From positions 1-64,000 of the forward strand of contig WGCA01000054.1 of the NCBI GenBank assembly GCA_015494065.1: a stretch of DNA of 64,000 bases, in the 5' to 3' direction. Under the pieces are notes generated by a model. That model did no database searches, was not told the origin of the DNA, and saw only the letters and a program-made list of their open reading frames with translations. Source of the DNA: Thermodesulfobacteriaceae bacterium. GTDB lineage: Bacteria > Desulfobacterota > Thermodesulfobacteria > Thermodesulfobacteriales > Thermodesulfatatoraceae. Shown piece after piece: positions 1 to 64,000 of this stretch (the stretch's first letter is position 1; the number at the start of each line of letters is the position of its first letter). The position numbers were made by a program, and so were the translations under genes.

Positions 1-1728
1 ATTCATAACCACTAAACCATCCGTCATGTCAATAACGTATTCAATAATTAGTTCTTCTTTGCCTTTGTAATTTAATTTTTCTTTAAAAAAGAAAACTGGT
101 ATATCTATAATTATTTTAAGGTATGTTTTTTCTTTTATTTCTTGCAATGTATCCAAATATAATTTCAATAGGTCGTCCTTATCTTTTTTAAAATCTTCTA
201 AACTCCAAGGTTCAATATCTAGATGTATTTCTGTTGTATACGGAAAAAATTTTTCTTCTATTAGTTTTATAATATTGATTAATTTTTGCCGATTTTCGGG
301 AAAGATCCACGTTGGTTCACCTAATAATATTTCTGTCTTTATTCCTTTTTTACTTAGTTGTAGAACAATATTTTTTAGCCAATATTCATCTTTCATGATT
401 TCTTCTATTTGTTCATTGTTTAAAGAGAAATAAATTCTTTTAATACCCCAATTGTTTAAAACTTTGATTAGTGGATAACTCTTTTGAGTGTCCCAAAACC
501 ATACAGTTATTTCTCTAGGAGGTATCCCTATAATCATTTTTTCTTTGCCTGGTATTTCTTTTGTTTGTAAGACTGCTCCTATTGATGAAAGTAAGGTAAA
601 AATTTGAGTTTGTGTCTTGTAATATTCATCTAAAAACAGCAATCCTGATATGTATGTATTTGCAGCATCTATTTTGTTCCTTCTGTTTTTATTAATAATT
701 TTTCTTTCAAAGTTTTGTTCAACAATTTGTTTTTTTATTTGAATATTCCATAATTGGTCTAAAAATTTATGTATTTCTTCTTTTATTAAATAGTTTTTTA
801 GTTCTTCTTCCTTTTTAATTTTTTCCCATAAATAATATAATTCTTCATTCTTTGACTTTTCTATTTGATAAAAGTTTAAAGGAAGTGTAAATGAAAATCC
901 TGTCCACACACTACCTGAGCTATCATTCCACGTTTTATCAAAACCCAAAGAAAATTTCATTCTAGGATAATATCTTTTTTTTGATAGCTTGTTAAAATCT
1001 TCTAATAATTTTATTATGTTAGAGTGTCTAGAGTAATTTATATTGTAGATTGGTACATTAATACATATAGGCTCTTCTTTTACTTCTATATCTTGTATTC
1101 CTAATATTATTGATAATATCTTTTTAATATTCTTAGTTTGCTCGGATAATATTTCTTGTTCTAGCATTATCTTGTAGATCTGATTGGCATTGATTGTTAT
1201 GTCTTCTGGGTAACCATAACCATTTTTTAGTTTAGCTTTTTTAAGCTCTATTAACTCTTCAATCTTTTCCTTGAGCTTATTAAGGAGCCTAATTCTATTT
1301 TTGAGTAATAAATAGTCTATATATAGATATTTAGTTTGCCATAATAGACGTATCTCTTTTTCGCTTTTTCGAGTATTAGCTTTGATATAATCTATTTTGG
1401 TTAAAAATTTCCTGTATAAATTGTCGGTATTATTAATCGATTTTTCTATTTTAAAGGACAATCCAGCGGTGTAACCAATTATATCTTCAGCATAAGAATT
1501 ATTTAAATAATAGAGGCCACTTAATGACAACTGCCATCCGTTATTTAGTGACAAAATTTGCAGACGTTTTTCTAGTTCTTTCAAATGTAACTTATCTGAT
1601 GCGAGAAGCGGAGATTTTCTTATTAAAACTGGAAGATCATAGTATGATATCTCGGTTGATGGAATACTAATCCCTTTTAAAGTTAAAAAAATAGCTATTA
1701 TTAATACGGTAGTCTTCTTGATACCCAT
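1..1728 (-). CDS. TolC-like outer membrane efflux/secretion protein fused to a C-terminal TIM-barrel (glycoside-hydrolase-like) domain; partial, runs off the left edge
   Basis: Open minus-strand frame from ATG at 1728 (MGIKKTTVLIIAIFLTLKGISIPSTE..., signal peptide) to base 1 with no stop, so absent from the ORF track. N-terminal coiled OMF-like region (..LKNGYGYPEDITINANQIYKIMLEQE.., ..YYPRMKFSLGFDKTWNDSSGSVWTGFSFTLPLNF..), then IPPREITVWFWDTQ...IKRIYFSLNN...TEILLGEPTWIF...EIHLDIEPWSLEDF. Confidence 0.75.
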   Translation of the reverse strand, partial: MGIKKTTVLIIAIFLTLKGISIPSTEISYYDLPVLIRKSPLLASDKLHLKELEKRLQILSLNNGWQLSLSGLYYLNNSYAEDIIGYTAGLSFKIEKSINNTDNLYRKFLTKIDYIKANTRKSEKEIRLLWQTKYLYIDYLLLKNRIRLLNKLKEKIEELIELKKAKLKNGYGYPEDITINANQIYKIMLEQEILSEQTKNIKKILSIILGIQDIEVKEEPICINVPIYNINYSRHSNIIKLLEDFNKLSKKRYYPRMKFSLGFDKTWNDSSGSVWTGFSFTLPLNFYQIEKSKNEELYYLWEKIKKEEELKNYLIKEEIHKFLDQLWNIQIKKQIVEQNFERKIINKNRRNKIDAANTYISGLLFLDEYYKTQTQIFTLLSSIGAVLQTKEIPGKEKMIIGIPPREITVWFWDTQKSYPLIKVLNNWGIKRIYFSLNNEQIEEIMKDEYWLKNIVLQLSKKGIKTEILLGEPTWIFPENRQKLINIIKLIEEKFFPYTTEIHLDIEPWSLEDFKKDKDDLLKLYLDTLQEIKEKTYLKIIIDIPVFFFKEKLNYKGKEELIIEYVIDMTDGLVVMN

Positions 1729-3011
1729 TTTGGCACGTATGTTGAATATCTGTGTAAGTCTAATAGCCAGTCATCTATATACGCTTTAAGGGCATGTAAT
1801 CTTAAAAACCAATTATATAATGGATAAAGTATGGTATAAAGTAAAAATTTATAATCCTTACTCTTTTCTAGAGAAAGGTTTATCAAGTAACTAACATATA
1901 AGAGAAATATCCAGAAAGTATAAACGGATAGTATAAATAAGTTTATTACTATAAATCCAATAGATCCATATTTTAATAGCAAATAAATGAGGTAAAATAA
2001 CATCGCAACTGGCATCAAAAATTGTAATATAAAGTTTAGATCAAGAAAGGTTATGAAATCTTGCCATTTTAAACAATTTGGATTCCAGAATTTTTTATAT
2101 TTTTTGAAAAAAAGCCAGACCAGGTCACCATCCCATCTTTGACGTTGTTTTAGTAAAGATGATAACGAAGAAGGAACCGATGTGCGGGCGACAGATTCCG
2201 GTACAAATTTTAAGCGTGCTTCCCTGTATATTGATCTCAGGAGTTTCAGCCTGTTTGTCAAATTCAAGTCTTCAGCTGTACCAGAATCCCAACCGTAAAT
2301 TTGTTCTAGAAAGGAGCGTCTGAAACAGCCGTAAGCGCCAGAAATATTATTAGTTGTTCCTAAAAATGAGAGAAATAATCGAGCTATTGTAATGGAAATA
2401 ACATATTCAATGTATTGAAATTTTGTCCAAATACTATCACTATAATTTCTCACTTTTAAATTACCTGATACAGCAATTACTCTAGGATCAGAAAATGGCT
2501 TAATTAAATGCTTGAGAGCATCATAATCTAACGATGTATCAGCGTCTAATGCAACGACAAACTCAATTTCTTTAGATAGTAATTTTAAACCTAAATTAAG
2601 AGAAGAAGCTCTGCCACCACGGTTAAATTTGGTTATGATTCTTAATTTTCTTTTCGGTGGCAGGTATACTTTTTCTAAATATTTAGTTTCTCTTTGTGTA
2701 TCAAAAACTATAATTATTTCTAATAATGAAGGATATTCTTGATAAAGAATAGTTCTTAAGTTTCTTAAAATTTCCTTATCGCTTTCCTTAAATGCTGTTA
2801 TAATTATGCCTAACGGTGGATAAAAATTATTGATCTTTCCTTCTTGTTTTGTTTTGAAGAAGTGATAATAAAAAGAAGATAAAATCATAAAGAAAAATAA
2901 TGGGAATTCTATCCAAAATGCAGGTGTTAGTATAAGTACTTGTATTATTAAATCGCTTTCTAGAAAATAACTTAAATAATCGTGATATAATTCTAATAGA
3001 TTTAATATCAT
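1701..3011 (-). CDS. Processive-type family 2 glycosyltransferase (BcsA/HasA-like membrane synthase without PilZ)
   Basis: TM segments plus GT2 motifs VALDADTS (DxD), GTAEDLN (TED-like), KQRQRWDGD (Q/RxxRW). Confidence 0.88.
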   Translation of the reverse strand: MILNLLELYHDYLSYFLESDLIIQVLILTPAFWIEFPLFFFMILSSFYYHFFKTKQEGKINNFYPPLGIIITAFKESDKEILRNLRTILYQEYPSLLEIIIVFDTQRETKYLEKVYLPPKRKLRIITKFNRGGRASSLNLGLKLLSKEIEFVVALDADTSLDYDALKHLIKPFSDPRVIAVSGNLKVRNYSDSIWTKFQYIEYVISITIARLFLSFLGTTNNISGAYGCFRRSFLEQIYGWDSGTAEDLNLTNRLKLLRSIYREARLKFVPESVARTSVPSSLSSLLKQRQRWDGDLVWLFFKKYKKFWNPNCLKWQDFITFLDLNFILQFLMPVAMLFYLIYLLLKYGSIGFIVINLFILSVYTFWIFLLYVSYLINLSLEKSKDYKFLLYTILYPLYNWFLRLHALKAYIDDWLLDLHRYSTYVPKWVSRRLPY

Positions 3012-3020
3012 GTCTCACAA

Positions 3021-4385
3021 TTAATCATAAATTATTTCTTGAATGTTTTTTTCTTCGAGTTCTCCAGGACAACTATAAATTTTGATCTCTATTTTAGGTA
3101 AGGGTAAATCTGTTTTTATATACTTTAACTTTGCTTGTAGCCGGTGTTTTACGGTTTCTGCGCCTTCTCTGGGTGTTTCTGGTAAAAGAAAAAGATATTT
3201 GCCCGTTTCATAACGAGTTCCAACATCTACTGATCTCAAATTTTCTTTTATATAGCTGATTACTTCTTCAAAATAATTTTTTAATGTAATGATGCCATAT
3301 CTTTCTGCTATAGCTTGTTCTTGTTGTTCGTCCCAAAAAATATACAAAAGACAAAAAGGACGCTTATACCGTTTAAATTTATTCCGTTCCCATTCTAAGA
3401 TAAAATGAAATAAATTCCATTTTATTAAATTTAAACGATCAAAAACATCTTCTATTACATATAAAGGTAATCTGCCATCTTCGGCTACCTGGTGAGCTAA
3501 TGCTGTTGTAACATATAATCTAATTTCTTGAAAGATAATAGATTGAAGTGAAAATCTGTTTTGGCAATTTAAGCAGAATACTTCTACTTTAGGTTCTTCT
3601 GATAAATGCCCACAGTTTAAGCATTTAAAAGCTTTACTAGGTATTTCATAGTCTTCACCTAAATGGCGTAAAAATTTATTGCATTTAGGACAGCGTAAAG
3701 AGTCTTTATAAAGAAAATCATCTTTCGATCCTATATAACCACAATCGAAATGATAATATAATTCTGTTTCTATGAGTTCTAAAGATGAACAGTTAGGGCA
3801 TGTATCTCTAAAAATAATCTGATAATGTCTATCTTGAGGGCATAGTGGTACTATATTTACTAGTTTTTGTGGACGTAATATTCCAAAAGATACTAATTGT
3901 TCAATAATATCTATTTCTTCACCTGGTTTAAGGTTGCAAAATATCCGAAGGATGGGAAAGTGATATGCGATAGGAGATGTTATAAGTGGATAAGGGGTGA
4001 TTTTTTCTTTTTGTCTGCTCCAGAGAAATCGCAAAAGTAAGATAATCCTTTTTTCTTGTTCTGATAGTTCAGGAGAGAGCGGTGGTAAATTTTTTACAAA
4101 TGTAGCCAGGTTTTTTATTTGTTCTGGATTAGTTTCTAACCAAAAACCATCTATTAAATCTTTAATTATGTCAGAAGTAAATTCGGGTTTTTTGTAAACA
4201 TATATCAGACTTAAGGCTGTTTCTTCATTTGAACGTAGAGAAAATAGCAATTCGTTCAATTTTTCTTGTGATAGATCTTCGCTTATTACATAACAATCTG
4301 CAATTAGATCTTTTTGGTAAGGTATGACTTCAAATTCTTCAGGAATATTTTTGACAGTAAGATCCCCTATAACCGCAAGTTTCAT
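3021..4385 (-). CDS. TackOD1-like zinc-ribbon protein with C-terminal degenerate GGDEF domain
   Basis: Several CxxC pairs (CPNC, CPKC, CLNC, CLNC). C-terminus aligns by eye with GGDEF: LEWERNKFKRYKRPFCLLYIFWD...LRSVDVGTRYETGKYLFLLPETPREGAE; the GGDEF signature is replaced by YETGK and RSVD sits at the RxxD I-site position. Confidence 0.7.
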   Translation of the reverse strand: MKLAVIGDLTVKNIPEEFEVIPYQKDLIADCYVISEDLSQEKLNELLFSLRSNEETALSLIYVYKKPEFTSDIIKDLIDGFWLETNPEQIKNLATFVKNLPPLSPELSEQEKRIILLLRFLWSRQKEKITPYPLITSPIAYHFPILRIFCNLKPGEEIDIIEQLVSFGILRPQKLVNIVPLCPQDRHYQIIFRDTCPNCSSLELIETELYYHFDCGYIGSKDDFLYKDSLRCPKCNKFLRHLGEDYEIPSKAFKCLNCGHLSEEPKVEVFCLNCQNRFSLQSIIFQEIRLYVTTALAHQVAEDGRLPLYVIEDVFDRLNLIKWNLFHFILEWERNKFKRYKRPFCLLYIFWDEQQEQAIAERYGIITLKNYFEEVISYIKENLRSVDVGTRYETGKYLFLLPETPREGAETVKHRLQAKLKYIKTDLPLPKIEIKIYSCPGELEEKNIQEIIYD

Positions 4386-4591
4386 GTTCTTTTCTCAGAA
4401 AAAAATCTCTTTTTTTTCGGCCAACAAATATATTTAAAAAATAATTTTTTTCAAACATAAAAATTTAAATATAAGAATTTTTTATGAGTAAGGACATTTT
4501 TTAGCTAGATTGCTCATGGGGTCCTCTCCCGTCTCTGTATTGGCAATCGGAGATTGGATCCTATAATGGTATCGGTATTTTGGCGCCCAAT

Positions 4592-4621
4592 AAAAATAAG
4601 AAAGCCCCCCGGGAGGGGGGC
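4592..4621 (-). terminator. Rho-independent terminator of amt
   Basis: GCCCCCCTCCCGGGGGGC hairpin followed on the minus strand by TTTCTTATTTTTATT. Confidence 0.75.
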
Positions 4622-4640
4622 GATATTGGGGAGGGTGCTA

Positions 4641-5852
4641 CTAGAGATAGTAGCCGCTTTCGCCGTGTTCGGTGAGATCAAGCCCTTGGATCTCGGCCTC
4701 TCTTTCTGCTCTCAGGCCTACCAGGGCGTTTACGATTTTCAGAAGGATGTAAGAGAGCACGAAACAGTAAATCACAGCTGTTCCTGCCCCGATGGCCTGG
4801 ATCAGAAGCTGTTTGGCGTTGCCAAAGAGGAGGCCGTTGGCCCCGCCGGGGTTGACGGCGGTAGAGGCAAAAACCCCGGTAATGAGGGCCCCAAAGATGC
4901 CGCCTACTCCGTGGACCCCTACGACGTCCAAGGCGTCATCATAGCCCAGCCGGGGTTTTAAGAGCACGGCCAAGTAGCAGATAACCCCCGCAATGAGACC
5001 AATGATGATACTGCTCCATACCGGGACAAAACCCGCCGCCGGAGTGATGGCTACTAAGCCCGCTATCGCCCCGGAGACGGCACCAAGAGTGGTGGGCTTG
5101 CCCTGGAAGACCCATTCCGCCATGGACCAGGAAAGCGCTGCCAGCCCGGCGGCCAAATGGGTGTTCATGAAGGCTAGCACCGCGATGTTGTCGGCAGCCA
5201 GGGCCGAACCGGCGTTAAAACCGAACCAGCCAAACCACAAAAGACCGGCCCCCAGAACCGTTAAAGGGAGATTGTGCGGATGGATAGGCTCCCTCCGCCA
5301 GCCAATCCTCGGCCCCAGGACCAGGGCGGCGGCCAGGGCCGACGCACCGCTGGCGATGTGGATGACTGTTCCCCCGGCAAAGTCCAGGGCGCCCAAAGCC
5401 CCGATCCAGCCACCACCCCAGACCCAGTGACACAAAGGTAAATACACGAAAGTGAGCCACAGGGCCGTGAAAATGAGATAGGCGGAAAATTTCATGCGTT
5501 CAGCAAAGGCCCCGGTGATCAAGGCCGGGGTGATAATGGCAAACATCAATTGGAAGGCACAAAAAAGGAGATGGGGAATATTATCCACCGGACCAGGACC
5601 GAAGCCCACCCCTTTGAGGAATAGGTAGGAAAAATCCCCGATAAGTTGGCCGTGATCCGGACCAAAAGCCAGACTGTATCCATAGACAAACCAGATCAAA
5701 CTGATAAGCCCCAGCGCTATAAAACATTGCATAATGATGGAGAGCACGTTTTTGGCCCGGACCAAGCCCCCGTAAAAGAGGCCAAGCCCCGGGGTCATCA
5801 ACATCACCAGAGCCGTGGCAACCAACATAAACGCTACGTCCGCGGTATTCAT
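4641..5852 (-). CDS. amt: Ammonium transporter
   Basis: 403 aa Amt/Rh family; LMTPGLGLFYGGLVRAKNVL, GAFAERMKFSAYLIF, DFAGGTVIHIASG, GFNAGSAL motifs. Confidence 0.96.
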   Translation of the reverse strand: MNTADVAFMLVATALVMLMTPGLGLFYGGLVRAKNVLSIIMQCFIALGLISLIWFVYGYSLAFGPDHGQLIGDFSYLFLKGVGFGPGPVDNIPHLLFCAFQLMFAIITPALITGAFAERMKFSAYLIFTALWLTFVYLPLCHWVWGGGWIGALGALDFAGGTVIHIASGASALAAALVLGPRIGWRREPIHPHNLPLTVLGAGLLWFGWFGFNAGSALAADNIAVLAFMNTHLAAGLAALSWSMAEWVFQGKPTTLGAVSGAIAGLVAITPAAGFVPVWSSIIIGLIAGVICYLAVLLKPRLGYDDALDVVGVHGVGGIFGALITGVFASTAVNPGGANGLLFGNAKQLLIQAIGAGTAVIYCFVLSYILLKIVNALVGLRAEREAEIQGLDLTEHGESGYYL

Positions 5853-5890
5853 AAAAACCCTCCCGTTAAATTTTTTAAAACTTTGTGGTA

Positions 5891-5906
5891 AGCAATAGAT
5901 ATGCCA
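5891..5906 (-). promoter_or_regulatory. Putative sigma-54 promoter of amt
   Basis: Minus strand TGGCATATCTATTGCT; 12-nt GG-to-GC spacing matches TGGCACGN4TTGCW. Confidence 0.7.
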
Positions 5907-6019
5907 ATTCAGTTAAAGCTAGAAAATACAAAGAAAGGAAGGATTTTCGGGAGGTTGTTCCTGGATAAAATTTTACAAAAAAGAAAAGCCTAGAAATAAA
6001 GATGTGACAAAATTGTAAA

Positions 6020-6490
6020 TTATTTTTTGTCCAGGCAAAATTCGATAAAGAGTTTTGAGCCATTCAGAGAAAAGGGGAGTACTAACCTCTGGGATTTACA
6101 TAGGATATCCAGAGTATGGTTTTCCCCGGTCACGATCACCGGGGTGGAACTCTGAAGGCTGATACCATTTTGTTCAAAACGCCGCCGGAAGGCGCCGCAG
6201 ATCATGTTGGCCATCTCTCCTGCCGCGTCGCGGGCCTCATCGTTTATATTTTCCGGTCTCTGCCCGAAAAGGGCCTCTACGATGCCAAGGATGCAATCTT
6301 TATTGAAGGACACCACGAAACTTCCGGTAAAACCTTTGCCCGTAAGCCCCAAGACCGCAGAGACTTCTCCCAGGGCCTCTAATTCCTGACGGATAAAGCT
6401 CTTTTCTGGCTCCGGGGCCGCACCGGTAAAGGTCATAAGCACCTCTTTTACCGAATCCACCAGGGCGTCCAGAATCAAAGATTTGCTCAT
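6020..6490 (-). CDS. CheX-like chemotaxis phosphatase family protein
   Basis: MSKSLILDALVDSVKEVL...; EARDAAGEMANMICGAFRRRFE resembles the CheX/CheC E-x2-N signature. Confidence 0.75.
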   Translation of the reverse strand: MSKSLILDALVDSVKEVLMTFTGAAPEPEKSFIRQELEALGEVSAVLGLTGKGFTGSFVVSFNKDCILGIVEALFGQRPENINDEARDAAGEMANMICGAFRRRFEQNGISLQSSTPVIVTGENHTLDILCKSQRLVLPFSLNGSKLFIEFCLDKK

Positions 6491-6611
6491 CCCTGCCCCC
6501 TTTAAAAATTCTTTATCCTTCCTCATCGAACAGGGCCTAAAAAACTTTAAAGATTTACAACCCCCGCTAAATGTCTAACTTCAAAGAAAAAGGGCTCAGG
6601 AGGGATGACCC

Positions 6612-7628
6612 ATGAAGGAGGCGTTACTTTACGAAAAACTGGACGACCAGCTGGTGCGGTGCCATCTCTGTAACCACCGCTGCAAGATCCCTCCGGACAA
6701 ATTTGGAATTTGCCACGTACGTTATAACCGTGACGGGGTCCTCTACACCCTGGTTTACGGAAAGGTGATTGCCAAACACGTAGATCCCATCGAAAAAAAG
6801 CCCCTTTTTCACTTTTTGCCCGGCTCCAGGAGTTTTTCCATAGGGACAGTGGGTTGCAATTTCCAGTGTGATTTTTGCCAGAATTTTGAGATCTCTCAGT
6901 ATCCTCGTATAGAAGGCCGGGTGATCGGGGAAGAGACCAGCCCGGAAGAGGTGGTGGAGGCGGCCCTAGCCACCGGGTGTCAAACCATTTCTTATACGTA
7001 TAACGAACCCACCGTATTTTTTGAATTCGCCTATGATTGCGCCCGCCTGGCTACCCCCAAGGGGCTGCGTAACATCTTTGTCTCAAACGGATATATGACC
7101 AAGGAGGCCCTGGATACCATTTACCCTCATCTCCACGGCGCCAACATTGACCTTAAGGCCTTTCGCGAAGAGTTCTACCACAAACATTGTAAGGCGAGAC
7201 TGGCCCCGGTACTTGAAACCTTAAAATACTTAAAGAAACAAGGGGTTTGGCTTGAAGTGACGACTCTTATTATTCCCGGCGAAAACGACGACCCCGGTGA
7301 ACTGCGCGATATCGCTACCTTTATAAAGGAGGAGTTGGGCCCTGAAACCCCCTGGCACGTGACCCGGTTTTATCCCCGCTACCGCTTGCTTACCAGACCA
7401 GCCACTCCGGTGGAGACCCTGCGTCAGGCCTACCGGATTGGCAAAGAAGTGGGGTTAAAATACGTCTATACAGGCAATGTGCCCGGAGAAGAAGGGGAGA
7501 ACACTTACTGTCCAGGCTGTAACGCCCTCCTCATTGAACGTTACGGTTTCATGGTGAATAGTTACCGCTTAACCCCAGAAGGTAAATGCCCGGAATGCGG
7601 GCTTGCCATCGAGGGTGTGTGGTCATGA
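6612..7628 (+). CDS. amrS: AmmeMemoRadiSam system radical SAM enzyme (PflA-like)
   Basis: 338 aa; CxxCxxxC-type motif TVGCNFQCDFCQNFEIS, family N-terminus LVRCHLCNHRCKIPPDKFGICHVR. Confidence 0.9.
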   Translation: MKEALLYEKLDDQLVRCHLCNHRCKIPPDKFGICHVRYNRDGVLYTLVYGKVIAKHVDPIEKKPLFHFLPGSRSFSIGTVGCNFQCDFCQNFEISQYPRIEGRVIGEETSPEEVVEAALATGCQTISYTYNEPTVFFEFAYDCARLATPKGLRNIFVSNGYMTKEALDTIYPHLHGANIDLKAFREEFYHKHCKARLAPVLETLKYLKKQGVWLEVTTLIIPGENDDPGELRDIATFIKEELGPETPWHVTRFYPRYRLLTRPATPVETLRQAYRIGKEVGLKYVYTGNVPGEEGENTYCPGCNALLIERYGFMVNSYRLTPEGKCPECGLAIEGVWS

Positions 7629-8623
7629 AGGAAGGGGTAATCCTGCTTGAGCATGGAAGTGGCGGTCAGGCTTCGGCCCGGTTGCTCCGGGAGGTAATCC
7701 TTCCCCATCTGGGGGAGGTGCCCCTCCTTGATAGTGCTGTTTTGAAAGATTTTTCCTCTTCCCTGGCTTTTACCACCGACAGTTTCGTGGTGGATCCGAT
7801 CTTCTTCCCCGGCGGAGACATCGGTTCCCTTGCCGTCCACGGTACCGTGAACGACCTGGCCATGGTAGGGGCCACCCCTCTTTTCCTCTCCGTGGCTTTC
7901 ATCCTGGAAGAGGGCTTCCCCTTAAAGCTTTTTTCCCGCGTAGTGGCCTCTTTGGGAGAAGCAGCCCGGAAGGCCGGGGTCAAAGTGGTGTGTGGAGATA
8001 CCAAGGTTGTGCCTAAGGGCAAGGGAGACAAAATTTTTATCAATACTAGCGGCCTTGGAATTTTAAAAAAAGACTTTGTTCTTTCGCCTTCGCGCATTAA
8101 GGAGGGAGATAAGGTAATCGTTTCCGGTCCTATCGCGGAGCACGGGCTGTGTGTGCTGGCGGCCCGGGAAGATTTGGGCCTTGAAGGTCTTAAGAGCGAT
8201 TCTCAGCCCTTGCACCGCTTGACGGAGGCCTTTCTTTCCCGTTTTGGCCCGGAGATCAAGGTCTTACGGGATCCTACCCGGGGTGGGGTGGCGGCGGTGC
8301 TTTACGAATTTGCCGAGGCTACGGGTTTGAGTTTTTTCCTCGAAGAAGAAAGGATCCCTTTAAGGCCTGAGGTGAAGGCCGGTTGCGAGCTCCTAGGGCT
8401 TGACCCCCTTTACCTGGCCTGTGAGGGCCGTCTAGTGGCGGTGGTGGCCCCTGAAATCGCCGAGGAGGCCGCCTGCTTTTTGAGGAGTTTTCCTGAGGGC
8501 CAGGGGGCCTGCGTGGTGGGAGAGGTAGCCAGGGAGCGTTTCCCCCTGATCCTTAAGACTTGCTACGGGGGTCTTAGGCCCGTGCCCCCTCTTGCCGGAG
8601 AACCCCTTCCCCGTATTTGTTAG
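7625..8623 (+). CDS. hypE: Hydrogenase expression/formation protein HypE
   Basis: MKEGVILLEHGSGGQASARLL..., C-terminal PRIC; ATGA overlap with the upstream gene. Confidence 0.95.
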   Translation: MKEGVILLEHGSGGQASARLLREVILPHLGEVPLLDSAVLKDFSSSLAFTTDSFVVDPIFFPGGDIGSLAVHGTVNDLAMVGATPLFLSVAFILEEGFPLKLFSRVVASLGEAARKAGVKVVCGDTKVVPKGKGDKIFINTSGLGILKKDFVLSPSRIKEGDKVIVSGPIAEHGLCVLAAREDLGLEGLKSDSQPLHRLTEAFLSRFGPEIKVLRDPTRGGVAAVLYEFAEATGLSFFLEEERIPLRPEVKAGCELLGLDPLYLACEGRLVAVVAPEIAEEAACFLRSFPEGQGACVVGEVARERFPLILKTCYGGLRPVPPLAGEPLPRIC

Positions 8624-8703
8624 TCCTCTTTCCGAAAACCCTTTTGTTTGCACGGGAATTCGGGTAGAAATAGCCTTTGAAGTTTTAAAAGGAGAGAGAC
8701 AGG

Positions 8704-9918
8704 ATGAAAGGGCTATCTCCGGAAGAACAGCTGGAATACTTAAGACGAGGAACGGTAGAGATCATCGAAGAAGAGGAATTGCTTGCCAAACTTAAAAGGG
8801 CGCAGGAAACCGGAAGGCCCCTCAGGGTTAAAGCGGGTTTTGACCCTACCGCCCCTGATCTCCACCTGGGCCATACCGTGCTTCTGCGCAAGATGCGCCA
8901 CTTTCAGGACCTGGGGCACGAGGTCTATTTCTTGATCGGTGATTTTACCGCCATGATCGGGGACCCTTCTGGGCGCTCTGAAACCAGACCACCCCTGACC
9001 AAAGAGCAGGTACTGGAAAACGCCAAAACTTACCGGGAACAGGTATTCAAGATCCTGGACCCTGAGAAGACCAAAGTGGTCTTTAACAGCGAATGGATGG
9101 CCCGGTTTACCGCGGAAGACTTTATCAGGCTCTGCGCCAAATATACGGTGGCCAGGATGCTTGAGCGGGAAGATTTTAAGAAACGTTTTGAAAGCGGCCG
9201 GCCCATCGCAATTCACGAATTGATTTATCCCCTGATTCAGGCCTATGATTCTGTAGCCTTAAAAGCCGACGTTGAGCTCGGGGGGACGGACCAGCGTTTT
9301 AACCTCCTGGTGGGCCGGGATATTCAGCGGGAATACGGCCAGGAACCCCAGGTCATAATCACAGTGCCCATCCTTGAGGGTTTGGACGGAGTCCAGAAAA
9401 TGAGCAAATCCCTGGGCAATTACGTGGGTATTACCGAGCCTCCCCGGGAAATGTTTGGCAAACTCATGTCCATTAGCGATACCCTCATGTGGCGCTACTA
9501 CGAACTGCTAACGGACGTCCCTTTAGCAGAAATTACCCGCTGGAAAGAGGAGGTGGCCCAGGGGCGCATAAATCCTAAAGAGCTAAAGATGAAACTGGCC
9601 AAGGAAATTGTGGCCCGTTTCCATTCCCCGGAGGCCGCTGAAAAGGCCGCCGCAGAGTTTGAAAAGGTCTTTGCCAGAGGGGGAATCCCTGATGACCTTC
9701 CGGAAGTGGCGGTAACCGCCGGGGAAATATGGTTGCCGCGCTTTCTAAAAGACCAGGGTTTGGTAAAAAGTACCTCCGAGGGAAAGAGGCTTTTGGCCCA
9801 GGGCGGAGTCCAGATAGACGGCCAAAAGATAAGGCAGGAAAATTTCCTCCTCGAAGCGGGCAGGGACTACGTCTTCCGGGTAGGGAAGAGGCGTTTTCTC
9901 CGGGTCAAGGTTTCTTAA
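8704..9918 (+). CDS. tyrS: Tyrosyl-tRNA synthetase
   Basis: [31 protein letters not shown]-terminal S4 domain. Confidence 0.97.
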
Positions 9919-10687
9919 GGGGTGGTTGGTACCCCTGAAGGTCCAGGTAAACCTTTAAAAAACCGAGTTGCTTGAGGTGGGCCATGATTTCGGCCTTGCT
10001 CTCCCAAAGGAGCTCGATTTCCCGGGGGTCCACCTCAATCAGGGCCCTGTTGTTTAGAAACCGAACTCTTACCTTGGAAAACCCGAGAGATAAAAGATAG
10101 GCTTCGGCCTTTCTTACCCGGGTAATCTTTTCGGCAGTTATCTTCTCTCCGGGAGGAAAGCGGGTGGCGAGACAAGGGGAGGGGGCTTCCCGGTAACGTC
10201 TCAGACCCAATTTGCGTCCCAAGGCCCGGAGTTCTTCCTTGGTCAAAGAGGCCTCTTTTAGGGGACTCAAGATTTTGAGTTCTTTTAAGGCCTTAAGCCC
10301 TGGGCGGTCTTCTTTGAGGTCGTCTTGCTGGGTACCGTCTGCCAAAGGGAAGGTGCACCGGGAAAGTAAGTTTTCGAACATGGTCTTTTTGCAAAAATAG
10401 CACCGGTCCGGAGGGTTTTTTCGAAACGCCCAAAGGGCGAGGTGGTCAAAGGCGACGAAGTGGTGTCTTACTCCGAGACTTAAAGTGACCAGACGGGCCT
10501 CTATCAGATCTTCAGGTACCATGATGGGGGAGGAGATGGTCAAGGCCTCGACCCGGTGGGGGCCTAAGATGCGGCACGCCAGCACAAGTAATATGCTGCT
10601 ATCCAGGCCCCCGGATAAAGCCACGCTCAGGCCGGGCAGTTCACGGAGCCGGTCCTCAAGCCTTTTAAGTTTGGTGGTCAGCGTCAC
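9905..10687 (-). CDS. larE: ATP-dependent sacrificial sulfur transferase LarE family
   Basis: PP-loop [47 protein letters not shown] start. Confidence 0.9.
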
Positions 10688-11869
10688 TTAATAAGGGTAA
10701 AGCTCGGTGCCCGGAAAGGCAGCCTGGGGAGCCGCCAGGAGAAACTTCTTTTCCTTGATCCAGCCCTTTAAGATCTCGGCGATCTGGCGCGCCTTAACGT
10801 AGCTTGAAAGGGGCACCGTGGGGACCTCTTTATCGAGCACTTTGATCTTGCCGCTTTTGAGTTCCGCGTAACTCACCGTGCCGTAGGAGCGCTTGATTCC
10901 GTTGGGATAGTCGTAACCGTAGTCCACCACCTGGGTAAAAATCTCTTCGTCCGAGGTGCCGGCAAAGGCGGCGATCTCTTCGTTAAGGATGGGGATGGGA
11001 ACGCCTACTCCTACCGCCAGTGAGCAACCGTAACCCAGGATGCTTACCCCTACCAGCCATTCGGGTTTCATCTGTTTCAGGTCACCGTATACCATAAGGG
11101 TGGCCCCTGGCGCCAGCGGAAGGCCCTTGGGAGTGCGGGGGACCTTAAAATTACACTGGGTGCCTGCCCAGGCCACGTAACCGACCCCTCCCCCTAAAAA
11201 GATCCTGGTCCCCACCCCGATGGTGCGCAAGTAAGGGTCTTTGAAGAGGGGGGATAACTGCCCCGCGGTGGCGTAATTGGCGTTTCTTGCCTTCGGGCGC
11301 AAGACCCCCATATAGGTGTAGATGGTCTTATCGGAAAGATTTATGGCGCAATTGTAGTTCTGGTAAGCGTTACGAGGGTTACACAACAAGGCGTAAGGGA
11401 GGTCTTTTAAGGTTATTTCTTTTTCCAGGTATTTGCGGGGGTAACAATGGGTGCCGTAGGCCCTGGCCACCAAAAGAACCTTTTTGCCTGCTACTAGATC
11501 ATGGATGACGTGGCCACCGCCGTAACGGAATTCCCCAGGGTAAACTTTATTTAAAGGATCGTCTTCAGTGGGCTCCGTCGCCCCCAGGTAAATGTCTACC
11601 GCTGCGATACCGGCGTAGGCCGGCACCCCGTTTAACCAGACCCGGTGGGCCTTGATAGTCGGGACCGAATGACCAAAGTTGATAAAGGCTCCTGAGGAAC
11701 ACATAGGGGCAAAGGTACCGGTGGTCACCACGTCTACTCCCGCTGCTGCTTCTTCCGGGCCGTGTTCCTTTACCAGGGAGACCATTTCCTCCGCCGTGAC
11801 CACCACGGCTTCACCGCGTTTAATCTTTTCGTTGATTTCCGCCAGCGTCTTTTTGACCTTATACCCCAT
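10688..11869 (-). CDS. DUF39-family homocysteine biosynthesis protein
   Basis: MGYKVKKTLAEINEKI...VVTTGTFAPMCSSGAFINFGH; start at 11869 supported by upstream AGGAGG. Confidence 0.87.
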   Translation of the reverse strand: MGYKVKKTLAEINEKIKRGEAVVVTAEEMVSLVKEHGPEEAAAGVDVVTTGTFAPMCSSGAFINFGHSVPTIKAHRVWLNGVPAYAGIAAVDIYLGATEPTEDDPLNKVYPGEFRYGGGHVIHDLVAGKKVLLVARAYGTHCYPRKYLEKEITLKDLPYALLCNPRNAYQNYNCAINLSDKTIYTYMGVLRPKARNANYATAGQLSPLFKDPYLRTIGVGTRIFLGGGVGYVAWAGTQCNFKVPRTPKGLPLAPGATLMVYGDLKQMKPEWLVGVSILGYGCSLAVGVGVPIPILNEEIAAFAGTSDEEIFTQVVDYGYDYPNGIKRSYGTVSYAELKSGKIKVLDKEVPTVPLSSYVKARQIAEILKGWIKEKKFLLAAPQAAFPGTELYPY

Positions 11870-11880
11870 ATTTTCCTCCT

Positions 11881-12480
11881 TTATTCCACCAGGGAGACCA
11901 CCTGATGTCCGGCGATCTCCAAGGCCGCGGCGATGGGTTCCAGGGGGCACTTTTCAAGACGTACGTAATAGATACGTTTGCCAGAAGGGTGGACGTCCAT
12001 GCCTACGGAAATTATTCGTCCCCCGTGTTCCCGGATAATATCCAGCACTTCTTCAAAGCTGCTCTCCTGGCCGGGGATGACGTCAATCCGGGCGCTGGAG
12101 CGCAAAATGCCCATCAATTCGATAAAGGCCTCCAGGAGATCGGTGACGGTGATGATACCCACCAGACGTCCTTTATGGAGTACAGGGAGTCCACCGATTT
12201 TGTACCGGTAAATCAGTTTGGCCGCCTCATCTACCGTGGCTTCCGCATCAATGGTGATGGGGTTGATGATCATCACTTCCCGCACGGGGAGTTTTTCCAT
12301 CACCGTAGGCAGGGCGTATTGACGGATGCTGCTTTCCGTCACCAACCCTACCAGACGCTCCCCCTGGGTGACTGGCAGATGCCTGATGGAGTGCTTCTTC
12401 ATGAGTTGAATAGCTTCTTCTACCGTGGCCTCCGGGGAGATGGTGACCACGTCTTTAATCATCCAGTGTTTGATGCGCAA
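11881..12480 (-). CDS. CBS-domain protein
   Basis: Tandem CBS repeats (MIKDVVTISPEATVEEAIQLM / MIINPITIDAEATVDEAAKLI). Confidence 0.92.
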   Translation of the reverse strand: MRIKHWMIKDVVTISPEATVEEAIQLMKKHSIRHLPVTQGERLVGLVTESSIRQYALPTVMEKLPVREVMIINPITIDAEATVDEAAKLIYRYKIGGLPVLHKGRLVGIITVTDLLEAFIELMGILRSSARIDVIPGQESSFEEVLDIIREHGGRIISVGMDVHPSGKRIYYVRLEKCPLEPIAAALEIAGHQVVSLVE

Positions 12481-12543
12481 TTTATATCCTCACTTGCCTG
12501 ATTTTGGTCCAATATAGCATCAGCCAGGAGGCCTTCAATATTT

Positions 12544-15500
12544 TTAGGCGGCTTGGGGCCGTTTACGCCTTGTTTCTTCAAAATGTTCGTGCACCTGGTG
12601 CATAAAGGCCTCAAGGCGCATCCTGGTACCCATGGAACGCTGGCCGTCGCAGGCCACCGTCAAGACGGGTATCAGCCCCCTTTCCTCCCGCACCCGCTTC
12701 AAAAGCATGGTCACCACGGTGCCAGGCATACAGGTAAAGGGAATAACGTTGACGATCCCATTTACGCCGTGACGTAAGTAATCAAGGCTTTTCCCCACTG
12801 AAAGGATGGCCTCACCTTCGAATTCTTCGCTTACGTAACGCTTGGCCAGGCCAATGATTTCGTCCACCGTGGGTTCTTCTGCACTGTCTAGGAGATCCTC
12901 GACCAGGGAGACGAATTTGTGTTCGTCTTTTATCTGGACGTGGTTTTCGATGATGAGACGGGTAAGCTCCCTTAGTTTGCGCAACCTTTTGGCCCACCGT
13001 TTGGAAGTGTAGTTGATGTAATATATCCATTCCGCGATAGTGGGTAGCCACACTTCGGCCCCCATTTCTTCAAGCACCTTTACGATGTTTTCGTTGGCGA
13101 AACGGTTGGCCCGGACGTAAATTTCGCCTACGATCCCCACTATGGGCTTTTCCCCTTCTCCGTAAGTGGAGATCCGGGCAAACTCTTCCCTGATCTCCTG
13201 CATGGTTTCAAGGAGGTCTTCCCGCCTTTCGATGGCGAGACAGAGCTTTTCAAGGGCCGTAGCGTATACTTCTTCGGTCTCGCCCGGGTTTTCTTCGTAA
13301 GGCCTTATTTCGCGCAGAAGTTTGTCCAGGATGTCCACGCAGACCACAGCTTGCCAGGAAAGCCTGATAAAGTCTCCACCTCCGATCAGCCCGAGCTCCC
13401 GGTAGAATTTTACGTCCTGGGTGGGTGAATAAATGGGCACGTTTTCGTAGCCCAGTTCGTCAAGGATTTTGCGGTGTAGGCGGTTGTACTGTCCGAACCG
13501 ACAGGGGCCCGAGCCAGAGGGCATGAAAAAGGCCGCCCGGTTCGGGTCAAAATCCGGCTGCTGCAACATCTTAAGCATATCCCCGGTGGTGAGCACCGCG
13601 GGGTAACACTCTTTGCCAGAAGTATAACGGCGGCCAAGTTTAAGCGATTCCTCGTCTGATTCCGGAAGTACCTTGGCGTTAACCCCGCAGGCCCGGAAGG
13701 CCGCCGCCAGGGCGTAGGCGTGGTCCGCCATGTGAGGGATATAGAGTACGCGGCCGTCTTCGGGTTTGACCTTGCGCCGGTAGCGCCGCGGGGGCTTGGT
13801 CCCGGTCTGCCGCTTGCCGCGAACGCTGTCTAGGAAGGCTTCGATGCGGGTTACCAGGCCAGCGTCAGCACTGTGTTCGTCTATTTCAAGTTCAAGATAC
13901 GGCTTACCCCCCAACAGCTCTTCGAAAAAGTGGATAATAAAGGAATCCGGCCCGCAGGAGAAATTGGTAAGGAAGATTGGGTAGAGGTTTTCGTGTTCTC
14001 TGATGAAATGAGCGGCCAGGAGGAAACGTTGGCCATAGCGCCAGTACATCCCCTCAAGGCCGTCAAGATCCTTGACTTCCGCCAGGGGAAGCATGTCCAC
14101 CGGGATACCCACCACCCCAAGGCTCCTTATCTTGTTGTGTATGGCAAGATTCGCTCCCGGGTCACAGGCATTATAGGGGCGGCCCACGATCACCAGGGCT
14201 ACTTCATCTTCCTTGAGCTGCCCTAAGACCTCCTGGCCCCTCCTCTTAAGCCAGGTCTCAAAATCTCTCTGGGCCCTTTCTGCCTTGGCCCAGGCCTCTT
14301 TTAATTCGCGGTAGGGGACCTTTAAGAGTGCGGCCAGCTCTTTCTTTTCGTTTTCCAGGACCTTGCCACCGGTGCCGAAATGAAAGACCGGGGCCAGCAG
14401 CTCCGCCCCGTAATTTTCAAAATTGAAGGAGGCGGCAAGGGCAGAAGGGATGCTCTGGACGTAAGGGCAGATTTTGCCCACCTGAAGGTCGGGATGGTCA
14501 GGGGGAAGATCGATGATATAGGGTACGAAGATCTTCTTTACCCCCTTGGCCAGGAGGTCAGAAACGTGGCCGTGGGCGATCTTTACGGGAAAACAGGTCT
14601 CTGCCGCCACCGCTTCACACCCGACGTTTATGAGTTTTTTATTGGTTGGTTCCGAAAGGACCACTCCAAATCCCAGTTCCTGTAGAAGGGTGGCAAAGAA
14701 GGGAAGTCTTTCGAAATTAAATAAGGCCCGGGGAAGGCCGATTTTTCCCCGCCTGCCTTCGCCATCTTCAAGATAGCTGAGGAGCCTCTCCTCCCTTTCC
14801 TTAATGAGGTTGGGCAGCTCTTGGGGAGGTTTGCGGTGGTCTACTTCGTATTTTTCACACCGTCCTCCGTAAAAATAGGGAGGATTCCCCTCGATGGAGA
14901 CCTTTCTTATTTCACATTGGTTGGGGCAGCCCTTACATTCAAAGGTCGAGATCTCGTATCTTACCTTTGAAAGGTCAAACCCCCTGAATTTAGTCTGCCC
15001 TTTGGTTTCTTCCCGGGCCAGCAGGGCCGCCCCCAGGGCCCCGGTGACCTCGTGGTGCGGTGGCACGATGATCTCTTTCCCCAATACCCGTTCAAAGGCC
15101 GCCACGATCCCGGCGTTAAAGGCGGTGGCCCCCTGGTAGAAGACCTTTTGGCCTATCTTGCGGCCTTCTACCACCTTGTTCAGGTAGTTGTGCACGATGG
15201 CGTAGCAGAGTCCGGCGATGAGGTCTTCCTTGGGCAACCCCTGTTGCTGGTAATGCAAGAGGTCGGATTGCATAAAAACCGTGCACCGCTCCCCCATCTC
15301 CACCGGGGCTTCTGAGGCCAGGGCGTACTGGCCAAATTCCTCTATGGGTACTCCCAGGCGCACGGCCTGTTCTTCGAGAAAGGAACCCGTGCCCGCGGCA
15401 CAGGCCTTGTTCATGGTAAAGTCCACGATGGCTCCCCGCTCCAGCCGGATATACTTGGAGTCCTGTCCCCCGATCTCGATGATGGTATCCACTTCGGGAT

Positions 15501-16728
15501 CAAGAAAGGCCGCGGCTTTGGCCTGGGCCGTGATCTCGTTGCGGATGACGTCGGCCCCTACAAAATCTCCCACCAGATAGCGCCCGGAACCGGTGGTGCC
15601 AACTCCCAGGATCTCAATTTCAAAGTTTTTTGGAAGCCTTTCTTTGAGGTTTAGCAGGCCCTCTTTTACGCTTTCTAAGGGTTTGCCATGGTGTAAAGCG
15701 TAGGTTTTGGCGATGAGGCGCCCTTTCTCGTCTAGGGCTACCAGCTTGGTGCTCACGGAGCCCACGTCTATTCCCAAGTAAAGGCGGAGTTTTTGCCCCT
15801 GGGCCGGGAAAGAGGTCTCTTTGGTGATGGTCTTTATGGTATAGGGGCCGAGCTTGGGCAGACGTTTGACGGAACGTTTCCGGTTTTTGAGGTATTCTTC
15901 AAGGATTTCGGCCCCTTGGTAGGGGGCGGCGAAACGCCCGTCAAGCCCGTAGAGGGCCGCCCCGATGGCCCCCATGATGAAGTGGTACCGCGGAATAATG
16001 AGTTCTCCTTCCTTGAGGTTGAAGATCTCTTTAATGGCCCGGCGAACCCCAAGATTGGCCGCCACCCCTCCCTGAAACACGATGGGCGGAAGTACCTTTC
16101 GGCCCCGGGCCAGATTGCTCTTAAGATTCCTGATGATGGCAAAACAGAGGCCAGCTATTATTTCGTGGTCCGGCACCGCTGCCTGCTGGAGGTGGATCAT
16201 GTCGGACTTGGCAAAGACCGTACAGCGGCCAGCGATCCGGGGAATATTCTGGGCCTTTAAGGCCAACTGGCTGAATTCCTCGATAGAATAACCCAGCCGG
16301 GCCGCCTGTTGCTCCAGAAAGGCACCGGTGCCCGCCGCACACATGGTGTTGAGGGCAAAATCTTTGATCCGGAACTTGCCTTCTTCATGGGAGATAAAAA
16401 CCAGTTTGGAGTCTTCCCCGCCAATGTCAATGATGGTATTGGCCTCGGGGTGGTAATGTTCCACCGCCCGGGCGTGAGCCATCACTTCGTTTACAAAGGC
16501 CACGGATAGGATCTGAGAGATAAATTTGCCCGCGGTCCCGGTACAGGTAAGCCCCTCAAGTTCGCTTCCGAAACGTTCTTCGACTTCTTTAAGGATTCGG
16601 GCGGCGGTTTCTACCGGCTGGCCGTGTGTTTTCTGGTAGGTGTGGTAAAGGACCTCCCTTTTTTCGTTAAGGACTGCCACCTTGGCCGTTCCCGAACCCA
16701 CATCCAGGCCTACGTAATATCCTGCCAT
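12544..16728 (-). CDS. Large acyl-CoA dehydratase activase (duplicated BadF/BcrA ATPase plus DUF2229-type domain)
   Basis: 1394 aa; YYVGLDVGSGTAKVAVL, IDIGGEDSK, LYLGIDVGSVSTKLVAL, IEIGGQDSK. Confidence 0.93.
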   Translation of the reverse strand: MAGYYVGLDVGSGTAKVAVLNEKREVLYHTYQKTHGQPVETAARILKEVEERFGSELEGLTCTGTAGKFISQILSVAFVNEVMAHARAVEHYHPEANTIIDIGGEDSKLVFISHEEGKFRIKDFALNTMCAAGTGAFLEQQAARLGYSIEEFSQLALKAQNIPRIAGRCTVFAKSDMIHLQQAAVPDHEIIAGLCFAIIRNLKSNLARGRKVLPPIVFQGGVAANLGVRRAIKEIFNLKEGELIIPRYHFIMGAIGAALYGLDGRFAAPYQGAEILEEYLKNRKRSVKRLPKLGPYTIKTITKETSFPAQGQKLRLYLGIDVGSVSTKLVALDEKGRLIAKTYALHHGKPLESVKEGLLNLKERLPKNFEIEILGVGTTGSGRYLVGDFVGADVIRNEITAQAKAAAFLDPEVDTIIEIGGQDSKYIRLERGAIVDFTMNKACAAGTGSFLEEQAVRLGVPIEEFGQYALASEAPVEMGERCTVFMQSDLLHYQQQGLPKEDLIAGLCYAIVHNYLNKVVEGRKIGQKVFYQGATAFNAGIVAAFERVLGKEIIVPPHHEVTGALGAALLAREETKGQTKFRGFDLSKVRYEISTFECKGCPNQCEIRKVSIEGNPPYFYGGRCEKYEVDHRKPPQELPNLIKEREERLLSYLEDGEGRRGKIGLPRALFNFERLPFFATLLQELGFGVVLSEPTNKKLINVGCEAVAAETCFPVKIAHGHVSDLLAKGVKKIFVPYIIDLPPDHPDLQVGKICPYVQSIPSALAASFNFENYGAELLAPVFHFGTGGKVLENEKKELAALLKVPYRELKEAWAKAERAQRDFETWLKRRGQEVLGQLKEDEVALVIVGRPYNACDPGANLAIHNKIRSLGVVGIPVDMLPLAEVKDLDGLEGMYWRYGQRFLLAAHFIREHENLYPIFLTNFSCGPDSFIIHFFEELLGGKPYLELEIDEHSADAGLVTRIEAFLDSVRGKRQTGTKPPRRYRRKVKPEDGRVLYIPHMADHAYALAAAFRACGVNAKVLPESDEESLKLGRRYTSGKECYPAVLTTGDMLKMLQQPDFDPNRAAFFMPSGSGPCRFGQYNRLHRKILDELGYENVPIYSPTQDVKFYRELGLIGGGDFIRLSWQAVVCVDILDKLLREIRPYEENPGETEEVYATALEKLCLAIERREDLLETMQEIREEFARISTYGEGEKPIVGIVGEIYVRANRFANENIVKVLEEMGAEVWLPTIAEWIYYINYTSKRWAKRLRKLRELTRLIIENHVQIKDEHKFVSLVEDLLDSAEEPTVDEIIGLAKRYVSEEFEGEAILSVGKSLDYLRHGVNGIVNVIPFTCMPGTVVTMLLKRVREERGLIPVLTVACDGQRSMGTRMRLEAFMHQVHEHFEETRRKRPQAA

Positions 16729-16818
16729 CCCGACCTCCCTCTGGCTTTAGGCTCTGCTGAAACAGATTTTAAAACAAATTTAAGTTTTTTGCTCGGAAAT
16801 TGAAACACTTTTCAATAA

Positions 16819-17466
16819 CTAACTTTTAAAAAGTTTATTGAAAACTGTCCGCGGAAGCCCTTGTTTAAGGGAAGCCAAGGTTTCTTCGGGCCTGGTGTGC
16901 CTGCCCACCAGGATTTTTAACACCTTGGCCCCTTGGCGGGCGTAGAATTCTTTAAGCGGGCGGGTGCGGGCCTTGTAGGTCTGCCACTTCTTGTAGATCA
17001 ACTCGATGCGGTCGTCATCGCGGCCCTTGCGGTCTCCCCCGGTGTTGCGGTGGATGCGTTCAAGTATCTCTTCAAACGAGGCCTCAAGGACCAGGACCAG
17101 GGGGATATTTACGTATTCTTTCATTAACCGAGCCTGGCCTTCGTGGCGCGGGAGCCCGTTTAGGACCAGTATTTCTTCTCCCGTGGCCTCTTTAAATTGC
17201 AAAAAGGCCCGCAGGATCTTTTCTGCCAGGTAAAAATGTTCGTTTTCCAAAAGGAGCCCCTCGGCCAGGACTTTCTGGATAAAGACCCTCTCTGAAGGGA
17301 GGATCCCGTCCCTTATCTCTCCCCGGGCGATGGCCCGCAGCTCACGGCCGAAATCAAAATGGAAAAAACGCCGACCGTAAAGCCCTTGGGCCTCTAAAAG
17401 ATCCCCCAGGGGGGATTTCCCAACTCCCGTAGGGCCGAGTAGTAAAATTCCCTTAAGCATCCTCAA
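16819..17466 (-). CDS. Adenylate-kinase-like nucleoside monophosphate kinase
   Basis: GPTGVGKSPLGDLLE Walker A; LNGLPRHEGQARL. Confidence 0.75.
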   Translation of the reverse strand: MRMLKGILLLGPTGVGKSPLGDLLEAQGLYGRRFFHFDFGRELRAIARGEIRDGILPSERVFIQKVLAEGLLLENEHFYLAEKILRAFLQFKEATGEEILVLNGLPRHEGQARLMKEYVNIPLVLVLEASFEEILERIHRNTGGDRKGRDDDRIELIYKKWQTYKARTRPLKEFYARQGAKVLKILVGRHTRPEETLASLKQGLPRTVFNKLFKS

Positions 17467-18434
17467 GGCAAGATCGCTTCGACGAAGGCTTGAGGGTCAA
17501 AGGGTTGCAGGTCTTCCAGTTTTTCTCCCAGTCCCACAAAACAGATGGGGATTTTGAAAAGATGCGTCAAGGTTAAGGCGATCCCTCCCTTGGCCGTTCC
17601 GTCCATTTTGGTGAGGATAAGACCGTTGATAGGTAAGGCCTCACGGAAATACTTGACCTGGTTGACGGCGTTCTGTCCGGTGGTGGCATCAATTACGAGT
17701 AGGTTCTGGTGCGGGGCACCGGGAAGCACCTTTCCGGCGACCCGGGCCATTTTTTTGAGTTCTTCCATGAGGTTATATTTGGTATGGAGGCGGCCGGCAG
17801 TATCAACCAGGACCACGTCAAGTCCCCGGGCCTTGGCGGCTTTAAGGCCTTCAAACACCACTGACGAAGGGTCTGCCCCGGGGTGCTGTTTGACCACAGG
17901 TACCTGAAGCCTTTTGCCCCAGGTCTCGAGTTGTTCGATGGCCGCAGCCCGAAAGGTGTCGGCCGCCACGAAGAGTACGGTAAACCCTTCGTTTTTGAGG
18001 CGAAAACCGAGTTTGGCGATGGAGGTGGTTTTCCCTACCCCGTTTACCCCCACCACAAAGATAACCGCAGGTTTGGCCTCTGGTGGGAAGGGAGGGGGCT
18101 CAAGGGCGAGTATTTTGAGCATTTCTTCTTTGAGCGCCTCTTTGAACTGGGAAGTCTTTAGAAGCTCTCCCTGTTGAACCCTGATTTTTAACGGAGTCAG
18201 GAGCGCCCTTACGGTATCCAGGTTGATGTCTGCCGTGATCAGGGCCTCTTCCAGTTCCTCAAAGAAGGCCTCGTCTACCGTGCGCTCCACCACGAAGATC
18301 TCTTCGAGGCCTTCTTTTAGACGCTCACGGGTCTTGGAAAGTCCCTGGCGAAATTTATCCCAGAGGCCCTTTTTTTCCTCTTTATGCCCTTGGTCGGGGG
18401 CGCTCTCTTCCTTCCGGCGTAACCACTTGAACAT
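17463..18434 (-). CDS. ftsY: Signal recognition particle receptor FtsY
   Basis: SRP GTPase motifs GVNGVGKTTSIAKL, DTFRAAAIEQLE, DTAGRLHTKYNLM, TKMDGTAKGG. Confidence 0.97.
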   Translation of the reverse strand: MFKWLRRKEESAPDQGHKEEKKGLWDKFRQGLSKTRERLKEGLEEIFVVERTVDEAFFEELEEALITADINLDTVRALLTPLKIRVQQGELLKTSQFKEALKEEMLKILALEPPPFPPEAKPAVIFVVGVNGVGKTTSIAKLGFRLKNEGFTVLFVAADTFRAAAIEQLETWGKRLQVPVVKQHPGADPSSVVFEGLKAAKARGLDVVLVDTAGRLHTKYNLMEELKKMARVAGKVLPGAPHQNLLVIDATTGQNAVNQVKYFREALPINGLILTKMDGTAKGGIALTLTHLFKIPICFVGLGEKLEDLQPFDPQAFVEAILP

Positions 18435-18503
18435 AACTTTCCCTTGCGTTAAAAGAGCTAGAGTCTAGCTAAGAGATAGCTTAGCCCGGAGACCTTGGCA
18501 AGC

Positions 18504-19574
18504 ATGAAAGTGGAACTGAAACTACTGCCAGCAGAAAAACGGGGCCGCTTGACCAACCAGTCCAACCTCCCTTTCGGGCGTATCTTTACCGACCACATGT
18601 TTTATATGTTTTACCGGGAAGGGGAAGGTTGGCAGGGGGCCTGCATCAAACCCTACGAACCCATCTGCCTTGATCCCGCTGCCGTAGTCTTTCATTACAG
18701 CCAGACTATCTTTGAAGGCCTTAAGGCCTACTACGGCGTAGATGGCCGGATCAGACTCTTTCGCCCGGAACGCAACCTGGCCCGGCTCAACCGGTCGGCC
18801 CGCAGGATGTGTATGCCAGAAGTGGACGAAGATTTTGTGCTAAAGGCCTTAAAACAGCTGGTCTACGTGGAGAGGGAATGGGTGCCGAAGGAAAAGGGCT
18901 CAGCCCTCTATATCCGGCCCCTCATGATGGGGACCGAGGCCTTCCTGGGCGTCAAACCAAGTGCAGAATACATCTTCTTTATAATTCTTTCCCCGGTGGG
19001 GGCTTACTACAAAGAAGGTTTCAACCCTATAAAGATCTACGTGACGGATAAATACGTACGCGCCGCCCCTGGAGGGGTGGGGGACGTAAAGACGGGGGGC
19101 AACTACGCCGCCAGCCTTATGGCCTCCGAGGAGGCCAAAAAGCTTGGCTATACCCAGGTGCTCTGGCTGGACGCGGTGGAAAGACGTTACGTAGAAGAAG
19201 TGGGCACCATGAACATCTTTTTCTATTTCGAAGATGAGCTGGCCACCCCGGCCCTTACCGGTACCATCCTTCCCGGAATTACCCGGGAGTCGGTAATTCA
19301 GATGGCCCGGGACTGGGGTCTTAGGGTGAGTGAGAGGCGGATCTCCATCGAAGAGGTGCTTTCCGCAGCAGAATCCGGGCGTCTTAAGGAATGTTTTGGT
19401 ACCGGAACCGCAGCGGTCATCTCCCCGGTGGGCTGGTTGGCTTACAAGGGCAAGGAATACGTCATCAACCAGGGGCAGACAGGGCCCTTGGCCCGCAAAC
19501 TCTTTGAAGAACTTACCGGGATCCAGTACGGTTCACGCCCTGATCCTTATGGCTGGATTCAATTTGTTCCCTAA
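18504..19574 (+). CDS. ilvE: Branched-chain amino acid aminotransferase
   Basis: Class IV aminotransferase; SQTIFEGLKAYYG, EEVGTMNIFF, GTGTAAVISPVG. Confidence 0.95.
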   Translation: MKVELKLLPAEKRGRLTNQSNLPFGRIFTDHMFYMFYREGEGWQGACIKPYEPICLDPAAVVFHYSQTIFEGLKAYYGVDGRIRLFRPERNLARLNRSARRMCMPEVDEDFVLKALKQLVYVEREWVPKEKGSALYIRPLMMGTEAFLGVKPSAEYIFFIILSPVGAYYKEGFNPIKIYVTDKYVRAAPGGVGDVKTGGNYAASLMASEEAKKLGYTQVLWLDAVERRYVEEVGTMNIFFYFEDELATPALTGTILPGITRESVIQMARDWGLRVSERRISIEEVLSAAESGRLKECFGTGTAAVISPVGWLAYKGKEYVINQGQTGPLARKLFEELTGIQYGSRPDPYGWIQFVP

Positions 19575-20709
19575 GCTCCCTCTCCTCAAGGAGGCGGGTG
19601 AGCATCTCTTCAAGGTTGCGAAATTTAAGTTTTATAGACGGGGCACGGGTAAATTTTTCTCTTAAGACTTTCTCTTCCCCCCAGACGACGATATCTTTTA
19701 CGACCTCTTCCAGTTCAGCCACGTTTTTCGGCCACGGGTAGAGTAAAAACCGTTCAAAGAGTTTGAGGGAGATGCTCACGATTTCGCGGCGGTAGACCCA
19801 GGCGTAACTCTCAAGGAAATGTTGGGCAAGTAGTGGAAGGTCGATCAGCCGCTCTCTTAGCGGTGGGAGGTGAAGGGTAAATTCTGCCAGTTTGAAAAAC
19901 AACTCCGGCAGCAGTCTGCCTTCTTTGAGCAGCTTTTCCGGGGGGGTGGAAAGGGAGAGGATGAGTTTGGCTTTACTGTAGACGGGCTCTTTGGAGCCCA
20001 AGGGATAAAAATAGCCGTTTTCTAAAAATAAAAGGAGCCTTTGCTGGGTGGATAAAGGCAGGTTCTCTATATTCTCGAGGTAAAGGACTCCGTCTTCGGC
20101 CTTGGCAAAGGCCCCTTCTTTGGCCTTTTTTACTTTTTTAATCACCCCGGGCCCGAAACCGAAAAGTAAGGGGTCTATCATCTCTTCAGGTAGGGCCGAG
20201 GTGGCGAACTTGACGAATTTTCCCTGGCGGTAAGCGTGAATATGCCGGGCCAAGAGCTCTTTTCCCACCCCTTTAGGGCCAAAAAGCAAAATGGGTTCCG
20301 GCAGGCGCGCCAGGACCGGGATGGCTTCCCTTATTTTGACTATCTTTTCGTCTTCCCCGATAAAGGGGTGACGGTATTCCTCCGGGCTCAAAGGAAAACG
20401 ACAATTTAATTCTTTTTCCAAAAAGGAATAAAGTCTTTCAGGGGTAAAGGGGCGCTTGAAATAAGAAATTTTCAAATGGCCGAAAGACAGGGTCTTTCTT
20501 TTGTGGCTCACGGCTATGATTCGCGCCCTGGGAGGGGCTTCTTCCGGTATCCGGGCCAACTCTTCCGGAGAGATCTTTTGCGGTTCCACCAGGAAGATAA
20601 GCTTAGCCCGGTCGATTAAGGCGGGCGTAAGTTTAGCGAGGCTCAACAGATGGTTGAGATATCTCCCTGCCAGCTCGTCTCCTGCCAGCACGCAAAAAGA
20701 AATCATCAT
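19513..20709 (-). CDS. Degenerate sigma-54-activator-like AAA+ protein
   Basis: Walker A GPKGVGKELLARHIH and PPLRERLIDLPLLAQHFL present; GAFTGA and Walker B acidic residues not conserved (LYLENIENL); no evident C-terminal HTH. Confidence 0.8.
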   Translation of the reverse strand: MMISFCVLAGDELAGRYLNHLLSLAKLTPALIDRAKLIFLVEPQKISPEELARIPEEAPPRARIIAVSHKRKTLSFGHLKISYFKRPFTPERLYSFLEKELNCRFPLSPEEYRHPFIGEDEKIVKIREAIPVLARLPEPILLFGPKGVGKELLARHIHAYRQGKFVKFATSALPEEMIDPLLFGFGPGVIKKVKKAKEGAFAKAEDGVLYLENIENLPLSTQQRLLLFLENGYFYPLGSKEPVYSKAKLILSLSTPPEKLLKEGRLLPELFFKLAEFTLHLPPLRERLIDLPLLAQHFLESYAWVYRREIVSISLKLFERFLLYPWPKNVAELEEVVKDIVVWGEEKVLREKFTRAPSIKLKFRNLEEMLTRLLEERELREQIESSHKDQGVNRTGSR

Positions 20710-20726
20710 TGTTAAAGATTTTAAAA

Positions 20727-20742
20727 TGCAACTTTAATGCCA
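20727..20742 (-). promoter_or_regulatory. Putative sigma-54 promoter of the degenerate AAA+ gene
   Basis: Minus strand TGGCATTAAAGTTGCA, near-consensus -24/-12. Confidence 0.65.
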
Positions 20743-20881
20743 TAATTAAGACCGAAATAAAGCGACTCGGAAATACTTAAAAGGACGGAAAGACTACTTT
20801 TTTGCTATCAGTTAGAAAATTCCTGTCAAAATATTGACGATACGGAAAAATTTTTTCACTTTTGCGGAAAAATTTTTCCTT

Positions 20882-21637
20882 TCAATGGGTATTTGTGGCC
20901 ACCAGTTCCAAGTCTTTTCCCCAAGCAAAGAGTTTGTCTTTTACCACGCAAACCACCCCCAAAAGAGGGGTCTTTTTGAGGGCCTTTTGGAGCTTCGGAA
21001 AATCCTCTGGGCCCTTTACCAGGTTGGCAAGTGAGGTGGCGTAGGCGTCGGCCAGGGCGGTATCTTTGGCTATTACGCAAAGGGCGTCGGCCCGACCGAG
21101 GCTTAAACTATGTCCCACGGTACCTGATGAGGTGCACACCGCACATGGCATAAGTTTTCTTTTCAGCCGGAGCCCTATTTTCCCCGACAGGGGAGAATCG
21201 CCGGCCCAGATGGCCACGGTCACTTCCCTTTTGGTGGCAAGGAAGATATCTCCTCCGTTTTCGACCACTATTTCGCTGGTCAATCCTTCAGCGAGCAGGG
21301 CCCGCCCTAGCTCTTCGGCGATGGCCCCGGCCACCGCTGCCATAGGACCAACCCCGGCCTTTTGGGCGGCCCGAAACATTTTTTGAGCCACTACAGGGGC
21401 CTGGGGGTCCAGGGGCAGAGGTTTTAAGGAGGACAAAAAATCCGGGTGTTTCAAGATATAATGTTCCAAGCTTTGCCGGAGGGCGAGTAGTCTTTTAAAA
21501 GCCTCTTCAGATAGGTCTTTTTCTGCCAGGAGAAGCAGGTCAGATTCACGGTAGACTACCCGGAAGGGTATGAGGCCTTCGCCATAAAAGGCGGTACGGT
21601 AGGTACGCAGCTCAAAATCCGTGTTACCAACCCTCAT
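20882..21637 (-). CDS. UPF0280 (ApbE-like) family protein
   Basis: GPMAAVAGAIAEELGRALL, EIVVENGGDIFL, CTSSGTVGHSLSLGRADAL. Confidence 0.85.
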   Translation of the reverse strand: MRVGNTDFELRTYRTAFYGEGLIPFRVVYRESDLLLLAEKDLSEEAFKRLLALRQSLEHYILKHPDFLSSLKPLPLDPQAPVVAQKMFRAAQKAGVGPMAAVAGAIAEELGRALLAEGLTSEIVVENGGDIFLATKREVTVAIWAGDSPLSGKIGLRLKRKLMPCAVCTSSGTVGHSLSLGRADALCVIAKDTALADAYATSLANLVKGPEDFPKLQKALKKTPLLGVVCVVKDKLFAWGKDLELVATNTH

Positions 21638-21679
21638 CTTTTGGGCTAAAATACCCGGAGAAGGGCAGAAGGAGAAGAG

Positions 21680-22516
21680 ATGGAAGTAACACCGGTCAAA
21701 ATCGGTTCTTTTGAGGTGGGGCGAGGGGTCCCTCTCCTTATCGCTGGTCCCTGCGTGTTGGAAAGCTTAGACATCGCCTTGACCTGTGCCCGCTTTATGG
21801 CGGAAGCGGCTCGGGAATATGGTTTTTTTTACATATTTAAATCTTCTTTTGATAAGGCCAACCGTACCTCCCTTTCCTCTTATCGAGGGCCGGGCCTTGA
21901 GGCGGGTCTTAAAATGCTGGCCCGGGTCAAGGAAGAGGTAAAAGTCCCGGTAACTTCTGATATCCACGAGCCCTGGCAGGCCGAACCGGCGGCGGAGGTG
22001 CTGGATCTCATCCAGATCCCGGCCTTTTTGTGTCGGCAAACCGATCTCATCGTGGCGGCGGCCAAGACGGGAAAGCCCGTTAACATAAAGAAGGGGCAGT
22101 TTGTCTCTCCCTGGGACATGTATTACGCGGTGGAAAAGGCCCAGGCGGCCGGGGCCGCCGGCGTAATGCTTACCGAACGGGGGTACACCTTTGGCTACCG
22201 GAACCTGGTGGTTGATATGAGGTCTTTTCCCATCATGCGCAGCTTTGGGGTCCCCGTAATATTTGACGCCACCCACAGTGTACAGCTTCCAGGAGGTGGG
22301 CAGGGGGTTTCGGGAGGGGAGCGAGAGTTCGTCGCTCCTCTAGCCCGGGCGGCGGTGGCGGCAGGGGTGGACGGGATCTTTATGGAGGTGCATCCGGCCC
22401 CGGAAACGGCCCTCTGTGACGGGCCGAACTCACTTCCTCTTTCTGAGGCCAAAAAGCTTCTAAGGGTCCTTAAAGACCTTTATCGGGTTATAATTGACCA
22501 TGGTTACCTTTCCTGA
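21680..22516 (+). CDS. kdsA: 3-deoxy-8-phosphooctulonate synthase
   Basis: IAGPCVLES, FKSSFDKANRTS, MEVHPAPETALCDGPNSL. Confidence 0.97.
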   Translation: MEVTPVKIGSFEVGRGVPLLIAGPCVLESLDIALTCARFMAEAAREYGFFYIFKSSFDKANRTSLSSYRGPGLEAGLKMLARVKEEVKVPVTSDIHEPWQAEPAAEVLDLIQIPAFLCRQTDLIVAAAKTGKPVNIKKGQFVSPWDMYYAVEKAQAAGAAGVMLTERGYTFGYRNLVVDMRSFPIMRSFGVPVIFDATHSVQLPGGGQGVSGGEREFVAPLARAAVAAGVDGIFMEVHPAPETALCDGPNSLPLSEAKKLLRVLKDLYRVIIDHGYLS

Positions 22517-23054
22517 AGAGGTACTGGCCCGAGCCGCTAAGGTTAAACTTTTGTTGCTGGATGTTGACGGCATCCTGACAGACGCCCGCATAATCATTGA
22601 CGCTAAGGGGCGGGAGATCAAACATTTTTGTGTGCGAGATGGCATGGGGATAAAGCTCCTCCAGATGGCGGGGCTTGAAGTGGGAATCCTTTCCAGCCGG
22701 AAATCCCCTCCGGTCTCTTACCGGGCCAAAGAACTGGGTATTGAACTTATTATCCAGGGAGAACTCGATAAACTGGGGCTTTATGAAACCATCCGCCAGC
22801 AAAAGGGCCTGGCGCACGAAGAAATAGCTTACATGGGGGATGACTGGATTGATCTGCCGGTGTTAAAAAGGGTGGGTCTAGCGGTCACTGTGCCTGAGGC
22901 CTGGCCACCGGTCAAGGAATACGTACATTACGTGACCAAACACCCCGGAGGGCGGGGGGCGGTGCGTGAGGTATGTGATCTTTTGCTCCAGGCCCACCAC
23001 AAATGGGAGGAAATGCTAAAATGTTTCGAATCCTCTGCTGGGCGTTGTTTTTGA
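22500..23054 (+). CDS. kdsC: 3-deoxy-D-manno-octulosonate 8-phosphate phosphatase (KdsC family HAD)
   Basis: LLLLDVDGILTDARIIID, RDGMGIKLLQMAGLEVGILSSRKS, YMGDDWIDLPVL. Confidence 0.93.
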   Translation: MVTFPEEVLARAAKVKLLLLDVDGILTDARIIIDAKGREIKHFCVRDGMGIKLLQMAGLEVGILSSRKSPPVSYRAKELGIELIIQGELDKLGLYETIRQQKGLAHEEIAYMGDDWIDLPVLKRVGLAVTVPEAWPPVKEYVHYVTKHPGGRGAVREVCDLLLQAHHKWEEMLKCFESSAGRCF

Positions 23055-23578
23055 TCAGCTTTTTGGTGGCCTGTCACCAGGAAAAGGTGGTGCCGCCCAA
23101 AACGCCACAAGAAGCTGCGCCGCCGACCAAGGTCAAGCCTCCCCCCCAAAAACCTCAGGAGGAACCGGACACGGAATTTAAAAAGCTCCATTACGTGATT
23201 TACGAAAAGGGGAAATTAAAGTGGAATATCCGGGCCCAGGAGGCGTACATCTTTAAAGGAAAAAGGATCAAGATGAAAGATTTGAAAGTGTGCGCTCATC
23301 CGGACAAAGGTTTTTGTATTACTGCCAAAGAGGGAGATTACGACCCTAAGGCAGGCCGGTTCGTCTTTCGGGGAAAAGTGATTCTAGACGCAGGCAGAAG
23401 GGGTACCCTTTTTACCTCGGTTCTTAAATACCTGCCCCAAAAGGAGAGCCTTGAGACCGAAGCGGGGGTGGTTATTAAAAACGAAGGTTTCTTAATCAAA
23501 GGAAAAGGATTTTACTACGACCTTAAAAGCGGCGCCATGAAAGTGCTCAAACGCACCAAGGTAAGAGTTGATGCTTAG
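23021..23578 (+). CDS. lptC: LPS export protein LptC family
   Basis: Position between kdsC and lptA; KLKWNIRAQEAYIFK...KDLKVCAHPDKGFCITAKEGDYDPKAGRFVFRGKV pattern. Confidence 0.8.
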   Translation: MFRILCWALFLISFLVACHQEKVVPPKTPQEAAPPTKVKPPPQKPQEEPDTEFKKLHYVIYEKGKLKWNIRAQEAYIFKGKRIKMKDLKVCAHPDKGFCITAKEGDYDPKAGRFVFRGKVILDAGRRGTLFTSVLKYLPQKESLETEAGVVIKNEGFLIKGKGFYYDLKSGAMKVLKRTKVRVDA

Positions 23579-24026
23579 ATGGTTTTTACCCTTTTTGCTG
23601 GTAGCCTTTTGGTGGACCGGGGTCCAGGCCAAGACCCCCATCACCATCAAATCAGACCGAATGGAGGTCTTACAGAACCAGAAGGTGGTGGTCTTCAGTG
23701 GCCACGTGGTGGCCAAAAAGAAGGACCTGACCATCTACGCTGACAGACTCCTGGTCTATTACGACCAAAAAAAGGGCAAGAGGGAAGTGCGCAAACTGGT
23801 GGCCCTGGGCCAAGTAAAAATTACTAAAGACGACTGGATCGCCCGGGCTGGCAAAGCCGTCTATTTTAAAAACCTTGAAAAAATAGTGCTGGAAGACCGG
23901 CCTCAAATCTGGCAAGGAGACAACACCGTTAAAGGGGCCAGGATTACCCTTTACCTGAACGAAGACCGCTACGTGGTGGAATCAGAGGCCAACGAAAAGG
24001 CCGAAGCCGTGATCTTTACCGATTGA
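23571..24026 (+). CDS. lptA: LPS transport periplasmic protein LptA
   Basis: ITIKSDRMEVLQNQKVVVFSGHVVAKKKDLTIYADRLLVYYD (OstA-like). Confidence 0.9.
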   Translation: MLRWFLPFLLVAFWWTGVQAKTPITIKSDRMEVLQNQKVVVFSGHVVAKKKDLTIYADRLLVYYDQKKGKREVRKLVALGQVKITKDDWIARAGKAVYFKNLEKIVLEDRPQIWQGDNTVKGARITLYLNEDRYVVESEANEKAEAVIFTD

Positions 24027-24029
24027 TGT

Positions 24030-24758
24030 ATGTCTTTAGAACTAAAAGCCCAGAGTCTTTCCAAACGTTTTGGGGGAAGGACGGTAGTCAAAGACGTCTC
24101 CCTCAAGGTAGCAACCGGCGAAGTAGTGGGGCTTTTGGGCCCCAACGGGGCGGGTAAAACTACTACCTTTTATATGGTAAGCGGCCTCATCGCCCCGGAC
24201 AAAGGGCGGATCTTTTTAGGGGAAGAGGATCTTTCGCGGGAGCCGATGTATCGCCGGGCCCGGCGTGGGATCATTTATCTCCCCCAGGAGCCATCGGTTT
24301 TCAGGCGTCTGACCGTTGAGGAGAACATCCTGCTGGTTTTAGAAATTTTGGCCATTTCCCGAGGAGAAAGAAAAAGGAGGCTGGAAGACCTACTGGAGAG
24401 TTTCGGGATGTCACATCTGCGGCGCCAGAAGGCCTACGCCCTTTCGGGAGGGGAGAGACGTCGGGTAGAAATTATGCGGGCCATGGCGCGTGCGCCCCTT
24501 TTTCTCCTTCTGGATGAGCCTTTCGCTGGGATTGATCCCATAGCCGTGGCGGATTTGAAAGAAATCATTAAAAATCTTAAGGAAAAAGGGCTTGGCTTGC
24601 TTATTTCTGACCATAACGTGCGTGAAACTCTGTTAGTATGTGATTATGCTTATATTGTGGCCAACGGTGAGGTTATCGCGCAGGGCAGACCCGCTGAAAT
24701 CGCGGAAAATGAGCGGGCACGTGAGTTGTATCTCGGCAGGGATTTCAGGTTAAATTAA
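24030..24758 (+). CDS. lptB: LPS export ABC transporter ATP-binding protein
   Basis: GPNGAGKTTTFYM, LSGGERRRVEIMRA, LLLDEPFAGIDPIAV. Confidence 0.96.
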   Translation: MSLELKAQSLSKRFGGRTVVKDVSLKVATGEVVGLLGPNGAGKTTTFYMVSGLIAPDKGRIFLGEEDLSREPMYRRARRGIIYLPQEPSVFRRLTVEENILLVLEILAISRGERKRRLEDLLESFGMSHLRRQKAYALSGGERRRVEIMRAMARAPLFLLLDEPFAGIDPIAVADLKEIIKNLKEKGLGLLISDHNVRETLLVCDYAYIVANGEVIAQGRPAEIAENERARELYLGRDFRLN

Positions 24759-24762
24759 GGAT

Positions 24763-26211
24763 ATGGCGTTAGAGCTAAGACAACACCTCAAACTTACCCA
24801 ACAGCTGGTCCTGACTCCGCAACTGCAGCAGGCCATCAAGTTATTGCAACTTAACCGGCTGGAGCTGGAACAGGTCTTACGGCAGGAGGCTGAAACAAAC
24901 CCCGTTTTAGAACAGGACCTGGCGGACCAACAAACCGTCTCTCTAGAAGAACTTACCTCTAACAATCGGCAGCAGGAAGAGGGGCTTTCTCTGGCTACCG
25001 AGAGTCCTCTCGGTGCGGAAGCCGTTAAAGACTTTGACTGGGAGGCCTATTTTCAAGATAACGGGAGCGCCTATCCCAGTTTTGCCTTTGAACAAAAAGA
25101 GGCCATTGATTACGAACGCAAGCTTACCAAGGCAGAAAACTTGGTCTCCCATCTTCTCTGGCAGCTTTATCTCTCCGACCTGACGCCTGAAGAGCAACGT
25201 ATCGGAGAATATATTATCGGTAACCTTGACGAAAGGGGTTATCTGGCGGTCTCCGTAGAAGAAATAGCCGAAGACCTGGGGGTTGAAGAAGAAAAAGTAG
25301 CCTTTGTCCTGCGAAAAATTCAGTTTTTTGACCCGGTGGGGGTGGCGGCTAGGGATCTTAAGGAATGTCTATTGATCCAGCTTGAACATTTGGGTCTTAA
25401 AGGGACGTTGGCGGAATTACTGGTAAGGGATCATCTGAAAGACTTGGAGCTTGGTCGTTACGCCCGGCTGGCCAAAAAATTTAACGTTTCGGTGGAAGAG
25501 ATAGAAGCGGCCTTGGCGGTGATAAGGGGACTTGATCCCCGACCGGCCCGAAATTTTACCGAGATAGAACCCCAATACGTTGAACCAGACGTCCTGGTCT
25601 TTAAAGAAGCGGACGAGTGGGTGGTACGTTTAAACGACGAGGGGCTGCCCCGTTTGCGGATAAGCCCCTATTACCGCAAACTCTTGACCGATCCGGCGGT
25701 CCCCCTTGCGGCCAAACAATACATCCAGAAAAAGCTTCGCTCAGCCACCTGGCTAATTAAAAGTATTGAACAGCGGAACCGTACCTTACTGAAGGTTTCC
25801 GAAAGTATTATGCGTTTTCAGCGAGATTTTCTAGAGAAAGGGGTGGCGGGCCTAAGACCGTTGATCCTGAGGGACGTAGCCCTGGACGTGGGGCTTCACG
25901 AGTCCACGGTGAGCCGGGTCACCACTGGGAAGTACGTCGACACCCCCCACGGCATTTTCGAACTTAAATTTTTTTTCTCTACCGGTTACCGCAGCTCCTC
26001 CGGCGAAGAAGTGGCCACGGAGACGGTCAAGCAATACATCAAGGAAATCATCGCCCAAGAAGATCCCCAAAGGCCTTATAGCGACCAGAAAATAGCCGAT
26101 ATTTTAAAAGAGAAGTATAATGTAAAGATAGCAAGGAGAACAGTGGCCAAATATCGGGATCAACTGGGAATATTGCCGGCAAGTAGGCGAAAAGGCAAAA
26201 TTTCCAAGTAG
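24763..26211 (+). CDS. rpoN: RNA polymerase sigma-54 factor
   Basis: N-term LKLTQQLVLTPQLQQAIKLLQLNRLEL; RpoN box ARRTVAKYRDQLGI. Confidence 0.98.
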   Translation: MALELRQHLKLTQQLVLTPQLQQAIKLLQLNRLELEQVLRQEAETNPVLEQDLADQQTVSLEELTSNNRQQEEGLSLATESPLGAEAVKDFDWEAYFQDNGSAYPSFAFEQKEAIDYERKLTKAENLVSHLLWQLYLSDLTPEEQRIGEYIIGNLDERGYLAVSVEEIAEDLGVEEEKVAFVLRKIQFFDPVGVAARDLKECLLIQLEHLGLKGTLAELLVRDHLKDLELGRYARLAKKFNVSVEEIEAALAVIRGLDPRPARNFTEIEPQYVEPDVLVFKEADEWVVRLNDEGLPRLRISPYYRKLLTDPAVPLAAKQYIQKKLRSATWLIKSIEQRNRTLLKVSESIMRFQRDFLEKGVAGLRPLILRDVALDVGLHESTVSRVTTGKYVDTPHGIFELKFFFSTGYRSSSGEEVATETVKQYIKEIIAQEDPQRPYSDQKIADILKEKYNVKIARRTVAKYRDQLGILPASRRKGKISK

Positions 26212-26248
26212 GGTCGCAAGACCATAATCGCCATTTTAAGGAGGCCCT

Positions 26249-26773
26249 ATGCAAGTCAACATCACTTTCCGGCACTTAGATTCTTCTCCGGGTTTAAAGG
26301 AATACGTCAACAAAAGGATTGCCAAGCTTGAGAAGTATTTTTATGGCCCGGTAGAAGCCCACGTTATTTTGAAAGCGGAGAAGTTCCGTCAACAGGCTGA
26401 GATCACTCTTATCGGAGACGGTTATAAAGTTACGGGCAAAGAAGAGACAGCGGACATGTATGAGGCTATCGACTTGGTAGTGGCCAAATTAGAAACTCAG
26501 GTCAAAAAATTGCGTGAGAAAAGGAAAAACCGCAAAAGGGGCGGGACCAAGGGGCTAGAGATGGCTTCCTTGAGCCCTACCGGGGAAGAAGAACTACCCG
26601 TTAAAGTGGAGCGAGTCTACGTAAAGCCTATGTCGGTGGAAGAGGCCCTGGAGCAGATAAAAACGGCAGAACAGGACTTTCTTATCTTTAACAACCCTGA
26701 AACCGCTTCGGTAAACGTCCTTTACCGCAAGAGTAACGGCACTTACGTTTTGATCTTACCGGAGCTTTCGTAA
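26249..26773 (+). CDS. hpf: Ribosome hibernation promoting factor (long form)
   Basis: MQVNITFRHLDSSPGLKEYVNKRIAKLEKYF; C-terminal domain KPMSVEEALEQIKTAEQDFLIFNNPET. Confidence 0.93.
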   Translation: MQVNITFRHLDSSPGLKEYVNKRIAKLEKYFYGPVEAHVILKAEKFRQQAEITLIGDGYKVTGKEETADMYEAIDLVVAKLETQVKKLREKRKNRKRGGTKGLEMASLSPTGEEELPVKVERVYVKPMSVEEALEQIKTAEQDFLIFNNPETASVNVLYRKSNGTYVLILPELS

Positions 26774-26776
26774 AGG

Positions 26777-26810
26777 AGGGCGGGAGCGCTTCCCGCCCTT
26801 TTCTTTTTTT
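26777..26810 (+). terminator. Rho-independent terminator after hpf
   Basis: AGGGCGGGAGCGCTTCCCGCCCTTTTCTTTTTTT. Confidence 0.8.
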
Positions 26811-26834
26811 ATCCTTCCGATTATAAAGGGCGAT

Positions 26835-27293
26835 ATGAAAATAAGCGACTACGTGGTGGAAGAGTGCGTCCTCTGTGAGGTAAAGGCCCGGAATAAGTGG
26901 GAATTTTTTGCCGAAATCGCGGCCTGCCTAGGGAAAATGCTTGAGCTTCCGGCCGAGGAGATCAAAAAGGTCCTAGAGGAGAGGGAGCGCCTTAGTTCCA
27001 CTGCTATCGGCCAGGAGATTGCCATTCCCCACAGTCGGCTGGCGGGTCTGGAGCAGATTGTCATCGCCGCGGGGATAAAAAAAGAGGGACTTGAGTTTGA
27101 GGCCATGGACCATAAACCGGTAAAATTGATTCTGGTGGTCTTGGCGCCTGAAAACGAGCAGGCTCTATATTTGCGCACTTTGGCCTGTTTGGCCCGTATC
27201 TTAAAAGATAACGAAATAAAGAGGCAGCTTATGGCTGCACGCAACGGGGCAGAATTCAAAAAAATCTTAGACGGGGTGGCGTACGAAGGCTAA
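26835..27293 (+). CDS. ptsN: PTS IIA-Ntr-like protein
   Basis: REKLSSTAIGQEIAIPHSRL-type motif (ERERLSSTAIGQEIAIPHSRLAGL). Confidence 0.9.
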   Translation: MKISDYVVEECVLCEVKARNKWEFFAEIAACLGKMLELPAEEIKKVLEERERLSSTAIGQEIAIPHSRLAGLEQIVIAAGIKKEGLEFEAMDHKPVKLILVVLAPENEQALYLRTLACLARILKDNEIKRQLMAARNGAEFKKILDGVAYEG

Positions 27294-28164
27294 ACCTATC
27301 CAGACCGTCATCATCACCGGCCTTTCTGGCTCGGGTAAGAGTACGGCCCTAAGGGCCTTTGAGGACCTGGGATATTTTGGGGTAGATAACCTACCGGTCA
27401 CCCTTCTGCCTGCCTTTCTCGAAATAAAAGCCGAACAGCATCGGGGAAAGGACCCCCAGAAAATCGCCCTGGTGATGGACGTAAGGGAAGAGAGTTTCCT
27501 GGAAAAGTTCCACGAGGTGTTTGATAAGGTAAAAGAAGAAGGGTACCACCTGGAAGTGGTGTTCCTGGAAGCCAGCGACGAGGTCCTTATCGCCCGCTTC
27601 TGTCAGACCAGGAGACCTCACCCTTTGGCCCCGAGGGCCCCCTTATCCAAGGCCCTGGCCCTGGAAAGGGAGGTGCTGGCCCCTATCAAAGAGTTGGCGG
27701 ACGTGGTCATTGATACTTCATCCTACAACGTGCACCAGCTAAGGCGGGAAATTAAGGCCCGGTTTGGGGTGCGTACTGATCTCTCGGAGATGTTGGTCCA
27801 TTTCATTTCTTTTGGCTTCAAATACGGGGTGCCGGCGGAGACCCATCTCCTTTTTGACGTACGGTTTTTACCCAATCCCTATTTTGAACCCACCCTCAGG
27901 CCCTTAAGCGGGCTTGATCCCAGGATACAGGAATACGTGCTCAGAAACGCGCTGGCCCACAGTTTTTTAAATTTGTGTGAGCAGTATCTTCATTTTCTCC
28001 TGCCCCAATACGAAAGGGAGGGCAAGACCTACCTGGTCGTGGGGGTAGGCTGTACCGGAGGAAGGCACCGTTCGGTGGCGGTGGCGGAAGAGCTGGGAGC
28101 GATGGTGAAGGCCTGGGGCAGGCAGACTTTGGTCACCCACCGTGACGTGTTAAAGGAGGCCTGA
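27271..28164 (+). CDS. rapZ: RapZ-family RNase adapter / P-loop nucleotide-binding protein; start codon uncertain
   Basis: Frame open from an in-frame TAG at 27268: ..KPIQTVIITGLSGSGKSTALRAFEDLGYFGVDNLPVTLLP..., C-term GVGCTGGRHRSVAVAEEL. The ORF track starts only at an internal ATG (27472). Confidence 0.88.
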   Translation, partial: TGWRTKAKPIQTVIITGLSGSGKSTALRAFEDLGYFGVDNLPVTLLPAFLEIKAEQHRGKDPQKIALVMDVREESFLEKFHEVFDKVKEEGYHLEVVFLEASDEVLIARFCQTRRPHPLAPRAPLSKALALEREVLAPIKELADVVIDTSSYNVHQLRREIKARFGVRTDLSEMLVHFISFGFKYGVPAETHLLFDVRFLPNPYFEPTLRPLSGLDPRIQEYVLRNALAHSFLNLCEQYLHFLLPQYEREGKTYLVVGVGCTGGRHRSVAVAEELGAMVKAWGRQTLVTHRDVLKEA

Positions 28165-28165
28165 G

Positions 28166-28558
28166 ATGACGGGAATTATTATCGCTGGCCACGGCCGTTT
28201 GCCTGAAGAACTCCTTACGGTATGTGCCTTTATTCTGGGAAAGACCGAAGGGATCCGGAGTCTTTCCATTGATCCCGCCACCCCTGCGCAGGAGATCCGT
28301 GCCTCTTTTGTCAAGGCCATCGAGGAGGTGGACCAGGGGCAGGGCGTACTCATCTTGACCGACCTTTTCGGGGGCACCCCTTCTAACATGGCCCTTTCCT
28401 TTTTGCAGGAGGGTTACGTGGAGGTAGTTTCCGGGGTCAATCTCGCCATGATAATTAAAGCCATACAAAACCGCGAAAAACCGCCAAAGGAACTGGCTCC
28501 CCTGGTGGTAGAAGCGGGAAGAAAGGCCATCACGCAGGCTTCCAATCTATTGGAATAG
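28166..28558 (+). CDS. PTS mannose-family EIIA domain protein
   Basis: TGIIIAGHGRLPEELL..., LILTDLFGGTPSNMAL. Confidence 0.9.
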   Translation: MTGIIIAGHGRLPEELLTVCAFILGKTEGIRSLSIDPATPAQEIRASFVKAIEEVDQGQGVLILTDLFGGTPSNMALSFLQEGYVEVVSGVNLAMIIKAIQNREKPPKELAPLVVEAGRKAITQASNLLE

Positions 28559-29004
28559 TGAAAGGTCTTAAGCTTCGGCCTGCCCGCGCACAGGACTTAA
28601 AAGACATCTTCGAGATTGAACGTCTTTCTTTCCCTTCTCCCTGGTCTGCGGTGCATTTTTATGCGGAACTCCATAAAGACTACGCCCATTTATGGGTGGC
28701 TGAGCTTGAGGGAAAGGTCGTAGGTTACGTCTGTTTTTGGGTGATAGCAGGAGAAGCCCACCTGGCCAACATCGCGGTACATCCATCCTTTAGGAGAAAG
28801 GGGGTTGGGAGCTTCCTGTTAAAAACGGTTTTGCGCTTCCTTAAAAGACGCCAGGTGAGTCGCCTTTTACTTGAAGTGCGGGTTTCCAATAAAGCCGCCC
28901 GGAAATTTTATGAAAAATTTGGCTTTAGAAAAGACGGTTTGAGACGATCTTATTACCAGGACACCGGAGAAGACGCGGTTTTGATGTCTAAAGAGCTGGG
29001 CTAA
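28558..29004 (+). CDS. rimI: Ribosomal-protein-alanine N-acetyltransferase
   Basis: GNAT fold; VHPSFRRKGVGSFLL, VRVSNKAARKFYEKFGF; start GTG. Confidence 0.88.
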   Translation: MKGLKLRPARAQDLKDIFEIERLSFPSPWSAVHFYAELHKDYAHLWVAELEGKVVGYVCFWVIAGEAHLANIAVHPSFRRKGVGSFLLKTVLRFLKRRQVSRLLLEVRVSNKAARKFYEKFGFRKDGLRRSYYQDTGEDAVLMSKELG

Positions 29005-29074
29005 AGGGGATATTGGCCTTAGGGTTCTTCTATTGACGGTAAAATGTCCCCTTCTTACCTTCCTATTTAGGTGA

Positions 29075-30135
<1,061 letters not shown>

Positions 30136-30177
30136 GGGGGGGCGTTTGCCCCCTCTTAATATCTTCCTTCTGGGGGT

Positions 30178-33100
30178 TTGATGAAGAGGGCAGAAGATTT
30201 TACCTCCCAGGCCTTAATCGCCAACCTTCGTGAGACCGCCGTCAAGGATTTCCCGATTCCAGAAAAACACTGGGTCCTTTTAGAGGTAGTAGTTGGTTAC
30301 CAAGGCCTTGAGAAGCAGGCGGTAGATCTCATTCGTGAGATAAATCATCCCTACCGCAATCCCCGCCTGGTCATCGCGGATCTGCGCTCCTTCATGCTCA
30401 AAAATTTCCGGATCATCGTGCACCACGAGCGGGGCAGGGAGGCCTTTCAGACGGCCCTGGAAATCCTTTTCCGTTTGCTTGAGGAGGCTACCCAGGAAGA
30501 GATTTTGTGCCAGGCCGCCGAGGCGGTCGAGGCCTTACTTGAAAAGGCGGTTTCTGCCCTTAGTGGAGAGGCCTTAAAGGCCTTCTTGCCAGTCTTGGCC
30601 TGGGCTTTTGAGGAACTGAAAAGGCTCCCTCCGGAGAAATTTTTCTATTTTCTAAGGGGTTATTTTTCTTTTAAGAGGTTTGCCAAAAATCTCATCAGCA
30701 AGGCTGGCCAAGACTGGCCCCTTTCTTTCCTCTTTGATTTTCTGTCTTTTGTTTTGCAAAGGACCTATGAGTTTTGGCTCTCACAACCCGACCCCAGCCA
30801 GTGGCTGGCGGAGGAGTGCGCTTGCTCCCTGGGAGAGGCGGTACGGGAATACTTTCGTTTGATCAAACCGGTAGCCCATGATTCTTTAAAAGAATATCTG
30901 GGCCGTCTGCAAACCATCTCCTCGGCGGCGCTTTCTCCCTTTGAGAAGATAAAGGCCCTTTTGGAACTTCCTGATTACCTGGATTTGGTACGTTTTTATA
31001 AAGAGTTACCGGAAAAAGTGGCCGCCCTTTCCCGGGATACTACCCCGGATGACCCTTTTCATAACGTAAAGATCATCTTTCTCTTTCGCATCGTAGAAAC
31101 CCCCGGGCTGGCTCCCATCCACGAAGACGCCTTGCGGGAGATCAACCGGGAACTGGTGAAGATGATCAGGCGGGAGCCTTCGGAAAAGCTGGATGATTTC
31201 ATTACCCGGACTTTTTCCCTCCTTAAAAAGAATATCCGGCATTATCCCTGGACGGCGCTGCAGTGTATCCGCAACATGGGCTTTGAGATACTTGACCGGG
31301 GGGACCCCAGGCTGGCGGAGCTCTTTTTGGAAGAAGTGGTGAAATTCGGTTTTCAACCCCCTGAGATCAAAGGGGTTGACCGGGAATGGCACCTCATCTG
31401 TAACCCGGCCCATCTCCTCAACGTTCGTACCTGGCTTGACATCATTGCCCACCACCCCAAGTGGTGTACCACCCTTCTTTCCGCCTTGATCATCAATTTG
31501 AAACTGGCCGGGACCTGTATCCGTGATACGGATCTCTTCCAGAAGGACGTCTCAAAACTTTTAAACAGCGAGATTGAGCCGGTATACAACCTGGTCAAAC
31601 AGTTCTGTCGCATTTTGCCTGTTTACTACCATGAAATAGGGGCGGAGGGGCTCTTACGGGACGTCTCCACCGAGCTTGATGAAATTCACGCCCGCAAGGA
31701 CGAATTAATCCATTTCCTGCGCAAACAAAGCCACGTGGAGAGTTCTAATCTCATCATCGACTTTATCGAGGCCATTATTTCCTTCTGGCTTACCAAAGAT
31801 AAGACTCCCTTAAGGCCTTATATTCCTCCTGAGCTATACGAACGGATTCAGGTAAGCGGTCCTTACGTGGACCACGTTCACGAGATCATAAAGGCCCTTT
31901 TCGCAAAGGCCTCTATTTCTAACGTCAAAGATCTCCTGCTCCTTAAAGAAAAGGAATTAAAAGAGTTGCTGGCGGAAATTCCCGCCCCGGAAGAGGAAAA
32001 AAAGAGGGTTTTTCTCCTCATTAAAATGTACCAGCTTGAGGTACAGAAATACAGTTTCAACCTTTACGAACTGAAGTCTTATCTGGAGCAGGCCAAAAAC
32101 TGGGGGTTTGAGGGCATAGACGATTTACTCAAGGCTCTAGAAAACGAAAATTTGGAAGAGCGTCTGGCGGCTATCCTTGATTATCTGGAATATTTACAGG
32201 GCATCATACTCTCACCTGAAAAATTCAAACCCCGGGAAGACATCTATTTCAAACGCCATATCGCCGCTGACATCCCTTCCATGTACGGCCGTTATCACGA
32301 AAAGAAATTTGACGCTCTGGGGCTTACCTTTCGGCTGGAGGCCCTGGCCAACACCTATTTTGAGGAACTGGTGGCCTCGACAGAGATACCTTTTATAACC
32401 CGTTCGACCTTCTTTGAGATCATAAAGATCCTTCATTATTTTAGGCGGGCCCTTCAAATTGAGGGCATAAGCTCTAAAAAGTTCAACACTTATCTTAACC
32501 TCCTTAAGGCCTCCCTTGACATGCGCCGTTTCACCTACACCCAGTATCTAGATATCTTCCGCGGGCTCTTAGAGGGGGTAAAAGACATTACTAAAGTGTA
32601 TTATATCAGTCCCCACCGTGATAACCTGGCCATTATTTTGCGTCAGCTGGGACGCGAACATTTACTTCCCAAGTATCTGGCGGGCCACGAAGATCTTTCG
32701 GATGAAGAGCTTTATCAGCGAGTTTCGGAAAGGTTTCTGCGGGATTTGATCGCCAGCGCCTTCAGCCTCCAGGCCCTGGATAATTTCGTGACTAAGCTTT
32801 ATCGCACCCTTCTTGAGCAGCGGGAAAAGCTCTCGCAGGCCGATCTTGATCTCCTCATGACTTACGACCCGGCCCGGGCCCTTTGTCCCCTTTACAAACC
32901 CAATTCTCTTACTCAAGACCTGATACACCTGGGCAACAAGGGTTACAATCTTTATTTGCTGGCCACCTTAGGGCTCCCTGTCCCTCCTGGTTTTATCATC
33001 ACCACCGAGGTGTTTCGTTGCTACCGGGTGATTAAAAAATATCAGGCCACTTACGAAGACCTGTTACGCCAGATAAAAGACGCCCTCTCTTTGGTAGAAG

Positions 33101-34413
33101 AGCAGACGGGGAAACGTTTCGGAGACCCGGAAAACCCCCTTCTCCTTTCGGTAAGAAGCGGGGCTGCTATCTCCATGCCAGGAATGATGGCCACGGTTTT
33201 AAACGTGGGTAGCAACCTGGAAATTATAGAAGGATTGGCGCAGAGGACGGGCAATCTCTGGTTTGCTTGGGATACCTACCGGCGTTTTGTCCAGAGCTGG
33301 GGCATGGCCCACGGGCTGGAACGGGAGATCTTTAACCGTTTGATGCGGGAACACAAATCCTTCTACGGGGTAAAAAAGAAAAGAGAATTTACCGGGGAAC
33401 AGATGAGGGAGCTGGCCCTGAAATACCGGGATACGGTGATAGCCAAAGGGATTCCCATCACCGACGACCCGTGGGAACAGCTTTTGATTTCTATCGAGCT
33501 GGTCCTTTCCTCTTGGAATTCCGAAAAGGCCCGGGCCTACCGCCAGATTATGGGGGTGTCCGACTATTGGGGCACGGCGGTGTGCGTGCAGGCTATGACC
33601 TTTGGCAATATCTCTTTGGAAGCGGGTACCGGGGTGGTCTTTACCGCCCCACCGCTCGGCAAGCTTTCCCGGGTGGCCCTCTGGGGAGACTATACCCCTG
33701 GCAATCAGGGAGAGGATATCGTTTCCGGGCTCGTGACCACCTATCCCATTTCCATCGAACAGAAGAAGAGGGAAGGGCGGGAGGACGAGCCTTCTTTAGA
33801 AGAAAAGTTTCCGGAGATATACCGGACGCTTTTTGATATCGCCCAGGACCTGATTTACGATAAAAAATGGTCGCATCAGGAGATCGAATTTACCTTTGAG
33901 AGCCCCCAAAAAGAAAGCCTTTTTATCCTCCAGAGCCGCGACATGGTAACCAAAGAGGAAAGGCCGAGAGTGCAGGTCTTTGTCCCGACCCCGGAACTGG
34001 AGCGGTCTTTTGTGGGTAGAGGCATAGGGGTTTCCGGGGGCGCCCTTTCGGGCCGGGTGGTCTTCACCCTCGAGGATATCGAAAGATTGCGTCGAGAAGA
34101 TCCGGAGGCCCCTCTTATCCTCTTGCGCTTTGACACCGTGCCAGACGACATAAAAGAGATCAGCGCGGCAGACGGCCTACTTACCGCCCGCGGAGGGCAG
34201 ACCTCGCACGCAGCCATCGTGGCCTCCCGCCTCAATAAGACCTGCGTGGTGGGCTACGAAAACCTGGTCATCTATGAAGACAAAGGTTACGCCCGCCTGG
34301 ACGGGCATATTATCAAAAAAGGGGAATGGATAAGTATTGATGGTATGACTGGCCGCATTTACTTAGGACGCCACGAAGTAAGAGAAGCCACCGGCTTTCC
34401 GAGCGTTTTTTAA
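30178..34413 (+). CDS. PEP synthase/PPDK-like dikinase with long helical N-terminus and no C-terminal PEP-binding barrel
   Basis: LGNKGYNLYLLATLGLPVPPGFIITTEVF, LLSVRSGAAISMPGMMATVLNVG, catalytic His motif LTARGGQTSHAAIVASR; ends about 70 aa later. Confidence 0.9.
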   Translation: MMKRAEDFTSQALIANLRETAVKDFPIPEKHWVLLEVVVGYQGLEKQAVDLIREINHPYRNPRLVIADLRSFMLKNFRIIVHHERGREAFQTALEILFRLLEEATQEEILCQAAEAVEALLEKAVSALSGEALKAFLPVLAWAFEELKRLPPEKFFYFLRGYFSFKRFAKNLISKAGQDWPLSFLFDFLSFVLQRTYEFWLSQPDPSQWLAEECACSLGEAVREYFRLIKPVAHDSLKEYLGRLQTISSAALSPFEKIKALLELPDYLDLVRFYKELPEKVAALSRDTTPDDPFHNVKIIFLFRIVETPGLAPIHEDALREINRELVKMIRREPSEKLDDFITRTFSLLKKNIRHYPWTALQCIRNMGFEILDRGDPRLAELFLEEVVKFGFQPPEIKGVDREWHLICNPAHLLNVRTWLDIIAHHPKWCTTLLSALIINLKLAGTCIRDTDLFQKDVSKLLNSEIEPVYNLVKQFCRILPVYYHEIGAEGLLRDVSTELDEIHARKDELIHFLRKQSHVESSNLIIDFIEAIISFWLTKDKTPLRPYIPPELYERIQVSGPYVDHVHEIIKALFAKASISNVKDLLLLKEKELKELLAEIPAPEEEKKRVFLLIKMYQLEVQKYSFNLYELKSYLEQAKNWGFEGIDDLLKALENENLEERLAAILDYLEYLQGIILSPEKFKPREDIYFKRHIAADIPSMYGRYHEKKFDALGLTFRLEALANTYFEELVASTEIPFITRSTFFEIIKILHYFRRALQIEGISSKKFNTYLNLLKASLDMRRFTYTQYLDIFRGLLEGVKDITKVYYISPHRDNLAIILRQLGREHLLPKYLAGHEDLSDEELYQRVSERFLRDLIASAFSLQALDNFVTKLYRTLLEQREKLSQADLDLLMTYDPARALCPLYKPNSLTQDLIHLGNKGYNLYLLATLGLPVPPGFIITTEVFRCYRVIKKYQATYEDLLRQIKDALSLVEEQTGKRFGDPENPLLLSVRSGAAISMPGMMATVLNVGSNLEIIEGLAQRTGNLWFAWDTYRRFVQSWGMAHGLEREIFNRLMREHKSFYGVKKKREFTGEQMRELALKYRDTVIAKGIPITDDPWEQLLISIELVLSSWNSEKARAYRQIMGVSDYWGTAVCVQAMTFGNISLEAGTGVVFTAPPLGKLSRVALWGDYTPGNQGEDIVSGLVTTYPISIEQKKREGREDEPSLEEKFPEIYRTLFDIAQDLIYDKKWSHQEIEFTFESPQKESLFILQSRDMVTKEERPRVQVFVPTPELERSFVGRGIGVSGGALSGRVVFTLEDIERLRREDPEAPLILLRFDTVPDDIKEISAADGLLTARGGQTSHAAIVASRLNKTCVVGYENLVIYEDKGYARLDGHIIKKGEWISIDGMTGRIYLGRHEVREATGFPSVF

Positions 34414-34613
34414 GAGGTTTTGAAGCATTACCATCCGCTCCAGAATCCGATTGCCGTTTTTTTCCGTAGCCCATCACCCGGAAAATTGGCCTCTTGGAGG
34501 ATATATTAGGCTTTTCTGTGGGGAAAGTGATTTTTTAAAATCCGCCGTAAAAAACCAAAACAATCCTTAGAAGTAGAGGCGATCTTTCGGAATGGGGAAA
34601 TTATCCGTGATTT

Positions 34614-34689
34614 TGGCTCCCCGGGCAGGACTCGAACCTGCAACCTACGGGTTAACAGCCCGCCGCTCTGCCGATTGAGCTACCGGGGA
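34614..34689 (-). tRNA. tRNA-Asn (anticodon GTT), CCA encoded
   Basis: TCCCCGGTAGCTCAATCGGCAGAGCGGCGGGCTGTTAACCCGTAGGTTGCAGGTTCGAGTCCTGCCCGGGGAGCCA folds as a cloverleaf. Confidence 0.97.
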
Positions 34690-34773
34690 AACCGCTAAAA
34701 AATTAGCGCTCCTCCGGCTGGGTGTCAAGCGTAGAGGTTTCATTTTGCCCGCCCCTCTTGGTTGGTTCAATCG

Positions 34774-35052
34774 TTATTTACCGGCTTCTAAAGTCACCAT
34801 GGGTTTGATCTTTTCGAGCTTTTTGGGACCGATCCCTCTTATTTCTAAAAGTTCGTCTACGCTTTTAAAGGGGCCAAATTTTGCTCGATATTCGACGATA
34901 CGCTGGGCTACCGCAGGACCTACCCCCGGAAGGGTTTGCAGTTCTTCTTTGGTCGCGGTATTAAGATTGACCAGGCCCGCTAAAACATTCCCCACCAAAA
35001 ACCACGCCAAAATAAGACCTAAACAGAGCTTTTTTAGATTAACCATAACCAA
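34774..35052 (-). CDS. ComEA-like helix-hairpin-helix protein
   Basis: VNLNTATKEELQTLPGVGPAVAQRIVEYRAKFGPFKSVDELLEIRGIGPKKLEKIKPMV with N-terminal signal. Confidence 0.93.
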   Translation of the reverse strand: MVMVNLKKLCLGLILAWFLVGNVLAGLVNLNTATKEELQTLPGVGPAVAQRIVEYRAKFGPFKSVDELLEIRGIGPKKLEKIKPMVTLEAGK

Positions 35053-35186
35053 CCTCCTTTAATTGAAGTATTTTCCTCTTTTTCGGCTTTTATTCGTTTT
35101 GAGCTTTAAAAATTTGGTTTTTTTCTTGGCAGAGTAGGCGGGTTTACGGAAATTACTTGAAGGAAGGGTTGTCTGAAGGGAGTTCG

Positions 35187-35211
35187 GTAGGGAGCCGGTC
35201 CGGCTCCCTAC
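35187..35211 (-). terminator. Strong palindrome immediately downstream of the 1204-aa ORF
   Basis: GTAGGGAGCCGG-T-CCGGCTCCCTAC, 12-bp arms. Confidence 0.55.
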
Positions 35212-35214
35212 GTT

Positions 35215-38200
35215 TTACCATCTTTTTACTAATGAGCCAAAAATAAGAAGCATCATAAGAAGACCTATTCCAGCAACCAGCGGATACTTAATTCCAAAGA
35301 TAAGAGGGGTGAGAGCCAGGCGCGTAGCAAACCTTAAGCCTTCGTGCCGGGCGATAATCTCTGCCACCGGCGGTGAATATTTGTAGTACATGGCTACGAA
35401 CCAGCGCCCCACCGGATTGGTGAGAAGATACCGGTCGCGGAAGTCTCGCAGCACCTTCACGTGTGGATCTAGATACGAACCGTAGGCCGCGGTGGCAATG
35501 AAACATCCGCCACCACCGCCTCCACCGGTTGCGACCGCTCCCGCCGTTCCAGCCGCCGGCTCAAGGAATACGATCGGGTCTTCGATCACCCCCGACGCCG
35601 GGTTTACATCAAATGGTCCATTGTCTTGGACTACCAGTTCGAGAAGAGTGCGCCCTTCGGTGAGGTTATCGCTCAAGTTGTGGAAGGTGCCATTCGCATA
35701 TTTATAAGGCACTACGCCGTCCGGAAGGGGCGGATCAAACCGCCACCTGAGAACTACCGACCCGGTACCGTTGACAGACAACCGTACCCGGAGCATACGC
35801 GGATAATCATCTGAAATTCTCATTCCAGGAAGGTCGGTGGCCAGTTCGTCTTCTATCTCCGGGTCTATTTCTTCTGCGCCGGCATCTTCCACGGTACCGC
35901 CTTCGGCTTCCAGCCCGCACTCCTCTTCACCGTCTCCGTCAAGATCGCCTTCATGTGCAGCCACTAATCTGATCTGGCAAGTCAGATCAGCATTAAGGGT
36001 AAAGGTACAGGTGGTATGGTCGTCGTCACAAATACTATCACAGCCTCCTTCCCAGCCTGCAAAATGAGAATCTTCTGGATCTACCGTAAGGGTAATTTCT
36101 GATCCAGACTCGAAGGTTCCAGAACAGCTCATCTGGTCAACATTGCAGTTGATATTTCCCGAAACCTCGGCAAAGCCGGTCCCGTGCTTTTCAAGCGTAA
36201 GGGTATAGGTCGCTAACGCCCCGGTCCCCAAAAGGGCCACCGAAACCGTGCCCTCGTCAGGGTCGTTTGAGACAATTTCAAGGGTGGCGTTTTTGGCCCC
36301 AGCACTCTGCGGCCTGAAGGCCACGGTCACCGTGCAATTTTCCCCGGGAGTAAGTGTCGTGCCGTTACAGGAATCCGCCGAGACGGAAAATTCCGAGGCG
36401 TTCGTTCCGGTTATGGAAACTTCGGTGATATTAAGACTCGCTCCGCCTACATTGCTCACCACGAAGTCTTTTTCCGCGGCATTTCCCACCTGCACCGTGC
36501 CGAAGTCGTAGGAGGCGGGCGACACGGAAATGTCGGGAGAAGGGGCAGTGACTCTTACCTGAACGGTTTCAGTATCTGTGCCTCCCTTTCCGTCATTAAC
36601 GGTGAGTTTTGCCGTATAGTTCCCCGGATTGGTGTAAGTATGATTTTGAGAGGTATTACTCGCACAATCGTTTATGGTGTAATCGTCTGTCCCGTCGTTA
36701 TCTACATCGAGATAACAGGTCAACGAATCTCCGTCGAGATCCGAAACATTCCAGCTAAAGGTCACATCAAGTGGTGCGGTGCCAGTCGTCGGGTTAACCG
36801 TAAAGGAATTAATGTCGGGTAGATTGTTATTAGCGAACTTTGCAACAAGCGCGTCTCCCTTTTCCCCAGCTACATAAACAACATTACTTGTATCCAAGGT
36901 TAAAGCGTATCCCTCAGCCCCAAAAAGACTATCAAAACCTAAAAGACTTGATAAGTTTGAGGATAAAGTTGCGACAAAGAGATAACTATTGTTCCATTTT
37001 CCTGTAACATAAGCATTTCCGTAAGAATCCAAAGTGATCGAACGGGCCACATCAATGCCATTACTTCCTAAATAAGTAGAAGATATAAGTGTAGACAAAT
37101 CATTACTAAATTTTGAAACAAACGCTTCAATATTTCCACTTAAACTATCTTGATAGGCATTATCTGTCACAGGAAAATCCGTACATTTTGTTTCTCCGGC
37201 AACATATACATTGTCGCTCGAATCTAAAGCTATTGAGTATATAAAAGTGGAAGCAATAGAGGAGTAGCCAGTTGTACCACCTAAATAAGTAGAAGACTCG
37301 AGATCAGAAAGACCATTGCTCAATTTAGCGACAAAACCACATCCGTAATTTGCTTCACAACTATTTTGATATCCACCTATTATAGGAAAGTCGCTGGATT
37401 TTGTATAGCCGGCCACAAAGACTTTGCCATTAGAATCCAAAGTTATTGAATAGATGCAATCTTCATCATTACCACCTAAGTAAGTAGAAACATGAAGGGT
37501 CGATAAGTCTCCACTTAATTTAGAAATAAACGCATTGATGCTGTAAAAGCTACCTGGATATGAAGATTGAAAACCGGATGTTGTATTAGGAAAATTGGTT
37601 GAATATGTTTCTCCAGCAACATAAACGTTTCCATTCGAATCCAAAGTTAAGGAATTTATTTTATCAAGACTACTTCCTCCTAAATAAGTTGAAGTAAGGA
37701 GAGTTGATAAATTATTAGTCAATTTAGCGATAAAGGCATCTGTTGTGCTCGCAAGAGTTTGCTGATATGCGTTATCGGTTGTTGGAAAATCATTCGAAGA
37801 GGTTTCTCCAGCAACATAAACATTACCACTGGAATCTAGAGCTATTGAATAAGCTCGATCTGAATTACTGCCACCTAAATAAGTGCAAGCAATAATAGTT
37901 GATAGGTCATTATTTAACTTAGCTATAAAAACATCATCATCTCCTCCATGAGAAGTTTGATATGCACCATTGGTTACCGGAAAGTCGGTCGATGTTGTAT
38001 AGCCAGCCACAAAGACATTACCATTTGTATCTAGAGCTATCGCATAAGCATATTCATCTCCAATATCAGTTCCCAGGGTAGTATAGGTCAATAAAGGATC
38101 TATGATCAAAATCCTATTCTGATCATAATTTTCGATTTCAAAACCGTAAGTATTTTCAGCTAAAATCTTATACTTTACCTTTACGTTTATTCGCTTCCCA

Positions 38201-38829
38201 TTCACTTCCTGATAAGCTACAGGTTTAGTAAATTTTACTTCCCCAGAATTCGTTTTTACAACAAGTTCACCTGTTTTCGGGTTTATTTTTAAACTTTTAA
38301 TCCCTTCTAGCTTTAAAGCTATCTTCTTGGGATCGCCTCCGGGGTATATTTTAAATATCTTTTCTATATTATTTCCATGAGCTTTAATTCTAAACTCTAT
38401 TCCCTGGTAAATTTTACCAAAAGAAATTGCCTCAAAACTTTCTATATTTTTTCTCCATTTTTTCTTATCTTTTCCAATAAAATAGTTAAACTTAACATCG
38501 GTTGATTTATGTCCTTCGATTTTTTTAATGCTTGCTCCTTCAAGAATTTCTTTAAACGTTATTCCTTTTTTATTGTTATATTTCGAAAAAGCATAAACGA
38601 GTTCACCTTCTTTAGTTATAAAAACTGTACCCCCGAAAATATCAGCAAAAAACTGTACCCTGGGATCAATTTGTCCTTCATTTTTGACAAAGGGGATATT
38701 TATATTTTTGATGACTTTAAATAGTTCTTGTTCTGTCGAAATTCTTGATCTTACATTTGCAAAAGCCCTTACGCTACTAAAAACAAAAACTAAAAACCAA
38801 ACCAAAATAAAACAAACTAGCTTCCTCAT
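35215..38829 (-). CDS. Secreted SBBP-repeat / PKD / choice-of-anchor protein with CFI-box-like C-terminal anchoring region
   Basis: Repeats [116 protein letters not shown]...C-terminal TM. Confidence 0.88.
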
Positions 38830-39368
38830 TTGTCTTCCTCCCTTTCAGGTTTTCTTTCCTTTTGATAGTGGCTTTGGAAGGCTTTGCCCCCGAAATAGAA
38901 TCCGGCCAGACTAGCCAATACGCCGGAGAGTACCCCTACTGCATTCTGAAGGATTCCCTGCACTACTTCTTTTGGCATCTGACAGAGCTGGGGGAACCCT
39001 AAACGGAAGAGTAGCCAGGCAAAAACCAGAATTACCCCGAGCGCTAAAATGGACCGTCTGAAACCAGAGATTCCGGTATGATCATCGCCCTGCTTTTCGA
39101 GGAAAAGCCTCTGTAAGGAATAATAAAAATCAAGATACATAAGAAAGGAAAGGATACCCGCAATAAGACAGAAACTTCCCAAATCGAGCAAAAAGGCTTT
39201 TTCATTATGTGAAATTCCATACCACAGGAGCCCGAGACCGCCTCCCACTGCCAAAAAAGGCAATAAGGCAAGGAGCCAAACCTTCTCTTCTATCTCTTGT
39301 GAATTTTTTCCAAGCTTGCCCATCTTTACCCTATCCACACACCACCCCCACCGCGGAAAGAATTTCAT
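38826..39368 (-). CDS. Multi-TM membrane protein of unknown function
   Basis: Three to four hydrophobic segments; 4-bp overlap with the downstream 1204-aa ORF. Confidence 0.6.
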
Positions 39369-40401
39369 TTAGCACCGTAAAACGCCAGAAGGCCGCCGCG
39401 GCGTGAAAAAGGCGCCAGTGGCTGTGGTTGAAACCCTGTCGCCAGCGGTAGCGAAGGCCTAATTTCTTGTCAAAGTCCTTCTTTACCGCCTGCCGAAACC
39501 AGGCTCCCCTGCGGTAAACCGGATCTTCCCCGACCTCAGGCTCAAAAAATCGTCCCTCCCGAATTGCTTGGTGCCACTTGCTGCATCTATGTTCAAGTTT
39601 GCCCGGAGTACCAAAAAGGTCCTCCAAAACCCCCTCAGTCTCCCGGAAGGAACGCCCCACCCATTGTCTCCACCCGTGATTTCTTTCAAGATAGGCCGAA
39701 AGTACCCGGTAACATTCCCGGGCCGCGGAAATACACCGCTCCACGTTATCAATTGCATGAAAATTCCCTCGAAAATCCAGGTAGGACCAGCGTCGATATG
39801 GTTCGTCTGGAATGGTTAGGGCCTCGGCATGCCCGGTATTAGGGATAAGATCGTAAAGTTCGTCCTTTAATACATCTAGGAAACCTTTGTTTTCTCCCTC
39901 TATCTGTAGGTCCTCTACTTCATTTTCCAGGCGTGTAAGTCCTATAAAACCCTGGTGCGACCAGGTATCAGCGAGTACATGGAGGGCGATCCCCAAAAGA
40001 TAAAGCCCATAAGCTCGGTTTCCGGCTTCAAGTACTCTTTTAAGCAGTTGGTCCATAGGGGAGCCGTCCCCGAACTTTGCGGGTCGTACTTCAAGCCGCC
40101 GGTAGAAAGGATCTTGGCTCTTCCCGGTGTTCTCGTTTCCTCCTGGCAGAAAGTGAAAGGGAAGCCAGACCCGGTAGCCTGCCTCCCTGGTAGGTGAAAT
40201 AAGGGCTCCGCGAAGGCTATGATAATTGTGAGAAGTGGTAACCGGCTGGAAAAATCCTCCATTCTCAAACCGGAAAGGCCCCTCTTCTACCGCGTCGTCT
40301 GTAAACTGTGAAGCGTAGGCGACCACTCCAGCCTCATTCGGGCCGAAACCCGCACACCGTGCCAAAACATAAATGGTGTAAAAATGGAAATCTTTTTGCA
40401 T
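39331..40401 (-). CDS. DUF6765-like protein of unknown function
   Basis: MQKDFHFYTIYVLARCAGFGPNEAGVVAYASQFTDDA...; ALHVLADTWSHQGF His-rich motif. Confidence 0.65.
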   Translation of the reverse strand: MQKDFHFYTIYVLARCAGFGPNEAGVVAYASQFTDDAVEEGPFRFENGGFFQPVTTSHNYHSLRGALISPTREAGYRVWLPFHFLPGGNENTGKSQDPFYRRLEVRPAKFGDGSPMDQLLKRVLEAGNRAYGLYLLGIALHVLADTWSHQGFIGLTRLENEVEDLQIEGENKGFLDVLKDELYDLIPNTGHAEALTIPDEPYRRWSYLDFRGNFHAIDNVERCISAARECYRVLSAYLERNHGWRQWVGRSFRETEGVLEDLFGTPGKLEHRCSKWHQAIREGRFFEPEVGEDPVYRRGAWFRQAVKKDFDKKLGLRYRWRQGFNHSHWRLFHAAAAFWRFTVLNEILSAVGVVCG

Positions 40402-40530
40402 CTGAAGGCTCTTGTAGAACTGTCTTTTTAAGGGATCAAGTCGGCCGAACGTCGTCTGGTATCAGCTTTTTGGTTGACGACTTTGTAGTCCTTCCGTAGT
40501 CTTTTTGTAAACTGGGAAATCTGGGTAACA

Positions 40531-41820
40531 ATGGGGGAGGGGCGGAACAAAAATTTTTCCTTCCGGCAGGACTGGTGGTCCATACTGGCCCTTGCGGCCT
40601 ATGACCTCTGGTTGTTGGCTTTCCCCCTTCAGGGTTATTTTTTTCTCAAAATAAACGGCCCCAAAAATTTTTCCTGGTTTATTATCCCACACACTACGGG
40701 TTTTTTTCTGGCAGCCTGGTTCGGGCACCGGATTAATTTCCGGAAAGTCTCGCTTTGGGCCGGGGTCCTGACCTCTCTTCTCACCATGTTTTACCCTTTC
40801 CTGCCTTATGTTCAGAATTATTTACTTGCTTTCATAGGTGTCGCTTCGGCCTTGCTTATCGTGCGGATCGGGTGTCTTCTGCGGTGCACGCGCGATCCGG
40901 TGATATCTTCGGCCTTGGGCCTTGCGTTAGGAAATGTACTTTTGGGAATTACCCTCTGGATCGATCCTCCGAAAGAGGTTCTTTTTCCCCTCCTTGGAAT
41001 ATTCCTCCTATCCCAGGTACCGGCCCCATTTTATCCCCAGAGGCAGGAACCCTTAAAAGACCTCCTGCGTTATCTTCCGTTTATTTTTGTTTTTTACCTC
41101 CTAATCGGAACTTTTTACGTTTGTCTCATGCCTTTTTACGTCAAATATTGTTATTTCAGCGGAAGCGAGCTCCTTTTTTATATTGGGGCCGTACTTTCAT
41201 CGGCCTACCTCTTTCGGAAGAAACCCGATTATTCTCTGGTAGTTGGAGTGGGCATGGGGATCTTCGCTGTGTCGTTTCTTCACAGCTTTACCAGGCTTAC
41301 CAGTAATTTGGCCATGTTTGCTGTGCAAGCGGCTGCGGGTTTTATAGACATTTTCTGTTTTGGACTCTTCATTCGGGGCCAGGACGTGATTCGAAGATTT
41401 GGCTTCGGAGCGGGAACCATGCTTGCCGGGCCGATGGTGGGGCTTCCTGTGCTTTATACTAAACAATGGCCCCTGCTGCTCTGTATCGGAGGAAACATCG
41501 TCCTGGGGTTGGGGCTTCTCCTCTTTTACTTCGTACAGACCGCAGTCCGAGGTAAGGAAAAAGCTTCGGTCTTGCCTAATATAGACGAAGTCCGCCTAGC
41601 TGAAACCTGCAGAAATCTTGGAACCCCCCGCGAACTTTTTTCTTATCGGGAATGGGAGATTCTCAAACTCATCCTTTCAGGAAAAACCATTCGGGAGATA
41701 GCTTCCCTCCTAAATCTTTCTGAATCTTCGGTAAAAACCTATCTTCAGCGGGTTTATCGAAAACTGGGGGTTTCTTCCAAAAGGGAACTATTGCAAAAAA
41801 TCTCGGCTAGCCTGCAATAA
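40531..41820 (+). CDS. Polytopic membrane protein with C-terminal LuxR-type HTH
   Basis: About 12 hydrophobic segments, then LFSYREWEILKLILSGKTIREIASLLNLSESSVKTYLQRVYRKLGVSSKRELLQ. Confidence 0.85.
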   Translation: MGEGRNKNFSFRQDWWSILALAAYDLWLLAFPLQGYFFLKINGPKNFSWFIIPHTTGFFLAAWFGHRINFRKVSLWAGVLTSLLTMFYPFLPYVQNYLLAFIGVASALLIVRIGCLLRCTRDPVISSALGLALGNVLLGITLWIDPPKEVLFPLLGIFLLSQVPAPFYPQRQEPLKDLLRYLPFIFVFYLLIGTFYVCLMPFYVKYCYFSGSELLFYIGAVLSSAYLFRKKPDYSLVVGVGMGIFAVSFLHSFTRLTSNLAMFAVQAAAGFIDIFCFGLFIRGQDVIRRFGFGAGTMLAGPMVGLPVLYTKQWPLLLCIGGNIVLGLGLLLFYFVQTAVRGKEKASVLPNIDEVRLAETCRNLGTPRELFSYREWEILKLILSGKTIREIASLLNLSESSVKTYLQRVYRKLGVSSKRELLQKISASLQ

Positions 41821-41842
41821 AAGCGAAAATCGCTCAGAAACA

Positions 41843-42376
41843 CTAAGAGGAGTCGAAAAACAAAGGGACCCTGTGGGTGAAATGGCCGAGGCGAAAAGAG
41901 ACTTCACGGCCAGAAAAATTTAAGAGCACAGAGGTAGTACCCGTGGGGGAATGAAAACCTGAGACACGGAGTTTCCCAAAAAGCCCGTGTGGATACCGGT
42001 AAACAAGGGTCCCGGAAATTTTCTCGAAATCACCTCGACCGGCACAAGGACTGCGGAAGTTTTTAAACACGATGCGTAAATTTTTCGGGGGCCGGTAAGT
42101 GGCCTTCAGGTAACCGTCCGGGGCACAGGGAACCTCAAGCCCCCTCCAGCTAAACTCAGCTTCCGGAATCATTACGTGAAAGCCTTTGAGCGACAGATGA
42201 ACGCGGTAAAACCGGGTGGTAAAAAGCCCTTCTTTTATGGCTTCGGGATAGATAGAAATTCCGTTCTTTTCGAGAATCTTGACTAGGAGATAACCTCGCG
42301 GAAGGATTATCCACAGGGCTACTAAACTTATCAAGAGAAGAGTCACCGAGTAGAAAATAATTTTCAAGATACGCAT
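41843..42376 (-). CDS. GspN-like T2SS accessory protein
   Basis: N-terminal TM, position at end of the T2SS operon, weak GspN-like pattern. Confidence 0.5.
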   Translation of the reverse strand: MRILKIIFYSVTLLLISLVALWIILPRGYLLVKILEKNGISIYPEAIKEGLFTTRFYRVHLSLKGFHVMIPEAEFSWRGLEVPCAPDGYLKATYRPPKNLRIVFKNFRSPCAGRGDFEKISGTLVYRYPHGLFGKLRVSGFHSPTGTTSVLLNFSGREVSFRLGHFTHRVPLFFDSS

Positions 42377-42387
42377 TTTTCTAAAAT

Positions 42388-44250
42388 TTAGGTGGTCCCA
42401 CTTTTCCGGCGGTCTTGGCGTTTTTTAAATTCAATGATGGTTTTCAGATCTTCAGAAAGCATCCGGTGTTCCTCGGTTATGCGTTTCAGTTCTTCAGGGG
42501 TGGAGACAATGTGGGGAGTAATAAAGACAAAGAGGGTAGTACGTTCTTCTCGCTTCTCAGAACGACGAAAAAGATGACCTATCAGGGGAGCACCAGAAAA
42601 ACCTGGTACCTGGGAAAGGCTTTCCTGCTTTTTACGGGAAACCAAACCTCCCAGGATCACTGTCTGACCATTATCAACGATAACTTCGGAAGAGATCTCC
42701 CGTTTTGAAGTCACCGGGGCAACGAAATCAATGGTTCCCTGTTGGGCCCGGTAAACCTGGGTAACCTCTTGGATGGTTTGATGAATCTCAAGGCGTACGG
42801 TGTCCCCCACAATGTGGGGGGTAATAGTAAGGTTGAGGCCTACGTCTTTGTATTCAAAAGAAACAGTAGGGAGGGTGTTGGTCTGATAGGTGATACCGGT
42901 AGTATAAGGTACAGACTGGCCCACGTTGATAATGGCCTTACGGTTGTCAAGGGTGAGGATACGAGGGTTAGAGAGGATGCGAAAGGATGAATCTTCTTCC
43001 GAAAGGGTAAAGAGGAAAAGTAATTCCGGGAAGAAAAATTCCGTCCCCCCTATAGAGACGGTCTGTCCACTTTTACTTAGAGCTCCTACAATAAACTTTC
43101 CTTGTGTTACCGCTGAGTAGAGGTCGCTTTGGGCCACCCCACCAAAAGCTGCCCCACCGTGGGTGCCAAGAATCTGCCACTTAACCCCAAGGTCCCGGAG
43201 TCTCGAAAGAGAAATTTCTACCACCGTGGTGGCCAGCAAGACCTGTTTTCGCCGGACATCAAGCCGAGCTACCAGGTCCTTTACTTTTTCGAATTCCGCA
43301 GGGGTGGCGTAAACTATTAAGGCGTTGGTAGATTTGTCCGCCGCGATTTGAAGGCCACCTTTGGAAACAAAAGTTTTTTTGCCTTTCTGGTCGTTGAGCT
43401 TTATCTGTTCCAGGTTGAGCGAACGCAGGATCTTGGCCAGTTCTTCGGCCGAGGAATATTTAAGATGGAGTACATAAAAGCGCCTTTCTTGATTTTTTAC
43501 CGGAACATCAAGCTCTCTGATGATCTTTTCTACTTCCTTGAAAACTTCCTTGTTCCCGTAAACGATCAAGGTGTTGGTGCGCTCGTCTTTGACGGTTCGG
43601 AAAGTGAGCCCCTTTTCCGCAACTAGGGTTTGGATCATGGGAGAAAGATTTCGGTAAAGATCTTCTACAGAAGCATATTTCAGCCGAAAAATACGTACTT
43701 CTGGAAGCCCTGAGTCCTTTTCTAGGGTTTGCAGGAGTTCCTTTACCCGCGCCAGGTTTACGGCGTAATCTCTAAGGATGAGAACAGGGGTTCCAGGGAG
43801 TTGCAAGACCAGCCCCCGAGGAGAGAGTAGGGGCTTGATCATTGGCAAGGTTTTAGCAGGATTCAAACGAGTAAGGGTATAAACTAGGATGCAAGGCTCA
43901 CGGTCCACTGCTGGGTTGGCGGATAAACGAGGGGTTTCTTCCCGTAAATGACGGGAAGAAACAATTTTTACGTACCCGTCTTCTTCATAGACCGTGGCAC
44001 CGATGAGCCCTAGGGCCTCGGTAATCATGCGCCAGGCCGTTTCAGGGGAAACCGGTTTTCTGGAAATGACGGTAATCTTTCCCTTTAAATTTTCGTCGTA
44101 GACCACATTTTTGCCGAGTTCTCTGGCCAGAAATTGAACTAGCGTCTTCACTTCTACCTGATCAAAGTTGAGATAAACTCCAACCTGGGCCCCGAAGGCA
44201 GAAATATGCCAGAAAAGTAACAAGATCCATACGGGTAAGGCCTTTTTCAT
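42388..44250 (-). CDS. gspD: T2SS secretin
   Basis: Secretin N domains and secretin fold (LSNPRILTLDNRKAIINVGQSVPY, EISSEVIVDNGQTVILGGLVSRKK). Confidence 0.96.
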   Translation of the reverse strand: MKKALPVWILLLFWHISAFGAQVGVYLNFDQVEVKTLVQFLARELGKNVVYDENLKGKITVISRKPVSPETAWRMITEALGLIGATVYEEDGYVKIVSSRHLREETPRLSANPAVDREPCILVYTLTRLNPAKTLPMIKPLLSPRGLVLQLPGTPVLILRDYAVNLARVKELLQTLEKDSGLPEVRIFRLKYASVEDLYRNLSPMIQTLVAEKGLTFRTVKDERTNTLIVYGNKEVFKEVEKIIRELDVPVKNQERRFYVLHLKYSSAEELAKILRSLNLEQIKLNDQKGKKTFVSKGGLQIAADKSTNALIVYATPAEFEKVKDLVARLDVRRKQVLLATTVVEISLSRLRDLGVKWQILGTHGGAAFGGVAQSDLYSAVTQGKFIVGALSKSGQTVSIGGTEFFFPELLFLFTLSEEDSSFRILSNPRILTLDNRKAIINVGQSVPYTTGITYQTNTLPTVSFEYKDVGLNLTITPHIVGDTVRLEIHQTIQEVTQVYRAQQGTIDFVAPVTSKREISSEVIVDNGQTVILGGLVSRKKQESLSQVPGFSGAPLIGHLFRRSEKREERTTLFVFITPHIVSTPEELKRITEEHRMLSEDLKTIIEFKKRQDRRKSGTT

Positions 44251-45062
44251 TGCACCTCCGCCCTTAGGGTCAGAACTTTGTCGCCCCTCCGGATTTTTAC
44301 CGAAAGAGAAGGGGCCGTTTTGAGGGTTTCGATAATGCGAAAAGCGTCTTCGTTCTTTCGCACCGGAATATCGTTTATGGCCAGGACGACGTCCCCGGCC
44401 CGGAGTCCGGCCCGGAAGAAGAGCGACCTCGGTGCCACATATTCCACCCGAACACCCTCCATCTTTCCCCGCCGAAAGTTAGGACGCAGACGAATTTCAG
44501 CAAATAGAGAACCAATATCTGCCGTAAGTTTTTCAAGCTCTTCACGCGTAATCAGTAGTGCTTGGGAAGATGCCTGCGAAACATCATTATTAGCATCATT
44601 ATTAGTGGAAAAAGTCTGGGGTTCGGATTCAAAAAGCCTCTGGATCACTTTGCGGTCTTTAAAGATGAGTTCTACAGAATTAGGAAAAATTTTTACTATC
44701 CGCCAACCCTTTATCTTTTCTCCTTCTTTGGCCCAGTAGCTTTCCTCTCCGCATTTCAAGAGGACTAGTTTTGCGCCTTTTCCCCAATAAATGGCAAGCA
44801 GCCTGGGGGCTTCGGTACTCAGGTCTTGTGGGGAAGACGCAAGGTCTTTTTCTGAAGGAAGATAAAAACGGGCGAGCAGTTTTTCGAAATCAAAATGGGG
44901 CCCGGGGTTTTTAAAAGACGAAAAAGCACCGCCCTTAGGAATAGGGAGAGTTTTGGTCAATTTGAGGTGGAAATAACCGAAGGTGAAGAGAATACTTAGT
45001 GAAGAAACAAAAAGCAAGGTTATTAAAACCCGGGCCAGGAAAAGCATCAGGAAAACCTCCAA
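44247..45062 (-). CDS. gspC: T2SS inner-membrane protein GspC (PDZ)
   Basis: N-terminal TM, PDZ GLRAGDVVLAINDIPVRKNEDAFRIIETLK. Confidence 0.88.
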   Translation of the reverse strand: MEVFLMLFLARVLITLLFVSSLSILFTFGYFHLKLTKTLPIPKGGAFSSFKNPGPHFDFEKLLARFYLPSEKDLASSPQDLSTEAPRLLAIYWGKGAKLVLLKCGEESYWAKEGEKIKGWRIVKIFPNSVELIFKDRKVIQRLFESEPQTFSTNNDANNDVSQASSQALLITREELEKLTADIGSLFAEIRLRPNFRRGKMEGVRVEYVAPRSLFFRAGLRAGDVVLAINDIPVRKNEDAFRIIETLKTAPSLSVKIRRGDKVLTLRAEVQ

Positions 45063-45904
45063 TAGACCACCTTCAAAGCGGGACCGATTCTTTTAACGAT
45101 GGCCCTCAGTTCCCCTTCCACCTCCCCCACCGTTACTTCAATCGTCACCCGAAAATTTTCGCTTTTTACCGTAGCCCAGGGGCGTAAGTCATGCAAAATT
45201 TCGAAATTGTAACCCTCTATCAAAACGACATCATCTATCTTTTTGAGAGGACGTATTCGGCGGTATTCTAGCAATCTTTCCGCAAGAGTTCTATCAATTC
45301 GGGGACTTAAGACCATGATGACTTCGGGAGGTGCGGTATTGAGGTTAACCCGGCCGTTACTCCAGACCGTGGTAAGCGTAGAAAGTCCCGGATAAAAGAC
45401 GAAACCCCTGGTCTTACCGTAAAAGTCTTCCCTAGACATTCCAAGAAAAAGGAGTTCTTCCAGGCTGTCAAAAGGAGCTTTTTTCGGCGGATAAGCTCGA
45501 TCCCAAAAACCCGTCCCTCCTACCCACACCCGTAAGAGCTCTGGAGAAAGGGAGGAGATAGAAAGTTCTTCAAAGAGTCTTTTTATTATCCTAAATCCCG
45601 CCTCAGTACGCACCAGGTTAAGATTAAGATAACGTTCTTCGTCTTCCACCCGGATCGTCATCTCCCCTTCGGGGAGGGGAAATTCTAAAGGGGTGGCCCA
45701 CCCATCATTGAGCGTGTCGTAAGAAAAATCGTCACTTTTAAGATAAAAAATTAAAAATTTCAAAGCTGAAGCGGCCTCATGATAGGCCTGTTGTTTGAGA
45801 TATAACTTATGGATCATCACTTCGGCTTGACGTACGGAAAGATATTCTTCGGTAATCAGGCCAGATAAGACCAGAAAAAAGCCAAGTACCATTAGAATAA
45901 TCAT
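45047..45904 (-). CDS. gspK: T2SS minor pseudopilin GspK
   Basis: N-terminal TM, GRVNLNTAPPEVIMVLSPRIDRTLAERLLEYRR. Confidence 0.9.
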   Translation of the reverse strand: MIILMVLGFFLVLSGLITEEYLSVRQAEVMIHKLYLKQQAYHEAASALKFLIFYLKSDDFSYDTLNDGWATPLEFPLPEGEMTIRVEDEERYLNLNLVRTEAGFRIIKRLFEELSISSLSPELLRVWVGGTGFWDRAYPPKKAPFDSLEELLFLGMSREDFYGKTRGFVFYPGLSTLTTVWSNGRVNLNTAPPEVIMVLSPRIDRTLAERLLEYRRIRPLKKIDDVVLIEGYNFEILHDLRPWATVKSENFRVTIEVTVGEVEGELRAIVKRIGPALKVVYWRFS

Positions 45905-46458
45905 TTTAGGACCTGCCCCGCCCTTACCGGAATGATCATCCTATTGTTTTCCCATTGTATTTCAACCTTTTCGGGCCTTCCGGAAAATCCCTCAGCTTGA
46001 GACCACCAACGGTCATTACGAAAGACTTTAATCCTGAAGTCCTTTAAAGTTCCCAACGAGAATTCTTTGTTTTCCTCACAGGAAAGAATCTCTCCGTAAG
46101 GATAGGGCTTTTCGCAATAAAATAATTCGTTTCCTTGATACCGATACCTTACCTGAACTACACCCCGGTAAATCTCTCCAAAAGAAGTAATGAATCCCAT
46201 ATAAAGGCCGTCTTTCCTCTTTTCCATACGGAAGGAGCGCAAAAATCCCTCGATCTGATGTCGCAAACGGTAGGAGAGAAAGGCCTGATGATTGAGATAT
46301 TCGGCCTCCTGTTGCCGGGTAAGGGCCCCTTGACCAGCGGTGTGAAAAAGCGTAAGCACCGTTCCGAAGACCAGCGAGAGAAGAAAAAACACCAACAGCG
46401 TCTCAAGTAGGGTGAAGCCCTTATTATTTCCGGTAAAGACGGAAGTAAATTCTTTCAT
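45901..46458 (-). CDS. gspJ: T2SS minor pseudopilin GspJ
   Basis: NKGFTLLETLLVFFLLSLVFGTVL prepilin signal; operon position. Confidence 0.82.
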   Translation of the reverse strand: MKEFTSVFTGNNKGFTLLETLLVFFLLSLVFGTVLTLFHTAGQGALTRQQEAEYLNHQAFLSYRLRHQIEGFLRSFRMEKRKDGLYMGFITSFGEIYRGVVQVRYRYQGNELFYCEKPYPYGEILSCEENKEFSLGTLKDFRIKVFRNDRWWSQAEGFSGRPEKVEIQWENNRMIIPVRAGQVLK

Positions 46459-46714
46459 TGCCTTCGGTAAGCTGATAAATCTCTTCTTGAACAGTAAAGT
46501 TATGGACTTTGAAGCGGCGGCTTTTTACTTCTACTCCTTCTATGGGTTCTCCGGCCAGAAAAAGCTCAAGCTTTAAGACACCTGCAAAGAGATTTTCGGA
46601 ACGGATCAGAGTACGCAAAGCCAGGGTATGGAGGTAAAGGAGAGCCGAATAGGCGATTGCCAGTATGATAAAAGCCACCAGAACTTCGATGAGCGTAAAC
46701 CCAGCATTTTTCAT
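46424..46714 (-). CDS. gspI: T2SS minor pseudopilin GspI
   Basis: MKNAGFTLIEVLVAFIILAIAYSAL. Confidence 0.83.
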   Translation of the reverse strand: MKNAGFTLIEVLVAFIILAIAYSALLYLHTLALRTLIRSENLFAGVLKLELFLAGEPIEGVEVKSRRFKVHNFTVQEEIYQLTEGNERIYFRLYRK

Positions 46715-47121
46715 TTTATCACCATCCTCACGCTAAAATTCCCGTTTCCAGACCGATCTTCGGCGTAAAAGGCTTTTACTTGGAGATTCTGTGTTCTGAG
46801 CCAGGAAAGAAGCCGTGCAAGCTCCTTCCAGGAAAGTTCCAGTTCCACCTCCACCACGTCATAGACCCCACGCACCGCCTCCGGTTTGAATCCCTGGGAT
46901 ACTAGTTTTTCCTTAAGAACTTCGGCAGAAAAGGAGGACCGTCGAGGAGGAGCTTCAGTTTCAAGTAGATAGGCCAGGTAGCGAAGCCGGCTCCATTCTG
47001 TGAGGAGGAGAGTTTCGGCCTTTTTGACTTCCGATATCAGTAATCCTAGGACCAGAAGGCCCAAGATCACCAAAAATCCTAAAAAAGCCAGGGGATGGTG
47101 TTTAAAATTAGGGACTTTCAC
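46711..47121 (-). CDS. gspM: T2SS GspM-like protein
   Basis: N-terminal TM, ferredoxin-like C-terminus, between gspL and gspI. Confidence 0.65.
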   Translation of the reverse strand: MKVPNFKHHPLAFLGFLVILGLLVLGLLISEVKKAETLLLTEWSRLRYLAYLLETEAPPRRSSFSAEVLKEKLVSQGFKPEAVRGVYDVVEVELELSWKELARLLSWLRTQNLQVKAFYAEDRSGNGNFSVRMVIK

Positions 47122-48208
47122 CGCCGAATTCTAAGGTTGCGATTTCAATACCACCGGGAATCTTTTTGATTGCAGCAAGTTTTCCCGGAAGTTCCCTGGT
47201 TTTCTCTTCGGGTATTTCTACTTTGATTTTTAGCTTCCCTTCTTCAAAAGTAAGAGACAGAATTTTCGTTCCCTGTGGAAGACCTTCTAGGGCTTCTTTA
47301 AAGAGATGCTGAAATTGTGGCTTTCTAGCTTCTTGTATCAAGGCTTTTAACTGTTTAAGAGGAGCAACTACCGGGGTTCCTGGGTAGTATTCGTGAAAAA
47401 GAGCCCTTTCCCGGGCCTTTAACTCCCGGTGTAGAACAGGGACCCAGAATTTCAAACTTCCCCAAATAAGAGAGGAAAAGACAAGCCCTGCCAGCATGAG
47501 GCCTGTGATTTTACGGGCTTTTTCAGGATCAATCTCAAGAAAATAGGACTGGAGAGCCGGAAGATCACGACCCAGAGTCCCAAAGAGGGCGGCTCCGAAG
47601 GCACTCACTTTTTCCGGGGACACCTCCGGGATCCTCTTTATCTCTTTCCCGGCAAACAATTTTTCCACCTCTGGAGAAAGGCTCCCTCCTCCGGAAAGGA
47701 CCAAAGGACTGGGGACTTCTCCGAAATCAAATTCTCGCTGACCATTAAGGAAACACCTGCAACTGGCAAGTCTTCCTCCCCTGACCCTCACTAGGGTAAC
47801 CTTGCGAAGGCCGAAATCTACTATGGCTCCGTCGGTAAATCCCGTACTGAGAAAGGCCCTGGTCAAAGCGACCGGTTCGGCCTCCCAAAAGTCTCCCTTT
47901 TCAAGCTCTCCTTCGGGCTCAGCTACCAAGACCCTGGCTCTACCTTCTTCCCACCATAATTTCCAGAGAATATTTCGATCCTTTAAAAGCGATAAAATCT
48001 CCTCCCGAAGATAACTTTCAGCCTCCTCTTGACGGGTTATTTCGGGAGGAAGATTTTTCAACAATACCCGGTGGGAAGGGATGAGATATATCTTCCGGCC
48101 ACGGGGAGAGGAGGAAAGGGGGCGATAATAAGAAAGAAGCGGAAATACCAAGAGGGTTACCATTTTAGTGCCGGAAGCTCCTTGATCTATCCCCGTCTGA
48201 AAGATCAA
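47108..48208 (-). CDS. gspL: T2SS GspL-like protein
   Basis: Actin-like N-terminal region, central TM, periplasmic PilN-like domain, operon position. Confidence 0.75.
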   Translation of the reverse strand: MIFQTGIDQGASGTKMVTLLVFPLLSYYRPLSSSPRGRKIYLIPSHRVLLKNLPPEITRQEEAESYLREEILSLLKDRNILWKLWWEEGRARVLVAEPEGELEKGDFWEAEPVALTRAFLSTGFTDGAIVDFGLRKVTLVRVRGGRLASCRCFLNGQREFDFGEVPSPLVLSGGGSLSPEVEKLFAGKEIKRIPEVSPEKVSAFGAALFGTLGRDLPALQSYFLEIDPEKARKITGLMLAGLVFSSLIWGSLKFWVPVLHRELKARERALFHEYYPGTPVVAPLKQLKALIQEARKPQFQHLFKEALEGLPQGTKILSLTFEEGKLKIKVEIPEEKTRELPGKLAAIKKIPGGIEIATLEFGGESP

Positions 48209-48212
48209 GTCT

Positions 48213-48656
48213 CTATGCTCCCTTGGCTAAATTCCAGACCGAAATATCGTCTTCTGTACCTTCTATACCGTCCGGCCCTACGGAAAAGAGTTCGTAGGGG
48301 TGGCCACTTTCACCTGGTGAAAGATAGATAAATTCGTTTCCCCAACCGTCTCGGGGAAGCTCGTCAAGATACTGGTGCCAGCGTTTGGGCACAGGCGGGA
48401 TCTCTGGCTTTTCCACCAGGGCACGAAGCCCCTGTTCAGTGGTAGGATAGAAGCCGTTGTCCATACGGAACTGCTCCAGAGCACCTTTAAGGGCTTTGAG
48501 CTGGATACGAGTACTTTCTAGCCGGGCCTGATCCACCCTGCCCACCACCCTAGGGATAACGACCCCGGCCAGCAACCCCAAGATAATAATCACCACCAGG
48601 AGTTCGATAAGGGTAAAACCTTGCCTGTTTTTCTTCGTCATTTTTTTCTTCGTCAT
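48213..48656 (-). CDS. gspG: T2SS major pseudopilin GspG
   Basis: RQGFTLIELLVVIIILGLLAGVVIPRVVGRVDQAR; MDNGFYPTTEQGLRALVEKP. Confidence 0.97.
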   Translation of the reverse strand: MTKKKMTKKNRQGFTLIELLVVIIILGLLAGVVIPRVVGRVDQARLESTRIQLKALKGALEQFRMDNGFYPTTEQGLRALVEKPEIPPVPKRWHQYLDELPRDGWGNEFIYLSPGESGHPYELFSVGPDGIEGTEDDISVWNLAKGA

Positions 48657-49476
48657 TTTCTTCCTCCTCGGGAAAAACTACGCGAATTCGTAAAGGTAAA
48701 CTTTCGTGTTTTGCCCCGTCGATGGCTCTTATATTATAAAAGACTGTTCCTTTTAAAATTTCTTGCTCCTGAAAGGAGTTTTGCTTGACCTTAAAAACTT
48801 TACCTTTCCTCTCAACCACATAGCCCACCACGTCCCTCGAAGGACTGGGATCCCACACCAAAACCAGCGCCTTCCCTTTCAAAAAATATCCACCCCCTGA
48901 AGGTGGTAGAGGGGGTTCTAAGTCCTTTATTTCAATCTCAAAAGGCCGGGAAAGGGGACCATAAAGGTCTGGACCAAAAATAACAGCCGCCGAAAAGAGA
49001 TAAGTCTTTCCCAGCAAGAGTTCGTGTAAAGAATGGGTCCCCGGTGAAACTTCGAGGGGGTGCAAAAGATCGGGGTTTTTTCCTTTTTCCCAGACAAAAA
49101 GGGCCACTTTAGGAAAAAGGCTAATGACTTTAAGATCAAGGGCATAGGAGTCTACGCGAAGGATTTTAAGATGGGGATAAACCCGGGGAACTGGTTTTAA
49201 GCATAATGACCTGGCCCCTCCCTTCCAAAAGATTTTTACACACTTATCCTCTGGCTCGACCAGCCATCCACCAGGCCTCTTTTCCACTTTCTTTGCCCCG
49301 TCGAACCGGAAGGTTTCCCCGGGGATTTGTACCACCAGCATTCGGGAGCCAAATTGTACAAAACGTATATCTTGGCCTTGGGGTGGGTTGGGAACATGTT
49401 CTGTAGGTCTCAAAGCGCAACCCCAAAGATAAAGGACCATGAGGAGGAAAAAGAATCTTCCAGACGCCTGTATCAT
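48550..49476 (-). CDS. Putative lipoprotein with Fn3-like domain inside the T2SS operon
   Basis: Lipobox LYLWGC; GKALVLVWDPSPSRDVVGYVVERKG; 3' end overlaps gspG by 107 bp. Confidence 0.7.
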   Translation of the reverse strand: MIQASGRFFFLLMVLYLWGCALRPTEHVPNPPQGQDIRFVQFGSRMLVVQIPGETFRFDGAKKVEKRPGGWLVEPEDKCVKIFWKGGARSLCLKPVPRVYPHLKILRVDSYALDLKVISLFPKVALFVWEKGKNPDLLHPLEVSPGTHSLHELLLGKTYLFSAAVIFGPDLYGPLSRPFEIEIKDLEPPLPPSGGGYFLKGKALVLVWDPSPSRDVVGYVVERKGKVFKVKQNSFQEQEILKGTVFYNIRAIDGAKHESLPLRIRVVFPEEEENDEEKNDEEKQARFYPYRTPGGDYYLGVAGRGRYP

Positions 49477-50483
49477 AATTTCACGGCCGAAGAAATTTCC
49501 ATAATAGGTAAAATAACTGAAATTATGATGTAAGCTACTACCAGGCCTATAAAGAGGATGGTTAGGGGCTCAAGCCATCTTATCGTCCGTTCGATGAGGT
49601 AATCTGCTTCCTTTATCATGATTTCAGAGGCGTTGTGTAACATTTCTGGAAGGGTCCCGCTTTCCTCCCCGATGGCTACCAATTCTACAAGGAATTCGGG
49701 TATGAATCTGTACCGGCGCAAATACCCGCTCAGGGCTTGCCCCTCTTCCAGCTGCTTGGTCACATCTCTTAAAGATTCTCTTACATAGAGATTCTGACAG
49801 CTATTCCCTCCAGTAGCCACAGCCCGGGGCAGAACTACCCCGGCCTCCAGAAGAAGCGCAGTCGTGTAGCTCCACCTTGAAAGGTCAAAATAAAGCCAGA
49901 GGGTCCCCGCCACCGGGATTTTGAGGAGGAGCCGGTGGACTTCACGCCAGCCCTTTCGTTTAACCCACCAGATCCCCCAAACCAATCCTATCGGAAGTCC
50001 CAGCCACATAAACCACCACAGAAATTTAGCTCCCCAGAGGAGGACCTTCGTGAGAAGAGGCAAATCTCTTCCAAAACTTAAAAGAATCTTTCTTAGCTTC
50101 GGTACGATAAATTCAAGCACCACTACCACCGAAAAAATACTGAACCCCATCACCAAGGCCGGATAAATAAGGGCTCCCGTCACCCGGTTCCCAAATTCTT
50201 CCATACGGCTAAGGAGGTCCGAGGCCTTGGAAAATATTTTTTCAAGGCTTTCTCCTGTTTGAGCCGCGATCAACATCTCACAAACGTACTCTGGAAAGAG
50301 CTTGCTCTGACGGAAGGCCCGAACGATATCTTCTCCCCTTTCTATGCTGGTTTTTATTTCAAGAATTTGTTTAGCTTCTTCGGATTTCCGGCGCGAAAGG
50401 AGTTCCAGCGCCCTGGGCAGAGGTAGCCCGCTTTTCAAGAGGACGGAAAGTTCCTTTAAAAGGAGGGAAGGGGAGAACTTCAT
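49473..50483 (-). CDS. gspF: T2SS inner-membrane platform protein
   Basis: GspF repeats: LSVLLKSGLPLPRALELL, GESLEKIFSKASDLL, LIERTIRWLEPLTILFIGLVVAYIIISVILPIM. Confidence 0.95.
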   Translation of the reverse strand: MKFSPSLLLKELSVLLKSGLPLPRALELLSRRKSEEAKQILEIKTSIERGEDIVRAFRQSKLFPEYVCEMLIAAQTGESLEKIFSKASDLLSRMEEFGNRVTGALIYPALVMGFSIFSVVVVLEFIVPKLRKILLSFGRDLPLLTKVLLWGAKFLWWFMWLGLPIGLVWGIWWVKRKGWREVHRLLLKIPVAGTLWLYFDLSRWSYTTALLLEAGVVLPRAVATGGNSCQNLYVRESLRDVTKQLEEGQALSGYLRRYRFIPEFLVELVAIGEESGTLPEMLHNASEIMIKEADYLIERTIRWLEPLTILFIGLVVAYIIISVILPIMEISSAVKL

Positions 50484-51931
50484 TCTTTTTCGGTAACTGC
50501 CAAAAGTTCGGAGGACGTGGTAAGACCAGCCAGTACTTTTTCCAGGGCGTCCTGTCGTAAGGTTTTGAAATTTTTTTTCAGGGCCTCTTTTCGAATTTCG
50601 GCGGCGTTGGGAGTAGTCAAAATCAAATTTTTGAGTTTTTCATCCAGCTCAAGCACCTCAAAAACGCCAATGCGCCCCTTATAACCTGTCCCTAAACAGT
50701 CCTCACAGCCTTTACCTCGGAAAAGATCGATCTGGGCATCTTCCGGGAGCCCGAGCGTCTTTAATTCTTCGGGCGCCGGGCGGTAGGATTCGCGACAGTG
50801 GAGACATATTCTGCGAACCAGGCGTTGTGCAATGACTCCCTCCAAGGAGGAAGCTATCAGGTAGGGTTCAATACCCATATCTACCAAACGGGTTATGGCG
50901 GTAGGGGCATCATTGGTGTGGAGGGTGGAAAGAACTAAGTGTCCGGTAAGGGCGGCATGAACGGCGATCTCTGCTGTTTCAGTATCCCGGATTTCTCCTA
51001 CCAGAATTACATCTGGATCCTGGCGTAAGATAGAACGCAGACCCGCGGCAAAAGTAAGCCCTACCTTGGGGTTGACCTGTACCTGACCGATCCCGCTCAC
51101 CTGGTATTCTACCGGGTCTTCGATGGTGATAATGTTTTTGTGCGGATAGAGTTCGCGTACCAGAAGTAACATAGCATAAAGAGTAGTGGACTTTCCCGCC
51201 CCAGTAGGCCCGGTGGCCAGCACCAAGCCGTAAGGCTTCCGGGCCAAACGTTCCAGCTTGCGGTAATCTTCTTCGGACAGACCAAGTTCTCCAAGCGTAA
51301 GCAGCCGGTTACTCTGTTCAAGGAGCCTGAGCACTACCCGCTCACCAAAAATGGTGGGAAGGACTGAGACACGGATATCAAATTCTCGCTCCCCTATTTT
51401 TATCCGCATGCGGCCGTCTTGGGGAACGAGCTTTTCCGCTACGTTAAGATTGGCCATGACCTTTATACGGGCTACCACCTGGGGGTATAACTGCATGGGG
51501 AATCGTCGGTATTCGTGAAGTACACCGTCCAGACGTAAACGAACCAGCGCTTCCCTTTCTCCGGGGTCAAAATGGATGTCTGAAGCCCCTGCGCGGGAGG
51601 CCCGGATAAGTACCCTATTGATAAGGTTAACCACCGGTGCTTCAGAGTAGTGGTTGAGGAGGTCAAGGGCGCTTTCCCTTTCGCCATACCCGCTTTCCTC
51701 CGCAAGGCTAACCCCTGCCTCCTCTGAGAGCAGGCGTCCCAATCTTTCCGAAAACTCTTCCAGGCTGATTTTGCAAAACCGAACGGGCCTCTGCAGGAAA
51801 AACCTCACTTCTTCCAGGGCTTCTTCGGGTGTCTGTTCCGTAAAGTAAAGACAGGGAGTCTCCCCTTCCCAATCAAGAATCACCCGACGTTTCTGAAAAT
51901 AAGAGGGGCCAAGGAGTATGTTTTGTGTCAT
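50480..51931 (-). CDS. gspE: T2SS ATPase
   Basis: GPTGAGKSTTLYAML, TIEDPVEYQVSGIGQVQVN, CxxC zinc site, ASDIHFDPGE. Confidence 0.97.
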   Translation of the reverse strand: MTQNILLGPSYFQKRRVILDWEGETPCLYFTEQTPEEALEEVRFFLQRPVRFCKISLEEFSERLGRLLSEEAGVSLAEESGYGERESALDLLNHYSEAPVVNLINRVLIRASRAGASDIHFDPGEREALVRLRLDGVLHEYRRFPMQLYPQVVARIKVMANLNVAEKLVPQDGRMRIKIGEREFDIRVSVLPTIFGERVVLRLLEQSNRLLTLGELGLSEEDYRKLERLARKPYGLVLATGPTGAGKSTTLYAMLLLVRELYPHKNIITIEDPVEYQVSGIGQVQVNPKVGLTFAAGLRSILRQDPDVILVGEIRDTETAEIAVHAALTGHLVLSTLHTNDAPTAITRLVDMGIEPYLIASSLEGVIAQRLVRRICLHCRESYRPAPEELKTLGLPEDAQIDLFRGKGCEDCLGTGYKGRIGVFEVLELDEKLKNLILTTPNAAEIRKEALKKNFKTLRQDALEKVLAGLTTSSELLAVTEKE

Positions 51932-51939
51932 GGGTTTTA

Positions 51940-52821
51940 TTATTCAAATTCCCAGCAGGCAATACGCCAGGCGTCAAGCTCTGGCCTCTTTTTCATCGAA
52001 GAAAAACCCATGGCGTTGGCTTCCGGGCAGAAATCTTCCGGGTCGAGATAATATTCCACCTGAAATACCGCCTTCCCTTTTTCGATAAAAGGGCGTAATT
52101 TTTCACACTCTCCGTAATAGAAACACTCTTCGTTAAGTGCCCAGTCAAAATAAGGCTCCAAAGCGGGAATCTGATCAAGATCATTCTTGAGTCCCACCGA
52201 TAGCCCACGTTTGTGAGCCTGTTCCGCAAGCCACAAATTATAGTTTAGCTGGTCTTCATAGGTCAGAGGGAAGCCGCTCTCGTTCTGATAGGCGTCCACG
52301 TTATCCGGTTCCACCCCGTCGCATCCCTTCTCCACCGCCAAATCCAAACGGGCTTCTATAATCGGGCCCAGCACATCGAGCCGTCGAATATCAAGCCATC
52401 TTTCATCAGGCCAGTCGACCAAAGGCTCCCCCAGAATTTCTTCCGGGAACTTTTCCGCATCAGGGCGCCAAGGCTCGTAAGTGCCGGCACTAAAGTAACA
52501 AATTACCACTTTCCCCAGCTGGTGCAGTTCTTCTATTACCTCGGGTGGAGTTTCAAAAAGATCCACGTCAAACATTTCCGCCTCCACCGAGGTATCTATC
52601 TCTCCGGTTAACTGCCATTGCCAAGTGGTCCCAGGGGGTGGGCGCCAGATTTTTTTAGAACCTTCTTCCCCATCTGATCCGCCTCCTTCCAAACAACCGG
52701 CAACTATTACTCCTAAAACAGCCATAAGCACCAAAAATTTCCAGGCAGGAAAACAGTAGGCCTTCCTGCCCATTCGGCTAGCATCCATAATGACAATCCT
52801 CACCATATCTATTGCAAACAA
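51940..52821 (-). CDS. Endo-alpha-1,4-polygalactosaminidase (GH114-like) lipoprotein/secreted enzyme
   Basis: TTWQWQLTGEIDTSVEAEMFDVDLFETP, VICYFSAGTYEPWRPD, KGCDGVEPDNVDAYQN, LSVGLKNDLDQIP. Confidence 0.88.
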   Translation of the reverse strand: MFAIDMVRIVIMDASRMGRKAYCFPAWKFLVLMAVLGVIVAGCLEGGGSDGEEGSKKIWRPPPGTTWQWQLTGEIDTSVEAEMFDVDLFETPPEVIEELHQLGKVVICYFSAGTYEPWRPDAEKFPEEILGEPLVDWPDERWLDIRRLDVLGPIIEARLDLAVEKGCDGVEPDNVDAYQNESGFPLTYEDQLNYNLWLAEQAHKRGLSVGLKNDLDQIPALEPYFDWALNEECFYYGECEKLRPFIEKGKAVFQVEYYLDPEDFCPEANAMGFSSMKKRPELDAWRIACWEFE

Positions 52822-52839
52822 AGCCTTTCAACTGCATCG

Positions 52840-52870
52840 TTTTAAAAGGGGGGCTATGGCCCCCCCTTTT
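52840..52870 (-). terminator. Terminator after the 1120-aa ORF
   Basis: Minus strand GGGGGGGCCATAGCCCCCCTTTT hairpin. Confidence 0.7.
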
Positions 52871-55800
52871 TTAGTATTCTGTGGGACAGGAGCGGATGGT
52901 AATGTTTTTCATGGCCTCGTTATTTTCTTCGTTAGACTCAGGAATTACCCAACCACTGTCCACCACGGCGTGTAAGGTGTGGTGAATGGTACTGTAACAA
53001 GCCTCTTCCGGCACCCGGATCCTGAAGCGTACCAGCTTCCTCTTACCAGCTGCCAAGCCGTCCACGGTCCTCATCCCCAAATCAATAAGAGGCAGGAAAG
53101 GATTCAGATACAGATGGACGTCAAAAGGTATGGTTATGTCCGCCTCGCCTCTGTTCTCAATCAGTACTATGACGATGACAAACCTTCCCGCCCTCCAATA
53201 CCTAGGCGTCAAAATCCTCTTCACCACCAGGTCAGGCAGGGGCCCTGCCATCTCCTCTTCAAAGATTGCCGAGCAGGTCTTGTCGGCATCCATGATGATG
53301 GTGCAGGTTGTGCCTTCACACCCGGCGCAATCTCCCGTCCAGCCTGCGAACTGGTAGCCCTCATCAGGCTCAGCATAAAGGGTGACTTCTGAGCTCTGGT
53401 CATAGGTCTCGGAACAGTCTTCTCCAACAAGACCACAGCTTATCTGGCCACCCTCTTCAGGTACCAGCACGCTTCCATGCTCCGGCACCGGAGCTATAGT
53501 CAGGGTATAAAGGGCTGGCGGAGCCTGAACCGTTATTACTTCCGGCTCAGAAATGGCCTCTTCTTCGTCATCATCTAACACTTTGCACCGCGTCTCATAG
53601 AGACCCGGAGCTTCATAAGTATGCGTAATACTGTTACTATCTGTTACTTCTTCAAATTCGTTATCTCCGTCGAGATCCCATTGATATTCCACGATCTCGC
53701 CGTCGGAATCATAAGCTTGGCAGGTAAAGGTCACGGTAAGCGGCGCCAAACCAGAGGTAGGATCAGCTTCAAGAGACTCTATCACCGGCGGCTCATTGGG
53801 AATCTCCTCAAACTCCGCCGAGCAGGTCTTGTCGGCATCCATGACGATGGTGCAGGTTGTGCCTTCACACCCGGCGCAATCTCCCGTCCAGCCGGTAAAG
53901 ACGAAGTTTTCGCCAGCCATAGCGGTAAGCGTGACCTGAGTGCCTTCTACGAAAGATGACGAGCAGGTCTCGGGGCAATTAAGACCAGCGGGATCGCTTA
54001 TTACCGCACCGTCACCGGTGAGAGTTAAGGTGAGAGTATAAGAAGTTATCGGACTACGATAGACGTATGAAAGATAATCATTGTACTCGTTATAGAAAAC
54101 GATATGGATACCATCCTGAGCGTCAACGTCTAAAGTAGGCCAAGCTATCTCATATCCTATCCTTTCAATACTCCATTCTCTGCCAATTAGACGGGCAAAA
54201 GAGGACTTATAAATTATGAGGGGTTGATCGTCTGAATCAAGGGCAAGAAAAGGTTGACCGCAGCCAGCGGTATCTACCGTTTCAATGGTCCAGTTATCGG
54301 TCCGATATGCATATTTTAAATTGCCGTGATAGGCATCGCAGTAAGCCAAATGGATATTGCCGGAAGAATCAATGGCAAGCGAGGTGTAGTGAAACCACAC
54401 GGCCGGATCATCCGGATCATCCGGAATCTCTATTTCCCAGTTATCACCGTTCTGCCACGCATATTTTATCAATCCATCATCATAATCCTTAAAGGCTATA
54501 TGGGGACGATTTTGCCTGTCTAAGGCCAGGGAAGGAAGTGCAGCTCCATTGGTTTCGGGTACCAAGGTAACTAGCCACCCTTCATAGCTAAACTCAGCAT
54601 AAGCAAGTACATAAGAATCTCCGCTTACCTTGATATATGCTACGTGAGGCCACCCCGTATTATCAAGGGCCAAAGCAAGATCACGCTCATTAACACTGGG
54701 CCAACCTACGTTAGTGTCATCCACTAACCCTTTTATCCATTGGTTACCATCCCAGTGGGCATATTTAATCGTTAAACTTCTATTTTTATAGACGATCCAG
54801 GGGTGATCTTGGTGGTCTATAGCCAAAACCGGAAATCTTCCGTCTTCATTATCTACGATTTTAATAATCCATCTGCTTCCGTTCCAGAAAGCATAACGGA
54901 GATCCTCGTATTTATAGTTAAAAACTATGTGAGGGTGTCCCTGGGAATCCAATTTCATAAAAGGTTGGCGGCTTTCACCCGGCAAGGCCGCTACATCTAT
55001 TATCTCTGGCGTGTTCCATCCCGCTTCAGCTTTGCTGAGGTGGGCTAAAACAGTCTTTTCAACTTCAAAATAGACAATATGCGGATAATTTGAAAAGTCC
55101 AACCCCAGGATAACATCGCGTGCTCCACCATAATAACCCAAATTAGCTACTGTCTCTATATTCCAGGCTCCGTTACAAAATAAAGCATTACAATAAGCAT
55201 ATTTTAACAAATTATCCAAACCATCTTTATAAGCGTAAGCCGCGTGGAGATGGTCATTAAAGTCGACCCATAAAGAGGCAAAAGATATATTTCCACTTTC
55301 CACAGTTTCTGTTGACCATGAACCCTGAGTTTTATCCCAATAGGTATGTATAAAATCCTGAGATACTAAATAACCAATATGAGGCTGATTTTGAGAATCA
55401 AAGGATAATGAAACGTTCTTTTTGTTTTCTGTTCTATTGTCCACAGAATCTATTTGCCATGCACCATTTCGCTTATAAGTATACTTTAAATCATAATATC
55501 CGTTAAAAGGAGAAGACGTGTCAATAAATTCGAAAGCAATCCCTGGTTTATCTTGAGAATCAAGGGCTAGGGAGATCTCTTCATAATGTTCTTCATCTAA
55601 ACTCTCTCCCTGATATACAACTTCTTTTACCCAATTTTCCCCATTTCGATATACATATTTTAACTGAGGAATATGTTCGTTTTTATCACAGTTGAAATAG
55701 ACAATATGGGGATTATCATTTGAATCTAAAGCAATGGAAAGGATATTATCAGAAAAAGAGCTATAATCACACAAGTTGTCGGCTATGACTTCTGAATGCC

Positions 55801-56233
55801 ACTGGTTACCATCGTAGTAAGCGTAAACTAACTTGCTGGTTGAGTTATTAACGCAAATATAAGCTAAATGAGGGTTTCCATCTGAATCTATGGCTAGCGC
55901 ATATCTGCTCAGTTTGCGTTTCTTGATTCCAGTAGAAGACTCTACTATTTGATTTATCGCCTCAGGGTAGACATTCCATTTGTTTCCGTCAAAATAGGCA
56001 TAGTAAATATCTTCTAGGTTGGAAATATATAGCACATGAGGATATCCTGAAGGACCAAAACTTAAACTGATATTTTTAAATTCTTCGGGAAAAGGTATAG
56101 GGCCTACCTCCCAATCAAAAGCTTTAGCGGAAGAAAAGCTCCAGGAAAAAACCAGGGCCACCATAAAGACTAAAAACAACTGCCCCAATCGACCGCAAAA
56201 TAGACCCGGAAAGAAATATGATTTCTTCATCAC
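52871..56233 (-). CDS. Large secreted beta-propeller / PKD / InlB-like repeat / CARDB protein
   Basis: About 50-aa repeats (LALDSSGNIHLAYCDAYHGNLKYAYRTDNWTIETVD), GWTGDCAGCEGTTCTIVMDADKTCSAEFE x2, PKD, C-terminal CARDB (LPDLVVKRILTP...). Confidence 0.87.
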   Translation of the reverse strand: MMKKSYFFPGLFCGRLGQLFLVFMVALVFSWSFSSAKAFDWEVGPIPFPEEFKNISLSFGPSGYPHVLYISNLEDIYYAYFDGNKWNVYPEAINQIVESSTGIKKRKLSRYALAIDSDGNPHLAYICVNNSTSKLVYAYYDGNQWHSEVIADNLCDYSSFSDNILSIALDSNDNPHIVYFNCDKNEHIPQLKYVYRNGENWVKEVVYQGESLDEEHYEEISLALDSQDKPGIAFEFIDTSSPFNGYYDLKYTYKRNGAWQIDSVDNRTENKKNVSLSFDSQNQPHIGYLVSQDFIHTYWDKTQGSWSTETVESGNISFASLWVDFNDHLHAAYAYKDGLDNLLKYAYCNALFCNGAWNIETVANLGYYGGARDVILGLDFSNYPHIVYFEVEKTVLAHLSKAEAGWNTPEIIDVAALPGESRQPFMKLDSQGHPHIVFNYKYEDLRYAFWNGSRWIIKIVDNEDGRFPVLAIDHQDHPWIVYKNRSLTIKYAHWDGNQWIKGLVDDTNVGWPSVNERDLALALDNTGWPHVAYIKVSGDSYVLAYAEFSYEGWLVTLVPETNGAALPSLALDRQNRPHIAFKDYDDGLIKYAWQNGDNWEIEIPDDPDDPAVWFHYTSLAIDSSGNIHLAYCDAYHGNLKYAYRTDNWTIETVDTAGCGQPFLALDSDDQPLIIYKSSFARLIGREWSIERIGYEIAWPTLDVDAQDGIHIVFYNEYNDYLSYVYRSPITSYTLTLTLTGDGAVISDPAGLNCPETCSSSFVEGTQVTLTAMAGENFVFTGWTGDCAGCEGTTCTIVMDADKTCSAEFEEIPNEPPVIESLEADPTSGLAPLTVTFTCQAYDSDGEIVEYQWDLDGDNEFEEVTDSNSITHTYEAPGLYETRCKVLDDDEEEAISEPEVITVQAPPALYTLTIAPVPEHGSVLVPEEGGQISCGLVGEDCSETYDQSSEVTLYAEPDEGYQFAGWTGDCAGCEGTTCTIIMDADKTCSAIFEEEMAGPLPDLVVKRILTPRYWRAGRFVIVIVLIENRGEADITIPFDVHLYLNPFLPLIDLGMRTVDGLAAGKRKLVRFRIRVPEEACYSTIHHTLHAVVDSGWVIPESNEENNEAMKNITIRSCPTEY
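53268..53344. repeat. 77-bp near-identical intragenic repeat, copy 1
   Basis: GCCGAGCAGGTCTTGTCGGCATCCATGATGATGG...GTCCAGCC; pairs with 53817-53893. Confidence 0.93.
53817..53893. repeat. 77-bp near-identical intragenic repeat, copy 2
   Basis: One mismatch seen versus 53268-53344. Confidence 0.93.
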
Positions 56234-56267
56234 CTCACCCCCTCCTTCAAAAATGACAACTCAAAGA

Positions 56268-56306
56268 CCGTTCCCGTTTTTCGATAAAGAAAAACGGGAA
56301 CGGATC
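56268..56306. repeat. REP-like inverted repeat / hairpin with GGAACGGATC core
   Basis: CCGTTCCCGTTTTTC-GATAAA-GAAAAACGGGAACGG-ATC, perfect 15-bp stem. Confidence 0.8.
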
Positions 56307-56329
56307 TAAGTGGCATACGACTACATATT

Positions 56330-57130
56330 CTATTTACTCTTTCTTCTACCCCATATACCCAGGGCCACCAACCCTGCTCCTGCTAACAGCACCGAAGTGG
56401 GCTCAGGAGTCGCCTGGGCGTCTATGTTATAAATATAGACATCTACATAACCATCTGCATTTTCTACCCCTTCTAAAAACGCCCGGGCTCCTATACCGAA
56501 GAGATAAACGTGGGTGGGATCAAGGGTATCAATGCTCCAGCTATAGGTTCCGCTGATGTCACCCAAAGGATCATACTCCCAAATCTCATAATAAACTACC
56601 GCTGGATCATCAGGATCCGTGTAATCTACTAAACCGAAGGCTATTTTGGCATCTCCTTCCCCTCCTCCAAAGTCTACGTCAAATTCCCAGTCAAAAGAAA
56701 TAGAAAACGCGTTAAACCCGGTAAAAGTCTCGCTCATCACTGTTACTCGGCTCAACGCGCTAAACCATTCGGTATCTGTTGTAGAAGTTGCTGGATCATA
56801 GGCAAAACCAACTACATACGCCTCTATAAGATTAATACCTGCGTCATACACAGCAAAAGCGTAGACATCATCAGAAGAATCATCATCTATATCAGATGAA
56901 ACTTCAAACACCTGGACATCCGGCAATGAAATGCCTGCCGGAGGATCTGGTGGAAGATGGGTATCGCCATCATCAGCTATTATCCCAGCTCCTATGCCTG
57001 TGCCACTCCCTACAGACACCTGCAGGTCCCAATAGGCCGTTCCGGAAAGGCTTACGGGTACGGCTTTGGCCAGGCTTGCCGCAAATAGAAAGATAAATAC
57101 CGTCAAAATGGCCAGCCTTACCTTTTTCAT
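56330..57130 (-). CDS. PEP-CTERM sorting-domain protein
   Basis: MKKVRLAILTVFIFLFAASLAKAVP signal; C-term TPEPTSVLLAGAGLVALGIWGRRKSK; RBS AAAGGAGG before 57130. Confidence 0.9.
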   Translation of the reverse strand: MKKVRLAILTVFIFLFAASLAKAVPVSLSGTAYWDLQVSVGSGTGIGAGIIADDGDTHLPPDPPAGISLPDVQVFEVSSDIDDDSSDDVYAFAVYDAGINLIEAYVVGFAYDPATSTTDTEWFSALSRVTVMSETFTGFNAFSISFDWEFDVDFGGGEGDAKIAFGLVDYTDPDDPAVVYYEIWEYDPLGDISGTYSWSIDTLDPTHVYLFGIGARAFLEGVENADGYVDVYIYNIDAQATPEPTSVLLAGAGLVALGIWGRRKSK

Positions 57131-57176
57131 ATCAGAACCTCCTTTCAAAGCTGGAGTCTTGTTCACAAAATCCTTT

Positions 57177-57192
57177 AGCATAAACCATGCCT
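57177..57192 (-). promoter_or_regulatory. Putative sigma-54 promoter of the PEP-CTERM gene
   Basis: Minus strand AGGCATGGTTTATGCT; GG/GC spacing of 12, three departures from consensus. Confidence 0.5.
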
Positions 57193-57420
57193 AAGCGTTT
57201 TTTAAAAAGTCTCTTTATTTTTCAAAAAATCTCGCCCTTTACCTACCGGTATTTTCTGCTTTTATTTCAGGAATGGAAAAATTTTTCTCTTAGTGGGAAA
57301 GTTTTTTCAATTATGTCAGCCAAGGTTTGGGATGTGGTGAAAAAAATTTCCTTTGGTTTTTAGAGGCTTAAGTTAGCTTAAGTTAGAAGGATCGTGGAGG
57401 GAGGAAGATTAGTTAATCAT

Positions 57421-57496
57421 TGGTGGAGATGGGGGGATTCGAACCCCCGACCTCCACGTTGCGAACGTGGCGCTCTCCCAACTGAGCTACATCCCC
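57421..57496 (-). tRNA. tRNA-Ala (anticodon CGC), CCA encoded
   Basis: GGGGATGTAGCTCAGTTGGGAGAGCGCCACGTTCGCAACGTGGAGGTCGGGGGTTCGAATCCCCCCATCTCCACCA. Confidence 0.97.
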
Positions 57497-57544
57497 ACCC
57501 TTTGGAAAGGGTAATTTAAGGGAGTTTTTGTGTCAACCAGGCTA

Positions 57545-57823
57545 TCACTGCTGGGCTTCGGCCTTTTTGGCGTTTAATTTGGCGGCTAACCGGGAGATTT
57601 TACGAGCGGCGGTGCGGTGATGAAGGGTGCCCTTGGAAACCGCCCGCTGAATCATGCTCTGGGCGCGGCGGAAGGCCGCTTCGGCTTCTTCAAGGGTGCC
57701 ACTTTGAAGGGTGGCCAGAAACTTTTTGACCTCAGTTTTCACCCTGGTCTTGATCGCCTTGTTGCGCAGACGCCGTTTGAGACTCTGTCTCAGGGCCTTG
57801 GCCGCAGATCTATGTTGAGGCAA
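57545..57823 (-). CDS. rpsT: 30S ribosomal protein S20
   Basis: MPQHRSAAKALRQSLKRRLRNKAIKTRVKTEVKKF; VSKGTLHHRTAARKISRLAAKL. Confidence 0.97.
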   Translation of the reverse strand: MPQHRSAAKALRQSLKRRLRNKAIKTRVKTEVKKFLATLQSGTLEEAEAAFRRAQSMIQRAVSKGTLHHRTAARKISRLAAKLNAKKAEAQQ

Positions 57824-57878
57824 GATGATCCCTCCTTCGCAGGTTTTGCAGCGCGTTATATAATGCGTTTCAAAAGGG

Positions 57879-58673
57879 GTGTCAATGTCTTCGAACTTGG
57901 AAGTAAGGGTCGGTACTTCGGGGTGGAATTATCCCCACTGGCGGGGTGTCTTTTATCCCCCGGGGCTTCCGACCACCAGATGGCTCGGTTTTTACGCGGA
58001 ATATTTCGATACCGTGGAGGTAAACGCCACCTTTTACGGGACACCCAAAGAAAGTACCTTCAAGAAATGGTATGAACAGACCCCGCCTGGTTTCCTCTTT
58101 GCCTTGAAGGCCAGCCGCTTCATCACCCACGTCAAACGTTTGCGCCAGGTAGCGGAACCATTGAAGAGGTTTTATCAGGTCATCTCTCCTTTGCGGGAAA
58201 AGATCGGCCCCCTCCTCTTCCAGCTTCCCCCGTCTCTTAAATACGACCGGCAGCTGGTGGCCGATTTTTTGGCTTTGCTCGATAAAAAATACCTTACCGC
58301 CCTAGAAATCAGGCACCAAAGCTTTCACAATGACGAATTTCTTGCCCTCTTGGCCGAGCACAACGTGGCCCTCTGCCTTTCAGATACTGCCGGGCGTTAC
58401 CCCTCGCTCTTAGAAGAAGTCACCGCTTCCTTTGTTTATATAAGGTTGCACGGCTCACGGACCCTTTACCGTTCCTGCTACACGGAGGAAGAACTGAGAG
58501 GCTGGGCGGAGAAAATAAAAAGCTTCAGGCGTCCGACCTACGTCTATTTTGATAACGACTCCCTGGGGTGGGCGGTGCCCAACGCCTTGCGCCTTAAAGA
58601 GCTCCTGGGACAGGAGGCCAAAACCCTTCCGGAAGAGGCCTTAGCCATTTTAAAAGCCCGCCCCATGGATTAG
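57879..58673 (+). CDS. DUF72 family protein
   Basis: VRVGTSGWNYPHWRGVFYPPGLPTTRWLGFYAEYFDTVEVNATFYGTP. Confidence 0.95.
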   Translation: MSMSSNLEVRVGTSGWNYPHWRGVFYPPGLPTTRWLGFYAEYFDTVEVNATFYGTPKESTFKKWYEQTPPGFLFALKASRFITHVKRLRQVAEPLKRFYQVISPLREKIGPLLFQLPPSLKYDRQLVADFLALLDKKYLTALEIRHQSFHNDEFLALLAEHNVALCLSDTAGRYPSLLEEVTASFVYIRLHGSRTLYRSCYTEEELRGWAEKIKSFRRPTYVYFDNDSLGWAVPNALRLKELLGQEAKTLPEEALAILKARPMD

Positions 58674-58683
58674 GCTTTAAAAC

Positions 58684-59736
58684 ATGAAATTAAAAGAAGT
58701 GGCCCAGACCATCGCCGGGCTTCTGCCCCGTCCCGTAACCTTTATGGAGGTGTGCGGGACACACACGGTAAACATCTTTCGTTTTGGCTTAAGAAGCCTT
58801 TTTCCCGCCGAGCTCAAGCTCGTCTCGGGCCCGGGCTGCCCCGTCTGTGTTACCCCTCCGGAAGAGATCGATTTTTTACTGGCCCTGGCCCGAGAGCCCG
58901 GGGTGATCATCGCTACTTTTGGAGACCTGGTGCGGGTGCCAGGGTCAAAAGGTTCCCTCAAAGAGGCCCGGGCAGGAGGGGCCCAGGTGAAGATAGTCTA
59001 TTCCCCCCTTGAGGCGGTGGAGCTGGCCAAGGCCCAGCCCCAGACCACGGTGGTCTTTGCCGCGGTGGGGTTTGAGACCACGGCCCCGGCGGTGGCGGTG
59101 GCGGTCCTTGAGGCCTACCGGGCCGGGTTGGAAAATCTATTTTTCGCAGTGAGTCACCGGACCATGCCGCAGGCCCTGCGGGCCCTTTTGACTTCGGGAA
59201 AAGTTGAGCTTGGCGGCTTTTTACTACCGGGGCACGTGGCCACCATCACCGGGGCCTCCTATTTTAAGTTCATAGCCACGGAGTTTGGGCTGCCGGCGGT
59301 GGTCGCGGGTTTTACCGCCCCGCAGATCATGAAAGGGCTTTATCTTCTGGCGCGCCAGGTGGCAGACGGGCGCCGGGAGGTGGAAATCGCCTATACCGAG
59401 GCGGTGACCTGGGAGGGCAACGTGACTGGCCAGCAGCTGATGCGTAAGGTATTTACGCCCTGTGACGCGCATTGGCGCGGTCTGGGTCTTATCCCCAAAA
59501 GTGGCCTCAAATTGAAGGAAAAGTACGCCGCCCTTGACGCGCGCAGGGCCTTTCCTTTGAAGCTTCCCCCGGCCAAAGAACCCTCCGGGTGTCGTTGTGG
59601 AGATATCCTCTGCGGCCGGGCTACCCCTCAAGACTGCCCCCTTTTTGGCAAGGCCTGCACGCCGGAACACCCGAAAGGTCCCTGTATGGTCTCAAGCGAA
59701 GGGACCTGTGCGGCTTGGTATGCCTTCGGTTTTTAA
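58684..59736 (+). CDS. hypD: Hydrogenase formation protein HypD
   Basis: FMEVCGTHTVNIFRFGLRSL, SGPGCPVCVTPPEEID, C-terminal cysteine cluster CRCGDILCGRATPQDCPLFGKACTPEHPKGPCMVSSEGTCAAWY. Confidence 0.97.
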   Translation: MKLKEVAQTIAGLLPRPVTFMEVCGTHTVNIFRFGLRSLFPAELKLVSGPGCPVCVTPPEEIDFLLALAREPGVIIATFGDLVRVPGSKGSLKEARAGGAQVKIVYSPLEAVELAKAQPQTTVVFAAVGFETTAPAVAVAVLEAYRAGLENLFFAVSHRTMPQALRALLTSGKVELGGFLLPGHVATITGASYFKFIATEFGLPAVVAGFTAPQIMKGLYLLARQVADGRREVEIAYTEAVTWEGNVTGQQLMRKVFTPCDAHWRGLGLIPKSGLKLKEKYAALDARRAFPLKLPPAKEPSGCRCGDILCGRATPQDCPLFGKACTPEHPKGPCMVSSEGTCAAWYAFGF

Positions 59737-59742
59737 CGGAAA

Positions 59743-59764
59743 AGGCCCGCCGTAAGGCGGGCCT
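59743..59764. terminator. Bidirectional terminator between hypD and hsp20
   Basis: AGGCCCGCCGTAAGGCGGGCCT between convergent genes. Confidence 0.75.
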
Positions 59765-59778
59765 GGCGGGAGGTTTGC

Positions 59779-60228
59779 TTATTTTTCTATCTTGACGGGG
59801 ATCTGTTTGCCGCGAGCTTCTGCCTTTTTGGGCAGGGTGATCTTAAGGACTCCGTTTTTGTACGTAGCTTCAACCTTTTCCGGGTCCACCTCAGCGGGCA
59901 GCTGAATGGACCTTACGAAGCTTCCGTAGCTACGTTCAATGCGGTAGAAATTTTCGCCCTTTTCCTCTCTTTCCTGTTTCTTTTCCCCGCGGATGGTAAG
60001 CGTATTGCCGCTGATGGTTATTTCTAGATCTTTGGGATCGATCCCGGGCACATCGGCCCGCACGATAACAGCGTCTTTGGTCTCAGATACGTCAAGGGCA
60101 GGTACCCATTCCGTCTCAAAAGGTTCAGGCAAAGTCTCCCGCCCGAAAAATTCGTTCCACAACCTGTCCATCTCCCGTTTTAAGTCCCGTAACGGACGCC
60201 AAGGTACGAGCTCAGCCACTTCTTTCAC
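59779..60228 (-). CDS. Hsp20/alpha-crystallin small heat shock protein
   Basis: WVPALDVSETKDAVIVRADVPGIDPKDLEITISGNTLTIRGEKK; NGVLKITLPK. Confidence 0.97.
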   Translation of the reverse strand: MKEVAELVPWRPLRDLKREMDRLWNEFFGRETLPEPFETEWVPALDVSETKDAVIVRADVPGIDPKDLEITISGNTLTIRGEKKQEREEKGENFYRIERSYGSFVRSIQLPAEVDPEKVEATYKNGVLKITLPKKAEARGKQIPVKIEK

Positions 60229-60288
60229 CCCCTTTTATCTGGCTTCGTAAGAAACGTTAAGTCTGCTTTGGGGAAGGTCAAGGAAGGT

Positions 60289-61110
60289 TTATTTTTGGCG
60301 TCGGGGGTCTGTTACCTCCTGAATGGCTTCGCCAAGGAGGTTGAAGGCCAGCACTGTGATCAGGATGGCCAGTCCCGGGAAGACCGAAAGCCACCACGCC
60401 ACCTCAAGGGTCTCTTTTCCTTCGGTAAGCATATTGCCCCAAGAAGGGATAGGGGGCTGTACCCCGAGGCCCAGAAAGGAAAGGGCTGATTCGATGAGGA
60501 TGGCGTTGCCTATCCCAAGGGTGGCGGAGACCAGGATGGGGGGGAGGGCGTTGGGCAGGATGTGGCTGAAGATGATGCGAAACGTGCCTGCACCCAGGGC
60601 TTTCTCTGCCAGGACGAAGTCTCTTTCTTTAAGACTTAAGAATTCGGCCCGCACCAGCCTGGCTACCCCCATCCAGCTGGTAAGCCCGATTACGATCATG
60701 ATGTTTATGATGGAGGGCTCAAGGTAAGCGATTACCGCCAGGATCAAAAAGATGGTGGGGAAACACAGCATGATGTCGATGGCCCGGGAGATGAGGCTGT
60801 CCACCACGCCTCCGTAATAGCCGGCAAGGGCCCCTAGGATGATCCCTAAGGCAAGGGAGATCCCCACCGCCAGAATGCCCACTTCCAGCGAGATACGGGC
60901 CCCGTAAATGAGACGAGAGAGCACGTCGCGGCCCAGGAGATCGGTGCCGCAGGGGTGGGCGAGACTCGGAGGGGCCAGCACTTCTTTTACGTTGATGGCA
61001 AAAGGGTCATAAGGACTTACCACTGGGGCCAGCACCGCCACCAGTAAAAGAAACACGACCACCGCGCTTCCCAAAGCGCCTAGCGGGTGTTTCACCAGGG
61101 CCTTAATCAT
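60289..61110 (-). CDS. Peptide/nickel-type ABC transporter permease (DppC/OppC)
   Basis: [46 protein letters not shown]. Confidence 0.95.
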
Positions 61111-62093
61111 GGCTTGGTCCCCAGCCTGATACGCGGGTCTGCCAGGGCGTAACAGATATCAGCCAGAAAATTGCCCACCAGGGTGAGGATGGAAACGATG
61201 ACCAGGTTACCCATGATGACCGGGTAGTCCCGGGCCATGACCGCCTGCCACATCAATTGCCCTATCCCAGGAATACTGAAGATGGATTCAAAGATCACGC
61301 TTCCCCCCACCAGGCCCGGAATAGACAACCCCAGGATGGTGATTACCGGAAGCAGGGCGTTTCTTAAGGCGTGTTTATAAATGACCACCCGCTCCGGCAG
61401 GCCCTTGGCCCGGGCGGTGGTGATAAATTCCTGGCGCAGGACTTCGATCATGGTGGAGCGCATAAAGCGCGAAAGCCCCGCCAGCCCACCGAAGGCCGAA
61501 ACAAAGATGGGCAGGACCAGGTGTTTGGCCCAGTCAAGGACCTTTTCCCAGACAGAAAGGCTTTCGTAGCCCATGAGGGAGTGGAGCCCGGAGATGGGCA
61601 AGATGGGCCACTTGATCCCCAAAAGGAGCATTAATAAGAGGGCCAGCCAGAAGCCAGGCATGGCGTAGCCGATGAAGACGAGCACGGTGGTTATCCGGTC
61701 AAAAAGGCTGCCGGCCCGAACAGCCGCCGCCACCCCCAGGGGGACGGCTACGAGAAAAATGATCAGCAAGGAGAGCACGTTGATGAGGAGGGTGACAGGG
61801 AGCCGTTCTTTTATTTTGTCCCAGACCGGGCGCCGGTCCGGGGCAAAAGAACGGCCAAGATCAAGCCGGACCAGGCCCTTAACCCAGCGCAAATACTGGA
61901 CGTAAAGGGGTTTATCAAGCCCGTACTGGGCCCGCAACCTCTCCCGCATCTCCGGGGTAAATTTGGGGTTAAAATCCGCCATGGGGCTTATGGGTTCGCC
62001 CGGGGCCAGGTGGATGATAACGAAGGAGATAAGGGTGATGCCCCAAAAGGTAAGGAACATCTCTAAGAGGCGTTTGGCCAGCCACTTTTTCAC
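61107..62093 (-). CDS. Peptide/nickel-type ABC transporter permease (DppB/OppB)
   Basis: [51 protein letters not shown]. Confidence 0.95.
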
Positions 62094-62788
62094 GCCGGGA
62101 CTCCTTTTTTGAGTTCCGCCTCTGATGGGCGCAAATAAAGTGGCAGTAGTCTTAAAGGGTCGTCAAATTCTTCAGCCAGCAGCCTTTCCCGGGCCAGGAT
62201 GCCCACCGCGGCGGCCCGCGGGTGAGCCAGGTGCGGGGGAAGGGTGATGAGATTTTCCCCCAGCTTTTCTTTGAAAAGGGTCTCAAAGGCCTTAAGGCCG
62301 TCGCCCAGAAAGACCGTGGGGCCCTTAAGCCAGGGCAGGAGTTTTTCAGGGGCAAGGAGACTGGGAGGCATGATTTCTTTAAGTCCGCCGTTCTCCCTCC
62401 GGTAGAGGGCCACGTAGAGCTGGTTTCTGCGCGCATCAAGGGCCGGACAGATGAGGTGGGGGGTAGGATAAGCGTTCAGGGCCAGGGCCTTTAAGGTCTC
62501 AACCCCAATCAGGGGAAGCCCCGTGGCGAAATGAAGCCCCTTGGCGGTGGCCAGCCCAATGCGCAAGCCGGTAAAACTGCCAGGGCCGATGCTTACCGCA
62601 ACCGCCGCCAGATCCGCGAGTTTAAGACCAAGCTGGGTGAGCAGGTAGTGACAGGCCTTAAGGAGCCTCCGGGAGTAAGTTTCCCGGGAAGAAAGGGTAA
62701 TTTCCCCTAAAACTTCTTCTCCTACTACGGCCACCCCTCCGCAGGGAGAGGCCGTCTCTAGGGCCAGAACCGGTTTTGAGTCATGCAT
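62090..62788 (-). CDS. tsaB: tRNA threonylcarbamoyladenosine biosynthesis protein TsaB
   Basis: [47 protein letters not shown]. Confidence 0.95.
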
Positions 62789-62808
62789 ATTTAGCCCGCT
62801 TGTCCCGG

Positions 62809-62846
62809 GATCTGTTCTTTTTTCGTCTGAAAAACAGGAACGGATC
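62809..62846. repeat. REP-like imperfect inverted repeat with GGAACGGATC core
   Basis: GATCTGTTCTTTTTTC-GTCT-GAAAAACAGGAACGGATC. Confidence 0.7.
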
Positions 62847-63018
62847 TTTTTATTAAGCCATTTTAAAGGGCTATCTTAGGCGCCCTGCCGGGTTTTGCAA
62901 GCGCTGATTTTCTAGGCATCTTCCCGAAGCCGGACTTTGATATCGCAAAAGGGTAAGGTAAAAGTTGATTATGGAAGAGATTTGTGTTCGAAACAGAGTC
63001 GGTCGCTAGGAGGTCTCT

Positions 63019-63705
63019 TTGAACAGTCTAAATAAAGAGGACTTTTTGGCCCAAACTTTTTTGTTCCAGGGGCTGGCTCCGTTTTATCTCAAAAAATTGG
63101 CCGCCATTTCTTATCCTAAACGTTACCGCAAAGGAGAAATCATCTTTCAGGAAGGGGAAAAGGCCTTAGGTTTTTATCTGGTCTATGAGGGGCGGGTCAA
63201 GGTCTTCAAAGAATCGCCGAGTGGCAGAGAACAGATCCTTCATCTCTTAGGGCCAGGGGAACCTTTCGGGGAGGTGGCGGTTTTTTCTGGGCGTGACTAC
63301 CCTGCCAACGCTGCGGCGCTGACAGAGTCCCTCCTCCTTTACCTTCCTCGCCAAGACTTTACCGCTCTTATCAAAGAGGAGCCGGCTCTGGCCCTCAACA
63401 TGCTGGCCGTCTTATCAAAACGTCTGAGACAATTTGTCTCTCTGGTGGAGGCTCTGTCTCTTAAAGAGGTTTCGGAAAGACTGGCGTCCTATCTCCTTTA
63501 CCGCAGCGAAAAGGAAGGCCCTCACTTTGACCTGGGGATGAATAAGGGGGAGCTTGCCAGTTTTCTCGGTACCTCTCCGGAAACCATCTCCCGGGTTTTT
63601 GGAAAGTTCGCCAAAATGGGCCTGGTAGAAACCAAGGGGCGCGAGATAAAAGTCCTTAACCGGGAAGGCCTTTCCGAAATCGCCGCCGGCCTACGTCCCT
63701 TTTAA
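63019..63705 (+). CDS. Crp/Fnr family transcriptional regulator
   Basis: cNMP fold GEIIFQEGEKALGFYLVYEGRVKV, HTH KGELASFLGTSPETISRVFGKFAKMGLV; TTG start preceded by AGGAGG. Confidence 0.93.
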   Translation: MNSLNKEDFLAQTFLFQGLAPFYLKKLAAISYPKRYRKGEIIFQEGEKALGFYLVYEGRVKVFKESPSGREQILHLLGPGEPFGEVAVFSGRDYPANAAALTESLLLYLPRQDFTALIKEEPALALNMLAVLSKRLRQFVSLVEALSLKEVSERLASYLLYRSEKEGPHFDLGMNKGELASFLGTSPETISRVFGKFAKMGLVETKGREIKVLNREGLSEIAAGLRPF

Positions 63706-63709
63706 AATA

Positions 63710-63925
63710 GGGATCCGTTCCTAATTTTTTTACCTAGAACGCCAAACTCTAGCCCAATTTCCCCCGAAACACGTATTTTTTCTTCAAAAATTCTCGCGAT
63801 GAAAAAAGGGATCCGTTCCCATTTTAAAGCCATAAATTTTAGCCCAGTTTGACGGGAAAACTCTACTTTTTGTTTTTTCAGTTCGAGGAAATATTCACCG
63901 ATTAAAAGAAAAAGGGATCCGTTCC
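63710..63925. repeat. Three degenerate about 100-bp repeats, each starting GGGATCCGTTCC
   Basis: Exact 12-mers at 63710-63721, 63808-63819, 63914-63925; TAGCCCA(A/G)TTT shared in the spacers. Confidence 0.85.
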
Positions 63926-63932
63926 TAATTTT

Positions 63933-64000
63933 ATGCCTGGCCGTCCGCGTCTTATAGCCCCTAATTTTCCTCACCACGTGGTAGCTAGATCAAACCGCGG
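63933..64000 (+). mobile_element. Start of a REP-associated tyrosine transposase (RAYT / Y1 transposase), truncated by the window edge
   Basis: ATG CCT GGC CGT... = MPGRPRLIAPNFPHHVVARSNR; matches the RAYT N-terminal pattern (PRxxxPxxxHHVxxRxNR). Confidence 0.7.

Follow-up and report, generated by a model that had tools for sequence, protein, structure and literature searches.

A probable Mxd-type polysaccharide secretion operon with a TolC/GH18-like fusion in a Thermodesulfobacteriaceae bacterium

The operon at the start of the 64,000-nucleotide stretch of DNA analyzed here (the window) probably encodes a polysaccharide secretion system of the Mxd type, dependent on a synthase and gated by c-di-GMP. 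The original prediction was of a synthase-dependent exopolysaccharide system that combines a receptor with a degenerate GGDEF domain, a synthase of the GT2 family, and a fusion of TolC with a glycosidase. Our analysis supports this composition. Two parts of that prediction have to be given up. The system does have a named relative, Mxd of Shewanella oneidensis: the receptor corresponds by homology to MxdA, the synthase to MxdB, and the adaptor seen in a congener to MxdC. It also does not consist of three proteins, since in the congener this HlyD adaptor is encoded by a fourth gene. The four-gene Mxd-type form with a fused duct is apparently an undescribed variant: in the freely searchable (non-subscription) literature, we found no such operon described in which a TolC-like duct and a GH18-like barrel form one protein.

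Results

The operon consists of tightly packed open reading frames on the minus strand that carry the domains originally named for them. Gene 1 (MxdA-like; positions 3021 to 4385, minus strand) encodes 454 amino acids and gene 2 (MxdB-like GT2; positions 1701 to 3011, minus strand) encodes 436 amino acids, and both open reading frames were confirmed. Gene 3 (TolC-like protein plus TIM barrel; positions 1 to 1728, minus strand) has 576 codons for amino acids and runs off the end of the contig. The gap between genes 1 and 2 is 9 nucleotides long, and gene 3 shares 28 nucleotides with gene 2. Position 1 of the window is base 1 of its contig (C54), and therefore the truncation of gene 3 is due to the assembly, which represents a 2.03-Mb genome that is 99.9% complete. 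The complete operon is present in a congener (G005), where it has four genes, with an HlyD-type periplasmic adaptor after gene 3. The full copy of gene 3 in G005 is at L020:11994-13994, and gene 4, which matches Pfam HlyD families, is at L020:11033-12016 and overlaps the end of gene 3. The G005 and window proteins are 50% (gene 1), 58% (gene 2), and 39% (gene 3) identical. The adaptor was not found elsewhere in the assembly of the window genome (G000), in which C54 ends before the gene 4 position.

The G005 operon is flanked by a purL-like gene on one side and by nuclease/helicase-like genes on the other (named from their translations). Because a close GT2 is found in only two of the eight genus genomes sampled (the window genome and G005), and because the flanks of the operon differ between these two, the data suggest that the operon has moved horizontally. 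A search for Rfam RNAs near the operon, c-di-GMP riboswitches included, gave no matches. A CheX-family protein is encoded close to it (positions 6020 to 6526, minus strand); contact between CheY and MxdA has been reported for Shewanella.

Farther along the window, a type II secretion operon (positions 42388 to 51931, minus strand) encodes a secretin, a PDZ/GspC-like protein, T2SSK, a pseudopilin, GspF, and GspE, and is adjoined by a gene for a GH114 family protein (polygalactosaminidase family; positions 51940 to 52821, minus strand). Two large surface-type proteins with PKD, InlB-B-like, and SBBP/propeller repeats are encoded at positions 52871 to 56233 and 35215 to 38829 (both minus strand), and both coincide with dips in GC content to about 35 to 44%. 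The protein encoded at positions 56330 to 57181 (minus strand) has a PEP-CTERM sorting motif.

The mxd genes of S. oneidensis were located by means of primer sequences from a published study of the mxd promoter (PMC3691769). One primer has an exact match in 1 of 131 genomes of the candidate genus, and all five primer stretches tested match exactly just upstream of the mxd gene, on a contig of 4,969,811 bp. S. oneidensis MxdA consists of a TackOD1 domain (4.7e-71) and a degenerate GGDEF domain, MxdB is a GT2, and MxdC is an HlyD protein. Gene 1 of the window matches MxdA (BLASTP, 1e-31), gene 2 is 33% identical to MxdB over 440 columns (3e-75), and the G005 adaptor matches MxdC (1e-9). In a maximum-likelihood tree of GT2 proteins, the window protein, its G005 counterpart, MxdB, two Aliivibrio proteins, two Aeromonas proteins, and three further entries form one clade (support, 100/99). 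All of the GT2s belonging to the system group together (92/90), and Escherichia coli PgaC falls outside. The window thus has both an MxdA homologue with the TackOD1 and degenerate GGDEF domains and a GT2 within the MxdB clade, and the order of these first two genes is the same as in mxdABCD of S. oneidensis MR-1.

The Shewanella operon differs from that of the window in lacking the TolC/GH18-like fusion; it also includes mxdD (122 amino acids with no Pfam match). The fusion is likewise absent from the Aeromonas and Aliivibrio operons, and elsewhere in the Shewanella, Aeromonas, and Aliivibrio genomes only its TolC part is matched. Within the MxdB clade, the fusion is found in the window, in G005, and at loci L109 and L124, while at locus L074 the translation indicates a duct that lacks the barrel. 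Judged from the tree, the Shewanella system looks like a reduced form.

Gene 1 encodes an N-terminal alpha/beta domain (residues 1 to 100), a TackOD1 zinc domain with conserved CxxC pairs (positions 3513 to 4058, minus strand; Pfam, 3.4e-47), and a C-terminal degenerate GGDEF domain that scores slightly below the Pfam cutoff, in agreement with the earlier reading of a zinc protein with a degenerate GGDEF. Seven Cys positions of TackOD1 are conserved in all 85 homologues and three further positions in 82 to 83 of them. The AlphaFold model has a pLDDT of 93.7, and a fold search with it matches the GGDEF fold. At the site of the lost GG(D/E)EF signature, the protein reads ETGKY (positions 3195 to 3209, minus strand). 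The motif RSVD (R384 to D387; positions 3225 to 3236, minus strand) corresponds to the RxxD of the c-di-GMP inhibitory site (I-site). The Asp (81 of 83 homologues, 98%) and the Arg (66 of 83, 80%) of this site are the most conserved residues of the GGDEF-like domain. A third I-site Arg, at the same offset (+31) as in PleD, is present in 46 of 83.

Ordinary GGDEF domains also have RxxD in their consensus, and the retention of this motif alone does not prove a receptor role. Taking its conservation together with the lost signature, we consider gene 1 a probable c-di-GMP receptor. Binding may not extend to all homologues, because the RxxD Arg is missing in 17 of 83, almost all of them from Bacteroidota, and the third Arg is found in only 46. 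Canonical GGEEF cyclases that could supply the signal are encoded in the host genome.

The gene 2 product is an MxdB-like processive GT2, a membrane protein that matches Pfam GT2 families and has no PilZ domain. Most of the motifs originally named for it are present, the exception being TED, which is AED in this protein. The DxD motif is DAD (D156 and D158; positions 2538 to 2546, minus strand), AED is at positions 2268 to 2276 (minus strand) with D248 at the position of the catalytic base, and QRQRW, a Q(Q/R)xRW motif, is at positions 2133 to 2147 (minus strand). D156, D158, D248, Q289, R290, R292, and W293 are invariant in 55 of 55 homologues. The best-scoring models for this GT2 include PgaC and NodC, both of which are hexosamine polymer synthases, and our guess is that the polymer made is an N-acetylhexosamine polymer. 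A sugar-nucleotide enzyme is inserted at one locus only (L044:6381-7385), and this single case was left out of the polymer inference.

Gene 3 encodes a TolC-like outer-membrane factor (Pfam OEP, 5.6e-06, above the cutoff) joined to a GH18-like TIM barrel, in line with the glycosidase-like TIM barrel originally predicted. The window copy lacks the C-terminal part of the barrel, and the fold was modeled on the full copy from G005. In this model, the TolC-type part forms long hairpins and residues 410 to 665 form a TIM barrel; the mean pLDDT is 76 overall, and values are mostly above 90 in the barrel. Its matches in a PDB fold search are TolC/OprM, followed by GH18 chitinases. The only match in a PDB sequence search with the fusion is 10yv, a "putative GH97" of Cellulomonas, and Pfam GH18 is matched by 7 of 51 fusion homologues at an E value of ≤0.01 (best, 4.6e-06).

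The D-x-E of the barrel lies in the motif HLDIE (positions 211 to 225, minus strand), of which the H is conserved in 50, the D in 51, and the E in 50 of 51 fusion homologues; an M-x-Y farther along the barrel is conserved in 50 and 49 of 51. A TIM barrel with D-x-E and M-x-Y is what we call GH18-like. The full GH18 signature, D-x-x-D-x-D-x-E, is not present, since His replaces the middle Asp in 50 of 51 homologues, and for this reason we do not call the barrel GH18 and do not regard its catalysis as assured. Both termini of TolC are periplasmic, and therefore the fused barrel should be periplasmic as well.

A scan of genomes with the window gene 1 protein as a single query gave no matches. A profile built from six sequences, scanned against GTDB genomes, found relatives of gene 1 at 302 genome loci, and 80 of these were retained. 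Full flanks are available for 47 of the retained loci; the GT2 is present at 46 of them, the HlyD adaptor at 44, and the TolC/TIM-barrel fusion at 37, and all four genes are present at 37. Carriers of the complete four-gene form include Prolixibacter and Rheinheimera. This recurrence is far beyond chance, and co-occurrence elsewhere, the test by which the original prediction was to be judged, is strongly borne out. The fully flanked loci are spread over about ten phyla. Relatives of gene 1 come from Calditrichota, KSB1, Planctomycetota, Omnitrophota, Bacteroidota, Nitrospirota, WOR-3, Hydrogenedentota, Pseudomonadota, Actinomycetota, and others, and the genes occur in two orders, receptor-GT2-fusion-HlyD and fusion-HlyD-receptor-GT2.

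In the source phylum, TackOD1 scores above the cutoff in 8 of 248 genomes, and in 6 of these 8, including the window genome, it has GT2 and TolC/TIM neighbors. The other two loci (L042 and L045, in genomes G209 and G157) also encode proteins with TackOD1 and a degenerate GGDEF, but the GT2, the duct, and the adaptor are all missing from their neighborhoods. Two Actinomycetota loci (L092 and L112) have the receptor and GT2 only, a form that would fit the absence of an outer membrane to cross. At L092:10052-12473, this gene pair apparently lies among argS, lysA, hom, and rho (named from translations). A three-gene form (receptor, GT2, and HlyD) is carried on a Plesiomonas plasmid (L142, NZ_CP062197.1, positions 6818 to 10518).

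Discussion

The Mxd assignment has to be weighed against the possibility that the operon is a variant of a PNAG/chitin-like, cellulose (Bcs/Xcs), or Pel system, which we consider quite unlikely. By the features tested here, the operon does not match a Pel, Bcs, or PNAG variant. The window GT2 passes no NCBIfam cutoff; its top model is PgaC/IcaA, but the score of 131.8 bits is far below the 422.3 required, and E. coli PgaC lies outside the system clade. The window system resembles PgaABCD in having a glycosidase domain in the periplasm on the route of export, but its operon has no deacetylase, PgaD, or PgaA-type porin, and we rejected PNAG. Bcs cellulose was rejected because the synthase has no PilZ and its match to E. 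coli BcsA is weak and local. There is also a functional resemblance to XcsAB-TolC, proposed for cyanobacteria (PMC12430437) for cellulose secretion, which likewise combines a GT2, an HlyD-type adaptor, a TolC-like duct, and a glycosidase. However, the Xcs synthase bears PilZ, the Thermosynechococcus vulcanus genes are scattered, the model has no TackOD1 receptor, and the endoglucanase is a separate protein; XcsAB-TolC was rejected for want of a PilZ-bearing synthase, although the adaptor is present in the congener. Pel also uses a degenerate GGDEF with an I-site as its c-di-GMP receptor (PelD) and has a glycosidase in its pathway. The window synthase, however, is a GT2 rather than a PelF-type GT4, neither PilZ nor GT4 is among the genes seen, the operon has no counterparts of PelB, PelC, PelE, or PelG, and its receptor has TackOD1; Pel was rejected on the type of synthase. 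A different concern, not raised in the original prediction, is the GC content of the operon block, which is 26 to 31% compared with ~54% for the contig and begins at base 1, as might be seen if a contig end from another organism had been misjoined. We regard such a misjoin as improbable, given that the congener has the same operon, with 58% GT2 identity and a similarly low GC content (31 to 35%), in the middle of a 132-kb contig.

Two further alternatives concern single proteins of the Mxd-type system. RefSeq gives the product name "diguanylate cyclase" to relatives of gene 1 on Plesiomonas and Aeromonas plasmids, and the gene 1 model does match the GGDEF fold, but the canonical GG(D/E)EF signature is found in 0 of 83 homologues. 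In the Shewanella papers, MxdA is a c-di-GMP-binding effector with a degenerate domain (PMC7666153, PMC11395469, PMC3691769), a published c-di-GMP link that the window system would share. An active or residual cyclase is therefore very improbable for gene 1, and on sequence grounds the RefSeq label is probably wrong for its relatives. In an otherwise identical system, the barrel of gene 3 might have no catalytic activity and serve instead as a sleeve that binds the glycan and directs it into the duct. The His in place of the middle Asp would fit this, as would the presence of a chitinase-like lectin, 3bxw (SI-CLP), among the fold matches. The D-x-E Asp and Glu and the M-x-Y are nevertheless nearly invariant, beyond what binding alone would lead one to expect, and we view a dead sleeve as possible but doubtful.

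In the Mxd-type mechanism that we propose, the cytoplasmic MxdA-like protein, having lost the cyclase signature and kept the I-site, would bind c-di-GMP there, as published for MxdA, and in the bound form would license the inner-membrane MxdB-like GT2. This synthase would polymerize a nucleotide sugar and pass the chain across the inner membrane. Gene 4, past the contig end, would supply the HlyD-type adaptor that links the synthase with the TolC-like duct in the outer membrane, and the GH18-like barrel at the C terminus of the duct may trim, release, or clear chains there from the periplasmic side.

Shewanella mxd mutants are deficient in aggregation and in the structure of their biofilms, and an exopolysaccharide is suspected as the mxd product (PMC7666153, PMC11395469, PMC3691769). 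A literature search found no described operon that combines degenerate GGDEF, GT2, HlyD, and TolC, and the mxd papers covered by the search are nearly all on Shewanella. With somewhat less confidence than in the assignment itself, we favor the view that Mxd is a major, largely unrecognized class of c-di-GMP-gated secretion system found in many phyla, the full form of which has the fused TolC/GH18-like duct. The Shewanella, Vibrionaceae, and Aeromonas versions would then be reduced by loss of the fusion, with L074 as an intermediate, and would probably borrow a general TolC.

The literature searched describes neither the outer-membrane step of Mxd nor its product. These results give the system a composition and a likely path for export, and they show that Mxd relatives are widespread. 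They also point to a likely role for TackOD1 (PF18551), an obscure domain known from archaeal REC-TackOD1 proteins and some bacteria in a study that left its function open (PMC5847659) and tied here to a GT2 system. Many proteins named "diguanylate cyclase" are more likely to be c-di-GMP receptors, a point to bear in mind when the cyclases of a genome are counted. Finally, the TolC/glycosidase fusion offers an idea of how a polysaccharide exporter may stay clear.
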